Shown here: in pieces, positions 1 through 64,000 of the stretch | Layout of the letters: each line of letters opens with the position of its first letter | Numbering within the stretch: position 1 is the stretch's first letter | Source of the DNA: an uncultured Litoreibacter sp. | Lineage (GTDB): Bacteria > Pseudomonadota > Alphaproteobacteria > Rhodobacterales > Rhodobacteraceae | Direction of reading: 5' to 3' | Assembly (NCBI GenBank): GCA_947504205.1 | Contig: CANNGL010000001.1 | Location: 124,001-188,000, forward strand | Length of the DNA stretch: 64,000 nt | The notes under the pieces: model-generated | The model's database searches: none | What the model was told of the DNA's origin: nothing | What the model saw: only the letters and a program-made list of their open reading frames with translations | Program-made: the position numbers and the translations under genes

Positions 1-24
1 GCCCGATTCTGGCAGCGGTCCAGC

Positions 25-960
25 TTAACTAGGCGGCTTTTGCCGATCTGGCTTCCAGCGCCGATGTATCCAGAACCACTGGTCCATGTGATCGCGCGCA
101 AGATCTTCAAGGCTGTCGTTCAAAGCTTGCGTCATTTCGCGGGGCGTGGTGTGAGGGATTGGCGCCTCGCAGAGCACTTCAAAATCGAGACCGTTTGGTT
201 GCCGGATGCCATATACCGGGACGACAAGAGCGTCATATTTGATCGCCAGTTCTGCGGCTGACAGCGCGGTGGGTGCCGGCTTGCCAAAGAAAGTCAGGTC
301 CGCACCGTCATACATGTATTGATCCATCAGGAAACCGGCCATACCGCCTGCGCGCAGAAACTTAATTAGGCCCGATAAGCCCTTGCGCCCCCTTGGAAAT
401 ACCGGAGTGCCAACAATTGAAATGGCATCCACGTAATAGGGATTGAAATAGCTGTTATTCATCTCGCGGTAGAGGGCCCCTACATTGAAGCCAGCAGCGA
501 TCAAAGCTGCTCGCGGGGCGTCGTAGTTCCCGAAATGCCCGGTGACCAACACAACGGGTCGGCCAGCTTCGTGGGCAGAACGCAGCGCCTCAACGCCGGG
601 GCCTTTCAAGGGGGCGTGGGCGAAGCGCTTGGTGAATCCCTTGCCGGAAAATATCTCGATCAACGTGCGCCCGGCATTGTCGGAAACCGCACGGATCAGG
701 CGTTTGACTTCGTGTTCGGGCAATTCCGGGCAAACATAGGCCAGATTTTCGCGCACGCGTTTGTCATATCCCGCAATTGGCGCGACGAGATGAGCCACCA
801 ACCAGCCGGTGAGTGGGACGCGAATTCGATAAGGCAGCAATAGAGCCGTCCCGATAATTAGCCGGATCGCCAGATAGACCAGAAGATCGGAAAATGTTTT
901 CTGGCCCTGGGCCGTTTCAACGCCGCGCATCATCGCCTCGTGTTTCGCGATGCCAGACAT
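25..960 (-). CDS. Lysophospholipid acyltransferase (LpxL/HtrB family)
   Basis: A 311-residue protein of the lauroyl/myristoyl acyltransferase family, which transfers an acyl chain from acyl-ACP to lipid A precursors or related lipids at the inner membrane. The family HxxxxD signature is present as GHFGNYD near residues 141-147, followed by the R-E-M and F-P-R-G-R-K-G segments typical of the fold. An N-terminal hydrophobic stretch (about residues 25-60) would anchor it. It is the last gene of the minus-strand run and overlaps the EamA gene by 44 nt. The ATG at 960 follows an AGGAC. The family is clear; the exact lipid acceptor cannot be told from sequence. Confidence 0.9.
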   Translation of the reverse strand: MSGIAKHEAMMRGVETAQGQKTFSDLLVYLAIRLIIGTALLLPYRIRVPLTGWLVAHLVAPIAGYDKRVRENLAYVCPELPEHEVKRLIRAVSDNAGRTLIEIFSGKGFTKRFAHAPLKGPGVEALRSAHEAGRPVVLVTGHFGNYDAPRAALIAAGFNVGALYREMNNSYFNPYYVDAISIVGTPVFPRGRKGLSGLIKFLRAGGMAGFLMDQYMYDGADLTFFGKPAPTALSAAELAIKYDALVVPVYGIRQPNGLDFEVLCEAPIPHTTPREMTQALNDSLEDLARDHMDQWFWIHRRWKPDRQKPPS

Positions 961-1786
961 AGAGTCCTGCTCCGATGATCACAAGGGCGCCGAGATAGAC
1001 TGCGAAATCAGGCCAGTCGCCAAAGAAGGTGATTTGCCAAAACGAAGCAAAAAGAAGCGCGGAATAGCTGAACGGGGCGAGCAGTGATGCTTCGGCCAGA
1101 GAAAGGGCGCGGATGAGCAAAAGTTGACCGGCTGCCCCGAAGGCGCCGACAAGTATCAGTGGCGCAATCGCGGATATCGGCGTGGGTTCCCAGTAGAAAG
1201 GAGCCACGCCTGACAGAACAAGGGTGCCAGCCACGCCGGTATAAAAGAGCGATGTCCAGACATCTTCGTCCCGGCCCGCAAGCCTCGTCGCAAGATTATA
1301 CGCGGAATAGCACAACATGCCGCCGATCGGCAGCAGGATTGCCCACGAGAACTCAGCTGAACCGGGGCGCAAGACGATCAGAGCTCCGAGCAGGGCAACC
1401 CCTGCGGCGACTGCACGGCGGATGCCAAAGCGCTCGCCCAACAAAACGGCTGCGCCGAGCATGATGATGATTGGAGCTAGCTGCATGATGGTCGTGGTTT
1501 CGACCAGCGAGACATACCGAAAACCGCTGAAGAAAAAGCCAGTCGCTGACAACAGAACCAAGGCACGAAAGGCTTGTAGAAAAGGGTGATCTGTTTGCAG
1601 GACGTCTTTCAGACGCGGCAGGATCAGCATGGTTACGATGATCATCTGTCCTGCGTATCGAGCCCAAAGCGTGGTGGTCGTCGGGACCTGATCTGCCAAG
1701 AGCTTTGCCATCAGGTCCATAAGCGAAAAGCAAAGCGTTGCAATCAGCATCAGGCCTATGGCGAGACCGGTTTTGGACTGGTTCAA
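917..1786 (-). CDS. EamA/DMT-family transporter
   Basis: A 289-residue integral membrane protein with about ten predicted helices in two EamA repeats, the layout of the drug/metabolite transporter superfamily (RhaT/YdcZ-like exporters). Its ATG overlaps the stop codon of the nitrile hydratase alpha-type gene (ATGA, 1783-1786), so it is probably translated in coupling with it. The substrate is unknown. Position at the end of a sulfur/thiocyanate operon makes export of a product or a thiol metabolite possible, but that is inference from context only. Confidence 0.88.
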   Translation of the reverse strand: MNQSKTGLAIGLMLIATLCFSLMDLMAKLLADQVPTTTTLWARYAGQMIIVTMLILPRLKDVLQTDHPFLQAFRALVLLSATGFFFSGFRYVSLVETTTIMQLAPIIIMLGAAVLLGERFGIRRAVAAGVALLGALIVLRPGSAEFSWAILLPIGGMLCYSAYNLATRLAGRDEDVWTSLFYTGVAGTLVLSGVAPFYWEPTPISAIAPLILVGAFGAAGQLLLIRALSLAEASLLAPFSYSALLFASFWQITFFGDWPDFAVYLGALVIIGAGLYVWHRETRGDDARR

Positions 1787-2421
1787 GCCGGGTCTTTCGG
1801 AAGCCCGGTTCCGATCATGCTGTCGCGAGTCACCAGAGCTGCCAGAGCATGCGTATCAAGGTTTTCAGTGCCTGACGGCCGGGCTGGCAGAACGATATAG
1901 CGCATGTCGGCTGTGCTATCGTGTACCCTGACCGTTTTGGTCTCGGGCAATTGCACACCAAACTCGCGCAGAACAGCTCGTGGTTCGCGAACGGCGCGCG
2001 AGCGATATTCGCGCGTTTTGTACCAGTCGGGCGGAAGTCCCAGCAGATTTCGCGGATAGCAGGAGCATAAGGTGCACACGATCAGGTTGTGCACGTCCGA
2101 GGTGTTCTCGACCGCCAGTAAGTTCATCGGGCCGATATCAAAGCCCATTTCGCGCGACGCGGCGGACGCATCATCAAGCAGTCGCGCCTTGAAGTCCGGA
2201 TCTGTCCATGCGCGGGCGACCACAGCGGCTCCGTTTGCCGGGGATCGCGCGTCCATCGCTTCGATCTGAGCGGTCACTTCCGCAGCGCTTACTTCCCCTT
2301 TTTCGATCATCAGCTCGCGGATCGCGATTTCCATCGTCTGCCAGTAGGTGAGCGGGCCATCATTGTCCTGCCTGTAAGGATGGCCGGAGGGGGACAGATG
2401 TTCGGCATGATCATGGGGCAT
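1783..2421 (-). CDS. Thiocyanate hydrolase gamma / nitrile hydratase alpha-type subunit (cobalt)
   Basis: A 212-residue metal-binding subunit of the nitrile hydratase family. The metal claw C-T-L-C-S-C is at residues 116-121 (Cys116, Cys119, Ser120, Cys121); Thr in the second position is the cobalt-type form. In this family the second and third cysteines become sulfinic and sulfenic acids. The residue after C-Y-P is Arg124, where ordinary nitrile hydratases usually carry Trp. A basic residue there would suit an anionic substrate such as thiocyanate. The A-W-x-D-P and Y-R-S-R-A-V-R-E-P motifs are kept. It is encoded after two genes matching the halves of the beta subunit, the gene order of scnB-scnA-scnC. 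Nitrile hydratase remains the alternative. Confidence 0.85.
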   Translation of the reverse strand: MPHDHAEHLSPSGHPYRQDNDGPLTYWQTMEIAIRELMIEKGEVSAAEVTAQIEAMDARSPANGAAVVARAWTDPDFKARLLDDASAASREMGFDIGPMNLLAVENTSDVHNLIVCTLCSCYPRNLLGLPPDWYKTREYRSRAVREPRAVLREFGVQLPETKTVRVHDSTADMRYIVLPARPSGTENLDTHALAALVTRDSMIGTGLPKDPA

Positions 2422-2717
2422 CAGGACATCTCCTCAAGCCAGTGTTCGTATATCTCTGCATCAACCGTATCTCCGGGCACCTCAGCGGAGCCCCATATCT
2501 CTGCCATGTCAAATCGCACGCGGTAGAGATATTTTTCGCCAGCCGGCAGCCCGTAGGCCAGTTGCTCGGGGTTCTTGAAAGGGCGGATGGCGCGTTCGAT
2601 AATTCCTGTCTTCCCGCGCAGATAAGTGGGCGTCCTCACATGACCTGGTGGCTGCAATTTCTTGACGCTGACGCTTGTGCCGGGTTCAAACATCCTGCGC
2701 GGCCCCATAGGTTTCAC
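2421..2717 (-). CDS. Thiocyanate hydrolase alpha / C-terminal half of nitrile hydratase beta
   Basis: A 98-residue protein equivalent to the SH3-like C-terminal half of nitrile hydratase beta subunits. The visible signature is G-H-V-R-T-P-x-Y-x-R-G-K-x-G at residues 25-38, then Y-R-V-R-F and A-E-I-W-G, and a C-terminal E-H-W-L-E. Ordinary beta subunits (about 220 aa) have this fused to the preceding half; here they are separate reading frames that overlap by 32 nt. The start shown is a GTG; ATGs at 2708 or 2693 are possible. The stop overlaps the next ATG (TGATG), so the three subunits are translationally coupled. Thiocyanate hydrolase and toyocamycin nitrile hydratase are the known three-subunit members. 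Confidence 0.82.
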   Translation of the reverse strand: MKPMGPRRMFEPGTSVSVKKLQPPGHVRTPTYLRGKTGIIERAIRPFKNPEQLAYGLPAGEKYLYRVRFDMAEIWGSAEVPGDTVDAEIYEHWLEEMS

Positions 2718-3036
2718 CGCGGCTCTTGATCTCCGCCATCTTTGTCGCGAGTTCTTCCAGAGAATAGACGCCCGCTTCGATCAGATTCTGATTCACCGCA
2801 GCGACCCATCTTTCATAATACGTCATTGTTTCAAAAGCATCTTCGCCCATGTCTTCCAAGGCTCTGCGCAGGCCATCGACAGTGAAATGACCTTTAAGTG
2901 ATCCTAGGATCATCAAGGCGTCGACGCGCTTTTCCCAAAGCGCGAAATCGTGCCCATCCATGGGAATTTCGCCAGCGGGATCTCCGCCCATATCGTGCCA
3001 GCGCCGTGCTGGATCCGTCGAAGGTGATTTGCTCAT
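2686..3036 (-). CDS. Thiocyanate hydrolase beta / N-terminal half of nitrile hydratase beta
   Basis: A 116-residue helical protein matching the N-terminal half of nitrile hydratase beta. It carries the diagnostic H-D-M-G-G near residue 14, then a W-E-K-R-V-D-A-L helix and a T-Y-Y-E-R-W segment. Nitrile hydratase activator proteins share the helical part but usually lack the HDxGG start, so I favour a structural subunit over an activator. It is the first of the three overlapping subunit genes and begins 21 nt after the DUF442 gene. No separate activator (P14K/P15K-type) gene is visible in the run, which is odd for a cobalt enzyme of this family. Confidence 0.78.
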   Translation of the reverse strand: MSKSPSTDPARRWHDMGGDPAGEIPMDGHDFALWEKRVDALMILGSLKGHFTVDGLRRALEDMGEDAFETMTYYERWVAAVNQNLIEAGVYSLEELATKMAEIKSRGETYGAAQDV

Positions 3037-3057
3037 GACCCTACGCTAGGGCCTCGT

Positions 3058-3468
3058 TTATCGGTTCGCAAGCGCGTCGATTTGGCCAGCAAGTTGTGGC
3101 ATCGGAAAGCCAGCATCAGACAGGGTATCAATGATCGCTTGAGTGGGTTGCTTGCCTGCTTGGCTCAATGCCCAGACAATTGCCGAGCGGGTCCCTGAAG
3201 CACAATAGGCCAGCGTTTTCCCCTGTTCGTGCTGTGCCTCTACATTCTCCATGGTCAATTGGCCCGGGATCACGGGGTTATCGGCAAAGCTCAGGCCAGC
3301 GGCCTCTGCTGCGGCGCGTATTGCGTCAGGCTGATCGTCGGGTGCGCTTTCGGCATCTGGGCGATTGCAGATGATGTGGGTGTAGCCAGCATCCGCAATA
3401 GCAGACATGTCATGTGCGTGGATCTGAGGAGATACAGCAAAACTCGGAGACAAAACACGAATATCCAT
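3058..3468 (-). CDS. TIGR01244/DUF442 phosphatase- or sulfurtransferase-like protein
   Basis: A 136-residue protein with the dual-specificity-phosphatase-like fold of DUF442. The probable active-site loop is Y-C-A-S-G-T-R-S with Cys89. In several bacteria this domain is fused to, or adjacent to, a persulfide dioxygenase (Blh proteins) and is thought to act as a rhodanese-like sulfurtransferase in sulfide detoxification. A longer open frame extends upstream to 4068, but that part is antisense-like shadow of the YeeE genes. The ATG at 3468, 5 nt after the YeeE stop, gives the family length. It lies between sulfur transport and thiocyanate hydrolase-like genes, consistent with persulfide handling. 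Confidence 0.86.
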   Translation of the reverse strand: MDIRVLSPSFAVSPQIHAHDMSAIADAGYTHIICNRPDAESAPDDQPDAIRAAAEAAGLSFADNPVIPGQLTMENVEAQHEQGKTLAYCASGTRSAIVWALSQAGKQPTQAIIDTLSDAGFPMPQLAGQIDALANR

Positions 3469-3473
3469 GGGTC

Positions 3474-3911
3474 TCAAATACTGACTTCTTGTCTCCGGGT
3501 CCACAGTTTCCGCAAAGTCGGCAGACCGGCCATTGCAGCGATCATCGAGACGAAGAACAACAGCCCTTGCCAGCCGCCGAAACTTAGCGAGGCGATGGCG
3601 GGTCCCGGACACAGGCCCGACAGCCCCCATCCGGCACCAAACAGCGCTGATCCCAGAACCAATTTGCCGTCCAGTATGGGCGATGATGGGGCGGGGAGAG
3701 GGCTTCCCAGTACGCTGTGTTGCCGCCCTTTTGCCAATCGCCAAGCCAAAGCCATCGGAATGATCGCACCGCCCAGAACAAAGGCCAGTGTCGGATCCCA
3801 GTCGCCAAGGATGTCCAGCCAGCCCTGAACCTTGCGGGTGTCGGTCATGCCAGAGATATATAGCCCAGCGCCAAAGAGCCCACCGGCCAAAAGTGCTATG
3901 AACAATCGCAT
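3474..3911 (-). CDS. YeeE/YedE sulfur-transport family protein, second half
   Basis: A 145-residue membrane protein with about four helices, belonging to the YeeE/YedE (TsuA-like) family, which imports thiosulfate or related sulfur compounds. The typical motif G-L-S-G-L-C-P-G-P-A is present, with Cys in the predicted conduction path. The ATG overlaps the stop of the upstream YeeE-like gene (TGATG at 3909-3913). Family members are often two adjacent half-size proteins, as here, or one fused protein. A longer reading frame to 4040 has no support. Together with the neighbouring half it probably forms one transporter. Confidence 0.88.
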   Translation of the reverse strand: MRLFIALLAGGLFGAGLYISGMTDTRKVQGWLDILGDWDPTLAFVLGGAIIPMALAWRLAKGRQHSVLGSPLPAPSSPILDGKLVLGSALFGAGWGLSGLCPGPAIASLSFGGWQGLLFFVSMIAAMAGLPTLRKLWTRRQEVSI

Positions 3912-4330
3912 CAGATCCACCCCAGCATATGTCGAAACAGATAGACCGAGAGCGCGCCCGCAAAGAGGTAGCAAGCTGTTGCGACAATCCCGCGGAGCGA
4001 CAAGCGCGAAATTCCACAAACGCCATGGCCCGAAGTGCACCCGTTAGCCAACCGTGTGCCGAAGCCAACCAGAAGCCCTGCGCATATAATGATTGCGGCG
4101 TTTGATGTCAGATGTGTCTCCGCATTGCCCGCTGTGACGACTGCAGGAACCGCGATCAAGCCAAGAACAAACACGGCGCGCTCCGCCCAGTTCTGGCGAC
4201 CAGAACCATCGACAAGACCACCGATGAGACCGGAAGCCCCCATGATCCGCCCCGAAACGAGCAAGAACAGCGCGGCGGCGCTCCCAATCATCAGGCCTCC
4301 AACAAGGCCCCATAGCCAATCAGCGGGCAT
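3911..4330 (-). CDS. YeeE/YedE sulfur-transport family protein, first half
   Basis: A 139-residue four-helix membrane protein, the partner half of the following YeeE-like gene. It holds the family motif N-G-C-T-S-G-H-G-V-C-G, whose cysteines are conserved in thiosulfate transporters of the TsuA type. The ATG at 4330 (M-P-A-D-W) is preferred to an upstream TTG at 4354. It lies 49 nt downstream of the persulfide dioxygenase gene on the same strand, a pairing also seen in BigR/Blh-type sulfide detoxification operons. Direction and exact substrate are inferred from family knowledge. Confidence 0.88.
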   Translation of the reverse strand: MPADWLWGLVGGLMIGSAAALFLLVSGRIMGASGLIGGLVDGSGRQNWAERAVFVLGLIAVPAVVTAGNAETHLTSNAAIIICAGLLVGFGTRLANGCTSGHGVCGISRLSLRGIVATACYLFAGALSVYLFRHMLGWI

Positions 4331-4379
4331 TGACCGCCTCCTTCTTCGTTCCAAAATTATTCAGTTCTGATGTTTTGTC

Positions 4380-5249
4380 CTACAGCCCATCCACCGGGAC
4401 TTTGAGGAAGACTTTGCCGTCGGTATCGGGTTCCGGCATGTGGCCTGCGCGCATGTTGACCTGCAGCGATGGGATGATCAGTTTGGGCATGCCGAGCGAG
4501 GCATCTCGTGCTTCGCGAAGCTTCACAAAATCGACCTTGGCAGCGCCATCGCCGATATGCACATTTCCCTCTTTCTGTGCGCCAACAGTTGTCTCCCACG
4601 CGAATTCGTCACGCCCAGGCGCCTTATAGTCGTGGCCGACAAAGATGCGCGTCTCATCGGGCAGGGACAGGATTTTTTGAATTGAATCGTAAAGCAATTC
4701 AGCTGAGCCGCCCGGGAAGTCGCAGCGTGCGGTGCCAAAATCCGGCATGAACAGCGTGTCGCCGACAAAGGCTGCGTCGCCAATAACATAGGTCATGCAG
4801 GCGGGGGTGTGGCCGGGCGTATGCAATACATCGCCTCGCAGTTGACCAATGTGGAAGCTGTCGCCTTCGCGAAACAACTGATCGAACTGAGAACCGTCGC
4901 GTTGAAATTCGGTGCCTTCATTGAAGACCTTTCCGAACGTCTCCTGCACCGTCGTGATATTTTTCCCGATGCCGATTTTGCCGCCCAACGCCTCCTGAAG
5001 ATACGGTGCTGCAGACAGGTGATCCGCATGCACATGAGTTTCAAGCAGCCATTGAACATCCAGATCATGCTCTTTGACATAAGCGATGATAGTGTCGGCG
5101 GATTGCGTGTCAGTGCGGCCTGAGGCGTAGTCGAAATCCAGCACCGAATCTATGATTCCAGCGGCTCTGCCTTGCGGGTCCTGAACAACGTAAGAGATCG
5201 TATTTGTCGCCTGATCAAAGAAGCTCTGTACCTTTGGATGAATAGTCAT
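4380..5249 (-). CDS. Persulfide dioxygenase-like MBL-fold protein (ETHE1/Blh type)
   Basis: A 289-residue metallo-beta-lactamase-fold protein. The metal motif T-H-V-H-A-D-H is at residues 71-77 (His72, His74, Asp76, His77), with downstream G-H-T-P-A, V-G-D-T-L-F and V-G-H-D-Y motifs that supply the remaining ligands. Persulfide dioxygenases use a mononuclear iron and glutathione persulfide to give sulfite. A GGAGG lies four bases before the ATG. It is the first gene of the nine-gene minus-strand run, so sulfide or persulfide oxidation is a likely theme of the operon. No ArsR-type BigR regulator gene is present here. Confidence 0.88.
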   Translation of the reverse strand: MTIHPKVQSFFDQATNTISYVVQDPQGRAAGIIDSVLDFDYASGRTDTQSADTIIAYVKEHDLDVQWLLETHVHADHLSAAPYLQEALGGKIGIGKNITTVQETFGKVFNEGTEFQRDGSQFDQLFREGDSFHIGQLRGDVLHTPGHTPACMTYVIGDAAFVGDTLFMPDFGTARCDFPGGSAELLYDSIQKILSLPDETRIFVGHDYKAPGRDEFAWETTVGAQKEGNVHIGDGAAKVDFVKLREARDASLGMPKLIIPSLQVNMRAGHMPEPDTDGKVFLKVPVDGL

Positions 5250-5436
5250 GGTGCCTCCGCGTTACATATTTGACCCAATCATGTGCCCAAGCCCTTGAGA
5301 AGATGGCATATTGAGCAACACAACCTGATTTCGCCTAAAATAATAGCAGATCCTCGCGCATCGGGCGCTATGTCGCGTTGGCGCACCTAACATCGGAGCC
5401 ATCTTTCTGGTATGATTGTGCTACCGGGAGGATGCT

Positions 5437-5628
5437 ATGACAACACAATTTAAGCGCCAGCGAATTGAAGACCTGATTGACGAAGTTGCTGCCGATCCCA
5501 GTCGTGCCGAAGCGGTGAAACAAAACCTGCAGCGTATGATCGATACGCCAAGATACGCGAAGGTTCTCGACAAGTCTGATCGCCCCATCGTGGAATGTGA
5601 CGACTATTTCGACAACATGCCGGTCTGA
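5437..5628 (+). CDS. Small conserved-looking hypothetical protein
   Basis: A 63-residue soluble, charged protein rich in Asp, Arg and Lys, with no signal peptide and no motif I recognise. A strong GGGAGGA ribosome site lies just before the ATG at 5437; the in-frame ATG at 5416 lacks one. It sits alone between the divergent sulfur operon and the convergent acyl-CoA dehydrogenase gene, whose stop codon is four bases away. Likely a real gene from its ribosome site and tight packing, but its function is unknown. Confidence 0.6.
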   Translation: MTTQFKRQRIEDLIDEVAADPSRAEAVKQNLQRMIDTPRYAKVLDKSDRPIVECDDYFDNMPV

Positions 5629-5632
5629 CCGC

Positions 5633-6859
5633 TCAGAGCTTGTTATTCGAATATTTACGCAGTTCAGCACGGGCGACCTGACGACGATGCACCGCATCGG
5701 GACCGTCAGCCAGACGTAAGGTCCTGAGATGAGCCCATTGACGCGCCAGAGGTGTATCCTGTGAAATGCCCTGTGCGCCGAACATCTGCACAGCTTGGTC
5801 GGTGATCTCCAGCGCGATGCGCGGGGCCTCGACCTTAATCTGTGAAATCCACGGGGCCGCAGCTCTTCCATCCCCTTGGTCCATCATCCAAGCCGCCTTG
5901 AGGCACAGTAGCCGAGCCTGTTCGATTTGCATTCGTGCATTGGCGATGTAATCAAAGTTGCCGCCGAGCTGGGCGAGAGGTTTGCCAAAGGCCTCCCGTT
6001 GAAGGGAGCGCTCGCACATCAGTTTCAGCGCGCGTTCGGCCATCCCGATTGCGCGCATACAGTGATGAATGCGTCCCGGTCCAAGGCGGCCCTGTGCGAT
6101 CTCAAAGCCGCGCCCCTCTCCCAGCAGAAGGTTCTCTACCGGCACCCGCACGTCTGTAAACTTGATATGCATGTGTCCGTGTGGCGCTTCGTCGTCGCCG
6201 TAAACCTCCATCGCGCGCAGCTTTTCGATGCCATCTGTCGCGGCATCCACGACAATCATTGAGTGTCGTTTGTGCTTTTCAGCGCTCTCGTCCCCGGTGC
6301 GAACCATCACGATATAGACGGCACAGCGCGGGTCGCCGGCGCCCGTCGCCCACCACTTTTCTCCATTCAACACGTAGTGGTCGCCGTCCCGGACACAGGA
6401 CAGCGCAATGTTGGTCGCGTCCGAGGAGGCGACTTGCGGTTCGGTCATCAGGTAAGCGGATCGAATTTTGCCTGCCATCAAGGGTTTCAGCCACTGCTCT
6501 TGCATCGCGGGCGTTCCGTACTTGGTGAACACCTCCATATTGCCGGTATCTGGCGCATTGCAGTTGAACGTCTCCGGGGCCAGATGGGCGCGACCCATCT
6601 CTTCGGCGAAATAGGCGTAGTCTACCGTCGACAGTCCCGGCCCATCGTCGTTTGTGAGCCATAAGTTCCACAGGTTTCGATCTTTGGCCTTCGCTTTCAA
6701 CCCTTCGATGATTTCTGTTTGCCGTGGTGTGAAGGTCCAGCGATCTCCGATCTCGACCTCGGCGAAATACTCTGCGTCCAAGGGGGCTATTTCGTCAGCC
6801 ACCATGGTCTGGACGCTGTCCAACATCCCTTGAAATTTCTCGTTCAATCCAAGCTGCAT
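5633..6859 (-). CDS. Acyl-CoA dehydrogenase family protein, ACAD10/11 type
   Basis: A 408-residue flavoprotein of the acyl-CoA dehydrogenase fold: N-terminal helical domain, beta domain with M-T-E-P-Q-V-A-S-S-D and the G-x-K-W-W-A-T-G-A FAD-binding stretch, and a C-terminal four-helix domain. At the position of the usual catalytic Glu (Y-E-G) it reads A-D-G-P-D-x-V-H, with Asp385, the form seen in ACAD10/ACAD11-like enzymes. It is divergent, by 81 nt, from an APH-type phosphotransferase gene. In mammals APH and ACAD domains are fused in ACAD10/11, and in the bacterial lva pathway separate genes convert 4-hydroxyacyl-CoA to 3-hydroxyacyl-CoA. A related role here is inference. Confidence 0.9.
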   Translation of the reverse strand: MQLGLNEKFQGMLDSVQTMVADEIAPLDAEYFAEVEIGDRWTFTPRQTEIIEGLKAKAKDRNLWNLWLTNDDGPGLSTVDYAYFAEEMGRAHLAPETFNCNAPDTGNMEVFTKYGTPAMQEQWLKPLMAGKIRSAYLMTEPQVASSDATNIALSCVRDGDHYVLNGEKWWATGAGDPRCAVYIVMVRTGDESAEKHKRHSMIVVDAATDGIEKLRAMEVYGDDEAPHGHMHIKFTDVRVPVENLLLGEGRGFEIAQGRLGPGRIHHCMRAIGMAERALKLMCERSLQREAFGKPLAQLGGNFDYIANARMQIEQARLLCLKAAWMMDQGDGRAAAPWISQIKVEAPRIALEITDQAVQMFGAQGISQDTPLARQWAHLRTLRLADGPDAVHRRQVARAELRKYSNNKL

Positions 6860-6940
6860 GGTGACCCCTGTCTGTTTGGTAAACCCTCAGGCTCTGATCC
6901 CAGCTTGTCAATCAGATCGCAGCGCGTAAAGGTAGCTGGC

Positions 6941-7981
6941 ATGGGCCAGTCACATGAGATTTCAGCGGAGGTGTTGGGGCAGTATCTCCAAGCCAAACTG
7001 CCGGAACTTGGCGCCGTTACAGGGCTGGAAAAATTTGCGACGGGTCAATCCAACCCGACTTACCGACTTAGCACCGAGGCCGGGGAATTCGTTCTTCGGG
7101 CAAAGCCGCCGGGAAAGCTGCTAAAATCTGCACACATGGTCGAGCGCGAATATCGTGTGATGGCTGCATTGTCTGACACCGAAGTTCCGGTGCCGCGCAT
7201 GGTATATCTGTCAGAGGATGAGGACAGCCCAATTGGCCGGGCATTCTTCTTGATGAGATATGTCGAAGGACGGATCTTCTGGGATCCGGCCCTGCCTGAT
7301 CAAAGCGCGGTAAATCGCACGGCGCTATATGATGCGATGAACCTCACGCTCGCCCGGTTGCACAATGTGCGTCCCGAAGAGGTGGGGCTGGGTGATTATG
7401 GCAAGCCGGGCTCGTATTTTGAGCGTCAGACCAGCCGGTGGCATCAGCAATACCTGGCAAGCCGCGCCGCGCCGCGACCAGACATGGACTATATCGCGGA
7501 CTGGCTGGTCGAGCATATGCCCGAAGATGATGGCCAGATCGCTTTGGTGCATGGCGACTATCGGCTGGACAACATGATCTTTTCACCAGACGCGCCGCAT
7601 GTTGTGGCGCTTTTGGACTGGGAGCTATCGACGCTGGGCCATCCACTCGCCGATCTCGCCTACCAATGCATGCAATGGCGACTACCTCATGCAGGTGGAA
7701 TGCGTGGGCTGGGTGGGCTTGATCGAGCGGCTCTCGGTCTTCCAAGCGAGCAGGATTACGTGGCCAGCTATGCCGCTCGGCGCGGTATTTCGCCGCCGGA
7801 AAATTGGGCGTTTTACCTGGTCTTTTGTTTCTTTCGGCTTGCTGCCATTCTGGAAGGCGTCGTAAGGCGCGCAGCGGACGGGAATGCCTCGAACCCCGAG
7901 ACCGCCCGCAGTTATGAGACGGCTATTCCGGTACTCGCCGAGATGGCGCGCCGGGTTACGAAGGAGACCTCTGATGGATGA
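6941..7981 (+). CDS. APH-type phosphotransferase family protein (ACAD10 N-domain/LvaA-like)
   Basis: A 346-residue kinase-like protein of the aminoglycoside phosphotransferase fold. It shows the catalytic loop V-H-G-D-Y-R-L-D-N (Brenner motif) and the metal-binding L-D-W-E-L motif, plus the F-A-T-G-Q-S-N-P-T-Y N-lobe start typical of the ACAD10/LvaA branch. The likely start is the ATG at 6941 (M-G-Q-S-H); the open frame extends further upstream over the divergent dehydrogenase gene. It overlaps the following FadJ-like gene by 8 nt. LvaA phosphorylates 4-hydroxyvaleryl-CoA, and the neighbours here fit a 4-hydroxyacyl-CoA kinase, though the substrate is not shown by sequence. Confidence 0.88.
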   Translation: MGQSHEISAEVLGQYLQAKLPELGAVTGLEKFATGQSNPTYRLSTEAGEFVLRAKPPGKLLKSAHMVEREYRVMAALSDTEVPVPRMVYLSEDEDSPIGRAFFLMRYVEGRIFWDPALPDQSAVNRTALYDAMNLTLARLHNVRPEEVGLGDYGKPGSYFERQTSRWHQQYLASRAAPRPDMDYIADWLVEHMPEDDGQIALVHGDYRLDNMIFSPDAPHVVALLDWELSTLGHPLADLAYQCMQWRLPHAGGMRGLGGLDRAALGLPSEQDYVASYAARRGISPPENWAFYLVFCFFRLAAILEGVVRRAADGNASNPETARSYETAIPVLAEMARRVTKETSDG

Positions 7982-10079
7982 CCCTGCGGGTAAGTCCGAA
8001 CCGCGGCGTGCTAAAAATCCTGTGCGGCTGGAGCGCTCAGGCGGCATCGCCACTATTGTCATCGACAATCCTCCTGTGAACGCCCTTGGGACGGCTGTCC
8101 GGCAGGGTATTTTCGTGGCCCTCGATTTGGCCGAGGCAGACGAAAGCACGAAAGCCATACTCATCGCGGCCAATGGTCGAACCTTCCCGGCTGGCGCGGA
8201 TATCACCGAGTTTGACCAACCCGCGCAGCCACCAGAACTTGGCAAGCTTTGCGACCGGATCGAAGCCTGCAGCAAGCCGGTGCTCGCAGCCTTGCATGGA
8301 ACGGTATTGGGGGGCGGGCTCGAGGTTGCAATGTCCGCGCATTACCGAATTGCAGCGCCGTCTACGAAGCTGGGACTTCCCGAGGTTAAACTGGGGATAT
8401 TGCCGGGGGCAGGGGGCACACAGCGCACACCACGTCTGGTCGGGATCGAACATGCCTATGGGTTGATCCAATCCGGCACGCCGATCTCGGCATCGCGGGC
8501 GCTTTCGATTGGCTTGATTGATGCCGTCGACGAGGATCCGCGTGGCGCTGCGCGAGCGCTTGCCGAAAGCGGCATGGACGTCCGACGCACTCAAGACAAC
8601 CGATCCAAATTGAGCAATGCGCATGAAGACATGGTTCTTCTGCAAGAACTTCGCGCTGGGCTGGATCAAATGCCCGGTCCACAACCGGCCACAGCCCGCA
8701 TAATTGATTGCGTGGAGGGCGCCCTTTTGCTGCCCTTCGAGATTGGCTGCGCACGCGAACGCGACGCCTTTGCCGAATGCGTTGCCTCACGGGACAGCCA
8801 AGCTCTGCGACACTTGTTTCTGTCGACACGCAAAGCAGCGAAGTTTCCGGAACTGCAGGGGGCCACGGCAAATACTCCTGAGCAGGTGGCTATTGTCGGA
8901 GGCGGGCTAATGGGTGCCGGCATCGCGTTGGCGTGCCTCAGGGCCGGCATTGCCACAACCGTGGTTGAGGATGGCGAGGCAGGGGTAACGGCGGCGCTTG
9001 ATCGCATTGGCGCTGCGCTACAGCGCTCGATCGCAAAAGGAACGCTCTCTGAAGATGCAGGCGCACATGCGCTGACCCAACTCAATCTGACCAGTCGGAT
9101 CACAGATATTTCGACGGCTGATATTGTCGTTGAAACAGTGTCCGAAGACCTGAACGCAAAGCGCGTTGTCCTCGAACAAATCGGACGCCATGCAAAAGAT
9201 GGTGCCGTTATTGCAACCAACAGCTCATATCTTGATCCCGCAGCACTCGCCGAAGCCACGGGCAGGCCGAACCACTTCGTGAATATTCACTTCTTTGCCC
9301 CGGCCCAGATCATGCCGTTGGTTGAGATTGGTGTCGCCCCCGACACGCACCCTACGGCCGTCGCAACAACCCATGCTCTTGCAAAGAAGTTGCGCAAAAC
9401 CCCAGTACGATCTGCGGCAACGCCGGGTCTCATCGTCAACCGGATTTTGATGCGGCTCAGATTGGTTGCCGATGCGATGCTCGAAGATGGCGCGACACCG
9501 AAGCAGATTGATCAGGCGATGCGCGGCTTTGGATTTCCTCTGGGGCCTTACGAAGTGCTCGACCGTTCGGGGCTCGATATTTCATATACAGCACGCCAGC
9601 GGCAGCCCCGCGATGCAAGTCAGCGTTACGTCGATATCGGCGACATAATGGTCAATCGCGGATGGCTGGGGCGCAAGGCCGGGCGTGGCTATTACATTTA
9701 TGACGAGGACAGGGAACGGCCGAACACCGATTTGTTGGCCATGCTGGACGAACTCAGAGCGCAGCGAGGGATTGTCCCTCGCCGGTTCAAGAACCAGGAA
9801 ATTCGAGATCGTATTTTTCTGGCTATCGTCAATGAAGCCGCCGTTTTGCTGGAGCAGGGCGTCGCCAGTCGGCCATCCGATATCGATGTTGCGCTGGTTT
9901 GTGGCCTAGCCTATCCGGATAAACGAGGTGGGCCGCTCCATGAGGCCGACCACGACACGCTGTTTGCAATCGCTCAACGAATTGAGGCTCTGGAAGCCGA
10001 GGATACTACGCTATGGCGTATGGCGCCGTTGGTGAAGCGTTTGGCGCGCGAGCGAGGGAAGTTCTCAGACCTGAATTGA
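7974..10079 (+). CDS. Multifunctional enoyl-CoA hydratase/3-hydroxyacyl-CoA dehydrogenase (FadJ/FadB-like)
   Basis: A 701-residue fusion. The N-terminal crotonase domain (about 10-200) has the oxyanion-hole G-A-D-I and the [10 protein letters not shown] and L-G-L-P-E-V-K motifs with both catalytic glutamates. The NAD-binding domain follows with G-G-G-L-M-G-A-G-I near residue 306, then the H-F-F-A-P catalytic histidine segment and two C-terminal helical repeats. It carries out hydration of enoyl-CoA and oxidation of 3-hydroxyacyl-CoA. The ATG at 7974 has AAGGAGA upstream and overlaps the kinase gene by 8 nt, so the two are coupled. It would take up the product of the neighbouring dehydrogenase/kinase pair. 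Confidence 0.92.
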
Positions 10080-10145
10080 CAGGTGGCTGTAAATTGAGCT
10101 TGCATTGTTGAAGATGGGTTGCCAAACTCACGCCATTCGCTGCCT

Positions 10146-10157
10146 GAATACGTATTC
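10146..10157. promoter_or_regulatory. Perfect 12-bp palindrome upstream of sugar ABC operon
   Basis: GAATACGTATTC is a perfect palindrome 73 nt before the start codon of the solute-binding-protein gene, in the only sizeable gap between two operons. It could be an operator, but no sugar-responsive regulator gene lies nearby. Confidence 0.35.
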
Positions 10158-10230
10158 CTAACGGAAAAACGCAGGAATTGCGCAACAAAGATTCTGGGTC
10201 GAGGGAGGCCCAATCAACTGGGAGACTAAC

Positions 10231-11484
10231 ATGAAACACTTTAAGCTGGCTTTGCTTTCGGCGACAGCCGTCGCAGCTTTTGCCACCACATCCTATGCCG
10301 ATGGTCACGCCAACTGCGGCATCGAAGCAGGGCGTGTGAGCATCGTGGGCAACGAATTCCCTGCGATCCAAACCATTGGCTCCGGCGCAAAAGCCTGTGC
10401 AAGCGACACTGTTGAAGTGAAGGCAAATCTGACGGCGGACCACCAGAAGATCAACGTTGCGGGCATGACCGGTAATCCTGCCGAATACACGACGGCCATC
10501 GTTGCCAACTCTTCCATCGTTGCGCTGATGAATGAAGACGTCATTCGTCCGCTTGATGATCTGGTGGCCAAGCATGGTGACGGCATCAAGCCCAACCAAT
10601 TGATCACCGTTGGCGGCAAAGTAATGGCCGTGGCCTTCATGGCGAACGCCCAGCATCTTGTGTATCGCGACGATATTCTCAAAGAGGCTGGCGTTGAGGT
10701 TCCCAAAACCTACGAAGACATGCTGGCTGCGGCGAAAGTCATTCGTGACAAGGGCATTCTTCAGAACCCTGTCGGCGGCGCCTACAAAGCTGGTTGGAAC
10801 CTCGCGCAGGAATTCAACAACATGTATATCGGCTATGGTGGCCAGTTCTTCAAAGACGGTTCGGCTGAAGTTTCGATCAACAACGAGCAGGGCGTGAAAG
10901 CGCTCGAGATGATGAAATCATTGTCCGAGTACATGAACCCTGACTTCCTGACCCATGACAGCAACGCGACATCTGCCGAATGGAAAGCGGGCAATGTAGC
11001 TCTGATGAACATGTGGGGCTCCCGCACAGGTGCGTTGGTTGATGCAGAAGGCACAGCGCCAGAAGTGATCGAACACACCTCGCTTGCCTCACCAATGACT
11101 GTTGGTGGCGGCTCGACTGCTGCTACGACACTTTGGTGGGATGGCTGGACAGTGGCCAAAAACATCTCTGACGAAGATGCAGAGGCAACCTTCCTCGCGA
11201 TGAAAGCCGCGATTGATCCGTCGATCCTGAATGAAACCACAACGCCACAGGCGGTTTGGCTGATTGATGGCTACGAACCGAGCCCACAATCCGCGGGTGT
11301 CTTCGGTGCAGTTGAAATGGCGGCGACGCCGTACCCGATGCTGCCATATCAGGGCCTTCTGCACACCGCTCTGGGTGCTGAGCTGGCCGACTTCATGCAA
11401 GGCAAGGAAAGTGCTGAACAAGCGCTGGCCGACGTGGAAGCAGCCTATACTGCTGCCGCCAAAGAAAACGGCTTCCTGCAGTAA
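10231..11484 (+). CDS. Sugar-type ABC transporter solute-binding protein
   Basis: A 417-residue periplasmic binding protein of the extracellular solute-binding family 1. A Sec signal peptide occupies about residues 1-23 (M-K-H-F-K then a hydrophobic run, cleavage near S-Y-A-D). Mature sequence contains many Trp/Gly-rich segments typical of carbohydrate binders (N-M-W-G-S-R; L-W-W-D-G-W-T). It opens a four-gene transporter operon with two permeases and an MsmK/UgpC-type ATPase. A 10-bp stem-loop follows the stop codon. No sugar enzyme is adjacent, so the ligand is open. Confidence 0.9.
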   Translation: MKHFKLALLSATAVAAFATTSYADGHANCGIEAGRVSIVGNEFPAIQTIGSGAKACASDTVEVKANLTADHQKINVAGMTGNPAEYTTAIVANSSIVALMNEDVIRPLDDLVAKHGDGIKPNQLITVGGKVMAVAFMANAQHLVYRDDILKEAGVEVPKTYEDMLAAAKVIRDKGILQNPVGGAYKAGWNLAQEFNNMYIGYGGQFFKDGSAEVSINNEQGVKALEMMKSLSEYMNPDFLTHDSNATSAEWKAGNVALMNMWGSRTGALVDAEGTAPEVIEHTSLASPMTVGGGSTAATTLWWDGWTVAKNISDEDAEATFLAMKAAIDPSILNETTTPQAVWLIDGYEPSPQSAGVFGAVEMAATPYPMLPYQGLLHTALGAELADFMQGKESAEQALADVEAAYTAAAKENGFLQ

Positions 11485-11503
11485 GCATAAGCCAAAAGAT
11501 ACA

Positions 11504-11531
11504 CTCAGGGGCGGGCTCGATCGCCCCTGAG
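11504..11531 (+). terminator. Intercistronic stem-loop after the solute-binding-protein gene
   Basis: A perfect 10-bp stem (11504-11513 with 11522-11531) around an 8-nt loop lies between the binding-protein stop and the permease start. No T tract follows. It is better read as an mRNA-stabilising or partial-termination hairpin that raises binding-protein output than as a full terminator. Confidence 0.7.
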
Positions 11532-11569
11532 ACGCGCTAGAACAAAAATAAGGCGCACCGGGGGGATCC

Positions 11570-12598
11570 ATGAAACACCGTACCTTCTTCTGGTTTTTTC
11601 TACCGAGCGGACTGGCGATGCTGTTGTTTATCGCCTTCCCCATAGTCTCGGTGCTGATCCAATCGGTTTATGCCCCGCATGAGGCGGTTCTGGTTACCGT
11701 CGAGAATTCCGGGCCTTTTGGGATCACCAAATCCACCTCGATTGATCAGGAAGCCACCGAGGCTTTACGCGCCGCTGAGCCGCTCGGGCGTTTTGTCGGG
11801 TCACAGATCTATTTCGACCGCGGCCATCTGGCGATCAATGAACTCGCCAGCCTGTGGCAAACAACCGAGACCTGGGGCGATTTCACGTCCCGCTTGGGCA
11901 ACCTGCCGTTTTATCGCGCCCTGTCCTTTACGCTGACTTATACCTTTACGACCGTGCCACTTCTGATGGCGCTCGGTTTCATGATTGCGCTTGCGGTAAA
12001 TACATTGCCCGGAGCGCTCAAGGGTCTCACGATCTTCTTCTCGCTTTTGCCGATGATCGTCACACCGATCATTGGTTCCTTGATCCTGTTCTGGATGATC
12101 GACAGTCGCGGCGTGATCGGATCCCTGCTGCAATACTTGGCCGATGATCCTAATCTGAGCCTCAAGGCCTCGACACCGCTGGTCTGGATTTCGATCATTG
12201 TCTACGGCATCTGGCATTCGGCCCCTTTCGCTTTCGTGGTGTTCTACGCGGGCCTTCAGACGCTGCCGCAGGACACGCTTGAGTCAGCGCAGATCGATGG
12301 CGCGACGCGGTGGCAACAAATTCGCTACGTCACCATTCCGCATCTGATGCCGCTCGTGACCTTCGTGGCGCTGATCAAGCTGATGGACAACTTCCGGGTC
12401 TTCGAAGAGATCGTGGGCTTCAACGCCGAGGCTCACGCGACCTCTCTCAGTTGGATCATCTTCAACGATCTGGGCGGTGAAACGCGCTTGCTGTCCTCGG
12501 CATCTGCCACCTCAGTTCTGACCATTATCGGCGTGGCAATCCTGTTGTCGCCGGTCCTTGTGCGCACGTGGCGCGACTTCAACGAGAAGAGCCACTAG
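11570..12598 (+). CDS. Sugar ABC transporter permease (MalF-like)
   Basis: A 342-residue membrane protein. TM1 lies at about residues 8-30, then a stretch of about 90 residues precedes the remaining helices, an enlarged first periplasmic region as in MalF-type permeases. The cytoplasmic EAA loop reads E-S-A-Q-I-D-G-A-T-R-W-Q near residues 237-248, the contact with the ATPase. The stop codon is directly followed by the ATG of the next permease, so the two are co-translated. A GGGGGGATCC ribosome site precedes the ATG. Confidence 0.9.
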   Translation: MKHRTFFWFFLPSGLAMLLFIAFPIVSVLIQSVYAPHEAVLVTVENSGPFGITKSTSIDQEATEALRAAEPLGRFVGSQIYFDRGHLAINELASLWQTTETWGDFTSRLGNLPFYRALSFTLTYTFTTVPLLMALGFMIALAVNTLPGALKGLTIFFSLLPMIVTPIIGSLILFWMIDSRGVIGSLLQYLADDPNLSLKASTPLVWISIIVYGIWHSAPFAFVVFYAGLQTLPQDTLESAQIDGATRWQQIRYVTIPHLMPLVTFVALIKLMDNFRVFEEIVGFNAEAHATSLSWIIFNDLGGETRLLSSASATSVLTIIGVAILLSPVLVRTWRDFNEKSH

Positions 12599-13477
12599 AT
12601 GTCCAAAGCTCAACGAAAATCACCCCTGCTGCGCGCCAGCCTGTCGCTGTTCATCATTATCTGGCTGATCATGGCGGCCTTCCCGTTCCTGTGGACCTTA
12701 TGGGGTTCGTTCAAGGTCGAGCTGGATTTTTTCTCGATCACCGATTGGACCGACGCGCTGACCGGCCCACGCACCGAGGCGACTTACGGCTCGCCCTTCA
12801 CCGGGGCAGGCTATGAGGGCGCATGGATTCAGGAAGAGTTCTGGCGTGCCGGCATCAACACCACACTGGTCTGCATATTCGTTGTCTGTACGTCTCTGAC
12901 CATCGGGACACTGGGTGGCTATGCGTTGTCACGGTCCGGGTTCAAATATGTCTTCTGGCTTCTGATTGCTGCTCTGATTTTCCGTGCCATGCCGCCGATC
13001 ACTTTGGTCGCGGGGTATCTGTTGCCGTTTTTCGAATGGAACCTCTGGGGCCACTTGGCCACAACTGTCATCGTTTTGGTGGCGATCAACCAACCTTTCA
13101 CGCTCTGGATGCTGCATTCCTTCTTCATGAAAATCCCGAAAGACCTCGATGAAAGCGCCATGGTTGATGGCTGCACGCGCTTTCAGGCTTTTCGGCATGT
13201 GATCATTCCCGTGATGTGGCCCGGCGTCATCACGACTGGCCTGTTTTCCTTCCTGTTGGCCTATAACGACTTCGCCGTCACAGCGATGCTGCTGTCGAAG
13301 GAAAACCAGACCATGGTCCCCAAAATCGCCAGCTTCCTTGGCACCACCCAGACCGAAGGCAACGTGATGTTTGCTGTCGCTGCGGTGGTCTCCGCGACCG
13401 CACCTCTCTTTGTGCTGGTCATGTTCTTCCAACGCCAAATCGTCAGCGGTCTGACCGCTGGTGCCGTGAAAGGATAA
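12599..13477 (+). CDS. Sugar ABC transporter permease (MalG-like)
   Basis: A 292-residue permease with six predicted helices; an extra periplasmic segment of about 55 residues lies between TM1 and TM2. The EAA motif is L-D-E-S-A-M-V-D-G-C-T-R near residues 182-193. It starts immediately after the upstream permease stop (TAGATG) and is followed after 3 nt by the ATPase gene. It pairs with the MalF-like permease to form the channel. Confidence 0.9.
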   Translation: MSKAQRKSPLLRASLSLFIIIWLIMAAFPFLWTLWGSFKVELDFFSITDWTDALTGPRTEATYGSPFTGAGYEGAWIQEEFWRAGINTTLVCIFVVCTSLTIGTLGGYALSRSGFKYVFWLLIAALIFRAMPPITLVAGYLLPFFEWNLWGHLATTVIVLVAINQPFTLWMLHSFFMKIPKDLDESAMVDGCTRFQAFRHVIIPVMWPGVITTGLFSFLLAYNDFAVTAMLLSKENQTMVPKIASFLGTTQTEGNVMFAVAAVVSATAPLFVLVMFFQRQIVSGLTAGAVKG

Positions 13478-13480
13478 CTC

Positions 13481-14524
13481 ATGGCTGAGATCGTCTTGAA
13501 AAATATTAACAAACGTTGGGGCGACTTCATTGGCGTGAAGGATTTCAACCTGACCATCGCGGACCGTGAATTTCTTGTTCTGCTGGGCCCATCCGGGTGC
13601 GGCAAGACCACGACCATGCGGATGATCGCGGGCCTTGAAGACCCCACCGAAGGCGAGATCTGGATCGGCGACAAGGTGGTCAACGACATGGAGCCCAAGG
13701 ACCGCGACATCTCAATGGTGTTCCAGTCCTACGGTCTTTATCCGAACATGAATGTCTACGAGAATATTCGCTTCCCCCTGAAGGTGCGGAAGATCCCGGA
13801 AAGCGAACACAAAGAACGCGTGATGCGCGCGTCCGGCATGGTCGAGCTTGATGACTTCCTGCATCGCAAGCCAGCGGCCCTGTCCGGTGGACAGCGTCAG
13901 CGGGTCGCTTTGGCCCGGGCCATCGTGCGCGAGCCCAACGCGTTCTTGATGGATGAACCGTTGTCGAACCTCGATGCGAAGCTGCGCGTCTCGACCCGCG
14001 CGCAGATCAAGAACCTGAGCCATGAATTGAAGGTGACGACGATCTACGTGACCCATGACCAGATCGAAGCCATGACGCTGGCGGATCGCGTGGTGGTGAT
14101 GGAAAAAGGGATCGTCCAGCAAGTGGGAACGCCAACCGACATCTACGACAACCCGGCCAACACCTTCGTTGCCGGCTTCATCGGCAACCCTGCCATGAAC
14201 TTGTTGGAAGGTGAGATTTCGGGCGGTGTATTCAAAGGAAAGAACATCGAAATCAAAGGACTGCCCTCGCAACACTCAGGCAAGGTCACCCTCGGATTCC
14301 GTGCGGAGGACGCGGCCATCGCCGCCAAAGGCGAGCTTCAAGCACCAGTCTATTCGATGGAACTGCTGGGGGATGCCACAATGGTTACGGTCAAGGCAGG
14401 CGGGGCTCTTGTTGCGGTGAAGGCCGACAAGGACTACCGCGCTGAAATCGGCGATCCGGTTGCTGCATCAATTCCGCCGACGATCTGCCATCTGTTTGAT
14501 GCGACGACTGGTGCCCGACTCTGA
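13481..14524 (+). CDS. ABC transporter ATP-binding protein (MsmK/UgpC type)
   Basis: A 347-residue nucleotide-binding subunit. Walker A G-P-S-G-C-G-K-T-T is at about residues 37-45, the Q-loop at V-F-Q-S-Y-G, signature L-S-G-G-Q-R-Q-R, Walker B F-L-M-D-E-P and H-loop V-T-H-D-Q. The C-terminal 110 residues form the OB-fold (TOBE) domain of carbohydrate importers. It ends the transporter operon; a GNAT gene overlaps its 3' end. Confidence 0.93.
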   Translation: MAEIVLKNINKRWGDFIGVKDFNLTIADREFLVLLGPSGCGKTTTMRMIAGLEDPTEGEIWIGDKVVNDMEPKDRDISMVFQSYGLYPNMNVYENIRFPLKVRKIPESEHKERVMRASGMVELDDFLHRKPAALSGGQRQRVALARAIVREPNAFLMDEPLSNLDAKLRVSTRAQIKNLSHELKVTTIYVTHDQIEAMTLADRVVVMEKGIVQQVGTPTDIYDNPANTFVAGFIGNPAMNLLEGEISGGVFKGKNIEIKGLPSQHSGKVTLGFRAEDAAIAAKGELQAPVYSMELLGDATMVTVKAGGALVAVKADKDYRAEIGDPVAASIPPTICHLFDATTGARL

Positions 14525-15017
14525 TCTGATCATCCGTCGCGCGACGCGACAGGGCCGACCGCAGGTCTGGGATTTGCTCCAGCCCGTGTTCCGAGCGGGC
14601 ACAACCTATGCCGTGGCACGGGATATCAGCCAAGAGGACGCCTTGAGAATGTGGTGCGATGCCCCGGCAGCGACCTATGTCGCGGAAGAGGGCGGGAAGA
14701 TATTGGGCACCTATTACATCAAGACGAACAATGCCGGTGGCGGCGCCCATGTTTGCAATTGCGGCTATATCACTGCGCACGCGGCACAGGGCAGGGGGAT
14801 CGCGCGGACAATGTGCCTGCATTCGCAAAGCGAGGCCCGCGCACTTGGCTATAAGGCCATGCAATATAATCTCGTGCTGAGTTCGAATGTCGGAGCCGTG
14901 GCGCTTTGGAAAAAGTTAGGATTTGCCGAAATTGGACGGCTGCCTAAGGCTTTTGATCACCCCGAGCAGGGACTGGTGGACGCTCTGGTTATGTATAAGT
15001 GGCTGGAGACTGAGTAG
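14499..15017 (+). CDS. GNAT-family N-acetyltransferase
   Basis: A 172-residue acetyltransferase with the GNAT acetyl-CoA loop A-A-Q-G-R-G-I-A-R in the middle and a C-terminal L-W-K-K-L-G-F-A-E-I-G segment typical of the family. The ATG at 14499 overlaps the ATPase gene by 26 nt; a GTG at 14511 would give a similar protein. The open frame extends to 14460, but the extra residues look like read-through of the ATPase gene. Substrate unknown; the overlap suggests co-expression with the transporter. Confidence 0.82.
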   Translation: MRRLVPDSDLIIRRATRQGRPQVWDLLQPVFRAGTTYAVARDISQEDALRMWCDAPAATYVAEEGGKILGTYYIKTNNAGGGAHVCNCGYITAHAAQGRGIARTMCLHSQSEARALGYKAMQYNLVLSSNVGAVALWKKLGFAEIGRLPKAFDHPEQGLVDALVMYKWLETE

Positions 15018-15098
15018 TCTAAGCCGCGTGTTATCTACCGGATGGCAGGATTTTCAGAGCCCTCTGTCGGCAACAAGTTGTCTGCCACTAAAACGGCG

Positions 15099-15314
15099 TC
15101 ACCCCAAAAGAATGCCAACAGCCACCATCATCAAACCGATAGCAGACAGGCAAAGCGCTGCCAGATTATAGGGGATGGTCGCCTGAAGGGTTGATCTTAG
15201 CGCCTCATCGGACAGTTTCGCGCGCCGCGCACGCGCAACTTTCACGATACACCAAAGCAGCAACGCAAGACCGGCCAAGGTCACGACTGCACCAAGGGGG
15301 ATCAGGGCTTGCAT
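15099..15314 (-). CDS. Small two-helix membrane protein, hypothetical
   Basis: A 71-residue protein with two clear hydrophobic helices (about 3-26 and 47-70) separated by a basic cytoplasmic loop (K-V-A-R-A-R-R-A-K). The same frame is open to 15647, but the ATG at 15314 gives a coherent small membrane protein and follows AGGAGAC in the minus direction. Divergent to the GapR gene. Function unknown. Confidence 0.62.
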   Translation of the reverse strand: MQALIPLGAVVTLAGLALLLWCIVKVARARRAKLSDEALRSTLQATIPYNLAALCLSAIGLMMVAVGILLG

Positions 15315-15446
15315 GGCTGTCTCCTGTGTTTGCCCAGCGCCTAACTTGGACGCGCGCGCTGCGCAAGTGGATCTGTGCTTGAAACACGCGCGCGGGCTTT
15401 GTATCGCTCGGGTCTTGATCTGATCGTCTGAAAGGAATCGCCTGAC

Positions 15447-15704
15447 ATGTCCGACACATCCTCTCCCGAGACTTACCGTGTAACCGCTGACGAATTGCGC
15501 CAGTTTGTCGAGCGCTTCGAGCGCCTGGAGATGGAAAAGAAAGACATTGCCGATCAGCAAAAAGAGGTGATGGCCGAAGCCAAGGGGCGGGGCTATGACA
15601 CGAAGGTTCTGCGCAAGCTGGTCACCATCAGACGACGCGACCCCCAAGAGATTTCGGAAGAAGAAGCGGTTCTGGAACTCTACAAGGAAGCGCTTGGAAT
15701 GTAA
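15447..15704 (+). CDS. GapR-like nucleoid protein (DUF2312)
   Basis: An 85-residue alpha-helical protein matching the GapR/DUF2312 family found almost only in Alphaproteobacteria. It has the coiled-coil core L-R-Q-F-V-E-R-F-E-R-L-E, the G-R-G-Y-D-T-K-V-L-R turn, and the basic R-R-R-D segment. Characterised GapR binds overtwisted, AT-rich DNA ahead of replication and transcription and assists topoisomerases. Length and domain are complete. Its presence supports the alphaproteobacterial assignment. Confidence 0.93.
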   Translation: MSDTSSPETYRVTADELRQFVERFERLEMEKKDIADQQKEVMAEAKGRGYDTKVLRKLVTIRRRDPQEISEEEAVLELYKEALGM

Positions 15705-15707
15705 GCG

Positions 15708-16583
15708 CTACGGCGCGATCAGGCGGACGCCCGGTAGCTTGGCAATCTGAGCGACGTCTTCGTCGTAGAGCGCGGTCAATTGCTCCACATAGGCACTTGT
15801 CCAGCCCGGTAGATCAATCTCCTGCTCGATCGCCTCTTCCTTGGCAAACTTGTCCAGAAACGCGGCTACGATCCGGCGCCGCTGTGTCTCATTTTGCGGT
15901 GGCCGATCCTCCAGATAAGCCTCCAGACGCGTCGCCCCCGCCTTGCTCATCAACGTGCCTAAAAAGTCGTTCTGACCGATCAGGGTCTGTGTCGGATCCA
16001 GACCCGCAATCTCTCGCAAGACTTCCGGCCAGATCAGGGGCGTATCTTCATTGCACCAAACCGTCACCGGGGCATCCGGCACTGCGTTTTTCAACCGGGT
16101 GAGCATATCTGACCAGCGCAGCGTCATCGGATCCAGACCATTGGACCAGGCAGAGAAATCAGGCTCCGAGACACGCTCAAACACACTGGGAACAAATGTC
16201 GCGGGGTCTCTGAGCGCGAGAAAGAACTCAACCTCATATTGAGAAAACAGGTTACGCAGCCGCGCTGATTTTCCCGAGGTGTGCGGGTAGATCAGGTTTT
16301 GTCCAACCGCGTTTCCGGCGGGCCCCAAAAAGCCTTCGTGGCTCAGAACAACCCGCGACGCGTCGTCCTCGTCCAACACGGCATCGAGGATGATTTCCTG
16401 TGTTTCGGCAGTCGCGACATCGTTGCGCAAGATTTTGAGGGTGTCGCGTATTACAGGGCGATACCGCTGCGGTTCGGGGACGACGATGCCGCCTTGTTTC
16501 AAAGCACCACGGTTTTTCAGGAGGCAATTGAGGAGATGGTCGTCATCAGTGGAATGAGCGCCGATATGGAGGGCGATTTGCAT
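15708..16583 (-). CDS. Hypothetical protein, sulfotransferase-like in appearance
   Basis: A 291-residue soluble protein without signal peptide or helices. The N-terminus (I-A-L-H-I-G-A-H-S-T-D-D-D) resembles the beta-strand and phosphate loop of P-loop sulfotransferase-like proteins, and L-A-L-R-D-P-A-T-F-V near residue 140 resembles the R-D-P motif of that fold, but the G-x-x-G-K-T-type loop is not standard. I would not assign an activity. It converges on the GapR gene with 3 nt between stops. Confidence 0.7.
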   Translation of the reverse strand: MQIALHIGAHSTDDDHLLNCLLKNRGALKQGGIVVPEPQRYRPVIRDTLKILRNDVATAETQEIILDAVLDEDDASRVVLSHEGFLGPAGNAVGQNLIYPHTSGKSARLRNLFSQYEVEFFLALRDPATFVPSVFERVSEPDFSAWSNGLDPMTLRWSDMLTRLKNAVPDAPVTVWCNEDTPLIWPEVLREIAGLDPTQTLIGQNDFLGTLMSKAGATRLEAYLEDRPPQNETQRRRIVAAFLDKFAKEEAIEQEIDLPGWTSAYVEQLTALYDEDVAQIAKLPGVRLIAP

Positions 16584-16780
16584 ATATGTGGAAACCAGCG
16601 CTTTGACTTTTCAAGCCCTCTCATACAGCGGCGTGGGTGTTCAGGCAAATCTGTTTCTAATGCCGCCGCGCAATCACGCCGCCTTGGGTCAACGGCCCTG
16701 TATGAGACCGCCAGTCAGTCACACTCGGCAAGAAATTGATCCCGGTTTCGCAGTTTGTTGCAATCGGAGCCGAACAAGGC

Positions 16781-16809
16781 TTGAAGTGCAGGCAAACTGT
16801 CGTTAAATC
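16781..16809 (+). promoter_or_regulatory. Probable promoter of tRNA-Thr
   Basis: TTGAAG (16781-16786) and TAAATC (16804-16809) are separated by 17 nt, and the tRNA starts 11 nt after the -10 box. This fits a sigma70-type promoter by position and spacing. Confidence 0.5.
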
Positions 16810-16819
16810 GCCCGTCAGT

Positions 16820-16895
16820 GCCCCTATAGCTCAGCTGGTAGAGCAACTGATTTGTAATCAGTAGGTCCGCGGTTCGAGTCCGTGTGGGGGCACCA
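16820..16895 (+). tRNA. tRNA-Thr (anticodon TGT)
   Basis: A 76-nt cloverleaf. The acceptor stem GCCCCTA pairs with TGGGGGC (one G-T), the D-loop contains AGCTGGTAGA, the anticodon stem ACTGA/TCAGT frames the loop TTTGTAA with anticodon TGT, and the T-loop is GGTTCGAGTCC. The discriminator A is followed by an encoded CCA. It reads ACA-type threonine codons. Confidence 0.97.
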
Positions 16896-17026
16896 TTCTC
16901 TCAATTTCAGATATTTTGAGCGCGCATCGTCGCGGGGTTGCCCGAAATCTGCGCGACGCAATTCCAGCGATGGTTTGCTTCGCCCATCGCAAAGCTCATT
17001 CATCATATTTTTCGAAGTGTCCGACT

Positions 17027-17395
17027 TTAAATCTTTGGGCCCAGTTGCTCGCCAGCAAGCATCCAGCGGCCGGACCGTCGCTCCAAAACGGCTGTACCTC
17101 GCCCTGATCCTGAGGCGTCGCGGCCCTGAAAGACGCCTGCCCAGAAGAAATCGAACATATATGCGGCGCTGTCTGGTGTTTGCAGCAGCCAGCGAACGTT
17201 CTCGATCCGATATGCTTCGTTTTTGATTGCGTCGAAGTTGCGCTCGTATGCGATCCGGATTGCATCTTTGCCCGCATGCAAAGAGCCATCGGAAAAGATC
17301 ACTACGGCCTCGTCACTGATCAGCGGCGCAACCGTCGTCCAATCTTGAGTTCCGAGGGCGGCTTCGTACTGCTTGATAAATTCGGTAGAGGACAA
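17027..17395 (-). CDS. SnoaL/NTF2-like (DUF4440) protein
   Basis: A 122-residue protein with the NTF2-like cone fold pattern: an N-terminal helix (Q-Y-E-A-A-L), A-V-V-I-F-S-D-G, the G-K-D-A-I-R-I helix and a C-terminal strand G-R-W-M-L-A-G-E-Q. Such proteins are small ligand binders or isomerases of unspecified substrate. I prefer the TTG start at 17395, which has AAGGGAG 8 nt upstream and gives the usual family length; an ATG at 17443 would add 16 residues. Confidence 0.72.
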   Translation of the reverse strand: MSSTEFIKQYEAALGTQDWTTVAPLISDEAVVIFSDGSLHAGKDAIRIAYERNFDAIKNEAYRIENVRWLLQTPDSAAYMFDFFWAGVFQGRDASGSGRGTAVLERRSGRWMLAGEQLGPKI

Positions 17396-17572
17396 AACGA
17401 TATCTCCCTTCGTGAGGTTGAAACCACATGCGTCTTGCAACATTTTCTGCCACGAAAACCAGATGTATTCAAAGCCATCATCCAACGAATTGGAGCACGC
17501 CATCAAGTGAATGGCTGCAGTTCAACTCAGAATTGTCGATGCCGCCTTATGTTCAGACGGACGGCCTTTTAT

Positions 17573-17624
17573 GGAAAGCTACCTTTACATCTGTGATCAA
17601 CATGATATGTAAAGGGTGCTTTCC
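17573..17624. promoter_or_regulatory. Long inverted repeat, probable operator of the XRE/membrane-protein pair
   Basis: Two 18-bp arms (17573-17590 and 17607-17624) are inverted repeats with 16 of 18 positions matching; core AC/CCTTTACAT against ATGTAAAGGG. The 16-nt spacer is AT-rich. The repeat ends 20 nt before the membrane-protein ATG, a position suited to autoregulation by the XRE protein encoded next. Confidence 0.6.
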
Positions 17625-17643
17625 AAAATTGAGGTGATGCACC

Positions 17644-18042
17644 ATGACAACCGAGCAAGCCACGTATCGTTACTTCAAGGTCTTCATTCCTGCCATTCTG
17701 GTTTATGGTTTTGGGTCGGTGGGCCTGACGCTGGCAGCCGAAAACATCACCATGCCTCCATTCGTGCTTTATGCATTGGCGCTCATCCCGACCCTCGCAA
17801 TGATGTGTGTGTTCTGGGCCCATTGGCGGTTTGCCGGCGAAATTGATGAATATCTCCGCCTCATCCAGATCAAGGCGACATTGGTTGGCGTCGCTTGCCT
17901 GCTGGTCCTGGCTTCGGGCTGGGGCACCCTGGAATTGCTGGCTGATGCTCCGAAGTTGCAGGTATTCTGGTTGCTGCCGATCTTCTGGGTGTCCCACTCT
18001 GCGGCAACCGCGTTCTTTTCCAAGAAGGAAGGCGTGTTCTGA
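17644..18042 (+). CDS. Four-helix membrane protein paired with XRE regulator
   Basis: A 132-residue integral membrane protein with four hydrophobic segments (about 15-35, 40-60, 78-98, 105-122). No enzymatic motif is visible. Its stop codon overlaps the start of the XRE regulator gene by one base (TGATG), so the two are translationally coupled. Small membrane protein plus short XRE regulator pairs are a common arrangement of unknown function. Function here is unknown. Confidence 0.75.
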   Translation: MTTEQATYRYFKVFIPAILVYGFGSVGLTLAAENITMPPFVLYALALIPTLAMMCVFWAHWRFAGEIDEYLRLIQIKATLVGVACLLVLASGWGTLELLADAPKLQVFWLLPIFWVSHSAATAFFSKKEGVF

Positions 18043-18284
18043 TGAAGAACGCACTGAAGGCGCTTCGGGCAGAGCGCGGCTGGTCACAGTCCGTGTTGGG
18101 GGAGTATCTTGACGTGTCCCGCCAAACGATTAACGCAATCGAGGCGGGCCGCTACGACCCATCGCTCCCTTTGGCATTCAAGATCGCGCGCCTGTTTGAG
18201 CTTCAGATTGAACAGATATTTGACGACGGATCAAAACACGCCACTACCGAACCACAAAACGAAAGATTGCGGCGGTCAGGTTGA
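18042..18284 (+). CDS. XRE-family HTH regulator (YozG-like)
   Basis: An 80-residue DNA-binding protein, essentially one helix-turn-helix domain: L-R-A-E-R-G-W-S-Q then L-G-E-Y-L-D-V-S-R-Q-T-I-N-A-I-E-A-G-R-Y (about 9-41) and a C-terminal helical extension ending near I-F-D-D. This matches the short YozG-type XRE family. It overlaps the preceding membrane-protein stop by one base. The 18-bp inverted repeat upstream of the pair is its most likely binding site. Confidence 0.9.
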   Translation: MKNALKALRAERGWSQSVLGEYLDVSRQTINAIEAGRYDPSLPLAFKIARLFELQIEQIFDDGSKHATTEPQNERLRRSG

Positions 18285-18427
18285 TATCTGGACGGCATGC
18301 GGCGGGGTGATTTTCTAAAGACTCCTGATGTCAGGCCCACGGCTTGTAGCTGTGCAGACGAGGGTCGAAGCTGAAGCGTGATTTGTCTGCGATAGAGAGG
18401 ACACAAGCGCTCCGTCGCGTCCAGCCA

Positions 18428-18473
18428 TAGTATCTATCCTCGTACTAAGGCAGAATAATTGTCCTTCTTTCAA
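18428..18473 (-). promoter_or_regulatory. HxlR-type operator, copy D
   Basis: AGTA-N10-TACT (18429-18446, extended to TAGTA/TACTA at 18428-18447) with the accessory element, read on the minus strand from 18470, at the same 24-nt offset as in the other four copies. The element is a weaker match (8 of 12). It lies 102 nt upstream of the AhpD-like gene; its orientation points away from that gene, so control of the gene would act through the symmetric part. Confidence 0.6.
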
Positions 18474-18548
18474 TATGTTATGGGCTTCCTTAGGTGTTTT
18501 CCACAAGCCGAGCCAATGGCTCGTGTGTCATCAAGATGGAGCAACACT

Positions 18549-19082
18549 ATGACCCCTTTCTCGAATCTGGGCCCGGATGCCAGCATCGGCGATATCCTGT
18601 TTTCCGACCCCGAACGCTTCGGGCCAATCCTGCTTTTTGCAAATAACGTCATGCGGGACGATGGGGCGCTCGACACGCCCACGCGGGAGCTTATTGCGGC
18701 CTACGTATCTGGTTTGAACGACTGTACCTTCTGCTACGGCGTTCATGACGCGACAGCTCTGCGCTTTGGCGTTGATGCGTCTTTGCTGGGGGCGCTGTTG
18801 GCCGATATCGATCAGGCTGCCATTGCCGATGATCAAAAGCCTGTCTTCGCATTTGCGCGCAAACTCACCCTGTCGCCATCCAGGGTCGCTGACGCAGACC
18901 GGCGGGCTGTTCTGGATGCCGGGCACTCCGAGACTGCGGTGAAAGACGTTGTGGCGATTGTCGCGCTTTTCAGTTTCTTCAACCGCCTCGTTGATGGCCA
19001 CGGTGTCAAAGGCAACGCCGACATATTTCAGCGCGACTCCGAGATGCTCGCAACATTTGGCTACGCCCCTCCACCCGGATGA
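18549..19082 (+). CDS. Carboxymuconolactone decarboxylase/AhpD-like protein
   Basis: A 177-residue AhpD-fold protein. The redox motif is D-C-T-F-C-Y-G-V-H, a CxxC followed by His, as in peroxidase-related alkylhydroperoxidase proteins. The open frame runs back to 18459, but the ATG at 18549 (M-T-P-F-S-N) starts the recognisable domain. The neighbouring SDR gene follows after 45 nt. With glutathione transferases and an HxlR regulator nearby, a role in peroxide or electrophile defence is plausible. Confidence 0.87.
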   Translation: MTPFSNLGPDASIGDILFSDPERFGPILLFANNVMRDDGALDTPTRELIAAYVSGLNDCTFCYGVHDATALRFGVDASLLGALLADIDQAAIADDQKPVFAFARKLTLSPSRVADADRRAVLDAGHSETAVKDVVAIVALFSFFNRLVDGHGVKGNADIFQRDSEMLATFGYAPPPG

Positions 19083-19127
19083 AGCGCCCAATCGGACACG
19101 TCTTCCATTCATATAAAGGAACCCCAA

Positions 19128-19874
19128 ATGAACCGGATTTGTAAAACAGCCCTCGTCATCGGGGGCAGCAGAGGCATTGGGAAGGAACTCGCCCTTGCCC
19201 TAGAGGCATCAGGCACACAAACCCATGTTGTTGCGCGGTCGCAGGCTGATCTCGCGGAACTTCAAGCAAACGCACCCGGCATCAAGACAATCAGGAAAGA
19301 CGCCGCGGAAGAGGGGGTGGCACTTGAGCTGCTGACACGTGTCCAGCCTGACCTCTTGGTCCTATGCGTTGGCGCGACACCTGAAATGGCGCCGCTTCAG
19401 ACCCAAACCTGGGATGAATTCAGCAAGGCTTGGAACGCGGATGTCAAAGTGGCGCACAGTTTCATGTCCGCGACCTTGACCCAGCCTATGGCAAGGGGCG
19501 GCACAATTGTCAGTTTCTCCAGCGGCGCGGGTTTGAGCGGATCGCGTCTCTCTGGCGGATATGCTGGGGCGAAACGGATGCAGCACTTCCTTGCCGAATA
19601 TGCGCAACGAGAAGCGGATGACCTTGATCTGGGTTTGCGGTTTCTGTCGGTCATTCCCAAGCAACTCGTGCAGGGAACCGAAAAAGGGTTGGGGGCCGCA
19701 ACAGCCTATTCAGCGGCGGTTGGCAAGCCGTTGGATCAGTTCTGGGCGCAGTGGGACAAGGCGTTGACCGCCCCAGACATCGCTGCGCATGTGATGAACC
19801 TGTTGAGCGAGACCGCCCCGTTGCCGACCAACACCTATGTGATTACGGGCAACGGGATGACGGAGGCTGGCTGA
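19128..19874 (+). CDS. Short-chain dehydrogenase/reductase
   Basis: A 248-residue classical-type SDR. The cofactor loop reads G-G-S-R-G-I-G near residue 11, with A-R-S after the second strand pointing to NADP preference, the catalytic Ser in F-S-S-G-A and the Y-x-x-x-K pair in G-G-Y-A-G-A-K. An AAAGGAA site precedes the ATG. It follows the AhpD-like gene and probably shares its transcript. Substrate unknown. Confidence 0.9.
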   Translation: MNRICKTALVIGGSRGIGKELALALEASGTQTHVVARSQADLAELQANAPGIKTIRKDAAEEGVALELLTRVQPDLLVLCVGATPEMAPLQTQTWDEFSKAWNADVKVAHSFMSATLTQPMARGGTIVSFSSGAGLSGSRLSGGYAGAKRMQHFLAEYAQREADDLDLGLRFLSVIPKQLVQGTEKGLGAATAYSAAVGKPLDQFWAQWDKALTAPDIAAHVMNLLSETAPLPTNTYVITGNGMTEAG

Positions 19875-19878
19875 TGCA

Positions 19879-19903
19879 ACTGCCCCATTCCAAGTGGGGC
19901 AGT
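19879..19903. terminator. Stem-loop between convergent genes
   Basis: A perfect 8-bp stem ACTGCCCC/GGGGCAGT (19879-19886 with 19896-19903) and 9-nt loop lies just past the SDR stop and before the end of the convergent VOC gene. No T tract on either side; a bidirectional terminator is likely by position. Confidence 0.6.
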
Positions 19904-19921
19904 CGACAATCCTACGGGCGA

Positions 19922-20554
19922 TCACCTCAAGGTCTTGAGGCCCGAAGGTGTTTTGATCTCCGCCACTATCCGCGTTTCGCCGCTTTCCACGGAAATCCGC
20001 GGATCATCCAATTTTCCATCAAGCCATGTAGAGATCGTATCGGCCTCTGGATGGGTGATCGAAAGCGAAACAAAGCTACAACCCCGACCCTCCATTCTGG
20101 TTGCCACATGCGGGCCGTCCGGCCATTGCAGCACCTTTGGGAATGCACCCGACAGAGGGAGTTTCCCATCGTCACACACTGACATCTGCCATTTGAGATC
20201 ACCGCGCGTCATGTCGATGATGGGTCCGGTAGTGGCCTGCCGCCCGGCGAGAGCGGAGTGGATATCGCTTGCCCCGACCACCCATGTTCCGATGCGGGGG
20301 TCTTCATCAAACGCGTCGAGACCAAACCAACGGGCGCGGGTCGGGCGTGGCGCTTTCGGATCAATGGCGATGACCTCAAGAAAGCAATCCTTTCCGAGCG
20401 AGAGCAGCAGGTTATGTGTCCCCATACGTGGGTGCGCCCCACCCGGAGGCATGTCAATTCCCAGCGTGTCGCGAACGTAGTCGACACCCTCTTCAAGCGT
20501 TCTCGCCAGGATGGCGATGTGGTCAAAGACAAGATCGGATTTGCAAGATTGCAT
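19922..20554 (-). CDS. VOC/glyoxalase-like domain protein
   Basis: A 210-residue protein of the glyoxalase-like (PF13468-type) family. It begins with F-D-H-I-A-I-L-A-R-T-L-E-E-G, the usual strand with a metal-type His, and contains G-T-H-N-L-L-L-S-L and C-F-L-E-V-I-A-I strands of the vicinal oxygen chelate fold. It is 24 nt downstream of a glutathione transferase gene on the same strand, so both are probably transcribed from the operator-bearing gap at 21257-21475. Substrate unknown. Confidence 0.85.
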   Translation of the reverse strand: MQSCKSDLVFDHIAILARTLEEGVDYVRDTLGIDMPPGGAHPRMGTHNLLLSLGKDCFLEVIAIDPKAPRPTRARWFGLDAFDEDPRIGTWVVGASDIHSALAGRQATTGPIIDMTRGDLKWQMSVCDDGKLPLSGAFPKVLQWPDGPHVATRMEGRGCSFVSLSITHPEADTISTWLDGKLDDPRISVESGETRIVAEIKTPSGLKTLR

Positions 20555-20578
20555 GTTTAGACCTCCTTTCTTTGCGCG

Positions 20579-21256
20579 TCACCAGTGGCCGGGCATCGTG
20601 GCTTCCACACCCGGACGCTCAAACACGCGCTGCTTCCATGCTTCCAGGTATTCAAGCGTATTGGCAAGCTCTGCAAACCCGAGCTCTGCCATGAGATCCG
20701 GTTTGGTTTCAGATGCCCTCTGGACCAGCCTGATTTCAACCCATGACACCGCATCGGCGGCTGATGGTGTTTCTCCCGCCAGAAAATTGCGCCCGTCTTT
20801 CAACTTGTCGTCGAGAAACCGCATCTCCGCCTGCATCGCCTCAGCGGCTGTCTTTAAGGGGTGCCACTTGGCTGTGCCTTTGTCAGCCATCGACGCACCT
20901 CCAAAGAATACCGGTGTCAGAAAGTCCGCCGCCGCTTTGCGCAGATACTGCCGGCTTTCCATCGTCGCTTGCCAGATTTCGGCGGCCTCCTGATCTGTCG
21001 CGCCAAAGAGGGGTCTTTCGGGAAACTTCCGGTCCAGCCATGCGAGAATGGCCATCGAGTCGCGGATCACGACGCTGTCGCTTTCAATGACCGGAACCGT
21101 CCCGCGCGGATTGAGCGAAATGAACGGCTCGGCTTTGTGTTCATTTTCGGACAGCTTGAGTTCGTTGATTTCGGCGTTCAGCCCTTTAAAGGCCAGCCCA
21201 AGCAGAACGCGCCATCCACGCGGTGAGCCACTGATAGTCGTAAGTGTAAGTGTCAT
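20579..21256 (-). CDS. Glutathione S-transferase family protein
   Basis: A 225-residue protein with the thioredoxin-like N-domain, starting T-L-T-T-I-S-G-S-P-R-G-W-R-V, N-P-R-G-T-V-P-V-I (cis-Pro loop) and E-S/D-S-M-A-I-L-A-W-L, then the all-helical C-domain with S-A-A-D-A. Its paralogue is encoded at 22242-22955, and both share the I-S-G-S-P-x-G-W-R-V-L-L-G-L start. Divergent from an SDR gene across a gap with two face-to-face operator elements. Likely conjugates electrophiles or reduces peroxides. Confidence 0.9.
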   Translation of the reverse strand: MTLTLTTISGSPRGWRVLLGLAFKGLNAEINELKLSENEHKAEPFISLNPRGTVPVIESDSVVIRDSMAILAWLDRKFPERPLFGATDQEAAEIWQATMESRQYLRKAAADFLTPVFFGGASMADKGTAKWHPLKTAAEAMQAEMRFLDDKLKDGRNFLAGETPSAADAVSWVEIRLVQRASETKPDLMAELGFAELANTLEYLEAWKQRVFERPGVEATMPGHW

Positions 21257-21302
21257 CGGTTTCTCCCTTGTGCTGCGAGAGACGTAACGACCGGAAATGC
21301 CT

Positions 21303-21411
21303 TTGCAAGAAGGCAGAATTGCTGGCCCAAGTATGAGGTTTCGTACTGTCAGAGCGCCGAGCGGGCGGTATCAAAAAGCGTACTATTTCCAAGAATTCTG
21401 CCTTCTTGTCG
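21303..21411. promoter_or_regulatory. Two face-to-face HxlR-type operators, copies A1 and A2
   Basis: Copy A1 (plus): CAAGAAGGCAGA element at 21306-21317 and AGTA-N10-TACT at 21330-21347. Copy A2 (minus): the same element from 21408 downwards and GGTA-N10-TACT at 21367-21384. Element-to-half-site offset is 24 nt in both. The two elements form a perfect 15-bp inverted repeat (21306-21320 with 21394-21408). They serve the divergent glutathione transferase and SDR genes. Confidence 0.75.
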
Positions 21412-21475
21412 AAAAATACCACGGGTCCTATTTCGGTTTCGAACCACGGAAACTGAGATGATTGGACCCCGTCAC

Positions 21476-22225
21476 ATGGGAAAGCTGAATGACAAAAACG
21501 CGCTCATAACAGGCGGCACCACAGGCATCGGATACGCCACCGCAGAGGTCTTTTTGGCGCAAGGCGCGCGGGTTGCGATCACGGGTCAAAATGCAGATCG
21601 TCTGACCGCGGCTGCAGAGTTGCTCGGCGACGATGTTCTGGCGTTGCGCACTGATCAGACCGATTTAAACCAGATCGATCAGATGGTCAGCCGGCTTGGC
21701 GACGCCTTCGGATCAATCGACAACCTGTTTCTAAATGCCGGGATCACGCTGCCTGCGCCTGTTGAGGAAGTTACCGAGGATCAGTTCGACCATCTCTATC
21801 AGACAAACCTGAAGGGGCCGTTCTTCACGCTGCAAAAAATGCTCCCGGTTTTGTCCGATGAGGCAAGGGTTGTCATCAATGCCTCGAACCTCGCCGGGAT
21901 GGGCGTTCCAACAACAGGCGCTTACGCCGCGACCAAGGGCGCGCTCGTATCGCTGACGCGTGTCTTTGCCGCGGAATTGCTGCCCAAGGGCATCCGGGTC
22001 AACGCTGTGGCCCCCGGTCCGGTCGCAACACCGAGCATGAGCAAGCTGGGCATGAGCGACGATCAGCTTCAGGGCCTCATGGAACAATTAACCACAACGA
22101 TCCCGATGGGCCGCATCGGTCAGCCTGACGAAATTGCGAAGGCAGTTCTGTTTCTTGCAACGGACGGAGCCGACTTCATGACGGGTGAAATCATCACCCT
22201 CGACGGCGGCTGGAGCAGCCTCTGA
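21476..22225 (+). CDS. Short-chain dehydrogenase/reductase
   Basis: A 249-residue classical SDR. N-terminal cofactor loop T-G-G-T-T-G-I-G, the N-A-G-I motif, catalytic Y-A-A-T-K in G-A-Y-A-A-T-K-G-A, and the C-terminal I-T-L-D-G-G-W-S-S-L. The ATG at 21476 (M-G-K-L-N-D-K) is at the usual family distance; an in-frame ATG at 21458 is possible. It leads a run with a glutathione transferase, SRPBCC and DUF1330 genes, downstream of operator A1. Confidence 0.9.
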   Translation: MGKLNDKNALITGGTTGIGYATAEVFLAQGARVAITGQNADRLTAAAELLGDDVLALRTDQTDLNQIDQMVSRLGDAFGSIDNLFLNAGITLPAPVEEVTEDQFDHLYQTNLKGPFFTLQKMLPVLSDEARVVINASNLAGMGVPTTGAYAATKGALVSLTRVFAAELLPKGIRVNAVAPGPVATPSMSKLGMSDDQLQGLMEQLTTTIPMGRIGQPDEIAKAVLFLATDGADFMTGEIITLDGGWSSL

Positions 22226-22241
22226 GCATCAGGGAAATGAG

Positions 22242-22955
22242 ATGAGCATCACAGTCTACAATATCAGCGGATCCCCTATGGGGTGGCGGGTTCTCCTCGG
22301 GCTCACCTTCAAGCGGCTCGACTATGAAGTTGTCTATCTCAGCGGATCAGACAACGAACACAAGCACGCGGATTTCTTGCAGAAGAACCCTCACGGGAAA
22401 GTTCCGGTTCTGGAATTTGACGGGGTATTCCGACGCGAGTCGCTCGCGATCCTCGGGTGGCTTGACGAACAGTTTTCCCAAAATCCTCTTTTCGGCGCCT
22501 CTACCGATGAAACCTCGAAAGTTTGGACGACCGCCGCACGCCACAGCGACTATCTGCTGAAAGCCACAAATGACGTCGTCTTCCCGGTGTTCAATGGTGA
22601 GGACGGCGTACCAAAGACCGGTGCCGAGGGCAGGGCAGGCCTTGACCAGGCGTGTGGTCTATTGCGCGTTGAATTGGCAGAGCTGGAGCGCCACCTGATC
22701 GAGACGCGGTTTCTGTGTGGAGACACGCCAAGCGCGGCTGACGCGGTCGCCTTTCCCGATGTTGGAAGGATTGTCCGCGCAATGCAGACCAGGCCGTGGT
22801 CAATGTCGGACTTGGCCTTTGAAAACCTCGCTCAGGATTTCCCCAACCTTGCCCGATGGCGCGACCGCATAGCCGCTCTGCCGGGCTATTCCAGAACAGT
22901 GCCGCCGCACTGGGACGACCATGATCAGAAAAGGAGCAATCATGACCAGCAATAG
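22242..22955 (+). CDS. Glutathione S-transferase family protein
   Basis: A 237-residue protein with the same N-terminal I-S-G-S-P-M-G-W-R-V-L-L-G-L start and N-P-H-G-K-V-P-V-L loop as the divergently encoded paralogue at 20579-21256. The C-domain carries S-A-A-D-A-V-A-F-P. The ATG lies 16 nt after the SDR stop. The longer open frame from 22185 is read-through of the SDR. The last 14 bases overlap the SRPBCC gene. Two paralogues flanking one operator region suggests a local duplication. Confidence 0.9.
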   Translation: MSITVYNISGSPMGWRVLLGLTFKRLDYEVVYLSGSDNEHKHADFLQKNPHGKVPVLEFDGVFRRESLAILGWLDEQFSQNPLFGASTDETSKVWTTAARHSDYLLKATNDVVFPVFNGEDGVPKTGAEGRAGLDQACGLLRVELAELERHLIETRFLCGDTPSAADAVAFPDVGRIVRAMQTRPWSMSDLAFENLAQDFPNLARWRDRIAALPGYSRTVPPHWDDHDQKRSNHDQQ

Positions 22956-23394
22956 CTATGAAAGAACGATCCGCACAACCGCATCCAAAGACGAGGTCTA
23001 CGCCGCTTTGACCACCGGGATCGCTCATTGGTGGACCAGCGATGCGGGCGTGTTTGAAGAACCCGGCGATATCGCGAAATTCGGTTTCAACGGCAAGCGT
23101 GGCTACTGGACCTTCAAGGCCACGACGTTGGACAAAGACCGTGTGGAACTGGAATGCGTCGAAGCGCTGCATATCCATGAGGGGCAGCCCAAGGAGATTG
23201 AAACCGAGTGGCTCGGAACCCGCGCGATCTGGACCATGAGCGACCGCGCCAACGGGACAGAGATACACTTTGTCCATGACGGCCTGACACCGGATCTTCT
23301 GTGTTTCGACATCTGCGAGGCGGGGTGGGACATGTTCTTTGTCGACAGCCTTCAGGCCTATCTCGACACCGGCACTGGCAAGCCACATGCGTAA
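22942..23394 (+). CDS. SRPBCC (AHSA1-like) domain protein
   Basis: A 150-residue START/Bet v1-like protein of the AHSA1 branch: T-I-R-T-T-A-S-K-D-E-V-Y-A-A-L-T, H-W-W-T-S-D-A-G and the terminal helix D-M-F-F-V-D-S-L-Q-A-Y-L-D-T. Members bind hydrophobic ligands or act with Hsp90-type partners; many are uncharacterised. The ATG at 22942 follows AAAGGAGC and overlaps the glutathione transferase gene by 14 nt. Its role in the stress island is unknown. Confidence 0.88.
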   Translation: MTSNSYERTIRTTASKDEVYAALTTGIAHWWTSDAGVFEEPGDIAKFGFNGKRGYWTFKATTLDKDRVELECVEALHIHEGQPKEIETEWLGTRAIWTMSDRANGTEIHFVHDGLTPDLLCFDICEAGWDMFFVDSLQAYLDTGTGKPHA

Positions 23395-23539
23395 GGCTGG
23401 CAAGTCTCACGCAGCGGACCAGACATCTGCTTCAGCTAAAGACCACACCACAGAGGATTTCTGGGCGCAGATGCTCGCGCGTCTGGACAAGGAGTTGGGT
23501 CTGAAACCCCACGCAAACATCACAAAAGAGGTCAAGTAA
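23387..23539 (+). CDS. Possible small coupled ORF, hypothetical
   Basis: A 50-residue basic ORF whose ATG overlaps the SRPBCC stop (8 nt) and whose stop overlaps the next ATG (TAATG). It fills the whole gap between the two genes and contains D-F-W-A-Q-M-L-A-R-L-D-K-E, an amphipathic helix. The double overlap favours a real, coupled gene, but I do not recognise the sequence. Confidence 0.45.
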   Translation: MRKAGKSHAADQTSASAKDHTTEDFWAQMLARLDKELGLKPHANITKEVK

Positions 23540-23979
23540 TGAACATTGAAGCGATCCTGGATCAGCTTGTTGGATGGTACGGAGATGGATCTGATGGCGC
23601 TGTCCCCAGTGCCGATCAGTGGGCGCATGTTTTGAACCGAGATCCGGATCAGGCGCTCACCCTGATCAATTTTTTCAAGTTTCGCGAGACTGCGAACTAT
23701 GCCGGAAGCTCTGGAGGAATTTCGGGCAGCGACGCCTTCGATCAATACGCGGCCGTCAGTGTGCCGACCATGCAGCGTGTGGGTGGAAAATTTCTGCTCG
23801 TCGCCCCATTTGAAGCTGCCTTGATCGGTGCGGGCGAAGATTGGGATCTCGTGGCCATCGGCGCGTATCCGAACTTGCAAGCTTTCCTCGACCTCTATCA
23901 GGACGCCGCATATCGCGAGGCCTTCACGCATCGCACGGCGGCATGTGCCGCCCAAAAGGTGCTTGTCGCCTCCGGCTGA
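23539..23979 (+). CDS. DUF1330-like protein
   Basis: A 146-residue soluble protein whose second half looks like a dimeric alpha/beta-barrel DUF1330 domain: L-I-N-F-F-K-F-R, the Y-A-A-V-S-V-P-T-M segment, G-G-K-F-L-L-V-A, and W-D-L-V-A-I-G-A-Y-P-N-L-Q-A-F-L-D-L-Y, followed by a H-R-T-A-A tail. It ends the SDR-led run and is followed by a strong stem-loop. No catalytic role is known. Confidence 0.75.
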   Translation: MNIEAILDQLVGWYGDGSDGAVPSADQWAHVLNRDPDQALTLINFFKFRETANYAGSSGGISGSDAFDQYAAVSVPTMQRVGGKFLLVAPFEAALIGAGEDWDLVAIGAYPNLQAFLDLYQDAAYREAFTHRTAACAAQKVLVASG

Positions 23980-23985
23980 TCTCCA

Positions 23986-24012
23986 ATGCTGCCCAGCTAG
24001 ACTGGGCAGCAT
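23986..24012. terminator. Strong stem-loop between convergent genes
   Basis: A perfect 11-bp stem (23986-23996 with 24002-24012) and 5-nt loop, arms ATGCTGCCCAG and CTGGGCAGCAT. It is placed between the ends of two convergent genes and probably terminates both, although no T tract is present. Confidence 0.7.
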
Positions 24013-24021
24013 GAAACAGTG

Positions 24022-24435
24022 TCAGGCGCGCTGCGCGCGCATCGATACCACCCCAATCCAAAGACCAAGCAGCGTCGTATGCAGGGCGATAAACCCGCCC
24101 GTCAGCAAGAACCACAGCACCAAATCGTCAATCCTAACCTTTGCCGCGATGCCAAATAGCGCCGATGCTGCCGAAAAAAGACCCATGAGCCACGCCACTT
24201 TCACCGCGTCAAACACCGATCCGTTTCGCCAATCCGTTCGAAAGTAGAGCAAAACAATTGCTAAGGCCTCAAGGACCCATGCGATCATTCCATAAAGGTA
24301 CAGAGGGTCGTCCATGCGGGTGAAGACGCCCAAGTTGAGGAACTGTTGTTCAAAAAGGAAAACATGCCAAAAGACGGCAAGGCACGCAGTTATGAGAAAG
24401 GCGCCCACGAAGGCCACCCATTGTGTTCTTGTCAT
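24022..24435 (-). CDS. Four-helix membrane protein, hypothetical
   Basis: A 137-residue integral membrane protein with four hydrophobic helices (about 8-28, 45-65, 78-98, 105-128). No motif recognised. It is divergent from the HxlR gene across a 141-nt gap containing operator copy B, so it may be co-regulated. Function unknown. Confidence 0.72.
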   Translation of the reverse strand: MTRTQWVAFVGAFLITACLAVFWHVFLFEQQFLNLGVFTRMDDPLYLYGMIAWVLEALAIVLLYFRTDWRNGSVFDAVKVAWLMGLFSAASALFGIAAKVRIDDLVLWFLLTGGFIALHTTLLGLWIGVVSMRAQRA

Positions 24436-24513
24436 TTCGCTACTCCGGATAAGTGACAGAGTACGGCCTGCTTTCTGGCCGCCTGTTTCCAGAGATACGG
24501 GTTTGGTATTTCA

Positions 24514-24558
24514 TTGCAAGTAGACAGTATTTTCGCATATAGTATCAAAAAAGATACT
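24514..24558 (+). promoter_or_regulatory. HxlR-type operator and promoter, copy B (autoregulatory)
   Basis: TTGCAA (24514-24519) and TATAGT (24538-24543) at 18-nt spacing form a promoter. The -10 box runs into a palindrome AGTATC-N6-GATACT (24541-24558), i.e. AGTA-N10-TACT. The accessory element CAAGTAGACAGT begins at 24517, 24 nt before the palindrome. It sits 18 nt upstream of the HxlR start codon. Confidence 0.75.
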
Positions 24559-24576
24559 GTAACCGGAGAGATAGAG

Positions 24577-24927
24577 ATGGTCACAACATCAGAAGCCGAA
24601 GCGCTAGAAAAACATCCAGAGTTGGCTGATCTCTGTCCGATGCCCGACATTGCAAAACTGATCGGTGGGAAGTGGAAGCTCATCATTCTGCAAATTCTGA
24701 TCTTCAAGGGCACCAAACGGTTCAATGAACTCAGACGCATGATCCCGGGCGTCACCCAGACAATGCTGACCAATCAGTTGCGGGCGCTGGAAGCTGACGG
24801 ATTGGTCACACGCAAAATCTATGCGGAAGTGCCGCCGAAGGTGGAATACACTGCCACGCAGCGTGCCCTGGACCTCGAAGAGATGTTTCACGCAATGCAT
24901 AACTGGTGGATGCGGGCGGACGGTTAG
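24577..24927 (+). CDS. HxlR-family transcriptional regulator
   Basis: A 116-residue winged-helix protein. The family start L-C-P-M-P-D-I-A-K-L-I-G-G-K-W-K-L-I-I-L is at residues 19-38, followed by the recognition region F-N-E-L-R-R-M-I-P-G-V-T-Q-T-M-L-T-N-Q-L-R. Cys20 lies just before the first helix, the position of the redox cysteine in quinone/aldehyde-sensing members such as YodB and HypR. The ATG at 24577 follows GGAGAGA. Its own promoter carries operator copy B, so it probably represses itself and the surrounding stress genes until an electrophile modifies Cys20. Confidence 0.92.
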   Translation: MVTTSEAEALEKHPELADLCPMPDIAKLIGGKWKLIILQILIFKGTKRFNELRRMIPGVTQTMLTNQLRALEADGLVTRKIYAEVPPKVEYTATQRALDLEEMFHAMHNWWMRADG

Positions 24928-24945
24928 TCCCGTCCACCCCAGTGG

Positions 24946-25707
24946 CTAATCCACGATGTGACCGGCCGAGTTGTTCAGCATGGTGCCAGCCATGAAGCCT
25001 GCTATATCAGAGGCGGCAAAGGCAAAAACTGCCGCTGTATCCTTGGCCTCTGGCAGCTTTTTCAGGGCCGTCTTGTTTTGCTCGATGAACCCTTTCATCT
25101 CGTCAAACCCCATCCCCATATTCGCGCCCATGGTGGCGAATGTATATTGGATGGTCGGCGAGTCCGGCATGGCTTCGGACCGCACGCCAAGAACCCGGAC
25201 GCCAGCAGCACCGTATTCATGGGCAAGCGACCGCATTAACCCTTCGGTCGCCGCATGAGATGCTGTGAGGGCAGGGGACCAGGGGGAGCCGACCTTGGCC
25301 AGGGTTGAGGTGTTCAGGATGATAACGCCGCTGCCTTGTTTGGACATGTGCCGATAGGCGGATTTCGCCGTGATAAATTGCGCGGCCGTGTCGACGGCCA
25401 GTGGCATCAGGAACTGTTCCAGAGACACCTCACTTGCTGGCTTGCCATGATGATAGAGGCCGGGTGCGACACCCGACATATTGACCACGATGTCGACGGA
25501 GCCAGCGTCCTCCGCGATCCCGTCGATGTATTTGTCGACCGCGCTTTCATCTGTCGCATCGACGACGCTCATTGCCGGTTGCCCGGCTTTTGCAGTGGCG
25601 GAGGATCGAAACACCGAAGCCCCTTCCTGCTCAAATCGTGTCGCGATGTGGTGTCCAAGATGGCCGCCAGCGCCAAACACCAGTGCATTTTTTCCTTCGA
25701 GTAACAT
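24946..25707 (-). CDS. SDR-fold protein with altered active site
   Basis: A 253-residue SDR-like protein. The cofactor loop G-A-G-G-H-L-G near residue 12 is a variant of the TGxxxGIG motif, and N-M-S-G replaces N-A-G. At the catalytic position the sequence reads S-H-A-A-T-E-G-L, so Tyr and Lys of Y-x-x-x-K are replaced by His and Glu. It may use another mechanism or act as a binding or regulatory protein. It converges on the HxlR gene and is divergent from another SDR gene across the gap holding operator copy C. Confidence 0.82.
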   Translation of the reverse strand: MLLEGKNALVFGAGGHLGHHIATRFEQEGASVFRSSATAKAGQPAMSVVDATDESAVDKYIDGIAEDAGSVDIVVNMSGVAPGLYHHGKPASEVSLEQFLMPLAVDTAAQFITAKSAYRHMSKQGSGVIILNTSTLAKVGSPWSPALTASHAATEGLMRSLAHEYGAAGVRVLGVRSEAMPDSPTIQYTFATMGANMGMGFDEMKGFIEQNKTALKKLPEAKDTAAVFAFAASDIAGFMAGTMLNNSAGHIVD

Positions 25708-26083
25708 GGATGATTTCTTTCAGTTGATTTCGCCTGAGATCGCTGGAAATACAGATGCCTAAGCGCTCCACCTGCGATCTCAGTCGCAACCTATGAAATC
25801 AGTATGTATTCGCAAGAAGGCAGATTTTTCGTATATAGGTTGCAAAAACGTACCACTAGGCCGAGCCAAGCCTTGCCTCCCCGCTCCCCGGATCGGTCAC
25901 GCCGTGGAGGAAATAGTGACCGACGCGCCAATATTCACGAACGACGACCCCTCGCTTCAGGCTTTCAGCCGACCCGGTTCTTGCGCCTTCGATACGGGTC
26001 GCGCGACACGCGCATAAAACGGGTCGCTCCGCACCTGTCTCGGTCATTAGTCGGATGGCATGCAATCAATGAAAGGCATGACC
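25708..26083. promoter_or_regulatory. Divergent promoter gap with HxlR-type operator, copy C
   Basis: A 376-nt gap between two divergent SDR genes. Operator copy C reads on the plus strand: CAAGAAGGCAGA at 25813-25824 and AGGT-N10-TACC at 25837-25854, again 24 nt apart, with TCGCAA and TATAGG as the promoter boxes. A TTGCGA-N16-TAGGTT pair on the minus strand overlaps it. I see nothing gene-like in the remaining 25860-26080, which would be a long leader of the plus-strand SDR gene. Confidence 0.65.
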
Positions 26084-26839
26084 ATGGAACTCAAAGACAA
26101 AACGATCATCATCACCGGTGCGAGCAGCGGAATAGGTGCGGCAGCAGCACTTCTGTTCGCCTCAGAGGGGGCGAATGTCGTGTTGGGCGCGCGCCGCAAA
26201 ACCCAGCTGGACGTGCTTGTCGGGCAGATCACGCAAAGCAATGGCAAGGCGGTTTGCCTCGCGGGTGACGTCAACGACGAAGCCTATGCCAAAGACCTTG
26301 TCGCGTTGGCGGAACAGCAATTTGGTGGCCTTGACGGCGCATTCAATAATGCAGGTATCGTGGGCGAAATGGGTCCAATTCCAGAAATGGACACAAGCAA
26401 TTGGCAATCGGTCCTTTCCACAAACCTCACAAGCGCCTTCTTCGCGGCCAAAGCCCAGCTTCCAGCACTGGAGAAACGCGGCGGCGGGGCGATGGTGTTT
26501 ACCGGAACTTTTGTCGGTTTCAGCAATGGCGGTATGCCCGGAATGGGAGCCTATGCCGCATCGAAGGCCGGATTGATTGGGTTCGTGCAATCCTTGGCTG
26601 CGGATCATGCGGCGCAAGGCATTCGCATCAATACGATACTGCCTGGTGGCACAAAAACGGATATGGCTGGAGATGATCCCGCGATACACGAACTGGTCGC
26701 TGGATTGCATCCCCTGAAACGCATGGCCGAACCCAGAGAGATTGCTCAGTCAGCGTTGTTTTTGCTGTCGGATCGGGCAAGCTTCATTACAGGCTCACCG
26801 ATGGCAGTAGATGGCGGCATGGCGACGCGCCTGCTTTAA
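26084..26839 (+). CDS. Short-chain dehydrogenase/reductase
   Basis: A 251-residue classical SDR with T-G-A-S-S-G-I-G, A-R-R-K after the second strand (NADP type), N-N-A-G-I, catalytic G-A-Y-A-A-S-K-A-G and M-A-V-D-G-G-M at the end. Start chosen at ATG 26084 because AAAGG lies 7 nt upstream; ATGs at 26060 and 26078 have poorer spacing. A 10-bp stem-loop follows the stop. Probably part of the HxlR regulon through operator copy C. Confidence 0.9.
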   Translation: MELKDKTIIITGASSGIGAAAALLFASEGANVVLGARRKTQLDVLVGQITQSNGKAVCLAGDVNDEAYAKDLVALAEQQFGGLDGAFNNAGIVGEMGPIPEMDTSNWQSVLSTNLTSAFFAAKAQLPALEKRGGGAMVFTGTFVGFSNGGMPGMGAYAASKAGLIGFVQSLAADHAAQGIRINTILPGGTKTDMAGDDPAIHELVAGLHPLKRMAEPREIAQSALFLLSDRASFITGSPMAVDGGMATRLL

Positions 26840-26845
26840 CGACCT

Positions 26846-26872
26846 GCCGTTGGCCATGTCTTGGCCAACGGC
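26846..26872 (+). terminator. Stem-loop after SDR gene
   Basis: A perfect 10-bp stem GCCGTTGGCC/GGCCAACGGC (26846-26855 with 26863-26872) around a 7-nt loop, 6 nt after the stop codon. No T tract. Confidence 0.65.
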
Positions 26873-27002
26873 AACAACGTCTGCCGATATGTGCCAGGGG
26901 ATTATGTCCGAGAGCCTCCACGACCGACGGCCCCCGAACGCTTAACCCTCTGTCGCAACGCAGGCGGCCGTTTCACCCAAAGCCACCATCACCGTTGGCA
27001 CC

Positions 27003-28202
27003 TTAGTCGAGCCCCAGACAACTGGCGTAGTAGCTCACAGTCGCAGGCCAGTCAGAGAAGATGCCAGCGACGCCAACCTCTTGCGCAAGCACATCCACCA
27101 CCTCATACATCGCGCCGTCTGACTTGATGGCTTCCGTGATGGATCGGTAATACCAGCCGCCACCACTTTGCAGAGGGCCGGAACGTTCCAAAGTCCACGT
27201 GATGATATTCAGGCCAGCTTCTCGGGCTTTAATTGCGTATGTGGACGGGACGATTTTGTCCGTGTCCAGGGTCAGCAACACCCACAGAGGCGGGGCAATG
27301 TAATTGACGCCCATAGTCTTGAGCTCATCCATCTGGTGAGCCCAACTGGCGGGGGTATTGGGGTCCCAGCCGTCAATGGAATAACTGTTATCAAGATAGA
27401 CGGCCTGCGCGCCAAATTCTGGCTCGTTCTTGATCCAGTAAAGCACATCATCAAGATTGAACGACTGCGCCCACACGTCCGAGGCCGGAACGCCTGCGGA
27501 TTTGTATTCATCAATCATCTTCTGTGCGTAGTCTTCCTGTGTGAAGCCTTCGTGAGGCATCTCGACCGCCGGGCTTTTCAACTCGGGTGTAAATTTTGCA
27601 CCAAGTGATTTGAACAGAGCAATCGACTCAGCATGGGTCATCAGCTCTCCGCCGTCAGCGGCATAGAGATCCGTGCGCCACCCCGCCGTGCCATCCATGT
27701 AATCCTCGACCGTTGTCGCGCTTGAGTTTGCAGCGTCCATTTTGCCACTGAGTGTCCGAAACTGGGCGAGCGTTATGTCAGAGGTTCTGCATTCCGCACT
27801 CGCTTTCGTCTCCCCATCGGCCGGGCTGAAACCGGCCACGCATGTCGGCGCAAGATCGGTGGCCAAGATATTCGTGGTGGTGTGCAGATCGTTTTGTGCA
27901 TGACGGCAAACCAGTTCTTTGTCAGAGGTGAAGGTCACGTCACATTCAAGAATACCTGCGCCCATTTGGGCGGCGGCAATGTAGCTTTCGACGGTATGTT
28001 CGGGGAACTGCATTGCGGCACCACGGTGCCCAATTGAGAATGCGGTGCGCTTGACCGGATCACCCGCACAGGACAGGAGCTTGTCCTTGAGCGGGCCGGG
28101 GTCCATCTGGTCAATCAGGTATAATGGGCGCGGGCCAGTTGTGACCGGATCGCTGAATGCGGGCGTCACCAACGCGAGCGACAAGAAAATGGGTTTGAGC
28201 AT
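27003..28202 (-). CDS. Glycerophosphodiester phosphodiesterase family protein, exported
   Basis: A 399-residue periplasmic protein. A signal peptide (M-L-K-P-I-F then hydrophobic residues to T-P-A-F-S) precedes a GDPD TIM barrel. Metal and catalytic residues are seen in [18 protein letters not shown] and C-R-H-A-Q-N-D-L. The family cleaves glycerophosphodiesters to glycerol 3-phosphate and an alcohol. The length exceeds the 250-residue core, as in GlpQ-type periplasmic members. It stands alone in its transcription unit. Confidence 0.9.
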
Positions 28203-28574
28203 AATGCAGCCTTTCGAGAGGGAATATCACTCAGCATACACCAAATGGGCCATCATGACCGCATCTTGATCTCTTGGCATTCGTGGGCGCATCTTTGCGT
28301 CGGGACGAGGCTCTGTCGCCTCAGCCGGAATGGCCCGAAGTGAACAGGCAAGGGGGCCGTTGATCGTAAACTGTCGCTAGCAGCGCAAAAGTGGATCGCA
28401 GTTTCTGACGGCATCTCATTTGTCGTGCACGACCGGAGGGCAGTTCGCTGTGGAGGCGACTGAGCGGTGCAAAGGAAGATATTCCCCTCCCCGCAACCGC
28501 CCAGATTTTTGGCCTGAACCCGCCAAGGCTCATCCAAGGCGGGAACTTAGCTTTCAGATCAATCGCCGCGTCCC
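28203..28574. other. Intergenic stretch, no gene seen
   Basis: A 372-nt stretch between two minus-strand genes. Short open frames here look random and lack ribosome sites. Near 28517-28542 an imperfect hairpin with 6-bp GC-rich ends (CCCGCC/GGCGGG) lies downstream of the lipoprotein gene and could terminate it. Confidence 0.4.
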
Positions 28575-28757
28575 TCAGAACCCGGCAGCGGTCGTTGCGA
28601 GGGCCTGATTTTCTGCAGCGACCCGTTGCTGAACGGCAGCGCAGGCCTGCAGATTTCCCTCTACGCAGGCGGCGTCGAGTTGTTCGCGTGCCGCAATCTC
28701 GGCAGGCGATTCACATGCGCACAAAGCGAGCACAGCTAAAACTAGATATCTTTTCAT
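28575..28757 (-). CDS. Small lipoprotein, hypothetical
   Basis: A 60-residue protein with a short signal sequence (M-K-R-Y-L-V-L-A-V-L-A) and a lipobox at L-A-L-C or L-C-A-C (Cys13 or Cys15), followed by an acidic and alanine-rich tail. A lipid-anchored small protein is likely. No function recognised. Confidence 0.6.
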   Translation of the reverse strand: MKRYLVLAVLALCACESPAEIAAREQLDAACVEGNLQACAAVQQRVAAENQALATTAAGF

Positions 28758-28901
28758 CGTTTGGTCTTTCTCAGTATCTTTGCAAATTCTCGTGAGGTCG
28801 GGCGAGGGCGCAAAGGGATCGAAACCGTTGCGCGGATCGCCAAGGATTTGGTCTTTGTTTTCTGGAGTGGTGCGGTGCCCTTCTGATCGATCGTTATTCG
28901 A

Positions 28902-30134
28902 TCAGATGTCGCGCAATTCGCCGCTCAGGTCGTCCATCCCATCACGGCGAGACAGCGCTTTGCGATAGTCCGTCGGGGTCTGTCCGGTGACACGCTTGAA
29001 CGCATTGTAAAATGAAGATCGCGCATTGAAGCCCACATCGTATGTGATCTTCAAAACAGTGTCGTCGGTTGCGGAAAGACGTGTCTTGGCCTCGGCGATC
29101 CGGTAGCCGTTGACGAAATCAAAGAAACTTGCGCCGATCGCCTCGTTCAGGGTTTGAGAGATATAGTTGGGTGAGGCCCCGATATGGCGGGCCAAGCCCC
29201 ACAGTGACAAGTTTGGATCTCGATGCAGATGGTCTTTTTCCATAGCGGCGCGCAGTTTGCGCGCGATGCGCGTGGATGCCTCTGTGCTCAGGGCGGACTT
29301 TTCATATTTCTCGCCCGACGGCCCGGAGGGCCGGTCTTCGCTGGTCGCAGAGGGGTGTGCGTTGTCCGGTCCCGGGGCCAATGGCGGGCGCTGCCTGAGC
29401 CCCCAGAGTATTGTCGCGGCTACCAGGAAAAGACCCGCAAGACCTGCAACAACAATAAATGCGCGGGGAATGTCGGGTTGCTCCGGGCCGAAGGCGATCA
29501 GCAGAATAAGTGCGTGCGCCCCCCAGAACAAAGCGCCCAGCCCCCCAATCACGTAAATCCAGCGTAACTCATGCTCTTCGGTGCTGGCATAGACATCGCG
29601 CAGCATGAGCCGGTAACGCATCATGCGGCGCACGATCAGGAACAGATAGACACCCATCTGTGGGTAGACCGCGAGCTGTAGAAAGGCGATGACAGCGATC
29701 AGCGCAGACCACCAGCCGAAGGCCGACAAAATGTCTTCAGGAACTGTCTCTGACCACAGGTTTTGCGGCGACAGGATCATGAGTGCTCCGACAAGCACCG
29801 CTGCAGCAGGCAGGACGAAGTGTCGGTAGAGACGCTCAGGTCCTCGCCCTGTTGGCGAGGTCAATGTGAAGACGTAGATCCAGAACAGCGGTGCGAGGCT
29901 CAATGAACTGGACAACCACAGAACCATGTCAATCGGCTGCATATAGACCTCCTGTGTCGTCTGGGTCATGCGAGCGAAGGCGTCCGGAAGGTTATTCACT
30001 GCGACAGCGGCAAGAAATGCCGCAAAGCTGCGGCTCACGCGCGAATAGCTTCTCTGGGTGAGACAAAAGGCGATGCCAAACACCGCAATAGCGATGGTGG
30101 CTGTACTGATCATTTCGGCAAAAATTTGGTCCAT
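28902..30134 (-). CDS. AraC-family regulator with N-terminal membrane domain
   Basis: A 410-residue protein. The first 245 residues hold about seven hydrophobic helices, and the last 105 residues are an AraC helix-turn-helix domain: L-S-L-W-G-L-A-R-H-I-G-A-S-P-N-Y-I-S then the second helix and G-F-N-A-R-S-S-F-Y-N-A-F-K-R-V-T-G-Q-T-P. The combination is that of membrane-bound AraC regulators that sense a signal at the membrane. The linker (about 246-300) is polar and disordered-looking. Target unknown. Confidence 0.88.
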   Translation of the reverse strand: MDQIFAEMISTATIAIAVFGIAFCLTQRSYSRVSRSFAAFLAAVAVNNLPDAFARMTQTTQEVYMQPIDMVLWLSSSLSLAPLFWIYVFTLTSPTGRGPERLYRHFVLPAAAVLVGALMILSPQNLWSETVPEDILSAFGWWSALIAVIAFLQLAVYPQMGVYLFLIVRRMMRYRLMLRDVYASTEEHELRWIYVIGGLGALFWGAHALILLIAFGPEQPDIPRAFIVVAGLAGLFLVAATILWGLRQRPPLAPGPDNAHPSATSEDRPSGPSGEKYEKSALSTEASTRIARKLRAAMEKDHLHRDPNLSLWGLARHIGASPNYISQTLNEAIGASFFDFVNGYRIAEAKTRLSATDDTVLKITYDVGFNARSSFYNAFKRVTGQTPTDYRKALSRRDGMDDLSGELRDI

Positions 30135-30361
30135 GCCGCAAGCTGCCTCAAACCATGCGGCTAGGCCAGTGGGCCAATGCTTCTAAATGCGCAATATCTG
30201 TCCGCCCCTGTTGAGGGGGACAATTCTGTCTGCATCCGCGCAGTTGAACCCGCGGCATTGGCCTGACGCATCTGCCTCCCGGCAGACAGGTGTCCGCGCT
30301 TCAACACGGGCTGTTGTTAGACTATCAGGGGAGGGAAGACACAGTTGCCCGGAGACATTCA

Positions 30362-30748
30362 GTGATAGATCACATTACGTTCGGTGTCAGCGATTTCTCG
30401 CGGTCCGTGGCATTCTAAGACCGCGCCTTTGCGCCTTTGGGGATACGACGGTTGTTCGACGTACCGCTTGAGGAAACCGAGGGTGTAAAGGTGACAGGCT
30501 ATGGCGATGACCGGCCATGGTTTTGGATTGTCGAAGAAAACCCGACCTCCGGGATGCTCCACATCGCCTTGGGTTCCAAGGATCATGCCGGTGTCGATGC
30601 CTTCCACGCGGCAGCCCTCCGCGCCGGAGGGACCGATAACGGCCCGCCCGGTCCGCGCCCTCACTACCACGCGGATTACTACGCAGCCTTCGTTCTCGAT
30701 CAGGATGGACACAACATCGAAGCAGTGTGCCACACCCCGCAACCCTAA
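30362..30748 (+). pseudogene. VOC/glyoxalase family gene with an in-frame stop
   Basis: Reading from GTG at 30362 gives V-I-D-H-I-T-F-G-V-S-D-F-S-R-S-V-A-F then TAA at 30416, and the same frame continues D-R-A-F-A-P-L-G to the end at 30748. In the family this position is almost always Tyr (F-Y-D), so a single base change from TAT or TAC to TAA explains it. The second half retains H-I-A-L, H-Y-H-A-D-Y-Y-A-A-F-V-L-D-Q-D-G-H-N-I-E and looks intact. A sequencing error or restart at TTG 30437 are alternatives. Confidence 0.8.
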
Positions 30749-30789
30749 AACCTGCCACGCAAAAAATATCCGCCCTCTCGGCGCTCTTC

Positions 30790-31365
30790 TTACGGGCGAT
30801 ACCGCGCCGCTATGTCTTTCAATGACACGATGCTCTCTCGGATCTTCTCAGCAGAACTGTGCGTTCGTGCCATGACCCGCATGCCCACATATTGCGTCAC
30901 CAGCAAGTTTGCCAAAGCGCGTGAGGCAGGGGCAGGCACAACGGTCTCAAGCGCATCTTCAAACGCGATGAGCAGGCGATCGAGTGATTTTGTGGCCCGG
31001 GCTTCGATATCCTCATCATAGGCCGCAGGACCGGCGATGGCCGAACACAGAAGGCAGCCCCGGTGATCACCTGATCGCACGGCCTCCTCAATGGAATCGA
31101 ACAGTTTGAAAATCCGCGTCCAGCCGTCCTGATCCGGGTCGGTCAGAAGTGCGACAGCCTCGCTCACAGCTTCCTCATCATACCTGCCCAGAACTTGTAA
31201 AAACAGCGTCTTCTTGTCGGTGAAGGCCTTATACAAACTGCCCCTTGTCAGATTCATACCGTCAAGCAGGGCGGGCAGCGTCGCGTCGGCGTAGCCGTGT
31301 TCCCAGAACACATCCACCGCCTTTGTAAGCGCATCATCGATATCAAATTCGCGAGGTCTGGCCAT
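30790..31365 (-). CDS. TetR-family transcriptional regulator
   Basis: A 191-residue regulator. The N-terminal HTH covers about residues 5-50: F-D-I-D-D-A-L, F-W-E-H-G-Y, L-P-A-L-L-D-G-M-N-L-T-R-G-S-L-Y-K-A-F. The C-domain is the AcrR/YcdC-like ligand-binding type with G-C-L-L-C-S-A. The ATG at 31365 starts M-A-R-P-R-E-F, the standard start. Divergent from a DM13 protein gene across a gap with a palindromic operator, so it likely controls both. Confidence 0.9.
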   Translation of the reverse strand: MARPREFDIDDALTKAVDVFWEHGYADATLPALLDGMNLTRGSLYKAFTDKKTLFLQVLGRYDEEAVSEAVALLTDPDQDGWTRIFKLFDSIEEAVRSGDHRGCLLCSAIAGPAAYDEDIEARATKSLDRLLIAFEDALETVVPAPASRALANLLVTQYVGMRVMARTHSSAEKIRESIVSLKDIAARYRP

Positions 31366-31397
31366 GCAAAGACAAATAGCAGGCCTTACGTGAATTT

Positions 31398-31460
31398 GGA
31401 ACCGGTTAGTACACAATCACGAAATGGTGTTTGGAACCACTTGGTTCCGAACGCTATAGA
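31398..31460. promoter_or_regulatory. TetR operator and DM13 promoter
   Basis: GGAACC-ACTT-GGTTCC (31433-31448) is a perfect 6-bp-arm palindrome, and a second GGAACCGGTT copy lies at 31398-31407. TTGGAA (31431-31436) and TATAGA (31455-31460) at 18-nt spacing form a promoter for the DM13 gene, so the palindrome sits between its -35 and -10 boxes, a repressor position. Confidence 0.65.
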
Positions 31461-31518
31461 TACCCCATCGAAACACTCAACACGCCCTTCGGGGCATCAA
31501 CCCAAGAGAGAAACCAAA

Positions 31519-31917
31519 ATGAAAAATATCTTCATAAGCACACTCGGCATTGTCGCGGCAGCAATGATCACCCTCGCACCGATTTCCGCATCGGCAGACG
31601 AGACGCGGAGCCAGGGAACATTCATTGGCGCAAGCGAGCACATCACAACCGGCGGGGTGCAAATCGTCAAAACGGCTGACGGCGGCGCAGTCGTCATTCT
31701 CGACTCCGATTTCAGCCTTGATGGCGCGCCTGATCCACGGGTCGGCTTCGGATCAGATGGCACCTATGCCGAAGCCAGTGATCTGGGTGAGTTGCAGAAT
31801 ATCAGTGGTCTGCAAATCTATGTCGTACCACCAAGCATCAATGTGGACGACTTCAACGAAGTCTACATCTGGTGTCTGCAATTCGGCGTCCCGTTGGGCG
31901 TAGCAGCTCTCAGCTAG
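31519..31917 (+). CDS. Exported DM13-domain protein
   Basis: A 132-residue secreted protein. A signal peptide covers about 1-26 (ending I-S-A-S-A-D). The mature part matches the DM13 electron-transfer-like domain: G-T-F-I-G-A, H-I-T-T-G-G, I-L-D-S-D-F-S-L-D-G-A-P-D-P-R-V and the terminal V-Y-I-W-C-L-Q-F-G-V-P-L with its conserved Cys. DM13 is proposed to have a redox role. ATG at 31519 preceded by GAGAG. Likely repressed by the divergent TetR protein. Confidence 0.85.
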   Translation: MKNIFISTLGIVAAAMITLAPISASADETRSQGTFIGASEHITTGGVQIVKTADGGAVVILDSDFSLDGAPDPRVGFGSDGTYAEASDLGELQNISGLQIYVVPPSINVDDFNEVYIWCLQFGVPLGVAALS

Positions 31918-31936
31918 ACAAAGTGCTTGAATGCAC

Positions 31937-31965
31937 GGGCCGCGCCACTTCCATGAGCGCGGCCC
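31937..31965 (+). terminator. Stem-loop after DM13 gene
   Basis: A perfect 9-bp GC stem GGGCCGCGC/GCGCGGCCC (31937-31945 with 31957-31965) and 11-nt loop, 20 nt after the stop codon; no T tract. Confidence 0.65.
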
Positions 31966-32139
31966 GATGTCGTGAACAGAGCGAACCCGAGGCGCTTGAT
32001 CAGAAACGATCTGCGCGACTGCTGCGAAAGTCGGTTCACCAAAATTTGGATTTGCCAACCGGTGCTTCATTCGGGCACGTTACTTTAGGATTTACGCAAA
32101 CCGTTATCGTTTGCTGCCGATTGATAGAGGTAACATGCG

Positions 32140-33423
32140 ATGGCAACCCTGAGCCTGTCCGACCATCTTGATCTGCCATGCGGTGTCCGCGTGAAGAACC
32201 GATTTTCCAAAAGTGCGATGACCGAAGCACTGGCAGATCCCAGCGATGCGCCCACCCAAGCACATCAGATGCTTTACAAACGATGGTCCGACGGTGGGAT
32301 GGCGCTTCAGATAACCGGCAATGTCATGGTTGACCGGCGTTATCTTGAACGTCCCGGAAATGTTGTCGTTGAAGATGAAAGTGTTTTGGATGCCCTTCGG
32401 CAATGGGCTGATGCGGCGAAATCCGGGGGCAGCCATATCTGGATGCAGATCAGTCATCCGGGGCGCCAATGTCCAATTGTGGTCAATATCCGCCCGCTGT
32501 CACCTTCCGCAGAAAAACTTCGCATTCTTGGGCTTTTCGGAAAACCCAAAGCGATGTCGCAGGATGATATCGAAGAGGCCATCGGGCGTTATGCGCGAAC
32601 GGCTGAGATTGCACGCAAGGCGGGGTTTGACGGCGTTCAAATTCATGCGGCCCACGGCTATCTCATTAGCCAGTTCCTATCTCCGATCACGAACCAACGT
32701 ACTGACACTTGGGGCGGTTCTCTGGAGAACCGCGCGCGGTTCTTGCGCCGGGTCTATGAGGCGACAAGAAACGCCGTCGGACCGGATTTTCCCGTCGCTG
32801 TTAAGCTGAACTCGGCTGATTTTCAAAAGGGCGGGTTTACGATCGAGGAAAGCTGTCAGGTCGCACAATGGCTGGAGCAAGACGGCATCGACCTGATCGA
32901 GTTGTCTGGCGGAACATATGAGCAGATGAGCTTCGTGAACGGCACACAAGAAAAGCAACGCGACAGCACGATCCGGCGCGAGGCCTATTTCTTGGAATAT
33001 GCCCGCGAGATGCGCAAAGCGGTCAACGTGCCGATCATGGTTACTGGTGGGTTTCGCAGCGTGTCCGCCATGGAGCGCGCCGTGTCAGAGGATGGTGTCG
33101 ATTTCATTGGGCTCGCGCGCCCCTTATGCGTTCACCCTGATGGGGTCGCTGATATTCTCGAAGGAACGGTGGACCAGATCGGGATAGACGAAGATGGGCT
33201 GGTCATGGGGCGTGGCCGATTTGGCGTGAATGCCCAGAACTGGCTCATAAACCTGATCAACACGGTCTCTCGCGTGGAATATTTTGCGTGGCAAATGACC
33301 CGCATGTCCCGTGGCCTGTCCCCAGAAACCGATGCGCGAAACAATGCGATCGGGTATTTCATATGGTATCTCAGCCGCACCACATTTCTTGGTCTGCGTC
33401 GCAAGTTCAGTCGCAGGCCGTAG
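32140..33423 (+). CDS. NADH:flavin oxidoreductase, old yellow enzyme family
   Basis: A 427-residue TIM-barrel flavoprotein. FMN and substrate residues are seen in V-K-N-R-F-S-K-S-A-M-T-E, M-Q-I-S-H-P-G-R-Q, H-A-A-H-G-Y-L-I-S-Q-F-L-S-P and N-x-R-T-D-x-W-G-G-S, the usual order of the family. The phosphate-binding M-V-T-G-G-F-R and F-I-G-L-A-R-P close the barrel. Members reduce activated C=C bonds. An extension of about 60 residues follows the barrel. Substrate unknown. Confidence 0.93.
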   Translation: MATLSLSDHLDLPCGVRVKNRFSKSAMTEALADPSDAPTQAHQMLYKRWSDGGMALQITGNVMVDRRYLERPGNVVVEDESVLDALRQWADAAKSGGSHIWMQISHPGRQCPIVVNIRPLSPSAEKLRILGLFGKPKAMSQDDIEEAIGRYARTAEIARKAGFDGVQIHAAHGYLISQFLSPITNQRTDTWGGSLENRARFLRRVYEATRNAVGPDFPVAVKLNSADFQKGGFTIEESCQVAQWLEQDGIDLIELSGGTYEQMSFVNGTQEKQRDSTIRREAYFLEYAREMRKAVNVPIMVTGGFRSVSAMERAVSEDGVDFIGLARPLCVHPDGVADILEGTVDQIGIDEDGLVMGRGRFGVNAQNWLINLINTVSRVEYFAWQMTRMSRGLSPETDARNNAIGYFIWYLSRTTFLGLRRKFSRRP

Positions 33424-33541
33424 CATTTCGCGCTATGACAATGCGCAAGGTAAGGCGCAGTCGGGCAGGTGATCGAGTTTTGTAGCGCGGTCGCCTTTCC
33501 TTTGTGTAAAACGTGAGTCTGTATCGCTTTGGGAAACATCA

Positions 33542-34498
33542 TTGTCTGAGTTTACAGAAATACCGGTGCTCGATCTCGCGCCTCTCCTCACTGGTGACAG
33601 CACAGCGGCCCTCGCCTTGGCATTCGCCAAGGCTTATGGCGAGACGGGATTTGCCTACATCATCAACCACGGCATAGACCCCTTGCTGCGCGCAGCAGTT
33701 TTTGACGCTTCAAAAAGGTTTCACGCGCTTCCCGAGGCAGAAAAACAGCGGATTGCCGTTGACCGACGCCATCGTGGGTACATCGCGATCAATACATCTA
33801 CGGACGTGAACTCCGAGTTGGCTGATGTGACAAAGCCCAACCAATCGTCGTCATTCATGATGATGCGTGAAGACCCAGTGGTTGATCCCGATGTTTATCT
33901 GTCGGGACCAAATCAGTGGCCAGACCTGAACGGATTTCGAGACGCCTGCGAAGCCTATGCTGGCGCGATGACTGAACTGGCTCACAAGCTGATGGGGTTG
34001 GCTCTGGATGCCATCGGCCATGAGGATCGCTCGATCCTTGAGACGTTCGAGACACCCACGATTTGGCTGCGGCTGCTTCACTATCCGCCACAACCACCAC
34101 AATCGCCTGATGATCTGTACGGGTCTGCGCCCCACAAGGACTTTGGATGCCTGACTTTGCTGGCCCAAGACGATGTTGGCGGTTTGCAGGTCCAGACACC
34201 TGCAGGGCTTTGGGTCGATGCGCCCCCAATTGAAGACGCGTTTATCGTCAATGTCGGCGATATGCTGCATCGCCTGTCCAACGGGAAACTTTTGTCCACG
34301 CCGCACAGGGTGATCAATTCAACCGGACGCGAGCGCTATTCGGTGCCGTTCTTCTTCGATCCTCATGTTTCGACCACGATTGCACCTTTGTCCGGCACCG
34401 GCGAGGCCCGGTTCACGCCTCTGAACTTTGGCGCATTTCTGAAAAGCGAATTGGAGGCGAGCTACCAAGCACATCAGGACACACCTTCAGTATCCTGA
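33542..34498 (+). CDS. Isopenicillin N synthase-like Fe(II)/2-oxoglutarate oxygenase
   Basis: A 318-residue oxygenase. Iron ligands His198, Asp200 (H-K-D) and His255 (P-H-R-V) and the 2-oxoglutarate pair Arg265/Ser267 (R-Y-S-V-P) are visible. The DIOX_N domain begins I-P-V-L-D-L-A-P-L. The start is TTG at 33542, with GGGAAA upstream and no better codon. Encoded downstream of the OYE gene but separated by 118 nt; substrate unknown. Confidence 0.92.
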   Translation: MSEFTEIPVLDLAPLLTGDSTAALALAFAKAYGETGFAYIINHGIDPLLRAAVFDASKRFHALPEAEKQRIAVDRRHRGYIAINTSTDVNSELADVTKPNQSSSFMMMREDPVVDPDVYLSGPNQWPDLNGFRDACEAYAGAMTELAHKLMGLALDAIGHEDRSILETFETPTIWLRLLHYPPQPPQSPDDLYGSAPHKDFGCLTLLAQDDVGGLQVQTPAGLWVDAPPIEDAFIVNVGDMLHRLSNGKLLSTPHRVINSTGRERYSVPFFFDPHVSTTIAPLSGTGEARFTPLNFGAFLKSELEASYQAHQDTPSVS

Positions 34499-34505
34499 CT
34501 TGATG

Positions 34506-35366
34506 CTAGGTCTGACTTTCGGGCTGGAACGGATCGCGTTGATTGGCGAACCTGTAGGCGCGCGGGGTGGTTCCGGTCTGGTTGCGAAACAGACGGTAGA
34601 AATAACTGGTATTCTCGAAACCGCAGGCCTCGATGACGTCTTCGATCGGCTCCTCGGTGCTCCGCAGCAATTGGCCGGCATGTTCGATACGGATGCGATT
34701 GATATATTCCGATGGCGTCATCCCCGTCACGGTCTTGCAGGTGCGACAGACATGTTCGTGGCTCCGACCCGCTGCAGAAATCAGACCGGCAGCACCAAGC
34801 CGAAAGACATCCGGGGCCAAAGCCGCGCTACAGGCTTCCGCGAACCAGCGCGGCGTGGAGGCATTCAGGCTGCTTGAGGCATGAACAACCCGGTTCACCA
34901 GCACCAACAGGAACTCCTCAATCGCGGCGAGTGACCGCTGCGCGGTCTGCAACTGATCGGCGACGGTAACCGCACGGGCAAACCGCGCTGGCCCAAGCGT
35001 GTGCAGATCCGGCAATTCGCTGTCCGCGTCAAACAGACGTCCCTCAATCGTATCGTGGTAACGCGCTGCCAGATGGGTGGCGGTCTCGACGCGGAACATC
35101 ACGTTGATGATCTGGCATCCCGTCTTTCGATCCGCGCAAAACGCATGAACATCGCCAGGCCGGATGAAGGCCAGATGCCCCGGTTCAAGCCTCTGTGTGA
35201 CCCCGTTAATCCAATGAGCGGTACGACCATGCTCAATCAGGAAGACTTCAAAATAGTCGTGGTCATGGGCCGCATCCGGATAGCGCGTCGCCAGTCGCTT
35301 ACGGGCGAAATGAAACGCCTCATCCGCGTCGAGATAGCTTTCGATATAGAAACGCGTTTTTCGCAT
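34506..35366 (-). CDS. AraC-family regulator, cupin-linked
   Basis: A 286-residue AraC/XylS-type regulator. The N-terminal cupin contains H-D-H-D-Y-F-E-V-F-L-I and a following I-R-P-G-D-V-H-A-F ligand-binding segment. The C-terminal two-HTH domain shows G-R-S-H-E-H-V-C-R-T-C and the R-L-F-R-N-Q-T-G-T-T-P end. ATG at 35366 (M-R-K-T-R-F-Y) is used because the upstream extension is hydrophobic and lacks family similarity. It is divergent from the PhyH-led cluster and probably activates it. Confidence 0.9.
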   Translation of the reverse strand: MRKTRFYIESYLDADEAFHFARKRLATRYPDAAHDHDYFEVFLIEHGRTAHWINGVTQRLEPGHLAFIRPGDVHAFCADRKTGCQIINVMFRVETATHLAARYHDTIEGRLFDADSELPDLHTLGPARFARAVTVADQLQTAQRSLAAIEEFLLVLVNRVVHASSSLNASTPRWFAEACSAALAPDVFRLGAAGLISAAGRSHEHVCRTCKTVTGMTPSEYINRIRIEHAGQLLRSTEEPIEDVIEACGFENTSYFYRLFRNQTGTTPRAYRFANQRDPFQPESQT

Positions 35367-35496
35367 GCAGCAATGTAAGCCAATAAATCCGAGCCATGAC
35401 AGTCCTAAAATCAAAATAGTGCAATAAAAAGTCAATCTGCGTCGCTGACTTCGCCCCCTTCGCCGGTAAGCTGATACACTTAGGGAGGATAATTGG

Positions 35497-36321
35497 ATGT
35501 TGGATCTGTCTCACGATCTGAGCTTTCAGGCAGTGCAGAATACAGCCCCGAAGATGCTGAGCGTCGATCAGATTGCGCAGTACAACACGCAAGGGTTCGT
35601 GCAGCCCTTTGACATCTTCTCGACCGCAGAGATCACCGAAATTCGCCGCTATATCGACGGCCTGATGCACGATATGGGGCCTGATGGCGCCTACGGCATC
35701 AACTGCTATCAGGCGCGGCTGAGCGGGCTTTATGACATCGCCACCGATGCGCGGATCCTCGATCACGTTGCCGACCTGATCGGACCAGACATTCTGTGTT
35801 GGGCTACCGCCATCCTGTCGAAAAAACCGCATGATCCAAAGGCTGTGCCTTGGCATCAGGACGCGTCATTCTGGTCGCTGTCGCCTGCGCGAACCGTTAC
35901 GGTCTGGCTGGCCATCGATGACGCGGATGAGGCCAATTCTGCGATGCGTTTCATTCCCGCAACCCACAATCAGGGTGCGATGGAAGTGCAGCAAACTGGG
36001 GGCGAAGCGGTTTTCCACAAGGAAACCGCCAATGCCGAAACATTGGGTAAGCCGTTCGCAAATACCCTGACGGCCGGGCAGATTTCCCTGCACGCGGATA
36101 TGCTGGTGCATGGGTCACAAGCCAATACCAGCGACCGCCGTCGCTGCGGCTTTACCTTGCGCTACTGTCCGCCCGAGGTTCAGATCACAGACGAGGCGTG
36201 GGCGCGCGGGGTCGAGGCGATCCTGTGCCGGGGGCAGGCTGGAGAGTGGGCGACCCATCCGCGCCCGGAGAATAACGATATCACCAAAACCAGCTCTCCT
36301 CATGTCGTGGGGAACAACTGA
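35497..36321 (+). CDS. Phytanoyl-CoA dioxygenase (PhyH) family protein
   Basis: A 274-residue Fe(II)/2-oxoglutarate oxygenase. The ligands are His120 and Asp122 (W-H-Q-D) and His205 (L-V-H-G-S), with Arg near 214-216 for 2-oxoglutarate. GGGAGGA lies 8 nt before the ATG. Its stop is immediately followed by the ATG of the MBL gene, and the transporter and mannosidase genes follow. It may hydroxylate or demethylate an imported glycoside or aglycone, an inference from context. Confidence 0.92.
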   Translation: MLDLSHDLSFQAVQNTAPKMLSVDQIAQYNTQGFVQPFDIFSTAEITEIRRYIDGLMHDMGPDGAYGINCYQARLSGLYDIATDARILDHVADLIGPDILCWATAILSKKPHDPKAVPWHQDASFWSLSPARTVTVWLAIDDADEANSAMRFIPATHNQGAMEVQQTGGEAVFHKETANAETLGKPFANTLTAGQISLHADMLVHGSQANTSDRRRCGFTLRYCPPEVQITDEAWARGVEAILCRGQAGEWATHPRPENNDITKTSSPHVVGNN

Positions 36322-37002
36322 ATGAAGATCACATGGTACGGACATGCGGCCTTCGGGCTTGAGCCCGATCGGGGGCCGCGCGTGATCACCGATCCTTACA
36401 CGCCCGAAGGTGTCGGCTATGCACCCATCAGGGACGCGGCTGACCTTGTCGTGATCTCCTCCGACGATGACAGCGCGCATTGCCGCGCTGATCTGATTTC
36501 GGGCGAGCCGACAGTCGTGAACGCGCTGACCGTGGCGCAAAATGGCGGATCAGCTACGGCAGAGGATGTGCAGATCACGGCTATTGAAGCCGCTGAATGG
36601 GACCACCACCCGGAACACGAGGTGCCGGGACAGAACGGGATGTATCGCTTCACGCTGGACGGCATCAAATTTGCCCATATGGGCGATGTCGGCAATCCAC
36701 TCACAGATGCGCAGCAGGCGTTCTTCGAGGACACAGATGTGCTTTTTGCGTTGGCGGGGGGCTACCTGACACTGGAATTGCCTGATCTGATGGAGATGAT
36801 CCATCGCACGCGCCCCAAGCTGGTGATCCCGATGCACTTTCGCACGCTCACCTACAAACCCCGCAATACGATGTGGATTGAGAGTTTCCTGAGCCATTTC
36901 AAAGAGGAGGATGTCGATTTCGCCTTTGGCGCGACGACTGAACTGGCGCACGAAGATTTGCCCGAACGTACACGCGTTCTGGTGATGGATTACGTTCGAT
37001 AA
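36322..37002 (+). CDS. MBL-fold protein (UlaG-like) with altered metal motif
   Basis: A 226-residue metallo-beta-lactamase-fold protein. It starts M-K-I-T-W-Y-G-H-A-A-F, as in UlaG-like lactonases, and keeps later ligand motifs F-A-H-M-G-D and P-M-H-F-R-T. However, the H-x-H-x-D-H motif is replaced by I-S-S-D-D-D-S-A-H, so the first metal site would differ. Its ATG follows the PhyH stop without a gap. It may be a hydrolase with a single metal or a changed specificity. Confidence 0.83.
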   Translation: MKITWYGHAAFGLEPDRGPRVITDPYTPEGVGYAPIRDAADLVVISSDDDSAHCRADLISGEPTVVNALTVAQNGGSATAEDVQITAIEAAEWDHHPEHEVPGQNGMYRFTLDGIKFAHMGDVGNPLTDAQQAFFEDTDVLFALAGGYLTLELPDLMEMIHRTRPKLVIPMHFRTLTYKPRNTMWIESFLSHFKEEDVDFAFGATTELAHEDLPERTRVLVMDYVR

Positions 37003-37045
37003 AGACAAGCGGGCGAGGGCCCGTCGGACCAATTGGGAGGAAAAT

Positions 37046-38776
37046 ATGAGAATTTCAAAACCACTTTTGGCGGTATCCGTGTTGGCCTTTGCAGCCATAT
37101 CCGGCACGGCCTTTGCGCAGGATGTCAGCCGTGAGGAAACGGTCATTTTCGATCTCGACCGCACCATTCAGGACCCTGAGAACTTCAATTGGATGACCCC
37201 TGGCACCAAGCGGATGCATGGCGCGCACCAGACGATGTGGGAGCCGCTGTTCATCCTGAATTACGGCACTGGCGATCTTGATCCATGGCTCGCGACGGGC
37301 TTTGAGGCCAATGACGACAGCACAGAGTTCACGGTCACATTGCGCGAGGGCGTGGAATGGTCTGATGGTGAAGCATTCAACGCCGACGACGTTGTGTTCA
37401 CGGTCAATATGGCGCTGACCAACGAGGAAATCTCCTCTCGTGAGGCCTCGACCATCCGGGCACAGGTGGCCTCGGTCGAGAAGGTAGATGATCTGGCGGT
37501 GAAGTTCACACTGACCGAGGCCAACCCCAGATTTATTGTCGAAAACTTCGGGGTGCGCATTTTTGGCTCGTTCCTGATCATGCCGGAACATGTCTGGAAT
37601 GGTCAGAACGCGGCGACCTTCACGTTCAACCCGCCGATTGGCACCGGGCCCTACACGTTCACCTCCGCGTCCTCCAACCGCGCCATCTGGGATCGCAACG
37701 ATGATTGGTGGGGGGCCAAAGCCGGCTTTCAGGACCTTCCCGCGCCCAAACGGGTGATCTTCCTCGAAAGCGGCGGCGAGGAAAGCCGCGCACAGTTGAT
37801 GGCGTCAAATCAGTTGGACGCAGCGCAGAACGTGACAATCGGCACGTTCGAGGCGATTGCCGCTCAGAACCCCAACGTGCAGGCATGGCATGAAGGCTAC
37901 CCCTATGCGGCGTCCGATCCTTGCGCGCGTCAGCTGGAAATCAATACGACCGTGGCACCTTGGGACAACGCCAATATGCGCAAAGCGGTGGCGGCAATCA
38001 TCGACCGTAGCCAGATCGTGAATGTTGCATATGAAGGCACCACCGAAGCCTCTCGGACAATGTTTGCCCAGTACGGTTCAATGGCGCCGTTCATCGACGC
38101 AGTCGCTGCGGCCGGATACGAGTTGCCCGCAAAGGCGGATGTCGATGCCGGGCAGGCACTGATCGAAGGCGAGGGCTGGACCAAAGATGGTGATTACTAC
38201 ACCAAGGATGGCGAAACGCTGTCGGTGAACATTCACGTCAACTCCGCCTCCACTGAATACACTCGCACCATCGATGTGATCGTCGAGCAGCTCCAACGCG
38301 CGGGCATCGACGCCAAGGCAGTGCCGGTCGAGAATGGGGTGTTCTGGGGCGAAGTGCTTCCGTTCGGCGCTTACGAGATGAGCTATTCCTGGCTGTCATG
38401 CGGCTCGGTGAACGAGCCTTGGGCCTCCATGGGGCGCTATACCGTGAAAGATGTCGTGCCAGTGGGCGAACGCAGCCCTGGGTTCAACAACACCAGCCGG
38501 TGGGATGGGGACGTCGCGGCGGCGTATTCCGAAATTGTCGACAAGATCGGGACCTTGTCCCTTGGCGATGACGCGATCCCGGGCATGGTGGCCGAAGCCT
38601 ATGCCCATCTGGATGCCGAGATGCCGTTCATCCCGCTGGTTCAGGCCGCAAAGCTTTTGCCGATGAATACGACCTATTGGACCGGTTGGCCATCGGCTGA
38701 CAATTACTACAACCATCCGTTCTTCTGGTGGAACCACACCCATCAGATCATCCATAATCTGCAACCCGCAGGATGA
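37046..38776 (+). CDS. ABC transporter solute-binding protein, family 5
   Basis: A 576-residue periplasmic binding protein of the peptide/nickel/oligosaccharide family 5. A signal peptide is seen at about 1-24 (ending G-T-A-F-A-Q). The family core includes E-F-T-V-T-L-R-E-G-V-E-W-S-D-G-E, G-T-G-P-Y-T-F and A-x-x-x-I-D-R. Members include peptide binders and also mannoside or xyloglucan binders in other bacteria. With a GH38 mannosidase at the end of the operon, an oligosaccharide ligand is more likely than a peptide. Two stem-loops and a 12-bp repeat follow the stop. Confidence 0.9.
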   Translation: MRISKPLLAVSVLAFAAISGTAFAQDVSREETVIFDLDRTIQDPENFNWMTPGTKRMHGAHQTMWEPLFILNYGTGDLDPWLATGFEANDDSTEFTVTLREGVEWSDGEAFNADDVVFTVNMALTNEEISSREASTIRAQVASVEKVDDLAVKFTLTEANPRFIVENFGVRIFGSFLIMPEHVWNGQNAATFTFNPPIGTGPYTFTSASSNRAIWDRNDDWWGAKAGFQDLPAPKRVIFLESGGEESRAQLMASNQLDAAQNVTIGTFEAIAAQNPNVQAWHEGYPYAASDPCARQLEINTTVAPWDNANMRKAVAAIIDRSQIVNVAYEGTTEASRTMFAQYGSMAPFIDAVAAAGYELPAKADVDAGQALIEGEGWTKDGDYYTKDGETLSVNIHVNSASTEYTRTIDVIVEQLQRAGIDAKAVPVENGVFWGEVLPFGAYEMSYSWLSCGSVNEPWASMGRYTVKDVVPVGERSPGFNNTSRWDGDVAAAYSEIVDKIGTLSLGDDAIPGMVAEAYAHLDAEMPFIPLVQAAKLLPMNTTYWTGWPSADNYYNHPFFWWNHTHQIIHNLQPAG

Positions 38777-38790
38777 TCTGAGGCCTTGAC

Positions 38791-38889
38791 GCGTGCGGCA
38801 AGGGCTGCGCCCGCCGCACGCTGCAACGGTCCAAAACGCCAAATCGTATGGCAGGCTGCCATACGCCGAGCCATACGTGTAGCCATACG
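38791..38889 (+). repeat. Two stem-loops and a 12-bp-period direct repeat in the operon gap
   Basis: Stem 1: GCGTGCGGC/GCCGCACGC, 38791-38799 with 38813-38821. Stem 2: a 21-bp palindrome at 38845-38865 with 10-bp arms CGTATGGCAG/CTGCCATACG. The half-site GCCATACG is then repeated at 38858, 38870 and 38882, exactly 12 bp apart. The arrangement follows the solute-binding-protein gene and precedes the permease gene, so an mRNA-stabilising or processing role is likely. Confidence 0.75.
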
Positions 38890-38923
38890 CGCGCCGTACC
38901 GCCGTATTGAGGAGGTCTGAGAC

Positions 38924-39934
38924 ATGGGACGCATCCCCAGAGACTACCTTGTCAACCGACTTGTGACCCTGGTTCTGACGATCCTGATCGCAGCGACGAT
39001 CATCTGGATCATCCCGCGCCTGTCGCCGGTTGATCCCGCCGAGATCGCGCTTGGCCGGATGGCGTCGGGCGCCGGTGCCGTGGCAAACTCAGAAGAGATA
39101 CTGGCGCAGTTGCGCGCCAATATGGGCATCGATCAACCTCTGATTGTTCAATATTTTAAGTATCTTACGGGAGCGTTGGTGTTCGATTTCGGTCTGTCGA
39201 CCGCGGCCTTCCCAACCCCAGTTTCGACCCTGATCCTCAACGCGCTGCCATGGACATTGGGCCTGATGATCTTCTCCCTCATCATCACCTTTTTCATCGG
39301 CAATCTTCTGGGCGCGCTGATGGTCTGGGACAGATCGCCAAAACTGGTCCGTGTGGCGATCCCGGCGGCGATGGTCTTTACATCAATCCCACCGATCCTC
39401 TCCGGTCTTCTCCTGATGTGGATCTTCGCCGCCAAACTCCAATGGTTCCCCCTAACCGGCGCCTACTCGATCTTCGTAGAGCCGGGCTGGACGTGGGACT
39501 TCGTGTCCTCGGTGCTTTATCATGGGTTCTTGCCAGCCCTTTCCATCGTGATCGTGACGTTCGGGTTCTGGACCTTGGGCATGCGCGGCCTGATGATCAC
39601 CGTGCAAGGCGAGGATTACGTCAAGCTGGCGGAGGCCAAGGGCCTGCGTCCACGCTACATTCTCTATCGCTACATGATCCGCAACGCGATCCTGCCGCAG
39701 ATCACAGCCTTCGCTCTGAAGATCGGATTGCTGATCGCAGGACAGGTACTCGTGGAGCGCATCTTTGCCTATAATGGCATGGGTAAGCTTCTCTATGATG
39801 CGATCCTCAATCAGGACTTCCCGGTTATTCAGGGCGTCTCTTACGTGATCATTCTGATGACCGCCTTGAGCGTGTTTCTGGTGGATCTGCTCTACCCGTT
39901 CATCGACCCCCGCATCCGGCACGAGGCAGCGTGA
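38924..39934 (+). CDS. ABC transporter permease (DppB type)
   Basis: A 336-residue permease with six helices: TM1 at 9-30, the enlarged first periplasmic segment, then five more. The EAA-loop contact reads L-A-E-A-K-G-L-R-P near residue 240 and the cytoplasmic V-Q-G-E-D-Y-V segment is typical. The next permease starts 1 nt after its stop, so both are coupled. It pairs with the DppC-type subunit. Confidence 0.9.
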   Translation: MGRIPRDYLVNRLVTLVLTILIAATIIWIIPRLSPVDPAEIALGRMASGAGAVANSEEILAQLRANMGIDQPLIVQYFKYLTGALVFDFGLSTAAFPTPVSTLILNALPWTLGLMIFSLIITFFIGNLLGALMVWDRSPKLVRVAIPAAMVFTSIPPILSGLLLMWIFAAKLQWFPLTGAYSIFVEPGWTWDFVSSVLYHGFLPALSIVIVTFGFWTLGMRGLMITVQGEDYVKLAEAKGLRPRYILYRYMIRNAILPQITAFALKIGLLIAGQVLVERIFAYNGMGKLLYDAILNQDFPVIQGVSYVIILMTALSVFLVDLLYPFIDPRIRHEAA

Positions 39935-39935
39935 C

Positions 39936-40898
39936 ATGCCCAATTATTCGACAGATGACAACGCCGCCGAAGCCGAGACGCCGGTTTCCATGACACGCGC
40001 CGAACGCCGACAGGCTCGTCGGATTAGGCGCTTCGACAACCCATGGATGAACCCAAAACTGATCTGGGGCGTCAGCCTTCTGATGGGCATCATTGCGCTT
40101 GGTTTGATCGGTCGGGTGTTGTGGGACCCCGAGTTGGTTTTTACGGGGTCGGCCCCCTTGAAACTGCCGCCCCTAGGCTTTGAGAACCTGCGGGGGCAAC
40201 CCGGTGTCTTGGATCATCCGCTTGGCACGGATGGTGGTGGGCGTGACATGCTCGCACTGATCATCATTGGTGCGCCGAATACCTTATTTGTTGGCTTATT
40301 GGCGTCGTTGATTGGTATGTCGATTGGGATTTTCCTTGGCTTTTCTGCCGGGTTTCTCGGCGGGCGCATCGACGACACGATCCGTGTTCTGGCGGATGTC
40401 ATGATAACCATTCCGCCGTTGTTGATCCTTGTCGTGTTTCAATCTGCTTTTGGCGACGTGACGCTCACCATTATGGCGCTTTTGATCGCTGGTTTTGTCT
40501 GGCAATCGCCAACTCGGCTGATCCGAGCGCAGGTGCTTTCGATGAAGCAATCAGGCTATGTGCAGATGGCTCAATTGTCGGGCGCATCGACGGGTCACAT
40601 CATGTTCAAAGAGATGTTGCCAAACCTTGTGCCGTATCTGTTCGGATCGTTCATTGCGTCGGTCACGACCTCTATCGTCACCGCCGTGGGTCTTGAAGTT
40701 TTGGGCCTTGGCCCGCAGCGGATCCCGACGCTTGGGCGCACGATCTACGAAGCTATCAACGCAGGCGCGCTGATCCAGAATCTCTGGTGGTGGTGGGGCA
40801 TTCCAACGCTTCTGCTCGCCACAATGTTCATCGGGCTTTTGTTGATCAATCTTGGTCTCGATGAGGTGTCAAACCCGCGTCTGAGGAAACTGTCATGA
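39936..40898 (+). CDS. ABC transporter permease (DppC type)
   Basis: A 320-residue permease. A long polar N-terminus (about 40 residues, with R-A-E-R-R-Q-A-R-R) is followed by six helices. The family motif H-P-L-G-T-D-G-G-G-R-D is present near residue 92, and the EAA loop reads M-A-Q-L-S-G-A-S-T. It overlaps the start of the ATPase gene by 4 nt. Confidence 0.9.
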   Translation: MPNYSTDDNAAEAETPVSMTRAERRQARRIRRFDNPWMNPKLIWGVSLLMGIIALGLIGRVLWDPELVFTGSAPLKLPPLGFENLRGQPGVLDHPLGTDGGGRDMLALIIIGAPNTLFVGLLASLIGMSIGIFLGFSAGFLGGRIDDTIRVLADVMITIPPLLILVVFQSAFGDVTLTIMALLIAGFVWQSPTRLIRAQVLSMKQSGYVQMAQLSGASTGHIMFKEMLPNLVPYLFGSFIASVTTSIVTAVGLEVLGLGPQRIPTLGRTIYEAINAGALIQNLWWWWGIPTLLLATMFIGLLLINLGLDEVSNPRLRKLS

Positions 40899-42625
40899 GC
40901 GATAAACCCGTTCTTACCTTGCGCGATCTGTCCATTGAGTTTCCGACTCCCAAGGGGGTCGTGCAAGCCGTGAAAAATCTCGATCTGACTATTCAGAAGG
41001 GCCGTCGCGTGGGCTTTATTGGTGAAAGCGGATCAGGCAAGACAACGACCGCCTTGGCCGTGATGCAGATGCTCGCCGAACCTGGGCGTGTGGCATCTGG
41101 CAGTATCGACCTGGTTGGCACAGACGTGCTGGCATTGACCGAGGAGGAGATGCGCAAGACGCGTCTGTCGCGGATCGCGTATATTCCGCAGGGCGCAATG
41201 AACTCTCTCAACCCCGTAATGCGCATCGAGCCACAGCTTTGGGATGGGATCATTGCCCATGAGGGCCACATGGAGCGCGCGGAGTTGAAGCGTCGATCTG
41301 ATGCAGCACTGACCAGCGTTGGTTTGCCTGCGCATACTGGCGAGCTGTTCCCGCATGAGTTGTCAGGCGGTATGAAGCAACGGGTTTGTATCGCGCTTGG
41401 CATCATCCTGAACCCTGACCTGATTATTGCAGACGAACCAACGTCGGCGCTTGATGTGGTTACACAGCGACAGGTCATGCAGACGCTCAACGACATTCAG
41501 GCGCAAATCGGCTCGGGGCTCATTCTGATCGGTCACGATATGGGACTGATGGCACAATCGGTAGATGAGTTGGCCGTTCTGAAGGATGGTGAATTGGTCG
41601 AACATGGTACGGTGAAACAGATCATTGAAGCACCAAAACACCCCTACACCCAGGACTTGATTTCTTCGGTGCCACTGGTGGGTGGCGACAGTTTTCTTAA
41701 CCCCGAGCGCAACGCCGAGGCGCCGAAACGCGACAGCAGCGAGCCGCTGCTGCGCTTTGAAAAGGTGCGTAAGGACTATGGAGCGGTCACAGCGCTGCAC
41801 CCAATGTCATTTGCTTTGCAGGGCGACACACCGCAGATCATTTCCATCGTGGGGCAGTCGGGATCGGGCAAATCCACGATGGGGTCGATCATGCTGGGAT
41901 TCAACCCGCCAAGCCAGGGCAGAGTGCTGTTCGAAGGACAGGACGTGGCGGCGATGAACGCTGCGCAAAGTCTTGAGTTTCGTAAGAACGTGCAGGCGGT
42001 CTTTCAGGACCCTTACGCCTGTTTCAATCCATTCTACCGAGTCAATCATGCGCTGAAATTTCCGTTCAAACAGTTTGGGCTGGCGCAGTCTGAAGCACAT
42101 ACTCAACAAGCGATGGAGGAGGCGTGTGATGCCGTCGGTCTTGATCCTGATCTGGTGCTGTCGCGCTATCCACACCAATTGTCAGGTGGCCAAAGACAGC
42201 GGCTGATCGTGGCACGTGCATTGATGCTGAGCCCGAAACTGCTGATCGCGGACGAGCCTGTCTCAATGGTTGATGCCAGCCTGCGCGCCACGATCCTGAG
42301 CAACATCTACGATCTGAAGGACAAGTATGGCATCTCGATCCTTTACATCACGCATGACCTCGCCACGGCATATCACGTCAGCGACTACGTAATGGTTCTC
42401 TACAAGGGCCATGTGGTTGAGGCGGGTCCGCCGAAAGAGGTTATCGGCCAGCCACAGCATCCCTACACGCAGCTTCTGATCGACTCGATCCCGTGGCCCG
42501 ATCTGGATCGTGCATGGGGCGGTGGGCGTAGTGATTGGGACCCAGAAACGCTGGAGGCCGAGGCAGAGCGCGCAAGCGCTGTCTATCGTGGCGATGTCGT
42601 CGGTTTCGAACTGGCGCGGGTCTAA
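40895..42625 (+). CDS. ABC transporter ATP-binding protein, fused DppD-DppF
   Basis: A 576-residue protein with two complete nucleotide-binding domains in one chain. Domain 1: Walker A G-E-S-G-S-G-K-T-T, signature L-S-G-G-M-K-Q-R. Domain 2: G-Q-S-G-S-G-K-S-T, signature L-S-G-G-Q-R-Q-R. Each domain ends in an H-P-Y-T segment (about residues 252 and 524), the C-terminal motif of the oligopeptide family. It powers the family-5 importer. The fusion replaces two separate genes. Confidence 0.92.
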   Translation: MSDKPVLTLRDLSIEFPTPKGVVQAVKNLDLTIQKGRRVGFIGESGSGKTTTALAVMQMLAEPGRVASGSIDLVGTDVLALTEEEMRKTRLSRIAYIPQGAMNSLNPVMRIEPQLWDGIIAHEGHMERAELKRRSDAALTSVGLPAHTGELFPHELSGGMKQRVCIALGIILNPDLIIADEPTSALDVVTQRQVMQTLNDIQAQIGSGLILIGHDMGLMAQSVDELAVLKDGELVEHGTVKQIIEAPKHPYTQDLISSVPLVGGDSFLNPERNAEAPKRDSSEPLLRFEKVRKDYGAVTALHPMSFALQGDTPQIISIVGQSGSGKSTMGSIMLGFNPPSQGRVLFEGQDVAAMNAAQSLEFRKNVQAVFQDPYACFNPFYRVNHALKFPFKQFGLAQSEAHTQQAMEEACDAVGLDPDLVLSRYPHQLSGGQRQRLIVARALMLSPKLLIADEPVSMVDASLRATILSNIYDLKDKYGISILYITHDLATAYHVSDYVMVLYKGHVVEAGPPKEVIGQPQHPYTQLLIDSIPWPDLDRAWGGGRSDWDPETLEAEAERASAVYRGDVVGFELARV

Positions 42626-42631
42626 CAGGGC

Positions 42632-45600
42632 ATGGGCGGGCGTTGGCCCTTCACGGAGGAAAAAATCGCCTCCCGTCTGGCGCTGATCGAGCCATTTATC
42701 TTCCGGCGTAAGCTGTGTTTGCCTCATTTCAAATTGTTGACGCTAAATGAAGCCATGACCGACGCCCCGATCTGCGCCGACCCGAGCAACTGGGAAGAGG
42801 TCCCGCATCAAAGCTATTGGGGTCAAAGTGACCTTAATTTCGTGCTCAAGAGTCACTTTCAGGTGCCGCCGGATTGGAACGCTGAAAAACTCGCGCTGCA
42901 CCTACCGCTTGGAGAACTTGGAGATATCTTCAACCACCCCGAGGCGCTTGTTCACATTGATCAAGCGCCTATCGGGTCTGCTGACCGATATCACCACACG
43001 CTGCCTCTTGCCGCGGCGTTGGCCGATGGCGCAGAGCATGTTCTATCGCTTCATGGATGGACGGGATTGGCGGGCTGGCCGCCGAACCCAAACAGTAAAG
43101 CCAAGCTATTCATGGGGACGCCTTCACTGGTTGAGCGGGATGAGGCGTTGTTGGCCTTCCATCAACTGGCCAGTGCCGTATTTGATACAGTTTGCGTATT
43201 GGACCCTGCCGGTTCCGAGCGCCCGGCTTTGCTGGACGCTCTCGATTGCGCGTTCAAGTTGCTGGATACGCGCGATCCGATTGGAGATATGCTCTATAAT
43301 TCGGTTCCTGCTGCGCATGCCGTCCTTGAGTCCGGAATAGCCGCTGCTGGCGCGCCTCTGGACGCAACTCTGCACGGGATCGGGCACGCCCATATGGATA
43401 TTGCGTATCTCTGGCCGATCTCGCAAATCCGCCTCAAGAATGCCCGAACCTATTCCAATGTCCTGCGACTGATGGAAGAGGATCAGGACTTCAAATTCTC
43501 CCACTCGCAACCGCAACTCTACGCGATGGTGGCCAAGGACTACCCGGCACTTTTCGAGCAAATCAAATCCCGCGTTGAGGAGGGCAGGTGGGAAGTCATG
43601 GGCGGCACTTGGGTCGAACCTGACCTGAACATTCCGGGCCCTGAAGCGTTGGTTCGGCAACTGACGCTCGGGCGAAAATACTTCCGTGAGACATTCGGAG
43701 ATGTGGAAACCCCGGTCCTGTGGCTGCCCGATACGTTTGGGTTTCCAGCACAAATCCCGCAACTGATGCGGCTTGCCGGCTTAAAATGGTTTGTCACCAA
43801 TAAGCTGAACTGGAACCAGAGCAATAAGGTTCCCTGGTCGACGCATCATTGGGAAGGCTTGGATGGAAGCCGGGTGCTGGCGCATATTCTGACCACGCCC
43901 AGAGATGTGCAGTATTTACCCTTTCCGACGAACTACAAAAGCGATCTGAGTGCTGCCGAAGTTTTGGGCACGACCAGCGATCCCTCCATTCCCAAACAGA
44001 TCACCACGTTACCAATTTGTTATGGCTACGGCGATGGTGGCGGTGGGCCGACTGAGGATCTTTTGGCCAAGGCTCGGGCCTTTCGGAATATGCCCGGCAT
44101 GCCGAAATTCAAGATGAGCACAGTTCGGGAGACCTTCGATCAGATCGAAGCAGATGCGGCTGACCTGCCGGTCTGGGCTGGCGAGCATTACATGGAAGGT
44201 CATCGCGGGGTTCTGACATCACAAGGCTGGATCAAAAGGGCGAACAGGCAGGCCGAGCGCGCGCTGCATGAGGCTGAAGCCTTGTCCGCCATGGCAGGTT
44301 TGACATCGGATTTGTCTGAAGCGTGGCGCCTGCTTTGCCTCAATCAGTTCCACGACATCATCACCGGCACGTCGGTTGCAGCGGTTTTTGACGATGCGCG
44401 GCGGGATTTTGTGAAAATTATGGAGGCAACAGAACGGGTGGCTAGGCAGGCCGCAGAGGTACTGCGCACATCCCAACCAGCAATCGCCAATTTATCGCCC
44501 ATAGCGGGCGCGCGCGTGGTGTTGGTGGATGGGACAACGAATGAACAGGGGCAGGGGGTCGAGGATGGGACCCTCCTTCATTTCGAAACACTTCCGGCCT
44601 ATTCCGTCACGCCGATTTCCGAAGCCAGCCAACCGAGCGATCCTGTTTCGATTGAGCAGATTGGAGCGGATATCGTGCTTGAGAACGCATCCTTGCGGGT
44701 AGAGATCGGACCGGACGGACAGCTTACTCGGGTATTTGAGAAAAACAGTAGGCAAGATGTGCTGAAACCGGGCTGTACGGGCAATCAATTGCAGGCGTTT
44801 GAAGATCGCCCGATTTGCTGGGACGCCTGGGATATAGACCCGCATTTCGAAGACCGGATGGAGATAGTTCAGGGAGCTGCGACGGTTGAAATACTGGAGC
44901 GTGGACCGATACGAGCCAGCGTTCGGATCACCACGCATTGGCGATCGAGCCGCCTGACCCAGACGATAGCGCTGTGCGCACAATCCAACCGGATCGATTT
45001 CGTCACAGAGGTGGATTGGCACGAACAACATACCCTGCTCAAGGCCGCTTTCCCCACCTGTATCTGCGCCGCACAGGCGCAATTTGATATTCAATGGGGC
45101 CATGTGGAGCGGGCCACGTCGCGAGAGAGTTCATTCGACGCCGCGCGCTTTGAGGTGCCGGCCCAGAAATGGGCGAAACTGAGCTCAGAAGGGCTTTCCG
45201 TTGCCGTGCTGAACGATTGTAAATACGGCTACGATGTGCGCGCTGATACGATCCGCATCACGCTGATCAAATCCTCCACGTCGCCCGATCCGAACGCCGA
45301 TCAGGGTCATCACGAATTCACCTACAGCCTGTTGCCGATTCTTGGAGAGGATCGACACGGTCTTGATAGAGAGGCCTACGATCTGAACTCTGCCACGCGG
45401 CTCTTGCCCGCTGATGTCGACGGAAGGCCAGCCAAAGTACCGTTTCGGTCGATAGCTCCGAGCAATGTGATTGTCGAAACGCTCAAACCTGCTGACGATC
45501 GGAATGGCATTGTGCTCCGATTGTTCGAAGCAATCGGGCGCGAAACGACGGCGGAGATTGAGTTTTCAGCAGAGATTGAAGCCGTCTCGGAAGTCGATTT

Positions 45601-45703
45601 CTGGGAGCAAGAGATATCAGCACTCGCCCATAAGGATCATCTGTTTTCCGTCAAGCTAAATCCCTTCGAGATTGTCAGCCTGCGTGTTGTTTTGAAGACG
45701 TAA
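42632..45703 (+). CDS. Alpha-mannosidase, GH38
   Basis: A 1023-residue glycoside hydrolase family 38 enzyme. Metal ligands are in H-A-H-M-D-I (His252, His254, Asp256), and the nucleophile is Asp367 in L-W-L-P-D-T-F-G. A second zinc-ligand region is seen in L-N-Q-F-H-D-I-I-T-G-T-S. The three-helix middle and beta-sandwich C-domains follow. No signal peptide is present, so it acts in the cytoplasm on an imported alpha-mannoside. Start is ATG at 42632, six bases after the ATPase stop. Confidence 0.93.
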   Translation: MGGRWPFTEEKIASRLALIEPFIFRRKLCLPHFKLLTLNEAMTDAPICADPSNWEEVPHQSYWGQSDLNFVLKSHFQVPPDWNAEKLALHLPLGELGDIFNHPEALVHIDQAPIGSADRYHHTLPLAAALADGAEHVLSLHGWTGLAGWPPNPNSKAKLFMGTPSLVERDEALLAFHQLASAVFDTVCVLDPAGSERPALLDALDCAFKLLDTRDPIGDMLYNSVPAAHAVLESGIAAAGAPLDATLHGIGHAHMDIAYLWPISQIRLKNARTYSNVLRLMEEDQDFKFSHSQPQLYAMVAKDYPALFEQIKSRVEEGRWEVMGGTWVEPDLNIPGPEALVRQLTLGRKYFRETFGDVETPVLWLPDTFGFPAQIPQLMRLAGLKWFVTNKLNWNQSNKVPWSTHHWEGLDGSRVLAHILTTPRDVQYLPFPTNYKSDLSAAEVLGTTSDPSIPKQITTLPICYGYGDGGGGPTEDLLAKARAFRNMPGMPKFKMSTVRETFDQIEADAADLPVWAGEHYMEGHRGVLTSQGWIKRANRQAERALHEAEALSAMAGLTSDLSEAWRLLCLNQFHDIITGTSVAAVFDDARRDFVKIMEATERVARQAAEVLRTSQPAIANLSPIAGARVVLVDGTTNEQGQGVEDGTLLHFETLPAYSVTPISEASQPSDPVSIEQIGADIVLENASLRVEIGPDGQLTRVFEKNSRQDVLKPGCTGNQLQAFEDRPICWDAWDIDPHFEDRMEIVQGAATVEILERGPIRASVRITTHWRSSRLTQTIALCAQSNRIDFVTEVDWHEQHTLLKAAFPTCICAAQAQFDIQWGHVERATSRESSFDAARFEVPAQKWAKLSSEGLSVAVLNDCKYGYDVRADTIRITLIKSSTSPDPNADQGHHEFTYSLLPILGEDRHGLDREAYDLNSATRLLPADVDGRPAKVPFRSIAPSNVIVETLKPADDRNGIVLRLFEAIGRETTAEIEFSAEIEAVSEVDFWEQEISALAHKDHLFSVKLNPFEIVSLRVVLKT

Positions 45704-45753
45704 ACCGTGGATGGGATTAGACGCCCAAACTGGTTGTCAGGTTGTGCGCTGTA

Positions 45754-46191
45754 CTAACCACGGCGGTTCGCCGTCGCTTCTGCAAAAAATGGGCCTATGT
45801 CTGGCTGTTCGTGCGTAAATGCCATCGTCCATTTCATGTTGTGGTGGGCCACATAGATGTCGGCGGCAAACGACGTGAAGTCAGGGTAGTTCCCGGAAGT
45901 ACAGTCGTAGGACCAGTGTCCTTCTTCATCGAACAGAACATAGGGAGCGGCCCATTGGCTCCTATAGGCGTTCAGGGCCGCCGCGCCAGTGATCGCCTTC
46001 TGGAATTCAAAGCTAAACCCGTGCCATCTGAAGCGTTTGTGGACCCACGCGCCAGTCGTTTTTTTCACGTTCTGGGCGAATGCGAGGCGCCAGCGCTCCT
46101 CGACGTGTTCTCGCGCGCTTTGGCTATGTGGTTCAAACTTGACCTCCTCCTGCCGAAGAAAGTCTTCGATTTGCTCTTTGATCGGCGTCAT
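45754..46191 (-). CDS. DUF4275-like hypothetical protein
   Basis: A 145-residue soluble protein. The W-R-L-A-F-A-Q-N segment followed by R-W-H-G-F-S-F-E-F and the A-L-N-A-Y core resembles DUF4275, a family of unknown function that carries F-L-W-H-x-F-S-Y-E. There is no signal peptide. It stands alone and converges on the mannosidase gene. Confidence 0.65.
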   Translation of the reverse strand: MTPIKEQIEDFLRQEEVKFEPHSQSAREHVEERWRLAFAQNVKKTTGAWVHKRFRWHGFSFEFQKAITGAAALNAYRSQWAAPYVLFDEEGHWSYDCTSGNYPDFTSFAADIYVAHHNMKWTMAFTHEQPDIGPFFAEATANRRG

Positions 46192-46463
46192 CTGACCTGA
46201 GGCTACCCAATTGCTGTCTAAACCAAACCTTACCCTAGTTTCGTAAGAATGTATCCAAAGGAAGCAGTATTTGGGCCGCGCTTCGACGTTGCTTTAGCTT
46301 CATGGTGTAGGTTTCATTCGGCTCCTTCGCATAAAATCTGATTAAACGCATGTTCAGGTTTTTCTGCAATTAACGCTTGGTCGCTGAAGGTCAGTTTAGT
46401 GAAATTTGAACTGCGGCCCATGTTGCGATAAACTGTAGAAAATATAAAAATGAGCGGTTTCAT

Positions 46464-46928
46464 ATGAATATGGTTTTGCACCGGGCGTGGGAGTCTGTTT
46501 TCAGTCCCATGCTACAACGTCCCAAGCGCCTTCAAGTTGCAGCACTTTGCCATCGTGGCAATAAAAAGAGTCGCGAATATTTGCTCGTTACCAGTCGTGA
46601 TACCAAGCGTTGGATCATTCCGAAAGGGTGGCCTATTCGGGGTCTGAAATCGAATGAGGCGGCTTTGCAGGAAGCTTGGGAGGAGGCAGGCGTAAAGTCT
46701 GGAGTCGCTGGCACTCGGCCCGTAGGCACTTACACCTACCAGAAAAAGCAAGCCTCTGGTTGGAGCTTTCCGGTCGAAACTCTCGTATATTCTGTGGCCG
46801 TGAACAAACTTTTGGAAGTGTATCCGGAAGCAGACGAACGGACACGCAGGTGGGTTTCCGCGCAAACTGCTGCGACGATGGTCGATGAGCCTGAGCTTCA
46901 GCAGATTTTTCTCGATCGGGACTGCTAA
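46464..46928 (+). CDS. Nudix hydrolase, diphosphoinositol polyphosphate phosphohydrolase-like
   Basis: A 154-residue Nudix protein. The Nudix box reads G-L-K-S-N-E-A-A-L-Q-E-A-W-E-E-A-G-V; the usual Arg of REUxEE is Gln here, as is common in DIPP-like members. It is preceded by I-I-P-K-G-W-P-I-R, typical of this branch. Members hydrolyse diphosphate bonds of nucleotides or inositol pyrophosphates. Followed by the Pit phosphate transporter gene after 72 nt. Confidence 0.9.
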   Translation: MNMVLHRAWESVFSPMLQRPKRLQVAALCHRGNKKSREYLLVTSRDTKRWIIPKGWPIRGLKSNEAALQEAWEEAGVKSGVAGTRPVGTYTYQKKQASGWSFPVETLVYSVAVNKLLEVYPEADERTRRWVSAQTAATMVDEPELQQIFLDRDC

Positions 46929-47000
46929 AATATTCTCAGCATCCAATTGATTTATCTTCCCGGTGACAGTTAAACACTCCCAAGATTCTGGGGGAGCAGG

Positions 47001-48494
47001 ATGACTGAGCAACAACAAGGCGATCTACGCCATCTCGAAACGCTGGATCGTGATCTGGATCGTTTCAGTAATCTGGAGTTGGCAACAAGCTATGTTGGAC
47101 GGCCTATGGTCGGGCCGGGGATATCTCTTGTTTTCGTTGTCCTAGCAGGCCTCAGCGCCGCTTTGTTCTTTGGCCAAACCAATAATGCGATGATCGTGAT
47201 CGTTGCAGCGTGCTTCGGCGCTTACATGGCGTTGAACATTGGCGCCAACGATGTTGCAAACAACATGGGGCCTGCTGTCGGGGCCAATGCGCTCAGCATG
47301 GGCGGCGCGATTGCCATCGCTGTCGTCTTTGAAAGTGCGGGCGCGCTGATAGCTGGCGGAGATGTCGTCTCAACCATTGCCAAGGGTATCATTGCGCCTG
47401 AAAGTATGGGGACCGCCGAAATCTTTATCTGGGCCATGATGGCCGCGCTTCTGTCGGCTGCTCTATGGGTCAACCTTGCCACCTGGGTCGGTGCTCCTGT
47501 CTCCACCACGCATTCCGTAGTGGGCGGTGTAATGGGTGCTGGCATCGCAGCGGCGGGCTTTGCTGCCGTGAACTGGCCAACGATGGGCAAGATTGCCGCG
47601 AGCTGGGTGATATCGCCAGTTCTGGGCGGTGTGATTGCCGCGCTGTTTCTGGCGTTGATCAAGTCCCGGATTATCTATCGCGAGGACAAGATCGCGGCGG
47701 CGCGCAGATGGGTGCCCGTGCTTGTCGGTATCATGGCTGGCGCTTTCGCGTCCTATCTGGCCCTGAAGGGATTGAAGAAGATTATCAAGATCGACCTGCC
47801 GACCGCATTGCTTATTGGTGCGGCGATTGGAGCATTGGTTTGGGTTACAATGATCCCGATCATCCGAAAGCAATCTGAGGGGCTGGAGAACCGCAACAAA
47901 TCGCTGAAGGTACTTTTCGGCATCCCGTTGGTTGTGTCGGCTGCTCTGTTGAGTTTTGCCCACGGTGCCAATGACGTCGCCAATGCCGTCGGTCCGCTGG
48001 CAGCAATTGTGCAGGCGTCACAATCTGGCAACTTCACCGAGGCCGTCAGTATTCCTTTTTGGGTCATGGTAATCGGTGCCTTTGGGATCTCGTTTGGCCT
48101 GTTTTTGTTTGGCCCCAAGCTGATCCGCATGGTCGGCAGTCAAATCACCAAGCTGAATCCGATGCGGGCGTATTGCGTCGCGTTGTCAGCAGCGATCACC
48201 GTGATTGTTGCAAGTTGGTTGGGGCTTCCTGTCAGTTCAACTCACATTGCAGTCGGTGGAGTGTTTGGCGTTGGTTTTTTCCGTGAGTGGGACGCGGAGC
48301 GCCGCATCCGCAACGCTCGGCTTGCGATGCCAGATCGCCCGGCCTATGCGCCCGAGGAGCGTCGGCGTCGGAAGCTTGTCCGTCGTTCTCATTTCATGAC
48401 AATCATTGCCGCGTGGGTAATCACTGTGCCCGCAGCCGCCATTCTTTCGGCAACGATTTTCTTTCTCATTACCGCCGCTATGGGGGCTGCGTAG
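47001..48494 (+). CDS. Inorganic phosphate transporter, Pit family
   Basis: A 497-residue membrane protein with about eleven helices. The two Pit repeats carry the duplicated G-A-N-D-V-A-N-x signature: N-I-G-A-N-D-V-A-N-N near residue 75 and H-G-A-N-D-V-A-N-A near 320, with T-x-x-S-T-T-H-S and P-V-S-S-T-H motifs. It imports phosphate (or metal-phosphate) driven by protons. A basic cytoplasmic stretch (about 425-460) precedes the final helix. GGGGGAGCAGG precedes the ATG. Confidence 0.93.
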   Translation: MTEQQQGDLRHLETLDRDLDRFSNLELATSYVGRPMVGPGISLVFVVLAGLSAALFFGQTNNAMIVIVAACFGAYMALNIGANDVANNMGPAVGANALSMGGAIAIAVVFESAGALIAGGDVVSTIAKGIIAPESMGTAEIFIWAMMAALLSAALWVNLATWVGAPVSTTHSVVGGVMGAGIAAAGFAAVNWPTMGKIAASWVISPVLGGVIAALFLALIKSRIIYREDKIAAARRWVPVLVGIMAGAFASYLALKGLKKIIKIDLPTALLIGAAIGALVWVTMIPIIRKQSEGLENRNKSLKVLFGIPLVVSAALLSFAHGANDVANAVGPLAAIVQASQSGNFTEAVSIPFWVMVIGAFGISFGLFLFGPKLIRMVGSQITKLNPMRAYCVALSAAITVIVASWLGLPVSSTHIAVGGVFGVGFFREWDAERRIRNARLAMPDRPAYAPEERRRRKLVRRSHFMTIIAAWVITVPAAAILSATIFFLITAAMGAA

Positions 48495-48610
48495 ACGCTT
48501 TTTTCCGGCGGGATTATCATCAAGGCGCGCACCTCCATTTCTAGATGACTGAGCCCGTTCGTGGCAGCCGTCGTTGACAAATTGGCGAACGTCTTCGAGC
48601 CAAACAAATC

Positions 48611-49240
48611 TCAGAGTTGGCTGGCGACGAAAGCGGCGGCACGAACGCCGTCTATCAGCCGTATCGCACCGCTTTCGCCCGTGTTTTGCTTTATATCGAC
48701 CATACCGCCGCATCCTAAGACTACCGACTGAACACCGTCCTCTGCTGCGGCTTTTCGGATCTCGGCCGTCACTTGTCCCGCAACTGCCTCGTCTTGCTCC
48801 AGCGCCAGCACAGGGACGCCACTGGCCCGCACTTTACCAAGTTGAGCTTGCAAGCCATAGCCACGGATATTCGCTTCCAATATGGGAACTGACACATCCA
48901 ACGTCGTAACGACCGAAAAACGCCCCGAAATTGCAGCCAAATGATACGCGGCCTGACCAATACCTATTACGGGACAGCTCGCCATTTCGCGCGCCGCATC
49001 AAGAGCTGTGTCATCGAAGCACCCGATGATGATTGCAGACGCGCCTTGCTCAGACGCTTTGGCTACCAATTCAAGCAGAGGACCCTCCGCTAGGCGGCCA
49101 TCTGCTTCGCCTTGAATGGCAGGTGGACCTTCATGGGATGTCCATCCTTGGAACTCCGCCGCTGGTACAGCTTCTCGTGCCGTGCGCAACATAGCTTCGG
49201 TCATGGACGCTGTGCTGTTTGGATTGATCAGGACGATCAT
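48611..49240 (-). CDS. Aspartate/glutamate (hydantoin) racemase family protein
   Basis: A 209-residue racemase-like protein with the two catalytic-type cysteines Cys74 (I-I-G-C-F-D-D) and Cys177 (L-G-C-G-G-M), and I-N-P-N-S-T at the start, all hallmarks of the hydantoin racemase subfamily. Start is ATG at 49240, which overlaps the upstream permease stop (ATGA). It ends the polyamine-type ABC operon, suggesting that the imported compound is chiral and racemised, such as a hydantoin or amino acid derivative. Confidence 0.9.
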   Translation of the reverse strand: MIVLINPNSTASMTEAMLRTAREAVPAAEFQGWTSHEGPPAIQGEADGRLAEGPLLELVAKASEQGASAIIIGCFDDTALDAAREMASCPVIGIGQAAYHLAAISGRFSVVTTLDVSVPILEANIRGYGLQAQLGKVRASGVPVLALEQDEAVAGQVTAEIRKAAAEDGVQSVVLGCGGMVDIKQNTGESGAIRLIDGVRAAAFVASQL

Positions 49241-50076
49241 AGCATTCCCTGACCCGCATCTGATCCGGCGCGGGCTTTGCGGCGCGTGCTCCAAAGCGCA
49301 AGACATAAGAACAGCCCGATCATCAATAGCGAAAAGACAGTTGTGAGTGTGCCCAAAGCGTAGAGCACCGGCGTGGTCACATTGGTTGTCATGCCGAAAA
49401 TCTCAAGCGGCAGGGTGTTGTAGCTGCCCGAGGTGAGCAGGGTCCGCGCGAACTCGTCATAGCTGAGTGTGAAGCCAAAAAGCGCGACACCGATGAGCGA
49501 CGGCCCGATGATCGGCAGCACCACATGGCGCAGGGTTTGCCAAGAGGTAGCGCCAAGGTCACGTGCGGCTTCTTCATAACTTTTGTCAAACCGATTGAAG
49601 ACGGCGAACATGATCAAAAGACCGAAGGGAAGGGTCCATGTCAGTTGGGATCCGAAACCGGACGTTGACCAATGCACGTTCAATCCCGACTGCGAGAAGA
49701 TCAGGCCAACGCCGAGTGAGATCAAAATGGACGGGATCACGAGTGAGGTGATGATCAGGTAGAATAGGATGCTGGAGCCCTTGAACTTCTTACGGAAGGC
49801 CAACCCACCCATCACAGATAAAACCACGGTGGTCATCATGACCATCAACCCAAGCGCAAAGCTGCGACGGAAGCTGCCCCAGATGTCACCCACTGCCTGT
49901 TGTTCAAACAGGTTGCGGAACCAGTGCAGAGAGGTGCCTTGCATGGGGAAGGTCAGCCCGCCGCCTGGTCCCTGAAAGGATAGAATTGCGATGGTAATAG
50001 TGGGGCCATAGAGAAACAGAAGAAACAGCGCAAAAAAGGCGCTGAGCACGTAGAAGGAGCGGGGCCGTGGTTCCAT
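49237..50076 (-). CDS. ABC transporter permease (PotC type)
   Basis: A 279-residue permease with six helices. The EAA motif reads Y-E-E-A-A-R-D-L-G-A-T near residue 172. AAGGAGC precedes the ATG at 50076, which lies 1 nt after the PotB-type gene stop. Its stop overlaps the racemase start. Forms the channel of a spermidine/putrescine-type importer. Confidence 0.92.
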   Translation of the reverse strand: MEPRPRSFYVLSAFFALFLLFLYGPTITIAILSFQGPGGGLTFPMQGTSLHWFRNLFEQQAVGDIWGSFRRSFALGLMVMMTTVVLSVMGGLAFRKKFKGSSILFYLIITSLVIPSILISLGVGLIFSQSGLNVHWSTSGFGSQLTWTLPFGLLIMFAVFNRFDKSYEEAARDLGATSWQTLRHVVLPIIGPSLIGVALFGFTLSYDEFARTLLTSGSYNTLPLEIFGMTTNVTTPVLYALGTLTTVFSLLMIGLFLCLALWSTRRKARAGSDAGQGML

Positions 50077-50077
50077 C

Positions 50078-50932
50078 TTACAGCTCCTTCCTGATGTCAA
50101 CGAAACGCAAGAGTATGCCGATCACAATCAATACGGTGAGCAGCAATACCACGGCCGTGGCAGAGGCGGATGGATAGGCAAGAAGTGCGATGTCGTTGGA
50201 GATCAGACGCCCCACATTCGCGGATTGTGATCCAGACATGAAACGCACCGTAATGAAGTCGCCCATCACCAGAGTTACCACGAAGATCGTGCCGATCATA
50301 ATGCCCGGTTTGGTCAGCGGGATAATGACATTCCACAAGATTTGCGTACCGGAAGCGCCCGCATCGCGCGCCGCCTCGATCAGCGACTTGTCGATGCGCA
50401 TCATCGTGTTGAAGATCGGGACAACCATGAAGAGCGTGTAGAGATGAACGAACGCCAGTATTACAGCGAAATCGCTGAACAGCAGCCACTCTACCGGTTC
50501 GTCGATCACGCCCCAAGAGATCAGGGCTGAATTCGCGATTCCGTTGCGCCCTAAAAACGGGATCCAGCTGATCATGCGGATAATATTGGAAGTCCAGAAA
50601 GGGATTGTGCAAAGCAAAAACAATACGACTTGCCACGTTAGGCTGCGTATATGGAAGGCTAGGAAATAGGCGACGGTGAAACCGATGCCGAGCGTGAAAA
50701 CCCAAGTAATAAAGGCGTATTTGAAGGTGTTGAAGAAGACACGATAGGTAACGTTTGAGCCGAAAAGGAACTCGTAATTCTCGAAATCAAAGGCCGGGAT
50801 AATCGAGAATTCTGTCGCTTGCCAGAAGCTGACCGTGACGATCATGACAATGGGCAGGACCAAGAAGAACATAAGCACCGCGATGATCGGCAGTGCCATG
50901 AGCCATCCTAGAAATGTGTTGTTCTTCAGCAC
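50078..50932 (-). CDS. ABC transporter permease (PotB type)
   Basis: A 284-residue permease with six helices. The EAA motif reads L-I-E-A-A-R-D-A-G-A-S near residue 185. I use GTG at 50932, which retains the conserved L-G-W-L-M-A-L-P start before TM1; an ATG at 50899 with AGGA at good spacing would remove 11 residues. Further upstream coding is read-through of the intercistronic hairpin. Confidence 0.88.
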   Translation of the reverse strand: MLKNNTFLGWLMALPIIAVLMFFLVLPIVMIVTVSFWQATEFSIIPAFDFENYEFLFGSNVTYRVFFNTFKYAFITWVFTLGIGFTVAYFLAFHIRSLTWQVVLFLLCTIPFWTSNIIRMISWIPFLGRNGIANSALISWGVIDEPVEWLLFSDFAVILAFVHLYTLFMVVPIFNTMMRIDKSLIEAARDAGASGTQILWNVIIPLTKPGIMIGTIFVVTLVMGDFITVRFMSGSQSANVGRLISNDIALLAYPSASATAVVLLLTVLIVIGILLRFVDIRKEL

Positions 50933-50955
50933 GTGGGGTCTTTCAGCGTGAGGGT

Positions 50956-50982
50956 GGGATGGGCGCGTTGGCGCCCCATCCC
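50956..50982 (-). terminator. Intercistronic stem-loop after the solute-binding-protein gene
   Basis: An 11-bp stem with one bulged G (GGGATGGG-CGC against GCG-CCCCATCCC) around a short loop, between the binding-protein stop at 50991 and the permease start. No T tract. Confidence 0.7.
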
Positions 50983-50990
50983 TTTGATAT

Positions 50991-52250
50991 TCAGGCCGCG
51001 ATAAACTCGTTCCATTTGCGGACCATGTACTGATTTTCGTCCATGACTGCGTTCCAGCAGGCGACCGCTCCCATGCGATCTTGGAACGAACCGCCATCGC
51101 GTACGTCGCCTGCTTGTGCGAGCGCGTCGCCAGTAGGCGAAGTTATGGTGTCGGTGGCAGCTTTGCCCTCGAACCAATAGCCCCATTCGTTCTCGGACAT
51201 GTAGTTCTTGGAGGTCTCAGGCACCGCCGAGTAGTAACCTTGCCGCATTAGGTAGCCGCCGACCCAGCCGTCGAGATACCAGTTGATATACTCATATGCA
51301 GCATCGCGTTCGAGGCCTGTCAGAGCGGCTGACAGCCCGATGCCACCGCCCCATGAACGGTAACCCTCTTCAAGCGGTTGATAGACGCAAGGCACGCCTT
51401 TGGCCTTAACTGCCGTGATGGCAGGCGACCACATGGACTGGATCACAACCTCACCCGAGGCCATCAGGTTCACGCTCTCATCAAACGATTTCCAGAATGC
51501 GCGGAACTGGCCGTTTTGCTTGGCCTCGGTGAAGATTTTCATCGTCAGATCAATCTCTTCACGGGTCATGTTGCCCTTGTCGGGATATGTGTATTCACCC
51601 ATGGACTCCACGACCATTGCCATGTCCATGATCCCGATTGATGAAATGTCGAGGATGGAGGCCTTGCCTTTGAATTCAGGGTTCAGCAACTCCGACCAGT
51701 TGTTGATCGGGCGTCCAATGAGATCAGGCCGAATACCCAGCGTGTCGGCGTTGTAGATCGTGGGAATAAGCGTCATCCAGCCGCTTTCATTGTCCACAAA
51801 GCCCTTGCCATCCGGTCCCTCAACGAAGCCCACAGTGTGTGGTGCGGTACCTTGGGCGATGGTGCTGTCCGGCGTCAGTTTCCCGTCGCGGAAGATGCCC
51901 ACGATTTTGTCGTAGTTCTTGATCTTGGAGGTATCCATCGCTTGCAGGTTGCCCGTAGGCCAGACCTTCTTGCAAATCCAGTATTCGATATCGGCAATGT
52001 CGAAGCTGTTTGGTTGTGTGGCTGCGCGTTGAGTCACGCTGTCGGAATCGAGCGCCGTCATTTCCAATGTGAAACCCAGGTCCTCTTTTACCTTGTTGGC
52101 CACGTCGTTGAGGTTCGACACGCCGGTGCCGAACTGGCGCAATGTCACGTCCTTGATGTTTTGTGCCCAGATCATGGGCGCGCCAAGTGTAGTGCCAGCA
52201 GCAAAGGCTGCGCCGCCCTTCAGGATATTACGTCTTGATAACTTCGTCAT
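50991..52250 (-). CDS. ABC transporter solute-binding protein, polyamine type
   Basis: A 419-residue periplasmic protein with a twin-arginine-like signal S-R-R-N-I-L-K-G-G followed by a hydrophobic segment (to about residue 29). The fold is the PotD/PotF type. It shows G-I-R-P-D-L-I-G-R-P and E-G-Y-R-S-W-G-G-G-I-G-L segments. The Tat-type signal is common for this subfamily. Located between the ATPase and permease genes. Ligand unknown. Confidence 0.9.
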   Translation of the reverse strand: MTKLSRRNILKGGAAFAAGTTLGAPMIWAQNIKDVTLRQFGTGVSNLNDVANKVKEDLGFTLEMTALDSDSVTQRAATQPNSFDIADIEYWICKKVWPTGNLQAMDTSKIKNYDKIVGIFRDGKLTPDSTIAQGTAPHTVGFVEGPDGKGFVDNESGWMTLIPTIYNADTLGIRPDLIGRPINNWSELLNPEFKGKASILDISSIGIMDMAMVVESMGEYTYPDKGNMTREEIDLTMKIFTEAKQNGQFRAFWKSFDESVNLMASGEVVIQSMWSPAITAVKAKGVPCVYQPLEEGYRSWGGGIGLSAALTGLERDAAYEYINWYLDGWVGGYLMRQGYYSAVPETSKNYMSENEWGYWFEGKAATDTITSPTGDALAQAGDVRDGGSFQDRMGAVACWNAVMDENQYMVRKWNEFIAA

Positions 52251-52274
52251 TTCTATCTCCTTGCTAGGTGTGGT

Positions 52275-53261
52275 CTAGGCCGTAAGCTTGTGCAGATTTG
52301 CGTCGTCCCAGATCAAACCGACCTGATCGCCTGGGTTAATAGGATTGTTGAAAAACTCTGCTTCGGGAATTGTGGCGCTGACCTCTTGGTCGCCTGCTAT
52401 CATGGCGGAAACCGCAACATGTGCGCCTTGGTATTCGACACCCAGAATGTTGCCTTGCAGGTTGCCGTTCCCGGGAAGTGCGATGCCCACCGCATCAGTA
52501 CGGATCGCAAAATGGCCGTCGGGCAGGGCTATCACATTGTGACCGCCTATAAATTGCGCGACGAAAGCGGTTTTTGGCGCATTGAAAACTTCGCGGGCTG
52601 TGCCGGCCTGCTCAATCACCGCGTTGTTCATGACAACGATTTCGTCGGCAAGGGCCAGAGCCTCATCCTGACCATGGGTCACATGAACAAAGCTGATCCC
52701 AAGCTCGCGTTGCAATTTTCGCAATTCCCCGCGCATACGGATACGTAGGAAAGGATCGAGTGCCGAAAGCGGTTCATCCAGAAGCAGCACCTGCGGCCGG
52801 GTGATCAAAGCGCGTGCCAAAGCGACACGTTGCTGCTGCCCGCCGGAGAGCTGGTCCGGCAAGCGGTCACTGAGCGGGCTCAGGTCTACCAGTTCCAACA
52901 TCTCACCAGCTTTTTTCAGGCGGCTCGGCTTGTCGTCGCCCCGCATTTTCAGGCTGAAAGCTACATTGTCAGCGACGCTCAGATGCGGGAAAAGGGCATA
53001 GTTCTGAAACATCATCGCCGTGCCCCGCTTGGCCGGAGGCAGATGCGAAATGTCGGAACCGCCAAGCAGAATAGATCCTTGCGAGACGATCTCGTGCCCT
53101 GCGATCATACGAAGTGTCGAAGACTTGCCGCATCCGGAAGGTCCGAGCAAACAGGCGTATCCGCCGGGCTGGAACTTGTGGCTGATCGCATCAACCGCAA
53201 CGGTAGCGCCATAGCGCTTTGTCACAGAGATCAATTCCAGTTCTTTATTCTGTACGTTCAT
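52275..53261 (-). CDS. ABC transporter ATP-binding protein (PotA type)
   Basis: A 328-residue nucleotide-binding subunit. Walker [10 protein letters not shown], signature L-S-G-G-Q-Q-Q-R, Walker [12 protein letters not shown] and H-loop V-T-H-G-Q; Gly replaces the usual Asp after the His. A C-terminal TOBE domain follows. The start is ATG 53261 after GGGGGA. First gene of the operon, divergent from the GntR gene. Confidence 0.92.
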
Positions 53262-53402
53262 AAATCCCCCGGGCACGCTTAGGCAGTGAAGTCCTCCCGC
53301 AGCGCCTGTTGCAATTTTGATCCGTCAGAATTGCTAGGTCTTATGCGAGGCTGCTCAAAACTTTTGCTCTATGATCCGTCTGTGATTAAAATTGAACACA
53401 TA

Positions 53403-53414
53403 ATTGTATACAAT
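53403..53414. promoter_or_regulatory. GntR operator, perfect palindrome
   Basis: ATTGTATACAAT, a perfect 12-bp palindrome, lies between the divergent PotA-type and GntR genes, with a further TACAATTG half at 53431. TTGTATACAA-like sites are usual targets of FCD-type GntR regulators, so it probably controls both genes. Confidence 0.65.
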
Positions 53415-53492
53415 ACAAGTTTTGGTTGGGTACAATTGAATGCCTTGAGGCGCTCGCAAGGCTCTGCCATTTGGAGAGGACCAGGAGCATTT

Positions 53493-54191
53493 ATGACTCG
53501 CACCAAGCTTTCAGCCCCGTCCCAAGCCGCTACCAGCGATAGCATCGCGCAGGCGCTTTCATTGGCGATCCATGAGCATCGCATTTCGCCCGGTACAAAG
53601 TTGGTCGAGGATGAACTGGCCGAGATCTACGGTGTTTCTCGCACGGTCATCCGCGCCTCCCTGCACAGTCTGTCACATATCCAACTGGTTGAGATCAGGC
53701 GGAACAAGGGGGCGTCCGTGGCATCGCCCTCATTGGTTGAAGCGCATGAAGTGTTTGAAGCGCGAGAGTTGTTGGAGCCGCGCACAGCACACTGTGCCGC
53801 AGAGCGTACGACGTCGACCGACATCGCGAAGTTGGAACGTCATATCGACGACGAGCATGCCGCGCTCGAAGCCGCTGACCCGGGGCGGGCGCTCTACCTG
53901 TCCGGGTTGTTTCACAACGAAATTGCGCGCATCGCAGGACAGGCCACAATCGCAGGCTTTATAGAAACGCTTGTCGCGCGATCCTCTCTTATCATTGCGC
54001 TCTATTGGCGCCGAGAAAGTGCCTTGTGCGAAAAACATGCGCATCATGCTCTGGTGCAAGCGTTGGCCGACAAGAACGGTAAACTGGCGGAAGAACTGAT
54101 GCGCAGCCATCTCGTTGATCTTCACTCTGCGTTGGATTTGCGGGAACGGAATGGTCGGGCGTTGTCGCTGAAGGACGCATTATTACAATGA
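53493..54191 (+). CDS. GntR-family regulator, FCD type
   Basis: A 232-residue regulator. N-terminal winged HTH: I-S-P-G-T-K-L-V-E-D-E-L-A-E-I-Y-G-V-S-R-T-V-I-R, with the wing at R-R-N-K-G-A-S-V. The FCD domain follows (about 90-225), with H-N-E-I-A and L-V-Q-A-L ligand-region motifs. CAGGAGC precedes the ATG at 53493. It overlaps the GNAT gene by 4 nt. Likely represses the divergent importer and racemase operon until its substrate is bound. Confidence 0.9.
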   Translation: MTRTKLSAPSQAATSDSIAQALSLAIHEHRISPGTKLVEDELAEIYGVSRTVIRASLHSLSHIQLVEIRRNKGASVASPSLVEAHEVFEARELLEPRTAHCAAERTTSTDIAKLERHIDDEHAALEAADPGRALYLSGLFHNEIARIAGQATIAGFIETLVARSSLIIALYWRRESALCEKHAHHALVQALADKNGKLAEELMRSHLVDLHSALDLRERNGRALSLKDALLQ

Positions 54192-55018
54192 CGATACGTG
54201 CGATGGCTCTTGATGATCTGCAAACAGTGCTCGATTGGGCCGCAGATGAGGGGTGGAACCCAGGTTTGGATGACGCGGAAGCCTTCCTTGCGGCAGATCC
54301 CAGTGGGTTCCTTTTAAAGGAAATCGGCGGAAAGCCTGTCGCAGCTATTTCTGTGGTGAACCACGATCCCGATTTCGCATTTCTTGGTCTTTATTTGTGT
54401 AAGCCAAAGTATCGCGGCCAAGGTCATGGAATGGATATCTGGCGCGCTGGTATAGCCCACGCTGGGACGCGCTGTATTGGGCTGGACGGTGTGCCCGATC
54501 AACAGGCGAACTATGCCCGCTCGGGATTTGTCAAAAGCGGTAGCACCGTTCGTTATGAGGGCCGGATTGCAGCGCGACCTAACCACGACATCCGCGAGGC
54601 GACAGCGGCTGAACTACAAACTTTGGTCTGCCGCGATGTCAAAGCGACGGGCATTCATCGCGAGTCGTTTGCGACGGCATGGTTATCACAAACGCCAAAT
54701 CGGCGGACGACGGTGCTGGTCCGAGGCGACGAGATTGAAGGCTTCGCCACTTTTCGACGCTGCGACCTCGGAACCAAGGTTGGTCCGTTGCACGCATCTT
54801 CTGAAAACGATGCGCTTGCCTTGCTGTCCAGCAATCCGTTCGCAAGCTCGCATGATCCAGAATTTGTTGACGTCCAAAACCACGACGCGCCACTTGCAGT
54901 GTTACTTAAATCGCTTGGGTTTCAGTCCGTGTTTGAGACAGCCCGGATGTTTACGGGCCGTCCGCCAGCCCGTGAAGATTCGTTATTTCAAGCTATCGCG
55001 ACGATGGAGCTCGGCTGA
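54188..55018 (+). CDS. GNAT-family N-acetyltransferase, two-domain
   Basis: A 276-residue protein. The N-terminal GNAT domain has Y-L-C-K-P-K-Y-R-G-Q-G-H-G, the acetyl-CoA loop, and G-L-D-G-V-P-D-Q. A C-terminal GNAT-like lobe (about 140-270) resembles the YitH/HolE-type partner domain. Its ATG overlaps the GntR stop (ATGA), so it may be coupled with the regulator. Substrate unknown. Confidence 0.88.
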   Translation: MTIRAMALDDLQTVLDWAADEGWNPGLDDAEAFLAADPSGFLLKEIGGKPVAAISVVNHDPDFAFLGLYLCKPKYRGQGHGMDIWRAGIAHAGTRCIGLDGVPDQQANYARSGFVKSGSTVRYEGRIAARPNHDIREATAAELQTLVCRDVKATGIHRESFATAWLSQTPNRRTTVLVRGDEIEGFATFRRCDLGTKVGPLHASSENDALALLSSNPFASSHDPEFVDVQNHDAPLAVLLKSLGFQSVFETARMFTGRPPAREDSLFQAIATMELG

Positions 55019-55067
55019 GCGTCCGTTGGGCCGGAACACAATGCGGAAAAGCGTTTCAAGTGGACCA

Positions 55068-56609
55068 CTAGGTCACACCGCTATCAACGACCTGTTCCGG
55101 GTGCTGCGCCGCCCAGTCCAATAGGAACTCAGACACATCATCATCGCCAACTAACTCGATCGCGCGACGGGGCAGTACTACACCCTCGCTCAATGCCAAT
55201 TCCAGACAACCAATATAGTTACGCTGGTCTCTTTGAGGACAGTTCTCCAAGCCATGAAGAATAGTGGACAGCAACGTGCCACCATAGCTGTTCACATGGG
55301 TCAAGTCCGGTTTCAGCCCCAGCAAATAGGCCATGACATCAGGTAGGCCTTCCCAACCTGCAACCTGAACAGGCGTAAGTCCCTCGGCGTCCGGCTGATC
55401 ATGGTCTATGCCAACCGCGATGAGCCTTTCGATGTGCCCAAGCTTGCCCGGAATGTGTAAGATCATTCGGATGATGTTGCGATAGGCAGCGGGGATATCG
55501 CTGGGATCAAGACTGCTCGCACTCGGAATACCGTCTGCGACATTGGCCAAAGTGGTTTCGACATCGCTCAGGTCTAGGTTCGCACCATGTGTCTCAAGCA
55601 AGCGGGCCAAGTCTCTGTTTCCGAAGACGCGGGCGTAGGCATATGGTGTTGTTCCCTCAAATCGCCGGTTTGGATCTGCGCCATTCTCCAACAACAGTTT
55701 GATCATCTCGGGCTCGGCCATTCTGCGCGCGGCCTGATGAAGTGCGGGAATAACCCAAGGCGCTTCGCCACCCACATGCGTGCCGTCAAATTCGTCCACC
55801 TGCGCGCCGTGATCAATGAGCATTTGGACGGCCTCGGTGTCGTGAAAGTCCATGGCCCGAAGCATCGCGTTGGTGCCTTTTGGATCCGCACCGTGGGCAA
55901 GCAGCATTCGTAAGCCCTCTTGGTGACCGAGCTCTGTGGCGTGATAAAGGCTTTCACCATCATTCGGGTTCGCGCCGTTTTCGAGTAACCACTTACCCAG
56001 TCTCATGTTGTTTGCGTGGCCGATTGCAAAATACAGCGGCGACAGCTTGTGATCATCACCGTCATAAATCGGCGCGCCAAGATCGATGTCAGCGCCATCA
56101 TCGATCAACGCCTTCGCGATTTGAAGCATGTCCTCCGTCAGTTCAGGTGCGTGGTGTGCCCATTTCGACCGTGCCAGGATTGTGAGCGGTGGGGCAATGT
56201 CCCCGATGAGCTGTGTGGCAAGCTTGGGATCGTTGGCCAAAAGCTCGAACACGTCTGATTTCCGAATTAGACTGAGACACAATCCGAAATCGCCCTCCCA
56301 AAGCTTTGGGTTTTGGGCAAGCAATTGGTCGATGACATTGAACTGGCCCATATAGAGGGCGTATTTTAGTCTTTGGCGCTTGGTTGCCTTGTCCATCCCG
56401 AGCATATCCGCAGCAAGTTTGAGCGCGGGCCAGGACAGGAACCCGTTTTCCCGCGCGACGACGTGTAGGTAATCTGCGTGTTTTAGGGGGCTTCCATCTC
56501 GTCGAGGTGGGTAGTTTTGGATGCGCTGCAAGGCGTGGGGTTTTTCTGCCTGGTGCGCCTTGCGCAAAGCTTTGGCGTCACGGCGCAATTGATCTATGGA
56601 TTTTGTCAT
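55068..56609 (-). CDS. Ankyrin-repeat protein
   Basis: A 513-residue protein of ankyrin repeats. Repeats of about 33 residues are seen from about residue 170 onward, e.g. A-K-A-L-I-D-D-G-A-D-I-D, L-L-E-N-G-A-N-P-N, L-L-A-H-G-A-D-P-K, L-I-D-H-G-A-Q-V-D and L-L-E-N-G-A-D-P-N. The N-terminal 110 residues are a helical region without clear repeats. GAGGAC precedes the ATG at 56609. Protein-protein interaction is the likely role; partner unknown. Confidence 0.88.
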   Translation of the reverse strand: MTKSIDQLRRDAKALRKAHQAEKPHALQRIQNYPPRRDGSPLKHADYLHVVARENGFLSWPALKLAADMLGMDKATKRQRLKYALYMGQFNVIDQLLAQNPKLWEGDFGLCLSLIRKSDVFELLANDPKLATQLIGDIAPPLTILARSKWAHHAPELTEDMLQIAKALIDDGADIDLGAPIYDGDDHKLSPLYFAIGHANNMRLGKWLLENGANPNDGESLYHATELGHQEGLRMLLAHGADPKGTNAMLRAMDFHDTEAVQMLIDHGAQVDEFDGTHVGGEAPWVIPALHQAARRMAEPEMIKLLLENGADPNRRFEGTTPYAYARVFGNRDLARLLETHGANLDLSDVETTLANVADGIPSASSLDPSDIPAAYRNIIRMILHIPGKLGHIERLIAVGIDHDQPDAEGLTPVQVAGWEGLPDVMAYLLGLKPDLTHVNSYGGTLLSTILHGLENCPQRDQRNYIGCLELALSEGVVLPRRAIELVGDDDVSEFLLDWAAQHPEQVVDSGVT

Positions 56610-56856
56610 CGGTGTCCTCATTTCAGGCTCGATGGTCCGCTGTGATCGAGCATGAGACATACCGAAGAAAGGCTGTCGTGTTCATAGTTTGGGTTGCCGA
56701 TGACGGCTTTCCGCGGACCTGGACGCTAACCCAATAGCCCATTCATGCTAGGCGCACGTCTGAACTTAGGCAAGTTTGATCTTTGATCGCTCTTCTGCGG
56801 ACGAATGTGCACCAAGTCGATGCCGTGACGTTCTGTCTTAGCGGATCAACCTGCAA

Positions 56857-56886
56857 GGATGGGCCGCGGCTTGAGACGGCCCATCC
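56857..56886 (-). terminator. Stem-loop after the MATE gene
   Basis: A perfect 10-bp stem GGATGGGCCG/CGGCCCATCC (56857-56866 with 56877-56886), 9 nt past the MATE stop on the minus strand. No T tract. Confidence 0.7.
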
Positions 56887-56895
56887 GACAAGTCG

Positions 56896-58227
56896 CTAAC
56901 CCGTCTTGGTAAGCGTCCAGAAACGCCAGGGAAGCGCAATCGCAGCGACAACCAGCCCTAGTGTATACCCCAACCATATCCCGACAGCGCCAAGGTCAAC
57001 CGTGAACCCAAGTAGGAAGCTGGCGGGCAGGGCCAAAGGCCAATACGCAACAAGAGTGATAATCGTAGGCAGGTTCATGTCTGACATACCTCGTAATGCG
57101 CCGAGCGCAGTTCCCTGAATGCCATCGGCGACCTGCAAGAGAGCGACAACGATGAAGAGGGTCACCGCGAGATCTATGACGACAGGATCGCTCGACATCG
57201 TTTCCGCCATGCTCCGTCCTGCCAAAATGAACATGGCTGCGGCGAGGCTCTGCCAAAGAGTAACCATGATGAAGGAGGCTTTCAGGATAGGACGCAAGCG
57301 CGCGCTGCTGCCGCCCCCGACAGCCAAACCGACGCGGATTGATGCCGCTCCTGCCATTCCAAGCGGGATCATATACGCCAACCCCGCCAACGCGTTTACG
57401 ATCTGGTGAGCGGCCAAAGCTTCGGCCCCCAACCACCCCATCATCAGGCCAATCATCGCGTAAGCGCCGCCTTCGCCTGCATATCCCAAGCAAAGCGGTA
57501 AAGCGTCTTTGAATTGGCCCCAGACATCGCTCCAGGCTACGGTGACCCGTTGGCGAAATTTAGCCATTCCGGGGCTCTGCGTAAGAACGAGCCATGCGGC
57601 AAGGAGTGAGACGCATTGTGATAGAATGCTTGCAAGTCCTGCACCCAGAATTCCCAAGCCCATAATGTGGATGAAGGTGTAATTCGCAGGAACGTTAAAG
57701 AGCACGCCTAGATAGGATAGTCCGACGGCAGTCCAAGGCCGGTCCACCGCGTCGAACAGTGACTTCAATCCGAAGAACAGTGTGAAGGGTACGATCCAGA
57801 TCGCCATCGAGATCCAATATGGCAAGAGGATGTCGAGAACCTCAGATGGCTGCCCGAGTGGTCCCAGAAATGGATAGATCACCATCATCAGTAAAGCGCC
57901 ACCGCCGCCGCCGAGCAGGCAAAGAAGCAGACCAGAGCGCAGCGCGACCGCGACCCGCGCTGGATCATGGGCGCCCTCGGCCTGACTGATCTGTACTGAA
58001 ATCACTGTTATGACGCCCCAAAGCGCAGAGATCATGATGATCAGCACCGCCGTTGTCACGCCTGCGGCTGCCAAAGGTACTGTCCCAAGGGGAGAGATCA
58101 TTGCTGTGTCGACCACGCCGATCAGCAAGGCTGCAGCCAGCCCGACCATCAAAGGGACGGCCAATCGGATCAATGGCCAGAATTCAGCGCGCGTGGACGC
58201 TTGTGTCGTATGAGTTTGGTTTTTCAT
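56896..58227 (-). CDS. MATE-family efflux transporter
   Basis: A 443-residue membrane protein with 12 predicted helices in two bundles, the MATE fold. Segments typical of NorM-like proteins include P-L-M-V-G-L-A-A-A near residue 30, G-T-V-P-L-A-A-A-G, and G-M-A-G-A-A-S-I-R-V in the second half. It exports cationic compounds by Na+ or H+ antiport. Monocistronic, with a terminator-like hairpin just downstream. Confidence 0.9.
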   Translation of the reverse strand: MKNQTHTTQASTRAEFWPLIRLAVPLMVGLAAALLIGVVDTAMISPLGTVPLAAAGVTTAVLIIMISALWGVITVISVQISQAEGAHDPARVAVALRSGLLLCLLGGGGGALLMMVIYPFLGPLGQPSEVLDILLPYWISMAIWIVPFTLFFGLKSLFDAVDRPWTAVGLSYLGVLFNVPANYTFIHIMGLGILGAGLASILSQCVSLLAAWLVLTQSPGMAKFRQRVTVAWSDVWGQFKDALPLCLGYAGEGGAYAMIGLMMGWLGAEALAAHQIVNALAGLAYMIPLGMAGAASIRVGLAVGGGSSARLRPILKASFIMVTLWQSLAAAMFILAGRSMAETMSSDPVVIDLAVTLFIVVALLQVADGIQGTALGALRGMSDMNLPTIITLVAYWPLALPASFLLGFTVDLGAVGIWLGYTLGLVVAAIALPWRFWTLTKTG

Positions 58228-58430
58228 GGTATTCCCACCGGGTCTAAGGCCGGTATGTATGTCGCGTTTCCAAGCGTCTGCTCGGTGTTATTTACGGGCG
58301 CTCAGGCCTACGACGGGCTATCCATGATTTCGATCCTTCTAGGAGCGTTGTAAGTTCTCATCACTTAGTCGACTTGCATGCTGGCGTCCAGCCACCTTGA
58401 ACACGCTTTCAGGTTTTTGCTGATCAGGGA

Positions 58431-59726
58431 TTATCCAGCATAACCAAACAACCTCGGAAGCCACAGGACAAGGCCAGGCCAAAGAACCAATCCCAAGAGC
58501 GCCACGAGGAGCGCGATCAGGAAGGGCCAGATTTCTCTGATGATTTCGGACAAAGGAATGCGCGTTACAGCATTGAGGACAAACAGTAGTATGCCATAGG
58601 GCGGTGTGATTAGCCCGATCATGCAATTCACCACAGCGACCACGCCAAAATGAACGAGGTCTATTCCCAATTCGCGACAAGTGGGCAGAAAAAGCGGAAT
58701 GATCACCAGAATGATTGTCGTGGCATCCAACACGCATCCCAAAAGCAATAACAACAGATTTACGCTGAGCAGGAAGAGCACTGGATCTACGTCAAGCCCG
58801 ACCAGACGTTCGGCCAAGAGGCTGGGAATGTTCTCAGAGGCAACCACGTAGTTCAGGATCAGCGCTCCGCCGATCACCAATCCGACCGCCGCGGAAGATC
58901 GTGCGCTTTCAACAAGAATTCCGTAGAGCGAACGAAAACTGAGGGCGCGATAGAAGAATGCTGCAAGCATGAGGGCGTAGAAAGCCGCGACAGCTGCGGC
59001 CTCCGTTGGCGTCGTCACACCGCCATATATCCCGTAGAGCAGTATGGCAGGCATAAGGAGAGCGGGAAACGCATTCGCGGTACGTCTGGGGAGTTCAGAA
59101 AGGGGGACCGGTTCTTCAAGCGCGAACCCGCGGCGATGGGACAGAAAGGTATTCATCCCCATCAGAACTGCCCCCATCAACAGGCCCGGAACAATTCCGC
59201 CCAGAAAAAGGTAGCCAATCGATGTGTTGGATACCAAGGCATAAAGCACCATTGGGATGGAGGGCGGGATAATCGGGCCGATTGTGGCCGAAGCTGCGGT
59301 GATCGCTGCAGCGTAGCCGCGCGTGTAATGCCCGCTGTTGGTCATCATCTGAATGATGATTTTCCCAATGCCCGCAGCATCAGCAACAGCAGAGCCGGAC
59401 ATGCCGGAAAAGATCAGGGAGGCCACGACATTTACGTGACCGAGGCCTCCGCGAAACCGACCCACGAGTGCCACGCAAAAGTTCAGCAGGCGATCACTAA
59501 TCGTACCCGCATTCATGATGTTTGCCGCGACTATGAATAGAGGAACGGCCAGCAGAATGAAACTTTGATAGAGACCGTCCATCAGCACTTTGCCGGCAAT
59601 GCCGATCCCCTGACCGGCAGCAAAGAGATAAGCAATTGACGCGACCAAAATTGCGTAGGCAATGGGTGCGCCTATTCCCGCCAAAAAGAACAGGGTTCCA
59701 ATGCAGATCAGGAATTCGACGCTCAT
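58431..59726 (-). CDS. TRAP transporter large permease (DctM)
   Basis: A 431-residue membrane protein with about 12 helices. The TRAP-M signature P-L-F-I-V-A-A-N-I-M-N-A-G near residues 57-69, M-S-G-S-A-V-A-D and I-G-P-I-I-P-P-S-I-P-M-V-L-Y are visible. Start overlaps the DctQ stop (ATGA, 59723-59726). Moves the solute with a sodium gradient. Confidence 0.93.
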   Translation of the reverse strand: MSVEFLICIGTLFFLAGIGAPIAYAILVASIAYLFAAGQGIGIAGKVLMDGLYQSFILLAVPLFIVAANIMNAGTISDRLLNFCVALVGRFRGGLGHVNVVASLIFSGMSGSAVADAAGIGKIIIQMMTNSGHYTRGYAAAITAASATIGPIIPPSIPMVLYALVSNTSIGYLFLGGIVPGLLMGAVLMGMNTFLSHRRGFALEEPVPLSELPRRTANAFPALLMPAILLYGIYGGVTTPTEAAAVAAFYALMLAAFFYRALSFRSLYGILVESARSSAAVGLVIGGALILNYVVASENIPSLLAERLVGLDVDPVLFLLSVNLLLLLLGCVLDATTIILVIIPLFLPTCRELGIDLVHFGVVAVVNCMIGLITPPYGILLFVLNAVTRIPLSEIIREIWPFLIALLVALLGLVLWPGLVLWLPRLFGYAG

Positions 59727-60289
59727 TTGGTGGGGTCACCCGCATGGTCGTGATTCACATCGTCGACCCCATATCGGATCGCTCGGTAGGTAGCGAAGGC
59801 GTACCTTAAGGACACAGCCACCAGGAAGAAGACATAAATCGCGTAGATGTCGCGCATACGTATCCAGTCGCCGAACAAGTTGGACAGGGTCGCTGTCTTT
59901 TTAAGGCGTAAAATATGGAACTTTGACCATGTCGGTTCGACCGACAGTATAAGTGCTACGCAGATGGCAACACCCGCGATGATGACGAACCAGCGACGTG
60001 TTGCGGGCCGTACTGCATGGTACAAAATGTCGAAGGTCACGTGATCTCTGTCTCGTACTACGAATGCGTTTCCCCAGAACACAAGCCAGACCCAAAGAAG
60101 AAGGCAAAACTCGAGCGTCCAGCCATAGAGTGAGGGGTCAAGTATCGGAAACTGCTCCGGCACCCATTCCAGACGCGCCGAGTAGCGGATGACAATCTGC
60201 AGCACGAAGGTCAGGAACATCGCCGCCATCATCGCGGCCGCAACGGCCTGTGCGGCATGGCTTAAGGCTGCCGTTATCTTTCTAGTCAT
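59723..60289 (-). CDS. TRAP transporter small permease (DctQ)
   Basis: A 188-residue four-helix membrane protein of the DctQ family, with helices at about 10-32, 52-75, 92-115 and 132-155. A start at GTG 60304 is also open. It follows the DctP gene after an intercistronic hairpin and overlaps DctM. It partners the large subunit. Confidence 0.88.
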   Translation of the reverse strand: MTRKITAALSHAAQAVAAAMMAAMFLTFVLQIVIRYSARLEWVPEQFPILDPSLYGWTLEFCLLLWVWLVFWGNAFVVRDRDHVTFDILYHAVRPATRRWFVIIAGVAICVALILSVEPTWSKFHILRLKKTATLSNLFGDWIRMRDIYAIYVFFLVAVSLRYAFATYRAIRYGVDDVNHDHAGDPTK

Positions 60290-60331
60290 TGGGCTGTCCC
60301 GCACTCAGACACGCTGATGAGTTTTCGTCAG

Positions 60332-60357
60332 GTGAGGGCGGCGCGAGCCGCCCTCAC
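60332..60357 (-). terminator. Intercistronic stem-loop after the DctP gene
   Basis: A perfect 11-bp stem GTGAGGGCGGC/GCCGCCCTCAC (60332-60342 with 60347-60357) and a GCGA tetraloop between DctP and DctQ. No T tract. Confidence 0.8.
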
Positions 60358-60377
60358 ACTTATCAGAGGTTTCGCGT

Positions 60378-61373
60378 TCACTCTCCCAAAGCGTTGATCT
60401 TGTCGAGCAGTCCTTCGGGCCAGCTCGCAGCAAGCTCTGAATCTGCGTACTGGGCTTGGACGTGATCGCGGAAGGCTTTCAGATCGGGTTCATATACCTC
60501 CAGACCATTCTCCGTCAGAAACGAAACCAGATTGGCCTCTTTTTCCAACTGCTTTTGACGTCCGCTTTCCGCGGCGGCCTCAGCAGCAGCTTGCACAGTG
60601 GCCTGCTGATCAGCGGTCAAACCATCCCAAACGGCCTTGGAGAAGGCCACATAGTTCAGATCAACCAGATGGGAGGTCAGGGCAATCTGGTTGGTCACTT
60701 CGTAGAACTTGGCGTCCACGACGGTTGGAAGCGGGTTGTCCTGTCCGTCAACGGAGCCTGTCTGAAGTGCGGTGTAAACTTCCGTGAAGGCCATCGGTGT
60801 CGGGTTCGCGCCGAGGGCTTTCCCCAGGAACTGCCAAGCATCGGTGCCTGGCATCCGCAGGTTAACGCCTGCCAGATCGGCGGGTGTCATAACGGTCAGC
60901 TCGTCTTTTGTCTGACGCAGATTCACGTGCCGTTGTCCGAGATACATAACGGCCAATAGCTTCACGCCAAGCTCGTCCTCGACCTTTTGCTTGAAGGGAT
61001 CCATCAGCGGATCATTGAACACCGCAACCTGATGGGCCGCGTTCTGATGAACATATCCGGTTGCAAAGATGGTGAACTCTGGGAAGAACTGACCAAGTTC
61101 CTGCGCCGACGTAATCGACATCTCCAAATCACCTGAGGCGATGGTTTCCAACTCGGATCCCTGCGCAATCAGTGAGCCGTTGTAATGTGGTTCATAGGTC
61201 GCAAACTCAGCAACCGCAGGTGCGAAGACTTCGGCAAGGGCAATCGAGCGCTGATCTGTTTCTGAGGCGGGTGTTGACATGCGCAGTGTGACCTTGTCGG
61301 CGGCAACGGCAGGCAGGGCCAATGCTGCAGCGGTCAGCACCATCAACGTGCGACGTGATAATTTGTTAATCAT
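60378..61373 (-). CDS. TRAP transporter solute-binding protein (DctP)
   Basis: A 331-residue periplasmic protein. A signal peptide ends near L-P-A-V-A-A. TRAP-specific segments are G-V-N-L-R-M-P-G-T-D-A-W near residue 170 and G-S-V-D-G-Q-D-N-P-L; the Arg in N-L-R-M-P normally binds the carboxylate of the ligand. The substrate is probably an organic acid. GGAGG lies upstream of the ATG. Confidence 0.92.
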   Translation of the reverse strand: MINKLSRRTLMVLTAAALALPAVAADKVTLRMSTPASETDQRSIALAEVFAPAVAEFATYEPHYNGSLIAQGSELETIASGDLEMSITSAQELGQFFPEFTIFATGYVHQNAAHQVAVFNDPLMDPFKQKVEDELGVKLLAVMYLGQRHVNLRQTKDELTVMTPADLAGVNLRMPGTDAWQFLGKALGANPTPMAFTEVYTALQTGSVDGQDNPLPTVVDAKFYEVTNQIALTSHLVDLNYVAFSKAVWDGLTADQQATVQAAAEAAAESGRQKQLEKEANLVSFLTENGLEVYEPDLKAFRDHVQAQYADSELAASWPEGLLDKINALGE

Positions 61374-61449
61374 AAGAATTCCTCCGAGTTTAGTCAGCGG
61401 GGTTTGTCCGCCATTTAATTCGCTGGAGCATTGCCCACCGAAATTTCGT

Positions 61450-62106
61450 CTACAAGCCTAGCGCGCGCCTTTTCGCGCTCCTGATATGTGCATGAATGGC
61501 CTCAACAGCGCGGGCCTCGTCGCGTGTTTTCAAGGCGGCAAGAATGCTGAGATGCTCGTCGAGCACCGGCACCACCAATTCGGGCAACATCCGAGTGTCT
61601 GAGTTGCGAATAAGGCGGATCTTGATCGCATTCACGCGATGAATGTCCGAGATCAACGCATTGCCCATCTTGTCGATAATCAAGTCATGAAAGGCCCAAT
61701 CGATCTGCTGCGCGGTCTGCAGGATATCTGGAGAGACCGAGGCGATTGCCTTCTCGCGCGTTTGCTTGTGTTCTGTCTCGAGACGCTCGATTTCTTCAGT
61801 CGTGGCAGTTTTGCAGAATTCTGTAATCGCCTCGCCTTCGATGATGGCACGGAGCTGGAAGGCATTTCGAACCAGCTCAACGTCAATCGACAGAACCTGC
61901 AATCCACGTTTCGGAACGGTCTTGATCAACCCGTCCGCTTCCAGACGCGGTATCATCTCGCGGATGGCGCCAAGCGGCATACCGGTCAGCTCGACAAGTT
62001 CTCTTTGCGACACGATCTGGCCGGGCTGAATGTCGCGTGCCAGCAGTTTTTCGGTGAAATTCGAATAGGCATGGTCGCGAAGGCGCAATGTTGTCAATTC
62101 GGTCAT
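61450..62106 (-). CDS. GntR-family regulator, FCD type
   Basis: A 218-residue regulator with an N-terminal winged HTH (I-V-S-Q-R-E-L-V-E-L-T-G-M-P-L-G-A-I-R-E, wing K-R-G-L-Q-V) and an FCD ligand domain with F-H-D-L-I-I and D-E-H-L-S-I-L-A-A-L. Its ATG overlaps the DapA-family stop (ATGA). Likely represses the whole TRAP operon and the divergent PhyH gene. Confidence 0.9.
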   Translation of the reverse strand: MTELTTLRLRDHAYSNFTEKLLARDIQPGQIVSQRELVELTGMPLGAIREMIPRLEADGLIKTVPKRGLQVLSIDVELVRNAFQLRAIIEGEAITEFCKTATTEEIERLETEHKQTREKAIASVSPDILQTAQQIDWAFHDLIIDKMGNALISDIHRVNAIKIRLIRNSDTRMLPELVVPVLDEHLSILAALKTRDEARAVEAIHAHIRSAKRRALGL

Positions 62107-62972
62107 GCCACGGTCTCTGTCTGTGCAAATCTTGTCGCGATAGCGGTGCGGGCCTCGGAGCCCAGGGGACGGAGCGGTGCACGCACATGGCCCCAGTCTG
62201 GGTTCCCCGTCATTGCGACCATCGCTTGTTTCAAAGCTGGAATAACGGGGTAGGATACGATCAGATCAACATCTGCTGACAAGGCTGCATCATGTCTGTG
62301 GGTTTCAAACAGCGTGGTCAGGCGGGCAGGATGAAGGTTTGCCATGCCGCAGATGGAGCCGGCACCGCCCATCGCCGCGGCTTTGTGCAACAGCCGTTCA
62401 TCCCCGACCAGAACAGGAATGTTGCGCTGCTCCAGCACCGCGCGGGTCTCGGACCACTGTCCCGCGCTGTCTTTCAGAGCCACGACGCGATCAGGAAATG
62501 CTGCACGAAGGCGCGTGATCAGTTCAAGCGACAAGGGCACTTGGGTGATTTGCGGGATGTGGTAGAGGATGAACTCTGCAGACGGGTCAGCAGCGTCGAG
62601 CAATCTTGTATGCCAATCAAATAGCCCGTCGTCATCGAGACCTTTGAAATAGAATGGCGGCAATAGCAGAAATCTGTTTATGCCGAGATCAACGCCCTGT
62701 TGAACTTGCCGCGCTACATCCGAGATGGCCGTCGCGCAAAGGCCAAGTGTGAAGCAGTCCGCAGGCAGCCCGCTGTCCAGCAGCGCGCGAATTGCGCTCT
62801 GCCTTTCGTTCATCCCAATCGAGGCCCCTTCGCCTGTGGTACCAAAAAGCGTGATCCCTTTGAGCCCATGGTCGAGCAACTGGTTGGCGTGCTGGCTCAT
62901 CAGCGGGAGGTTAAGCCGACCATCCCCATGAAAGGGCGTGAGCAATGCAACAGAAATGCCAAAATGCGCGAT
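62103..62972 (-). CDS. DapA/dihydrodipicolinate synthase-family aldolase
   Basis: A 289-residue class I aldolase of the DHDPS/NAL family. Motifs: G-T-T-G-E-G-A near residues 44-50, catalytic Tyr in I-L-Y-H-I-P-Q, and Schiff-base Lys in V-A-L-K-D-S-A-G. No ATG, GTG or TTG fits the family start. An AGGGAGG lies 5 nt before ATC at 62972, which gives A-H-F-G-I-S-V-A-L-L-T-P-F, the usual family start. The open frame to 63179 would cover the operator region. Substrate unknown; aldol cleavage or dehydration of a sugar acid-like compound is likely. Confidence 0.86.
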   Translation of the reverse strand: MAHFGISVALLTPFHGDGRLNLPLMSQHANQLLDHGLKGITLFGTTGEGASIGMNERQSAIRALLDSGLPADCFTLGLCATAISDVARQVQQGVDLGINRFLLLPPFYFKGLDDDGLFDWHTRLLDAADPSAEFILYHIPQITQVPLSLELITRLRAAFPDRVVALKDSAGQWSETRAVLEQRNIPVLVGDERLLHKAAAMGGAGSICGMANLHPARLTTLFETHRHDAALSADVDLIVSYPVIPALKQAMVAMTGNPDWGHVRAPLRPLGSEARTAIATRFAQTETVA

Positions 62973-63040
62973 AGTCGCCTCCCTGACAATCGGCGGGTGG
63001 TTTGCGAGTCGAGGGTTCAGCGTACTGGCTACAAGTTGAT

Positions 63041-63053
63041 TGTCAACGTAACA
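63041..63053. promoter_or_regulatory. Probable GntR operator between DapA-family and PhyH genes
   Basis: TGTCAACGTAACA is an imperfect inverted repeat (TGT.A/T.ACA) in the divergent gap, the most likely binding site of the operon's GntR regulator. Confidence 0.4.
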
Positions 63054-63096
63054 TGTTAGAGCTACCATTAGGCAGCCAAACGAAAGATCAGGTGGG

Positions 63097-64000
63097 ATGA
63101 CGCCAGAGCAAACACATTCACTGTCCTTGAATGGTGCGGCCGTACCCCCGGAAATGGTTGGGGGTCTTGTACCGGCCAATCCAAAAGGTGACCTGGCTCA
63201 ACAGCTGGAGCAACGTGGCTATCTTTTCTTGCGCGGCGTTCATAACGCCAACGAGGTCGAGGCTGCTCGGCTGGAAGTGCTGCGCCGTTTGGCCGACGTT
63301 GGCGAAATCAAAGCCCCGGCAGAAGATGGCATTGCGTCGGGCACCTCCAGTCGCCGGGAGGCGTACCCGACGAAGCAGAAATTGGGCGAATTTTGGCGAT
63401 CAGTCAGTGACGGCCCAGCGGTGAGGGCTGTCATTAACGGCCCGCGTATCACTCGGACGATGAGTCAGCTTTTTCGAGAGCCAGCCCGACATTTTACCTT
63501 CGCTTGGTTGCGCGCGATGGCTACTGGTCGCGCAAGCCCACTGCACATCGACCATCCTTACATGAACCGTGGGTCTGACCGCCTGGTCACGTGCTGGACG
63601 CCTCTGTGTGATATCGATTTGTACAATGGTCCGCTCTACATCCTCGAAGGGTCGCATGAATGGTCCGACATCCGACAGGCCTTTGAGGGACATGACGTCG
63701 ATCGTGACCCGTCACGTCCGGGGCATATCGAAGAAGCGCCGATTTCTTTGGCCAAGCGTAAGAGCAGCCGACTGCTGACCGCAGACTTTGTGCGAGGTGA
63801 TTGCCTGATCTTTGGTATGTTCACGGTACACGGATCGTTCGACAACAACGCCACAAATGGGGCCGTCCGGCTGTCTTGTGACACGCGGTTTCAACCCGAA
63901 GCTGACCCGATGGACGAGCGGTTCTCCGGGCCGGACCCGCGCGCTCATAATGATCTTGGTTATGCTTGCCTCTCCGCATCACTTCCGATGACTGAAACAG
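63097..64000 (+). CDS. Phytanoyl-CoA dioxygenase (PhyH) family protein, partial at window end
   Basis: An open frame from ATG at 63097 (preceded by AGGTGGG) runs past the end of the window, at least 301 residues. Iron ligands His150 and Asp152 (L-H-I-D-H-P) and His245 (V-H-G-S) and Arg258 for 2-oxoglutarate are visible. The long N-terminal region (about 1-100) is helical. Divergent from the DapA-family gene and likely co-regulated by the GntR protein. The missing 3' end cannot be assessed. Confidence 0.9.
   Translation, partial: MTPEQTHSLSLNGAAVPPEMVGGLVPANPKGDLAQQLEQRGYLFLRGVHNANEVEAARLEVLRRLADVGEIKAPAEDGIASGTSSRREAYPTKQKLGEFWRSVSDGPAVRAVINGPRITRTMSQLFREPARHFTFAWLRAMATGRASPLHIDHPYMNRGSDRLVTCWTPLCDIDLYNGPLYILEGSHEWSDIRQAFEGHDVDRDPSRPGHIEEAPISLAKRKSSRLLTADFVRGDCLIFGMFTVHGSFDNNATNGAVRLSCDTRFQPEADPMDERFSGPDPRAHNDLGYACLSASLPMTET

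Follow-up and report, generated by a model that had tools for sequence, protein, structure and literature searches.

Paired elements in a fixed 24-nt register at five sites around an hxlR gene of an uncultured Litoreibacter sp.: candidate operators of a local detoxification regulon

Five intergenic sites lying within 7.4 kb of the window (the whole 64,000-nt stretch analyzed here, positions 124,001 to 188,000 of contig CANNGL010000001.1 from an uncultured Litoreibacter sp., assembly GCA_947504205.1) each carry a CAAGAAGGCAGA-like element (element 1) followed by an AGTA-N10-TACT-like element (element 2) at a start-to-start offset of 24 nt (5/5 sites; Table 1), just as the original prediction had placed and spaced them. 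These sites are very likely the operators of the HxlR-family regulator encoded in the same cluster, each being a pair of dimer sites through which the protein would repress itself and the cluster until released via Cys20. The sites, their restriction to the locus, the conservation upstream of hxlR, the covariation of operator base 11 with regulator residue 62 and the gene partnership were all obtained computationally. Beyond this locus, we lean, with some reserve, towards a large cross-phylum HxlR subgroup whose operators pair two similar palindromes in strict register, 19 bp from one another, with residue 62 dictating base 11 and, to a looser degree, base 30 in a simple specificity code; if this is true, the regulons of these little-studied regulators would be readable from sequence, and the window would present one such regulator, five copies of its operator and a small detoxification regulon.

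Table 1. Two-part sites and genes of the cluster, with positions in the window and scores of the sites against the matrix built from other organisms.
Feature	Coordinates	Strand	Elements or supporting evidence	Matrix score (bits)
Site D	18429..18470	-	element 1 at 18470, arms 18446-18429	24.8
AhpD/carboxymuconolactone decarboxylase-like, peroxidase-related enzyme	18549..19082	+	PF02627 4.1e-10; TIGR01926 above cut-off	
SDR1, short-chain dehydrogenase	19128..19874	+	PF00106 6.6e-15	
Glyoxalase_3-like protein, downstream of GST1	19922..20554	-	PF13468 4.4e-40	
GST1, glutathione transferase	20579..21256	-	PF13409/PF02798; GST homologs beside hxlR in relatives	
Site A1	21306..21347	+	element 1 at 21306, arms 21330-21347	18.5
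Site A2	21367..21408	-	element 1 at 21408, arms 21384-21367	40.1
SDR2, short-chain dehydrogenase	21476..22225	+	PF13561 5.5e-61	
GST2, glutathione transferase	22242..22955	+	PF13417 1.5e-15	
AHSA1/SRPBCC-domain protein	22942..23394	+	PF08327 6.2e-6; homologs beside hxlR in relatives (synteny)	
DUF1330 protein	23539..23979	+	PF07045 1.8e-8	
Site B (predicted operator of hxlR)	24517..24558	+	element 1 at 24517, arms 24541-24558	62.2
hxlR, HxlR/DUF24-family regulator	24577..24927	+	PF01638 1e-29	
SDR3, short-chain dehydrogenase, start left of site C	24946..25707	-	PF13561 2.7e-27	
Site C	25813..25854	+	element 1 at 25813, arms 25837-25854	49.7
SDR4, short-chain dehydrogenase	26084..26839	+	PF13561 2e-59	

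Site A1 points to SDR2-GST2-SRPBCC-DUF1330 and A2 to GST1-glyoxalase, C lies between the divergent SDR3 and SDR4, and D is found upstream of the ahpD-like gene and SDR1, in an orientation opposite to both. The palindrome arms, as counted by eye, are good at B (6/6 outer pairs), fair at A1, A2 and D, and poor at C (2/6), where element 2 is a weak palindrome scoring only 2.1 bits. Many members of the ortholog clade also have a third piece, a GGTAT whose first base lies 12 nt ahead of element 1 (G12, G15, T17, A17, T13 of 19), and it can by eye also be seen at B, A2 and, as AGTAT, C; it is not a consensus in the distant homologs.

A strict pattern of the bipartite site had four matches in the genome, all within the cluster (reversed control: none), and a relaxed one, allowing up to two mismatches, had five matches in the 3.79 Mb genome, which were the five sites themselves, all with zero mismatches (reversed control: eight matches at up to two mismatches), both patterns being, however, post hoc, as they were composed after the sites had been seen. 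The independent test was a matrix built from 19 hxlR-upstream sites of other organisms with no window site included: it found the five sites only, no other place of the window exceeding -5 bits, while the reversed matrix gave nothing above 4 bits and 300 column-permuted matrices gave no match at 18.4 bits (best 15.5). Element 1 alone reached at least 7 bits at 27 places of the window, the top four of which (17.0-19.4 bits) were A1, A2, B and C. In all four the highest-scoring element 2 sits at offset 24, as opposed to 0/23 of the remaining places; element 1 of D is too degenerate for the 7-bit cut. Scattering of the motif far from stress genes was thus looked for genome-wide and not seen, all operator matches (5/5) lying at this locus, among its detoxification genes.

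Upstream of hxlR in other bacteria, the offset, as determined by script, was exactly 24 in 24 of 31 regions (30 relatives plus the window); for the remaining seven a different position was picked, and inspection of their sequences reveals a second element that begins at 24-26 (degenerate in L009 and L021). Among 57 more distant HxlR loci, the bipartite site upstream of hxlR was the best place of the locus in 49 (eight misses) and reached 10 bits in 39, with loci L014-L093 having been found using peptides of the window HxlR (best 80 of 570), which favours this subgroup; in the same 57 loci, the reversed matrix reached at least 10 bits at eight places anywhere, and the true matrix did so at 12 places away from hxlR. 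A less biased set of 50 loci (60, minus one without a usable HxlR upstream region and nine copies of loci already used) had a site of at least 10 bits in 20 cases, or in 19/49 without L108, which had been found by motif; the 50 also include L099 and L101 of the Litoreibacter genome itself, the latter already part of the residue-62 count. The site was the best place of its locus in 30/50 of this set, several of these scoring below 0, hence the 10-bit count is preferred. A clear site was absent from L149, L150 and L157 of the set despite the usual helix. In L158, the 10-bit site is only the third best of its own locus.

Searching 385 genomes of the class, 398 of the phylum and 120 phylum genomes with the strict pattern, a search used solely to go from motif to gene, gave matches in three, four and one genomes, respectively (own genome in the first two, at A1 only), the paucity of which stems from most HxlR operators differing at single bases. 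Six of these matches lie outside the own genome (reversed controls: 1, 0 and 1), four of them upstream of an HxlR gene (L103, L104, L107 and L108) and one upstream of a GST gene (L105, same genome as L103), the sixth (L106) having no HxlR within its 3 kb. L103 probably comes from the organism that also gave L015, the two sharing their site and a 252-bp gap, and is therefore not independent of the pattern. The assignment of the sites to HxlR is thus supported by comparison: hxlR orthologs and many distant homologs have this bipartite site in front of them, and part of the detoxification set keeps its place next to the regulator gene (in many relatives, a GST or SRPBCC gene lies beside hxlR). 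The notion of a “local” architecture survives only in part: the five-site regulon is confined to the locus, but the spacing is not peculiar to it. Judging by these loci, the two-part architecture is common to a large HxlR subgroup, not to the whole family. The comparison with many bacteria indicates that the switch is a docking site conserved for this HxlR type.

As for the spacing itself, the 24-nt offset probably reflects two same-type palindromes 19 bp apart, the first being degenerate in this clade, the 24 being measured between the flank of the first palindrome and the arm of the second; in some homologs (L148 and L147), element 1 also forms an element 2-like palindrome, 19 bp away. Each operator would then consist of two dimer sites built on one kind of palindrome, with centres about 19 bp apart, the first (around CAAGWAGGCAG) kept mainly on one side in this clade and the second (AGTATC-N6-GATACT) clearer. 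Permutation within sequences gave a z of 5.2 for a dyad centred at 14.5, to which the inner pairs 11-18, 12-17 and 13-16 contribute most and the majority of outer pairs little, and of 5.4 for a centre at 24, between the elements; as the sites are related by descent, these z-scores, as well as the Fisher test, overstate independence. A dyad of element 1 centred at 7.5 was dropped (z 1.9 vs 5.2 at 14.5).

Residue 62 of the regulator (Thr62 in the window HxlR) stands at what we take to be the start of the recognition helix, as placed from solved relatives. Arg or Lys at this residue goes with C at base 11 of element 1 in 33/33 representatives, compared with 1/22 for other residues (before thinning to representatives, 45/46, a single Arg having A), a relation that rests on few independent changes (on the tree, one large clade of T with G, one F with T, and one or two G with T) and is helped by the matrices used to call sites, which favour either the clade's bases or a C at base 11. 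The dependence on residue 62 is looser at base 30 of element 2, and a new homolog with F62 (L156) has C at base 11. Since base 11 tracks residue 62, HxlR itself probably reads element 1.

This covariation also bears on the two readings in which element 1 would not belong to HxlR. That some other, unrelated regulator occupies it at a fixed spacing, leaving element 2 alone as the HxlR operator, would fit the dissimilarity of the two elements in this clade and the fact that one palindrome is enough for one dimer, and is nonetheless very unlikely given that both base 11 and, less strictly, base 30 follow the same residue and that L148 and L147 show the palindromic form of element 1. Even less credible is element 1 as a promoter part (a spacer or extended -35 context), with the 24 nt as mere promoter geometry. 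At B there is indeed a sigma-70-like TTGCAA-18-TATAGT (TTGCAA at 24514, TATAGT at 24538-24543), and here, as by eye in many relatives, the -35-like hexamer runs as far as element 1, with a TATA-like -10 overlapping element 2, so the overlap proposed for the hxlR -10 box holds for the predicted TATAGT. A simple scan, however, recognised such a promoter only at B among the five sites, promoter-like hexamer pairs occurred at shuffle frequency (three found, mean 3.3), no -10-like hexamer is seen by eye at the expected place of A1, D and L105 keep the spacing while pointing away from their genes, and the bases of element 1 track a regulator residue. Of the “promoter-operator” originally predicted, the promoter-like hexamers stand at B and not at every copy, and D facing away from its gene argues for an operator rather than a promoter module. 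An error in the orientation of D was considered and rejected, as L105 has the same reverse placement before a GST gene.

The window HxlR belongs to the HxlR/DUF24 family (PF01638, 102.7 bits against a cut-off of 20.8), and the cysteine claimed just before its first helix is present (Cys20) and conserved, with C in 89/90 aligned rows, window included. Two-cysteine switches operate in HypR and YodB; the window HxlR has no second cysteine, while 40/90 aligned rows do. As we picture it, HxlR dimers would bind both palindromes, at B across the -10 box of the regulator's own promoter, and would repress hxlR together with the surrounding GST, SDR, glyoxalase, SRPBCC and AhpD-like genes, until a reactive electrophile or oxidant modifies Cys20, upon which the dimers might be released or re-seated and the cluster induced; binding, repression rather than activation and redox sensing by such a thiol switch are what we infer. 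It is rather unlikely that HxlR activates instead, with Cys20 modification improving binding as in B. subtilis HxlR, which formaldehyde activates by crosslinking Cys11 and Lys13 (PMC7835342), which is named a positive regulator in a reference title (PMC4776306), and which is, along with YybR, the best PDB match of the window HxlR by sequence (7bze/7bzd/7bzg for HxlR, 4a5m for YybR/HypR): element 2 at B covers the predicted -10, and the Cys-x-Lys pair of the B. subtilis type is absent, Met standing in the Lys position (Cys20-Pro21-Met22).

HxlR-family genes occur widely, in 14/14 control genomes and 13/26 genomes sampled from the same class, and more than 30 of them can be present in one genome. 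If their operators have two parts at a fixed spacing and a base that follows a residue of the protein, regulons of these regulators could be predicted and put to the test. The window supplies a clear case for doing so, with one operator present in five natural variants before detoxification genes of the glutathione-dependent and dehydrogenase type.

None of the titles and abstracts listed by literature searches deals with such an operator architecture. The MarR/DUF24 regulators (HypR/YybR, YodB, CatR and HxlR of B. subtilis; QsrR of S. aureus) share PF01638 and the cysteine before the first helix with the window HxlR, which differs from them in having neither a second cysteine nor a Lys two after the first; in the window, the elements are paired in strict register, with five copies in one cluster. 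B. subtilis HxlR binds two regions, BRH1 and BRH2, which may correspond to the paired elements of the window. More than one box in a promoter is likewise seen for CatR, as the catDE promoter has two CatR boxes and one YodB box (PMC6212828). RrpA and RrpB of Campylobacter, the closest NCBIfam models, have PF01638 in common with the window HxlR, which falls far below their cut-offs (80.4 of 175 and 69.9 of 185 bits); both bind their own promoters by EMSA, and RrpB is described as negatively autoregulated (PMC4508579).

The original prediction of five copies of a bipartite site was borne out on reading the DNA in number, placement and spacing alike: at each of the five predicted operators (A1, A2, B, C and D), every one of which is intergenic, the start of a CAAGAAGGCAGA-like element (element 1) is followed 24 nt later by the start of an AGTA-N10-TACT-like palindrome (element 2). 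A strict pattern found no further match in the 3.79 Mb genome (10 contigs), site D itself falling outside it, and a relaxed pattern allowing up to two mismatches found none there beyond the five sites, the equally loose reversed control matching 8 times. As both patterns had been derived from the sites themselves, an independent matrix of 62 positions was built on 19 hxlR-upstream sites taken from other organisms and none from the window. It recovered all five (scores in the table) and scored nothing else above -5 bits on either strand of the 64 kb; the reversed matrix found nothing above 4 bits in the window, and 300 column-permuted matrices never exceeded 15.5 bits. The genome-wide bipartite-motif search proposed with the prediction, run with the relaxed pattern, returned only the five sites, with none scattered elsewhere. 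Element 2 alone reached at least 9 bits at two other places in the window, without element 1 and probably by chance.

Features of the window, with gene context and independent-matrix score of the predicted operators (operons are assumed from gene order)
Feature	Window position (strand)	Context	Score (bits)
Site D		precedes AhpD-like gene and SDR1 (short-chain dehydrogenase); orientation reverse to the genes	24.8
Site A2		precedes GST1 (glutathione transferase) and glyoxalase-like gene	40.1
Site A1		precedes SDR2, GST2, SRPBCC protein and DUF1330 protein	18.5
Site B		precedes hxlR	62.2
Site C		between SDR3 and SDR4	49.7
hxlR	24577-24927 (+)	PF01638 member
Small gene without Pfam match, then small Cro/C1-type HTH gene (PF01381)	17644-18039, 18042-18281 (+)	directly left of site D
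50-codon frame	23387-23539 (+)	overlaps SRPBCC gene end (by eye); terminates on DUF1330 start codon
AraC-type regulator (PF12833)	28905-30134 (-)	long N-terminal part, membrane-segment-like by eye
Element 2 alone	43172-43189	at least 9 bits
Element 2 alone	58230 (-)	at least 9 bits

The sites had been placed upstream of glutathione transferase (GST), SDR, AhpD-like and hxlR genes, and such neighbours are indeed all present, with the qualification that D is reversed. Among 27 relative loci (L014-L036, L103, L104, L105 and L107), some of which end at contig ends, a GST homolog lies beside hxlR in 13 (L014, L015, L017, L018, L019, L023, L025-L030 and L103) and an SRPBCC homolog near it in 15 (L017, L021, L023, L025-L029, L031-L036 and L107). 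The gene set closest to that of the window is found in L025 (Agaribacter marinus, 1995-8321), which carries two hxlR genes together with GST, SDR, SRPBCC and DUF1330 homologs. Five operators per cluster look unusual: of the other loci scanned with the matrix, though these span 3-16 kb each, L050 and L070 alone carry a pair of sites scoring 18 bits or more, and none has more than two.

Across 31 hxlR-upstream regions (30 relatives plus the window), the script returned an offset of exactly 24 in 24; in the other seven (L009, L012, L021, L025, L031, L034 and L036) it picked a different place, and these regions as printed hold element 1 and then a variant second element starting at 24-26, a degenerate one in L009 and L021. 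A distant set of 57 HxlR loci, chosen with peptides of the window protein, spans Bacillota, Cyanobacteriota, Planctomycetota, Nitrospirota, Actinomycetota, Thermodesulfobacteriota, Chloroflexota and several classes of Pseudomonadota. In 49 of the 57, no place on either strand of the locus scores higher than the best match in the 300 bp before hxlR, and in 39 this match has at least 10 bits, with a consensus of AAGTACGCAC, offset 24, and an AGTATC-N6-GATACT-like palindrome; the matrix also scores this high at 12 places elsewhere in these loci, and its reversed form at 8. Of 50 other HxlR genes sampled with less bias, 20 have such a site (19/49 without L108, itself found by motif); genes without a site mostly have recognition helices of other types, yet L149, L150 and L157 lack a site despite the usual helix. 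As only part of this set carries the site, the architecture belongs to a large HxlR subgroup and not to the whole family. Pattern-only searches yielded 6 sites in other genomes (reversed controls 1, 0 and 1): four of them (L103, L104, L107 and L108) precede an hxlR gene, L105 precedes a GST gene in the L103 genome, and the 3 kb of L106 contain no hxlR. L103 probably comes from the organism of L015, a locus on which the search pattern had drawn.

The 24-nt offset probably reflects an underlying repeat. Identity between operator halves in 98 sites, compared at shifts of 15-24, peaks at 19 bp (0.390 versus 0.349 with permuted partners, z 4.4; the runner-up shift reaches z 2.1). Element 1 carries a dyad centred at 14.5 (z 5.2, chiefly three inner pairs), and an additional dyad signal lies at 24.0 (z 5.4); in L148 and L147, element 1 is itself a palindrome resembling element 2. 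Given the identity peak and the element 1 dyad, the operator is best described, on sequence comparison, as a probable pair of similar palindromes spaced 19 bp apart, of which the first is degenerate in this clade. GGTAT starting 12 nt before element 1 is conserved in ortholog-clade operators and present at B and A2, with AGTAT at C.

Residue 62 of HxlR falls within a T/S-Q-x-M-L-T stretch, which we take from the family fold to be the start of the recognition helix. It is R or K in 33 of 55 representatives, and in all 33 base 11 of element 1 is C, whereas only one of the 22 with another residue has C there; before thinning, R/K62 accompanied C11 in 45/46. Seven changes on the tree are needed for the seven residue/base classes, the least possible being 6, so independent residue/base events are few. 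Among the sites of at least 10 bits in the less biased set of 50 genes, C11 was found in 18/18 R/K cases (L101, already counted, among them), and the two non-R/K cases paired Q with A and F with C, the latter contradicting an earlier F-with-T. Base 30, in element 2 and 19 bp on from base 11, follows residue 62 more loosely (C in 41/46 R/K cases versus 9/29 T cases), and other residues, e.g., 88, 93, 97 and 104, correlate too, as expected from shared descent. Together, the covariations suggest that HxlR itself probably reads both elements. L099 and L101, which are HxlR genes elsewhere in this genome, have weaker site-like sequences upstream, with base 11 being A with Gln62 and C with Arg62; such differences might separate the genome's three HxlR regulators.

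Orthologs are rare in the organism's own family (8/294 other genomes, E up to 1e-25) and, judging from titles, occur here and there among Alpha- and Gammaproteobacteria, a Thiogranum assembly being closest by tree path; such a distribution would be explained by a putative accessory locus that spread horizontally. Cys20, the sole cysteine of HxlR, is the likely sensing residue. At B, as first predicted, the second palindrome overlaps a putative hxlR -10 box (TTGCAA-18-TATAGT), the promoter being called by consensus match, of a kind that occurs at background frequency, and HxlR bound there should consequently block the hxlR promoter.

The original reading, five bipartite operators forming a local HxlR regulon, thus stands on sequence comparison, and what the analysis adds is the widely shared architecture, the probable 19-bp palindrome pair and the putative residue-to-base relation, which is a directly testable prediction of HxlR specificity. 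Among proteins of solved structure, those closest to it in sequence are YybR (HypR) and HxlR from Bacillus subtilis, and since the latter is named a positive regulator (in a reference title in PMC4776306), control by the window HxlR may be positive or negative.
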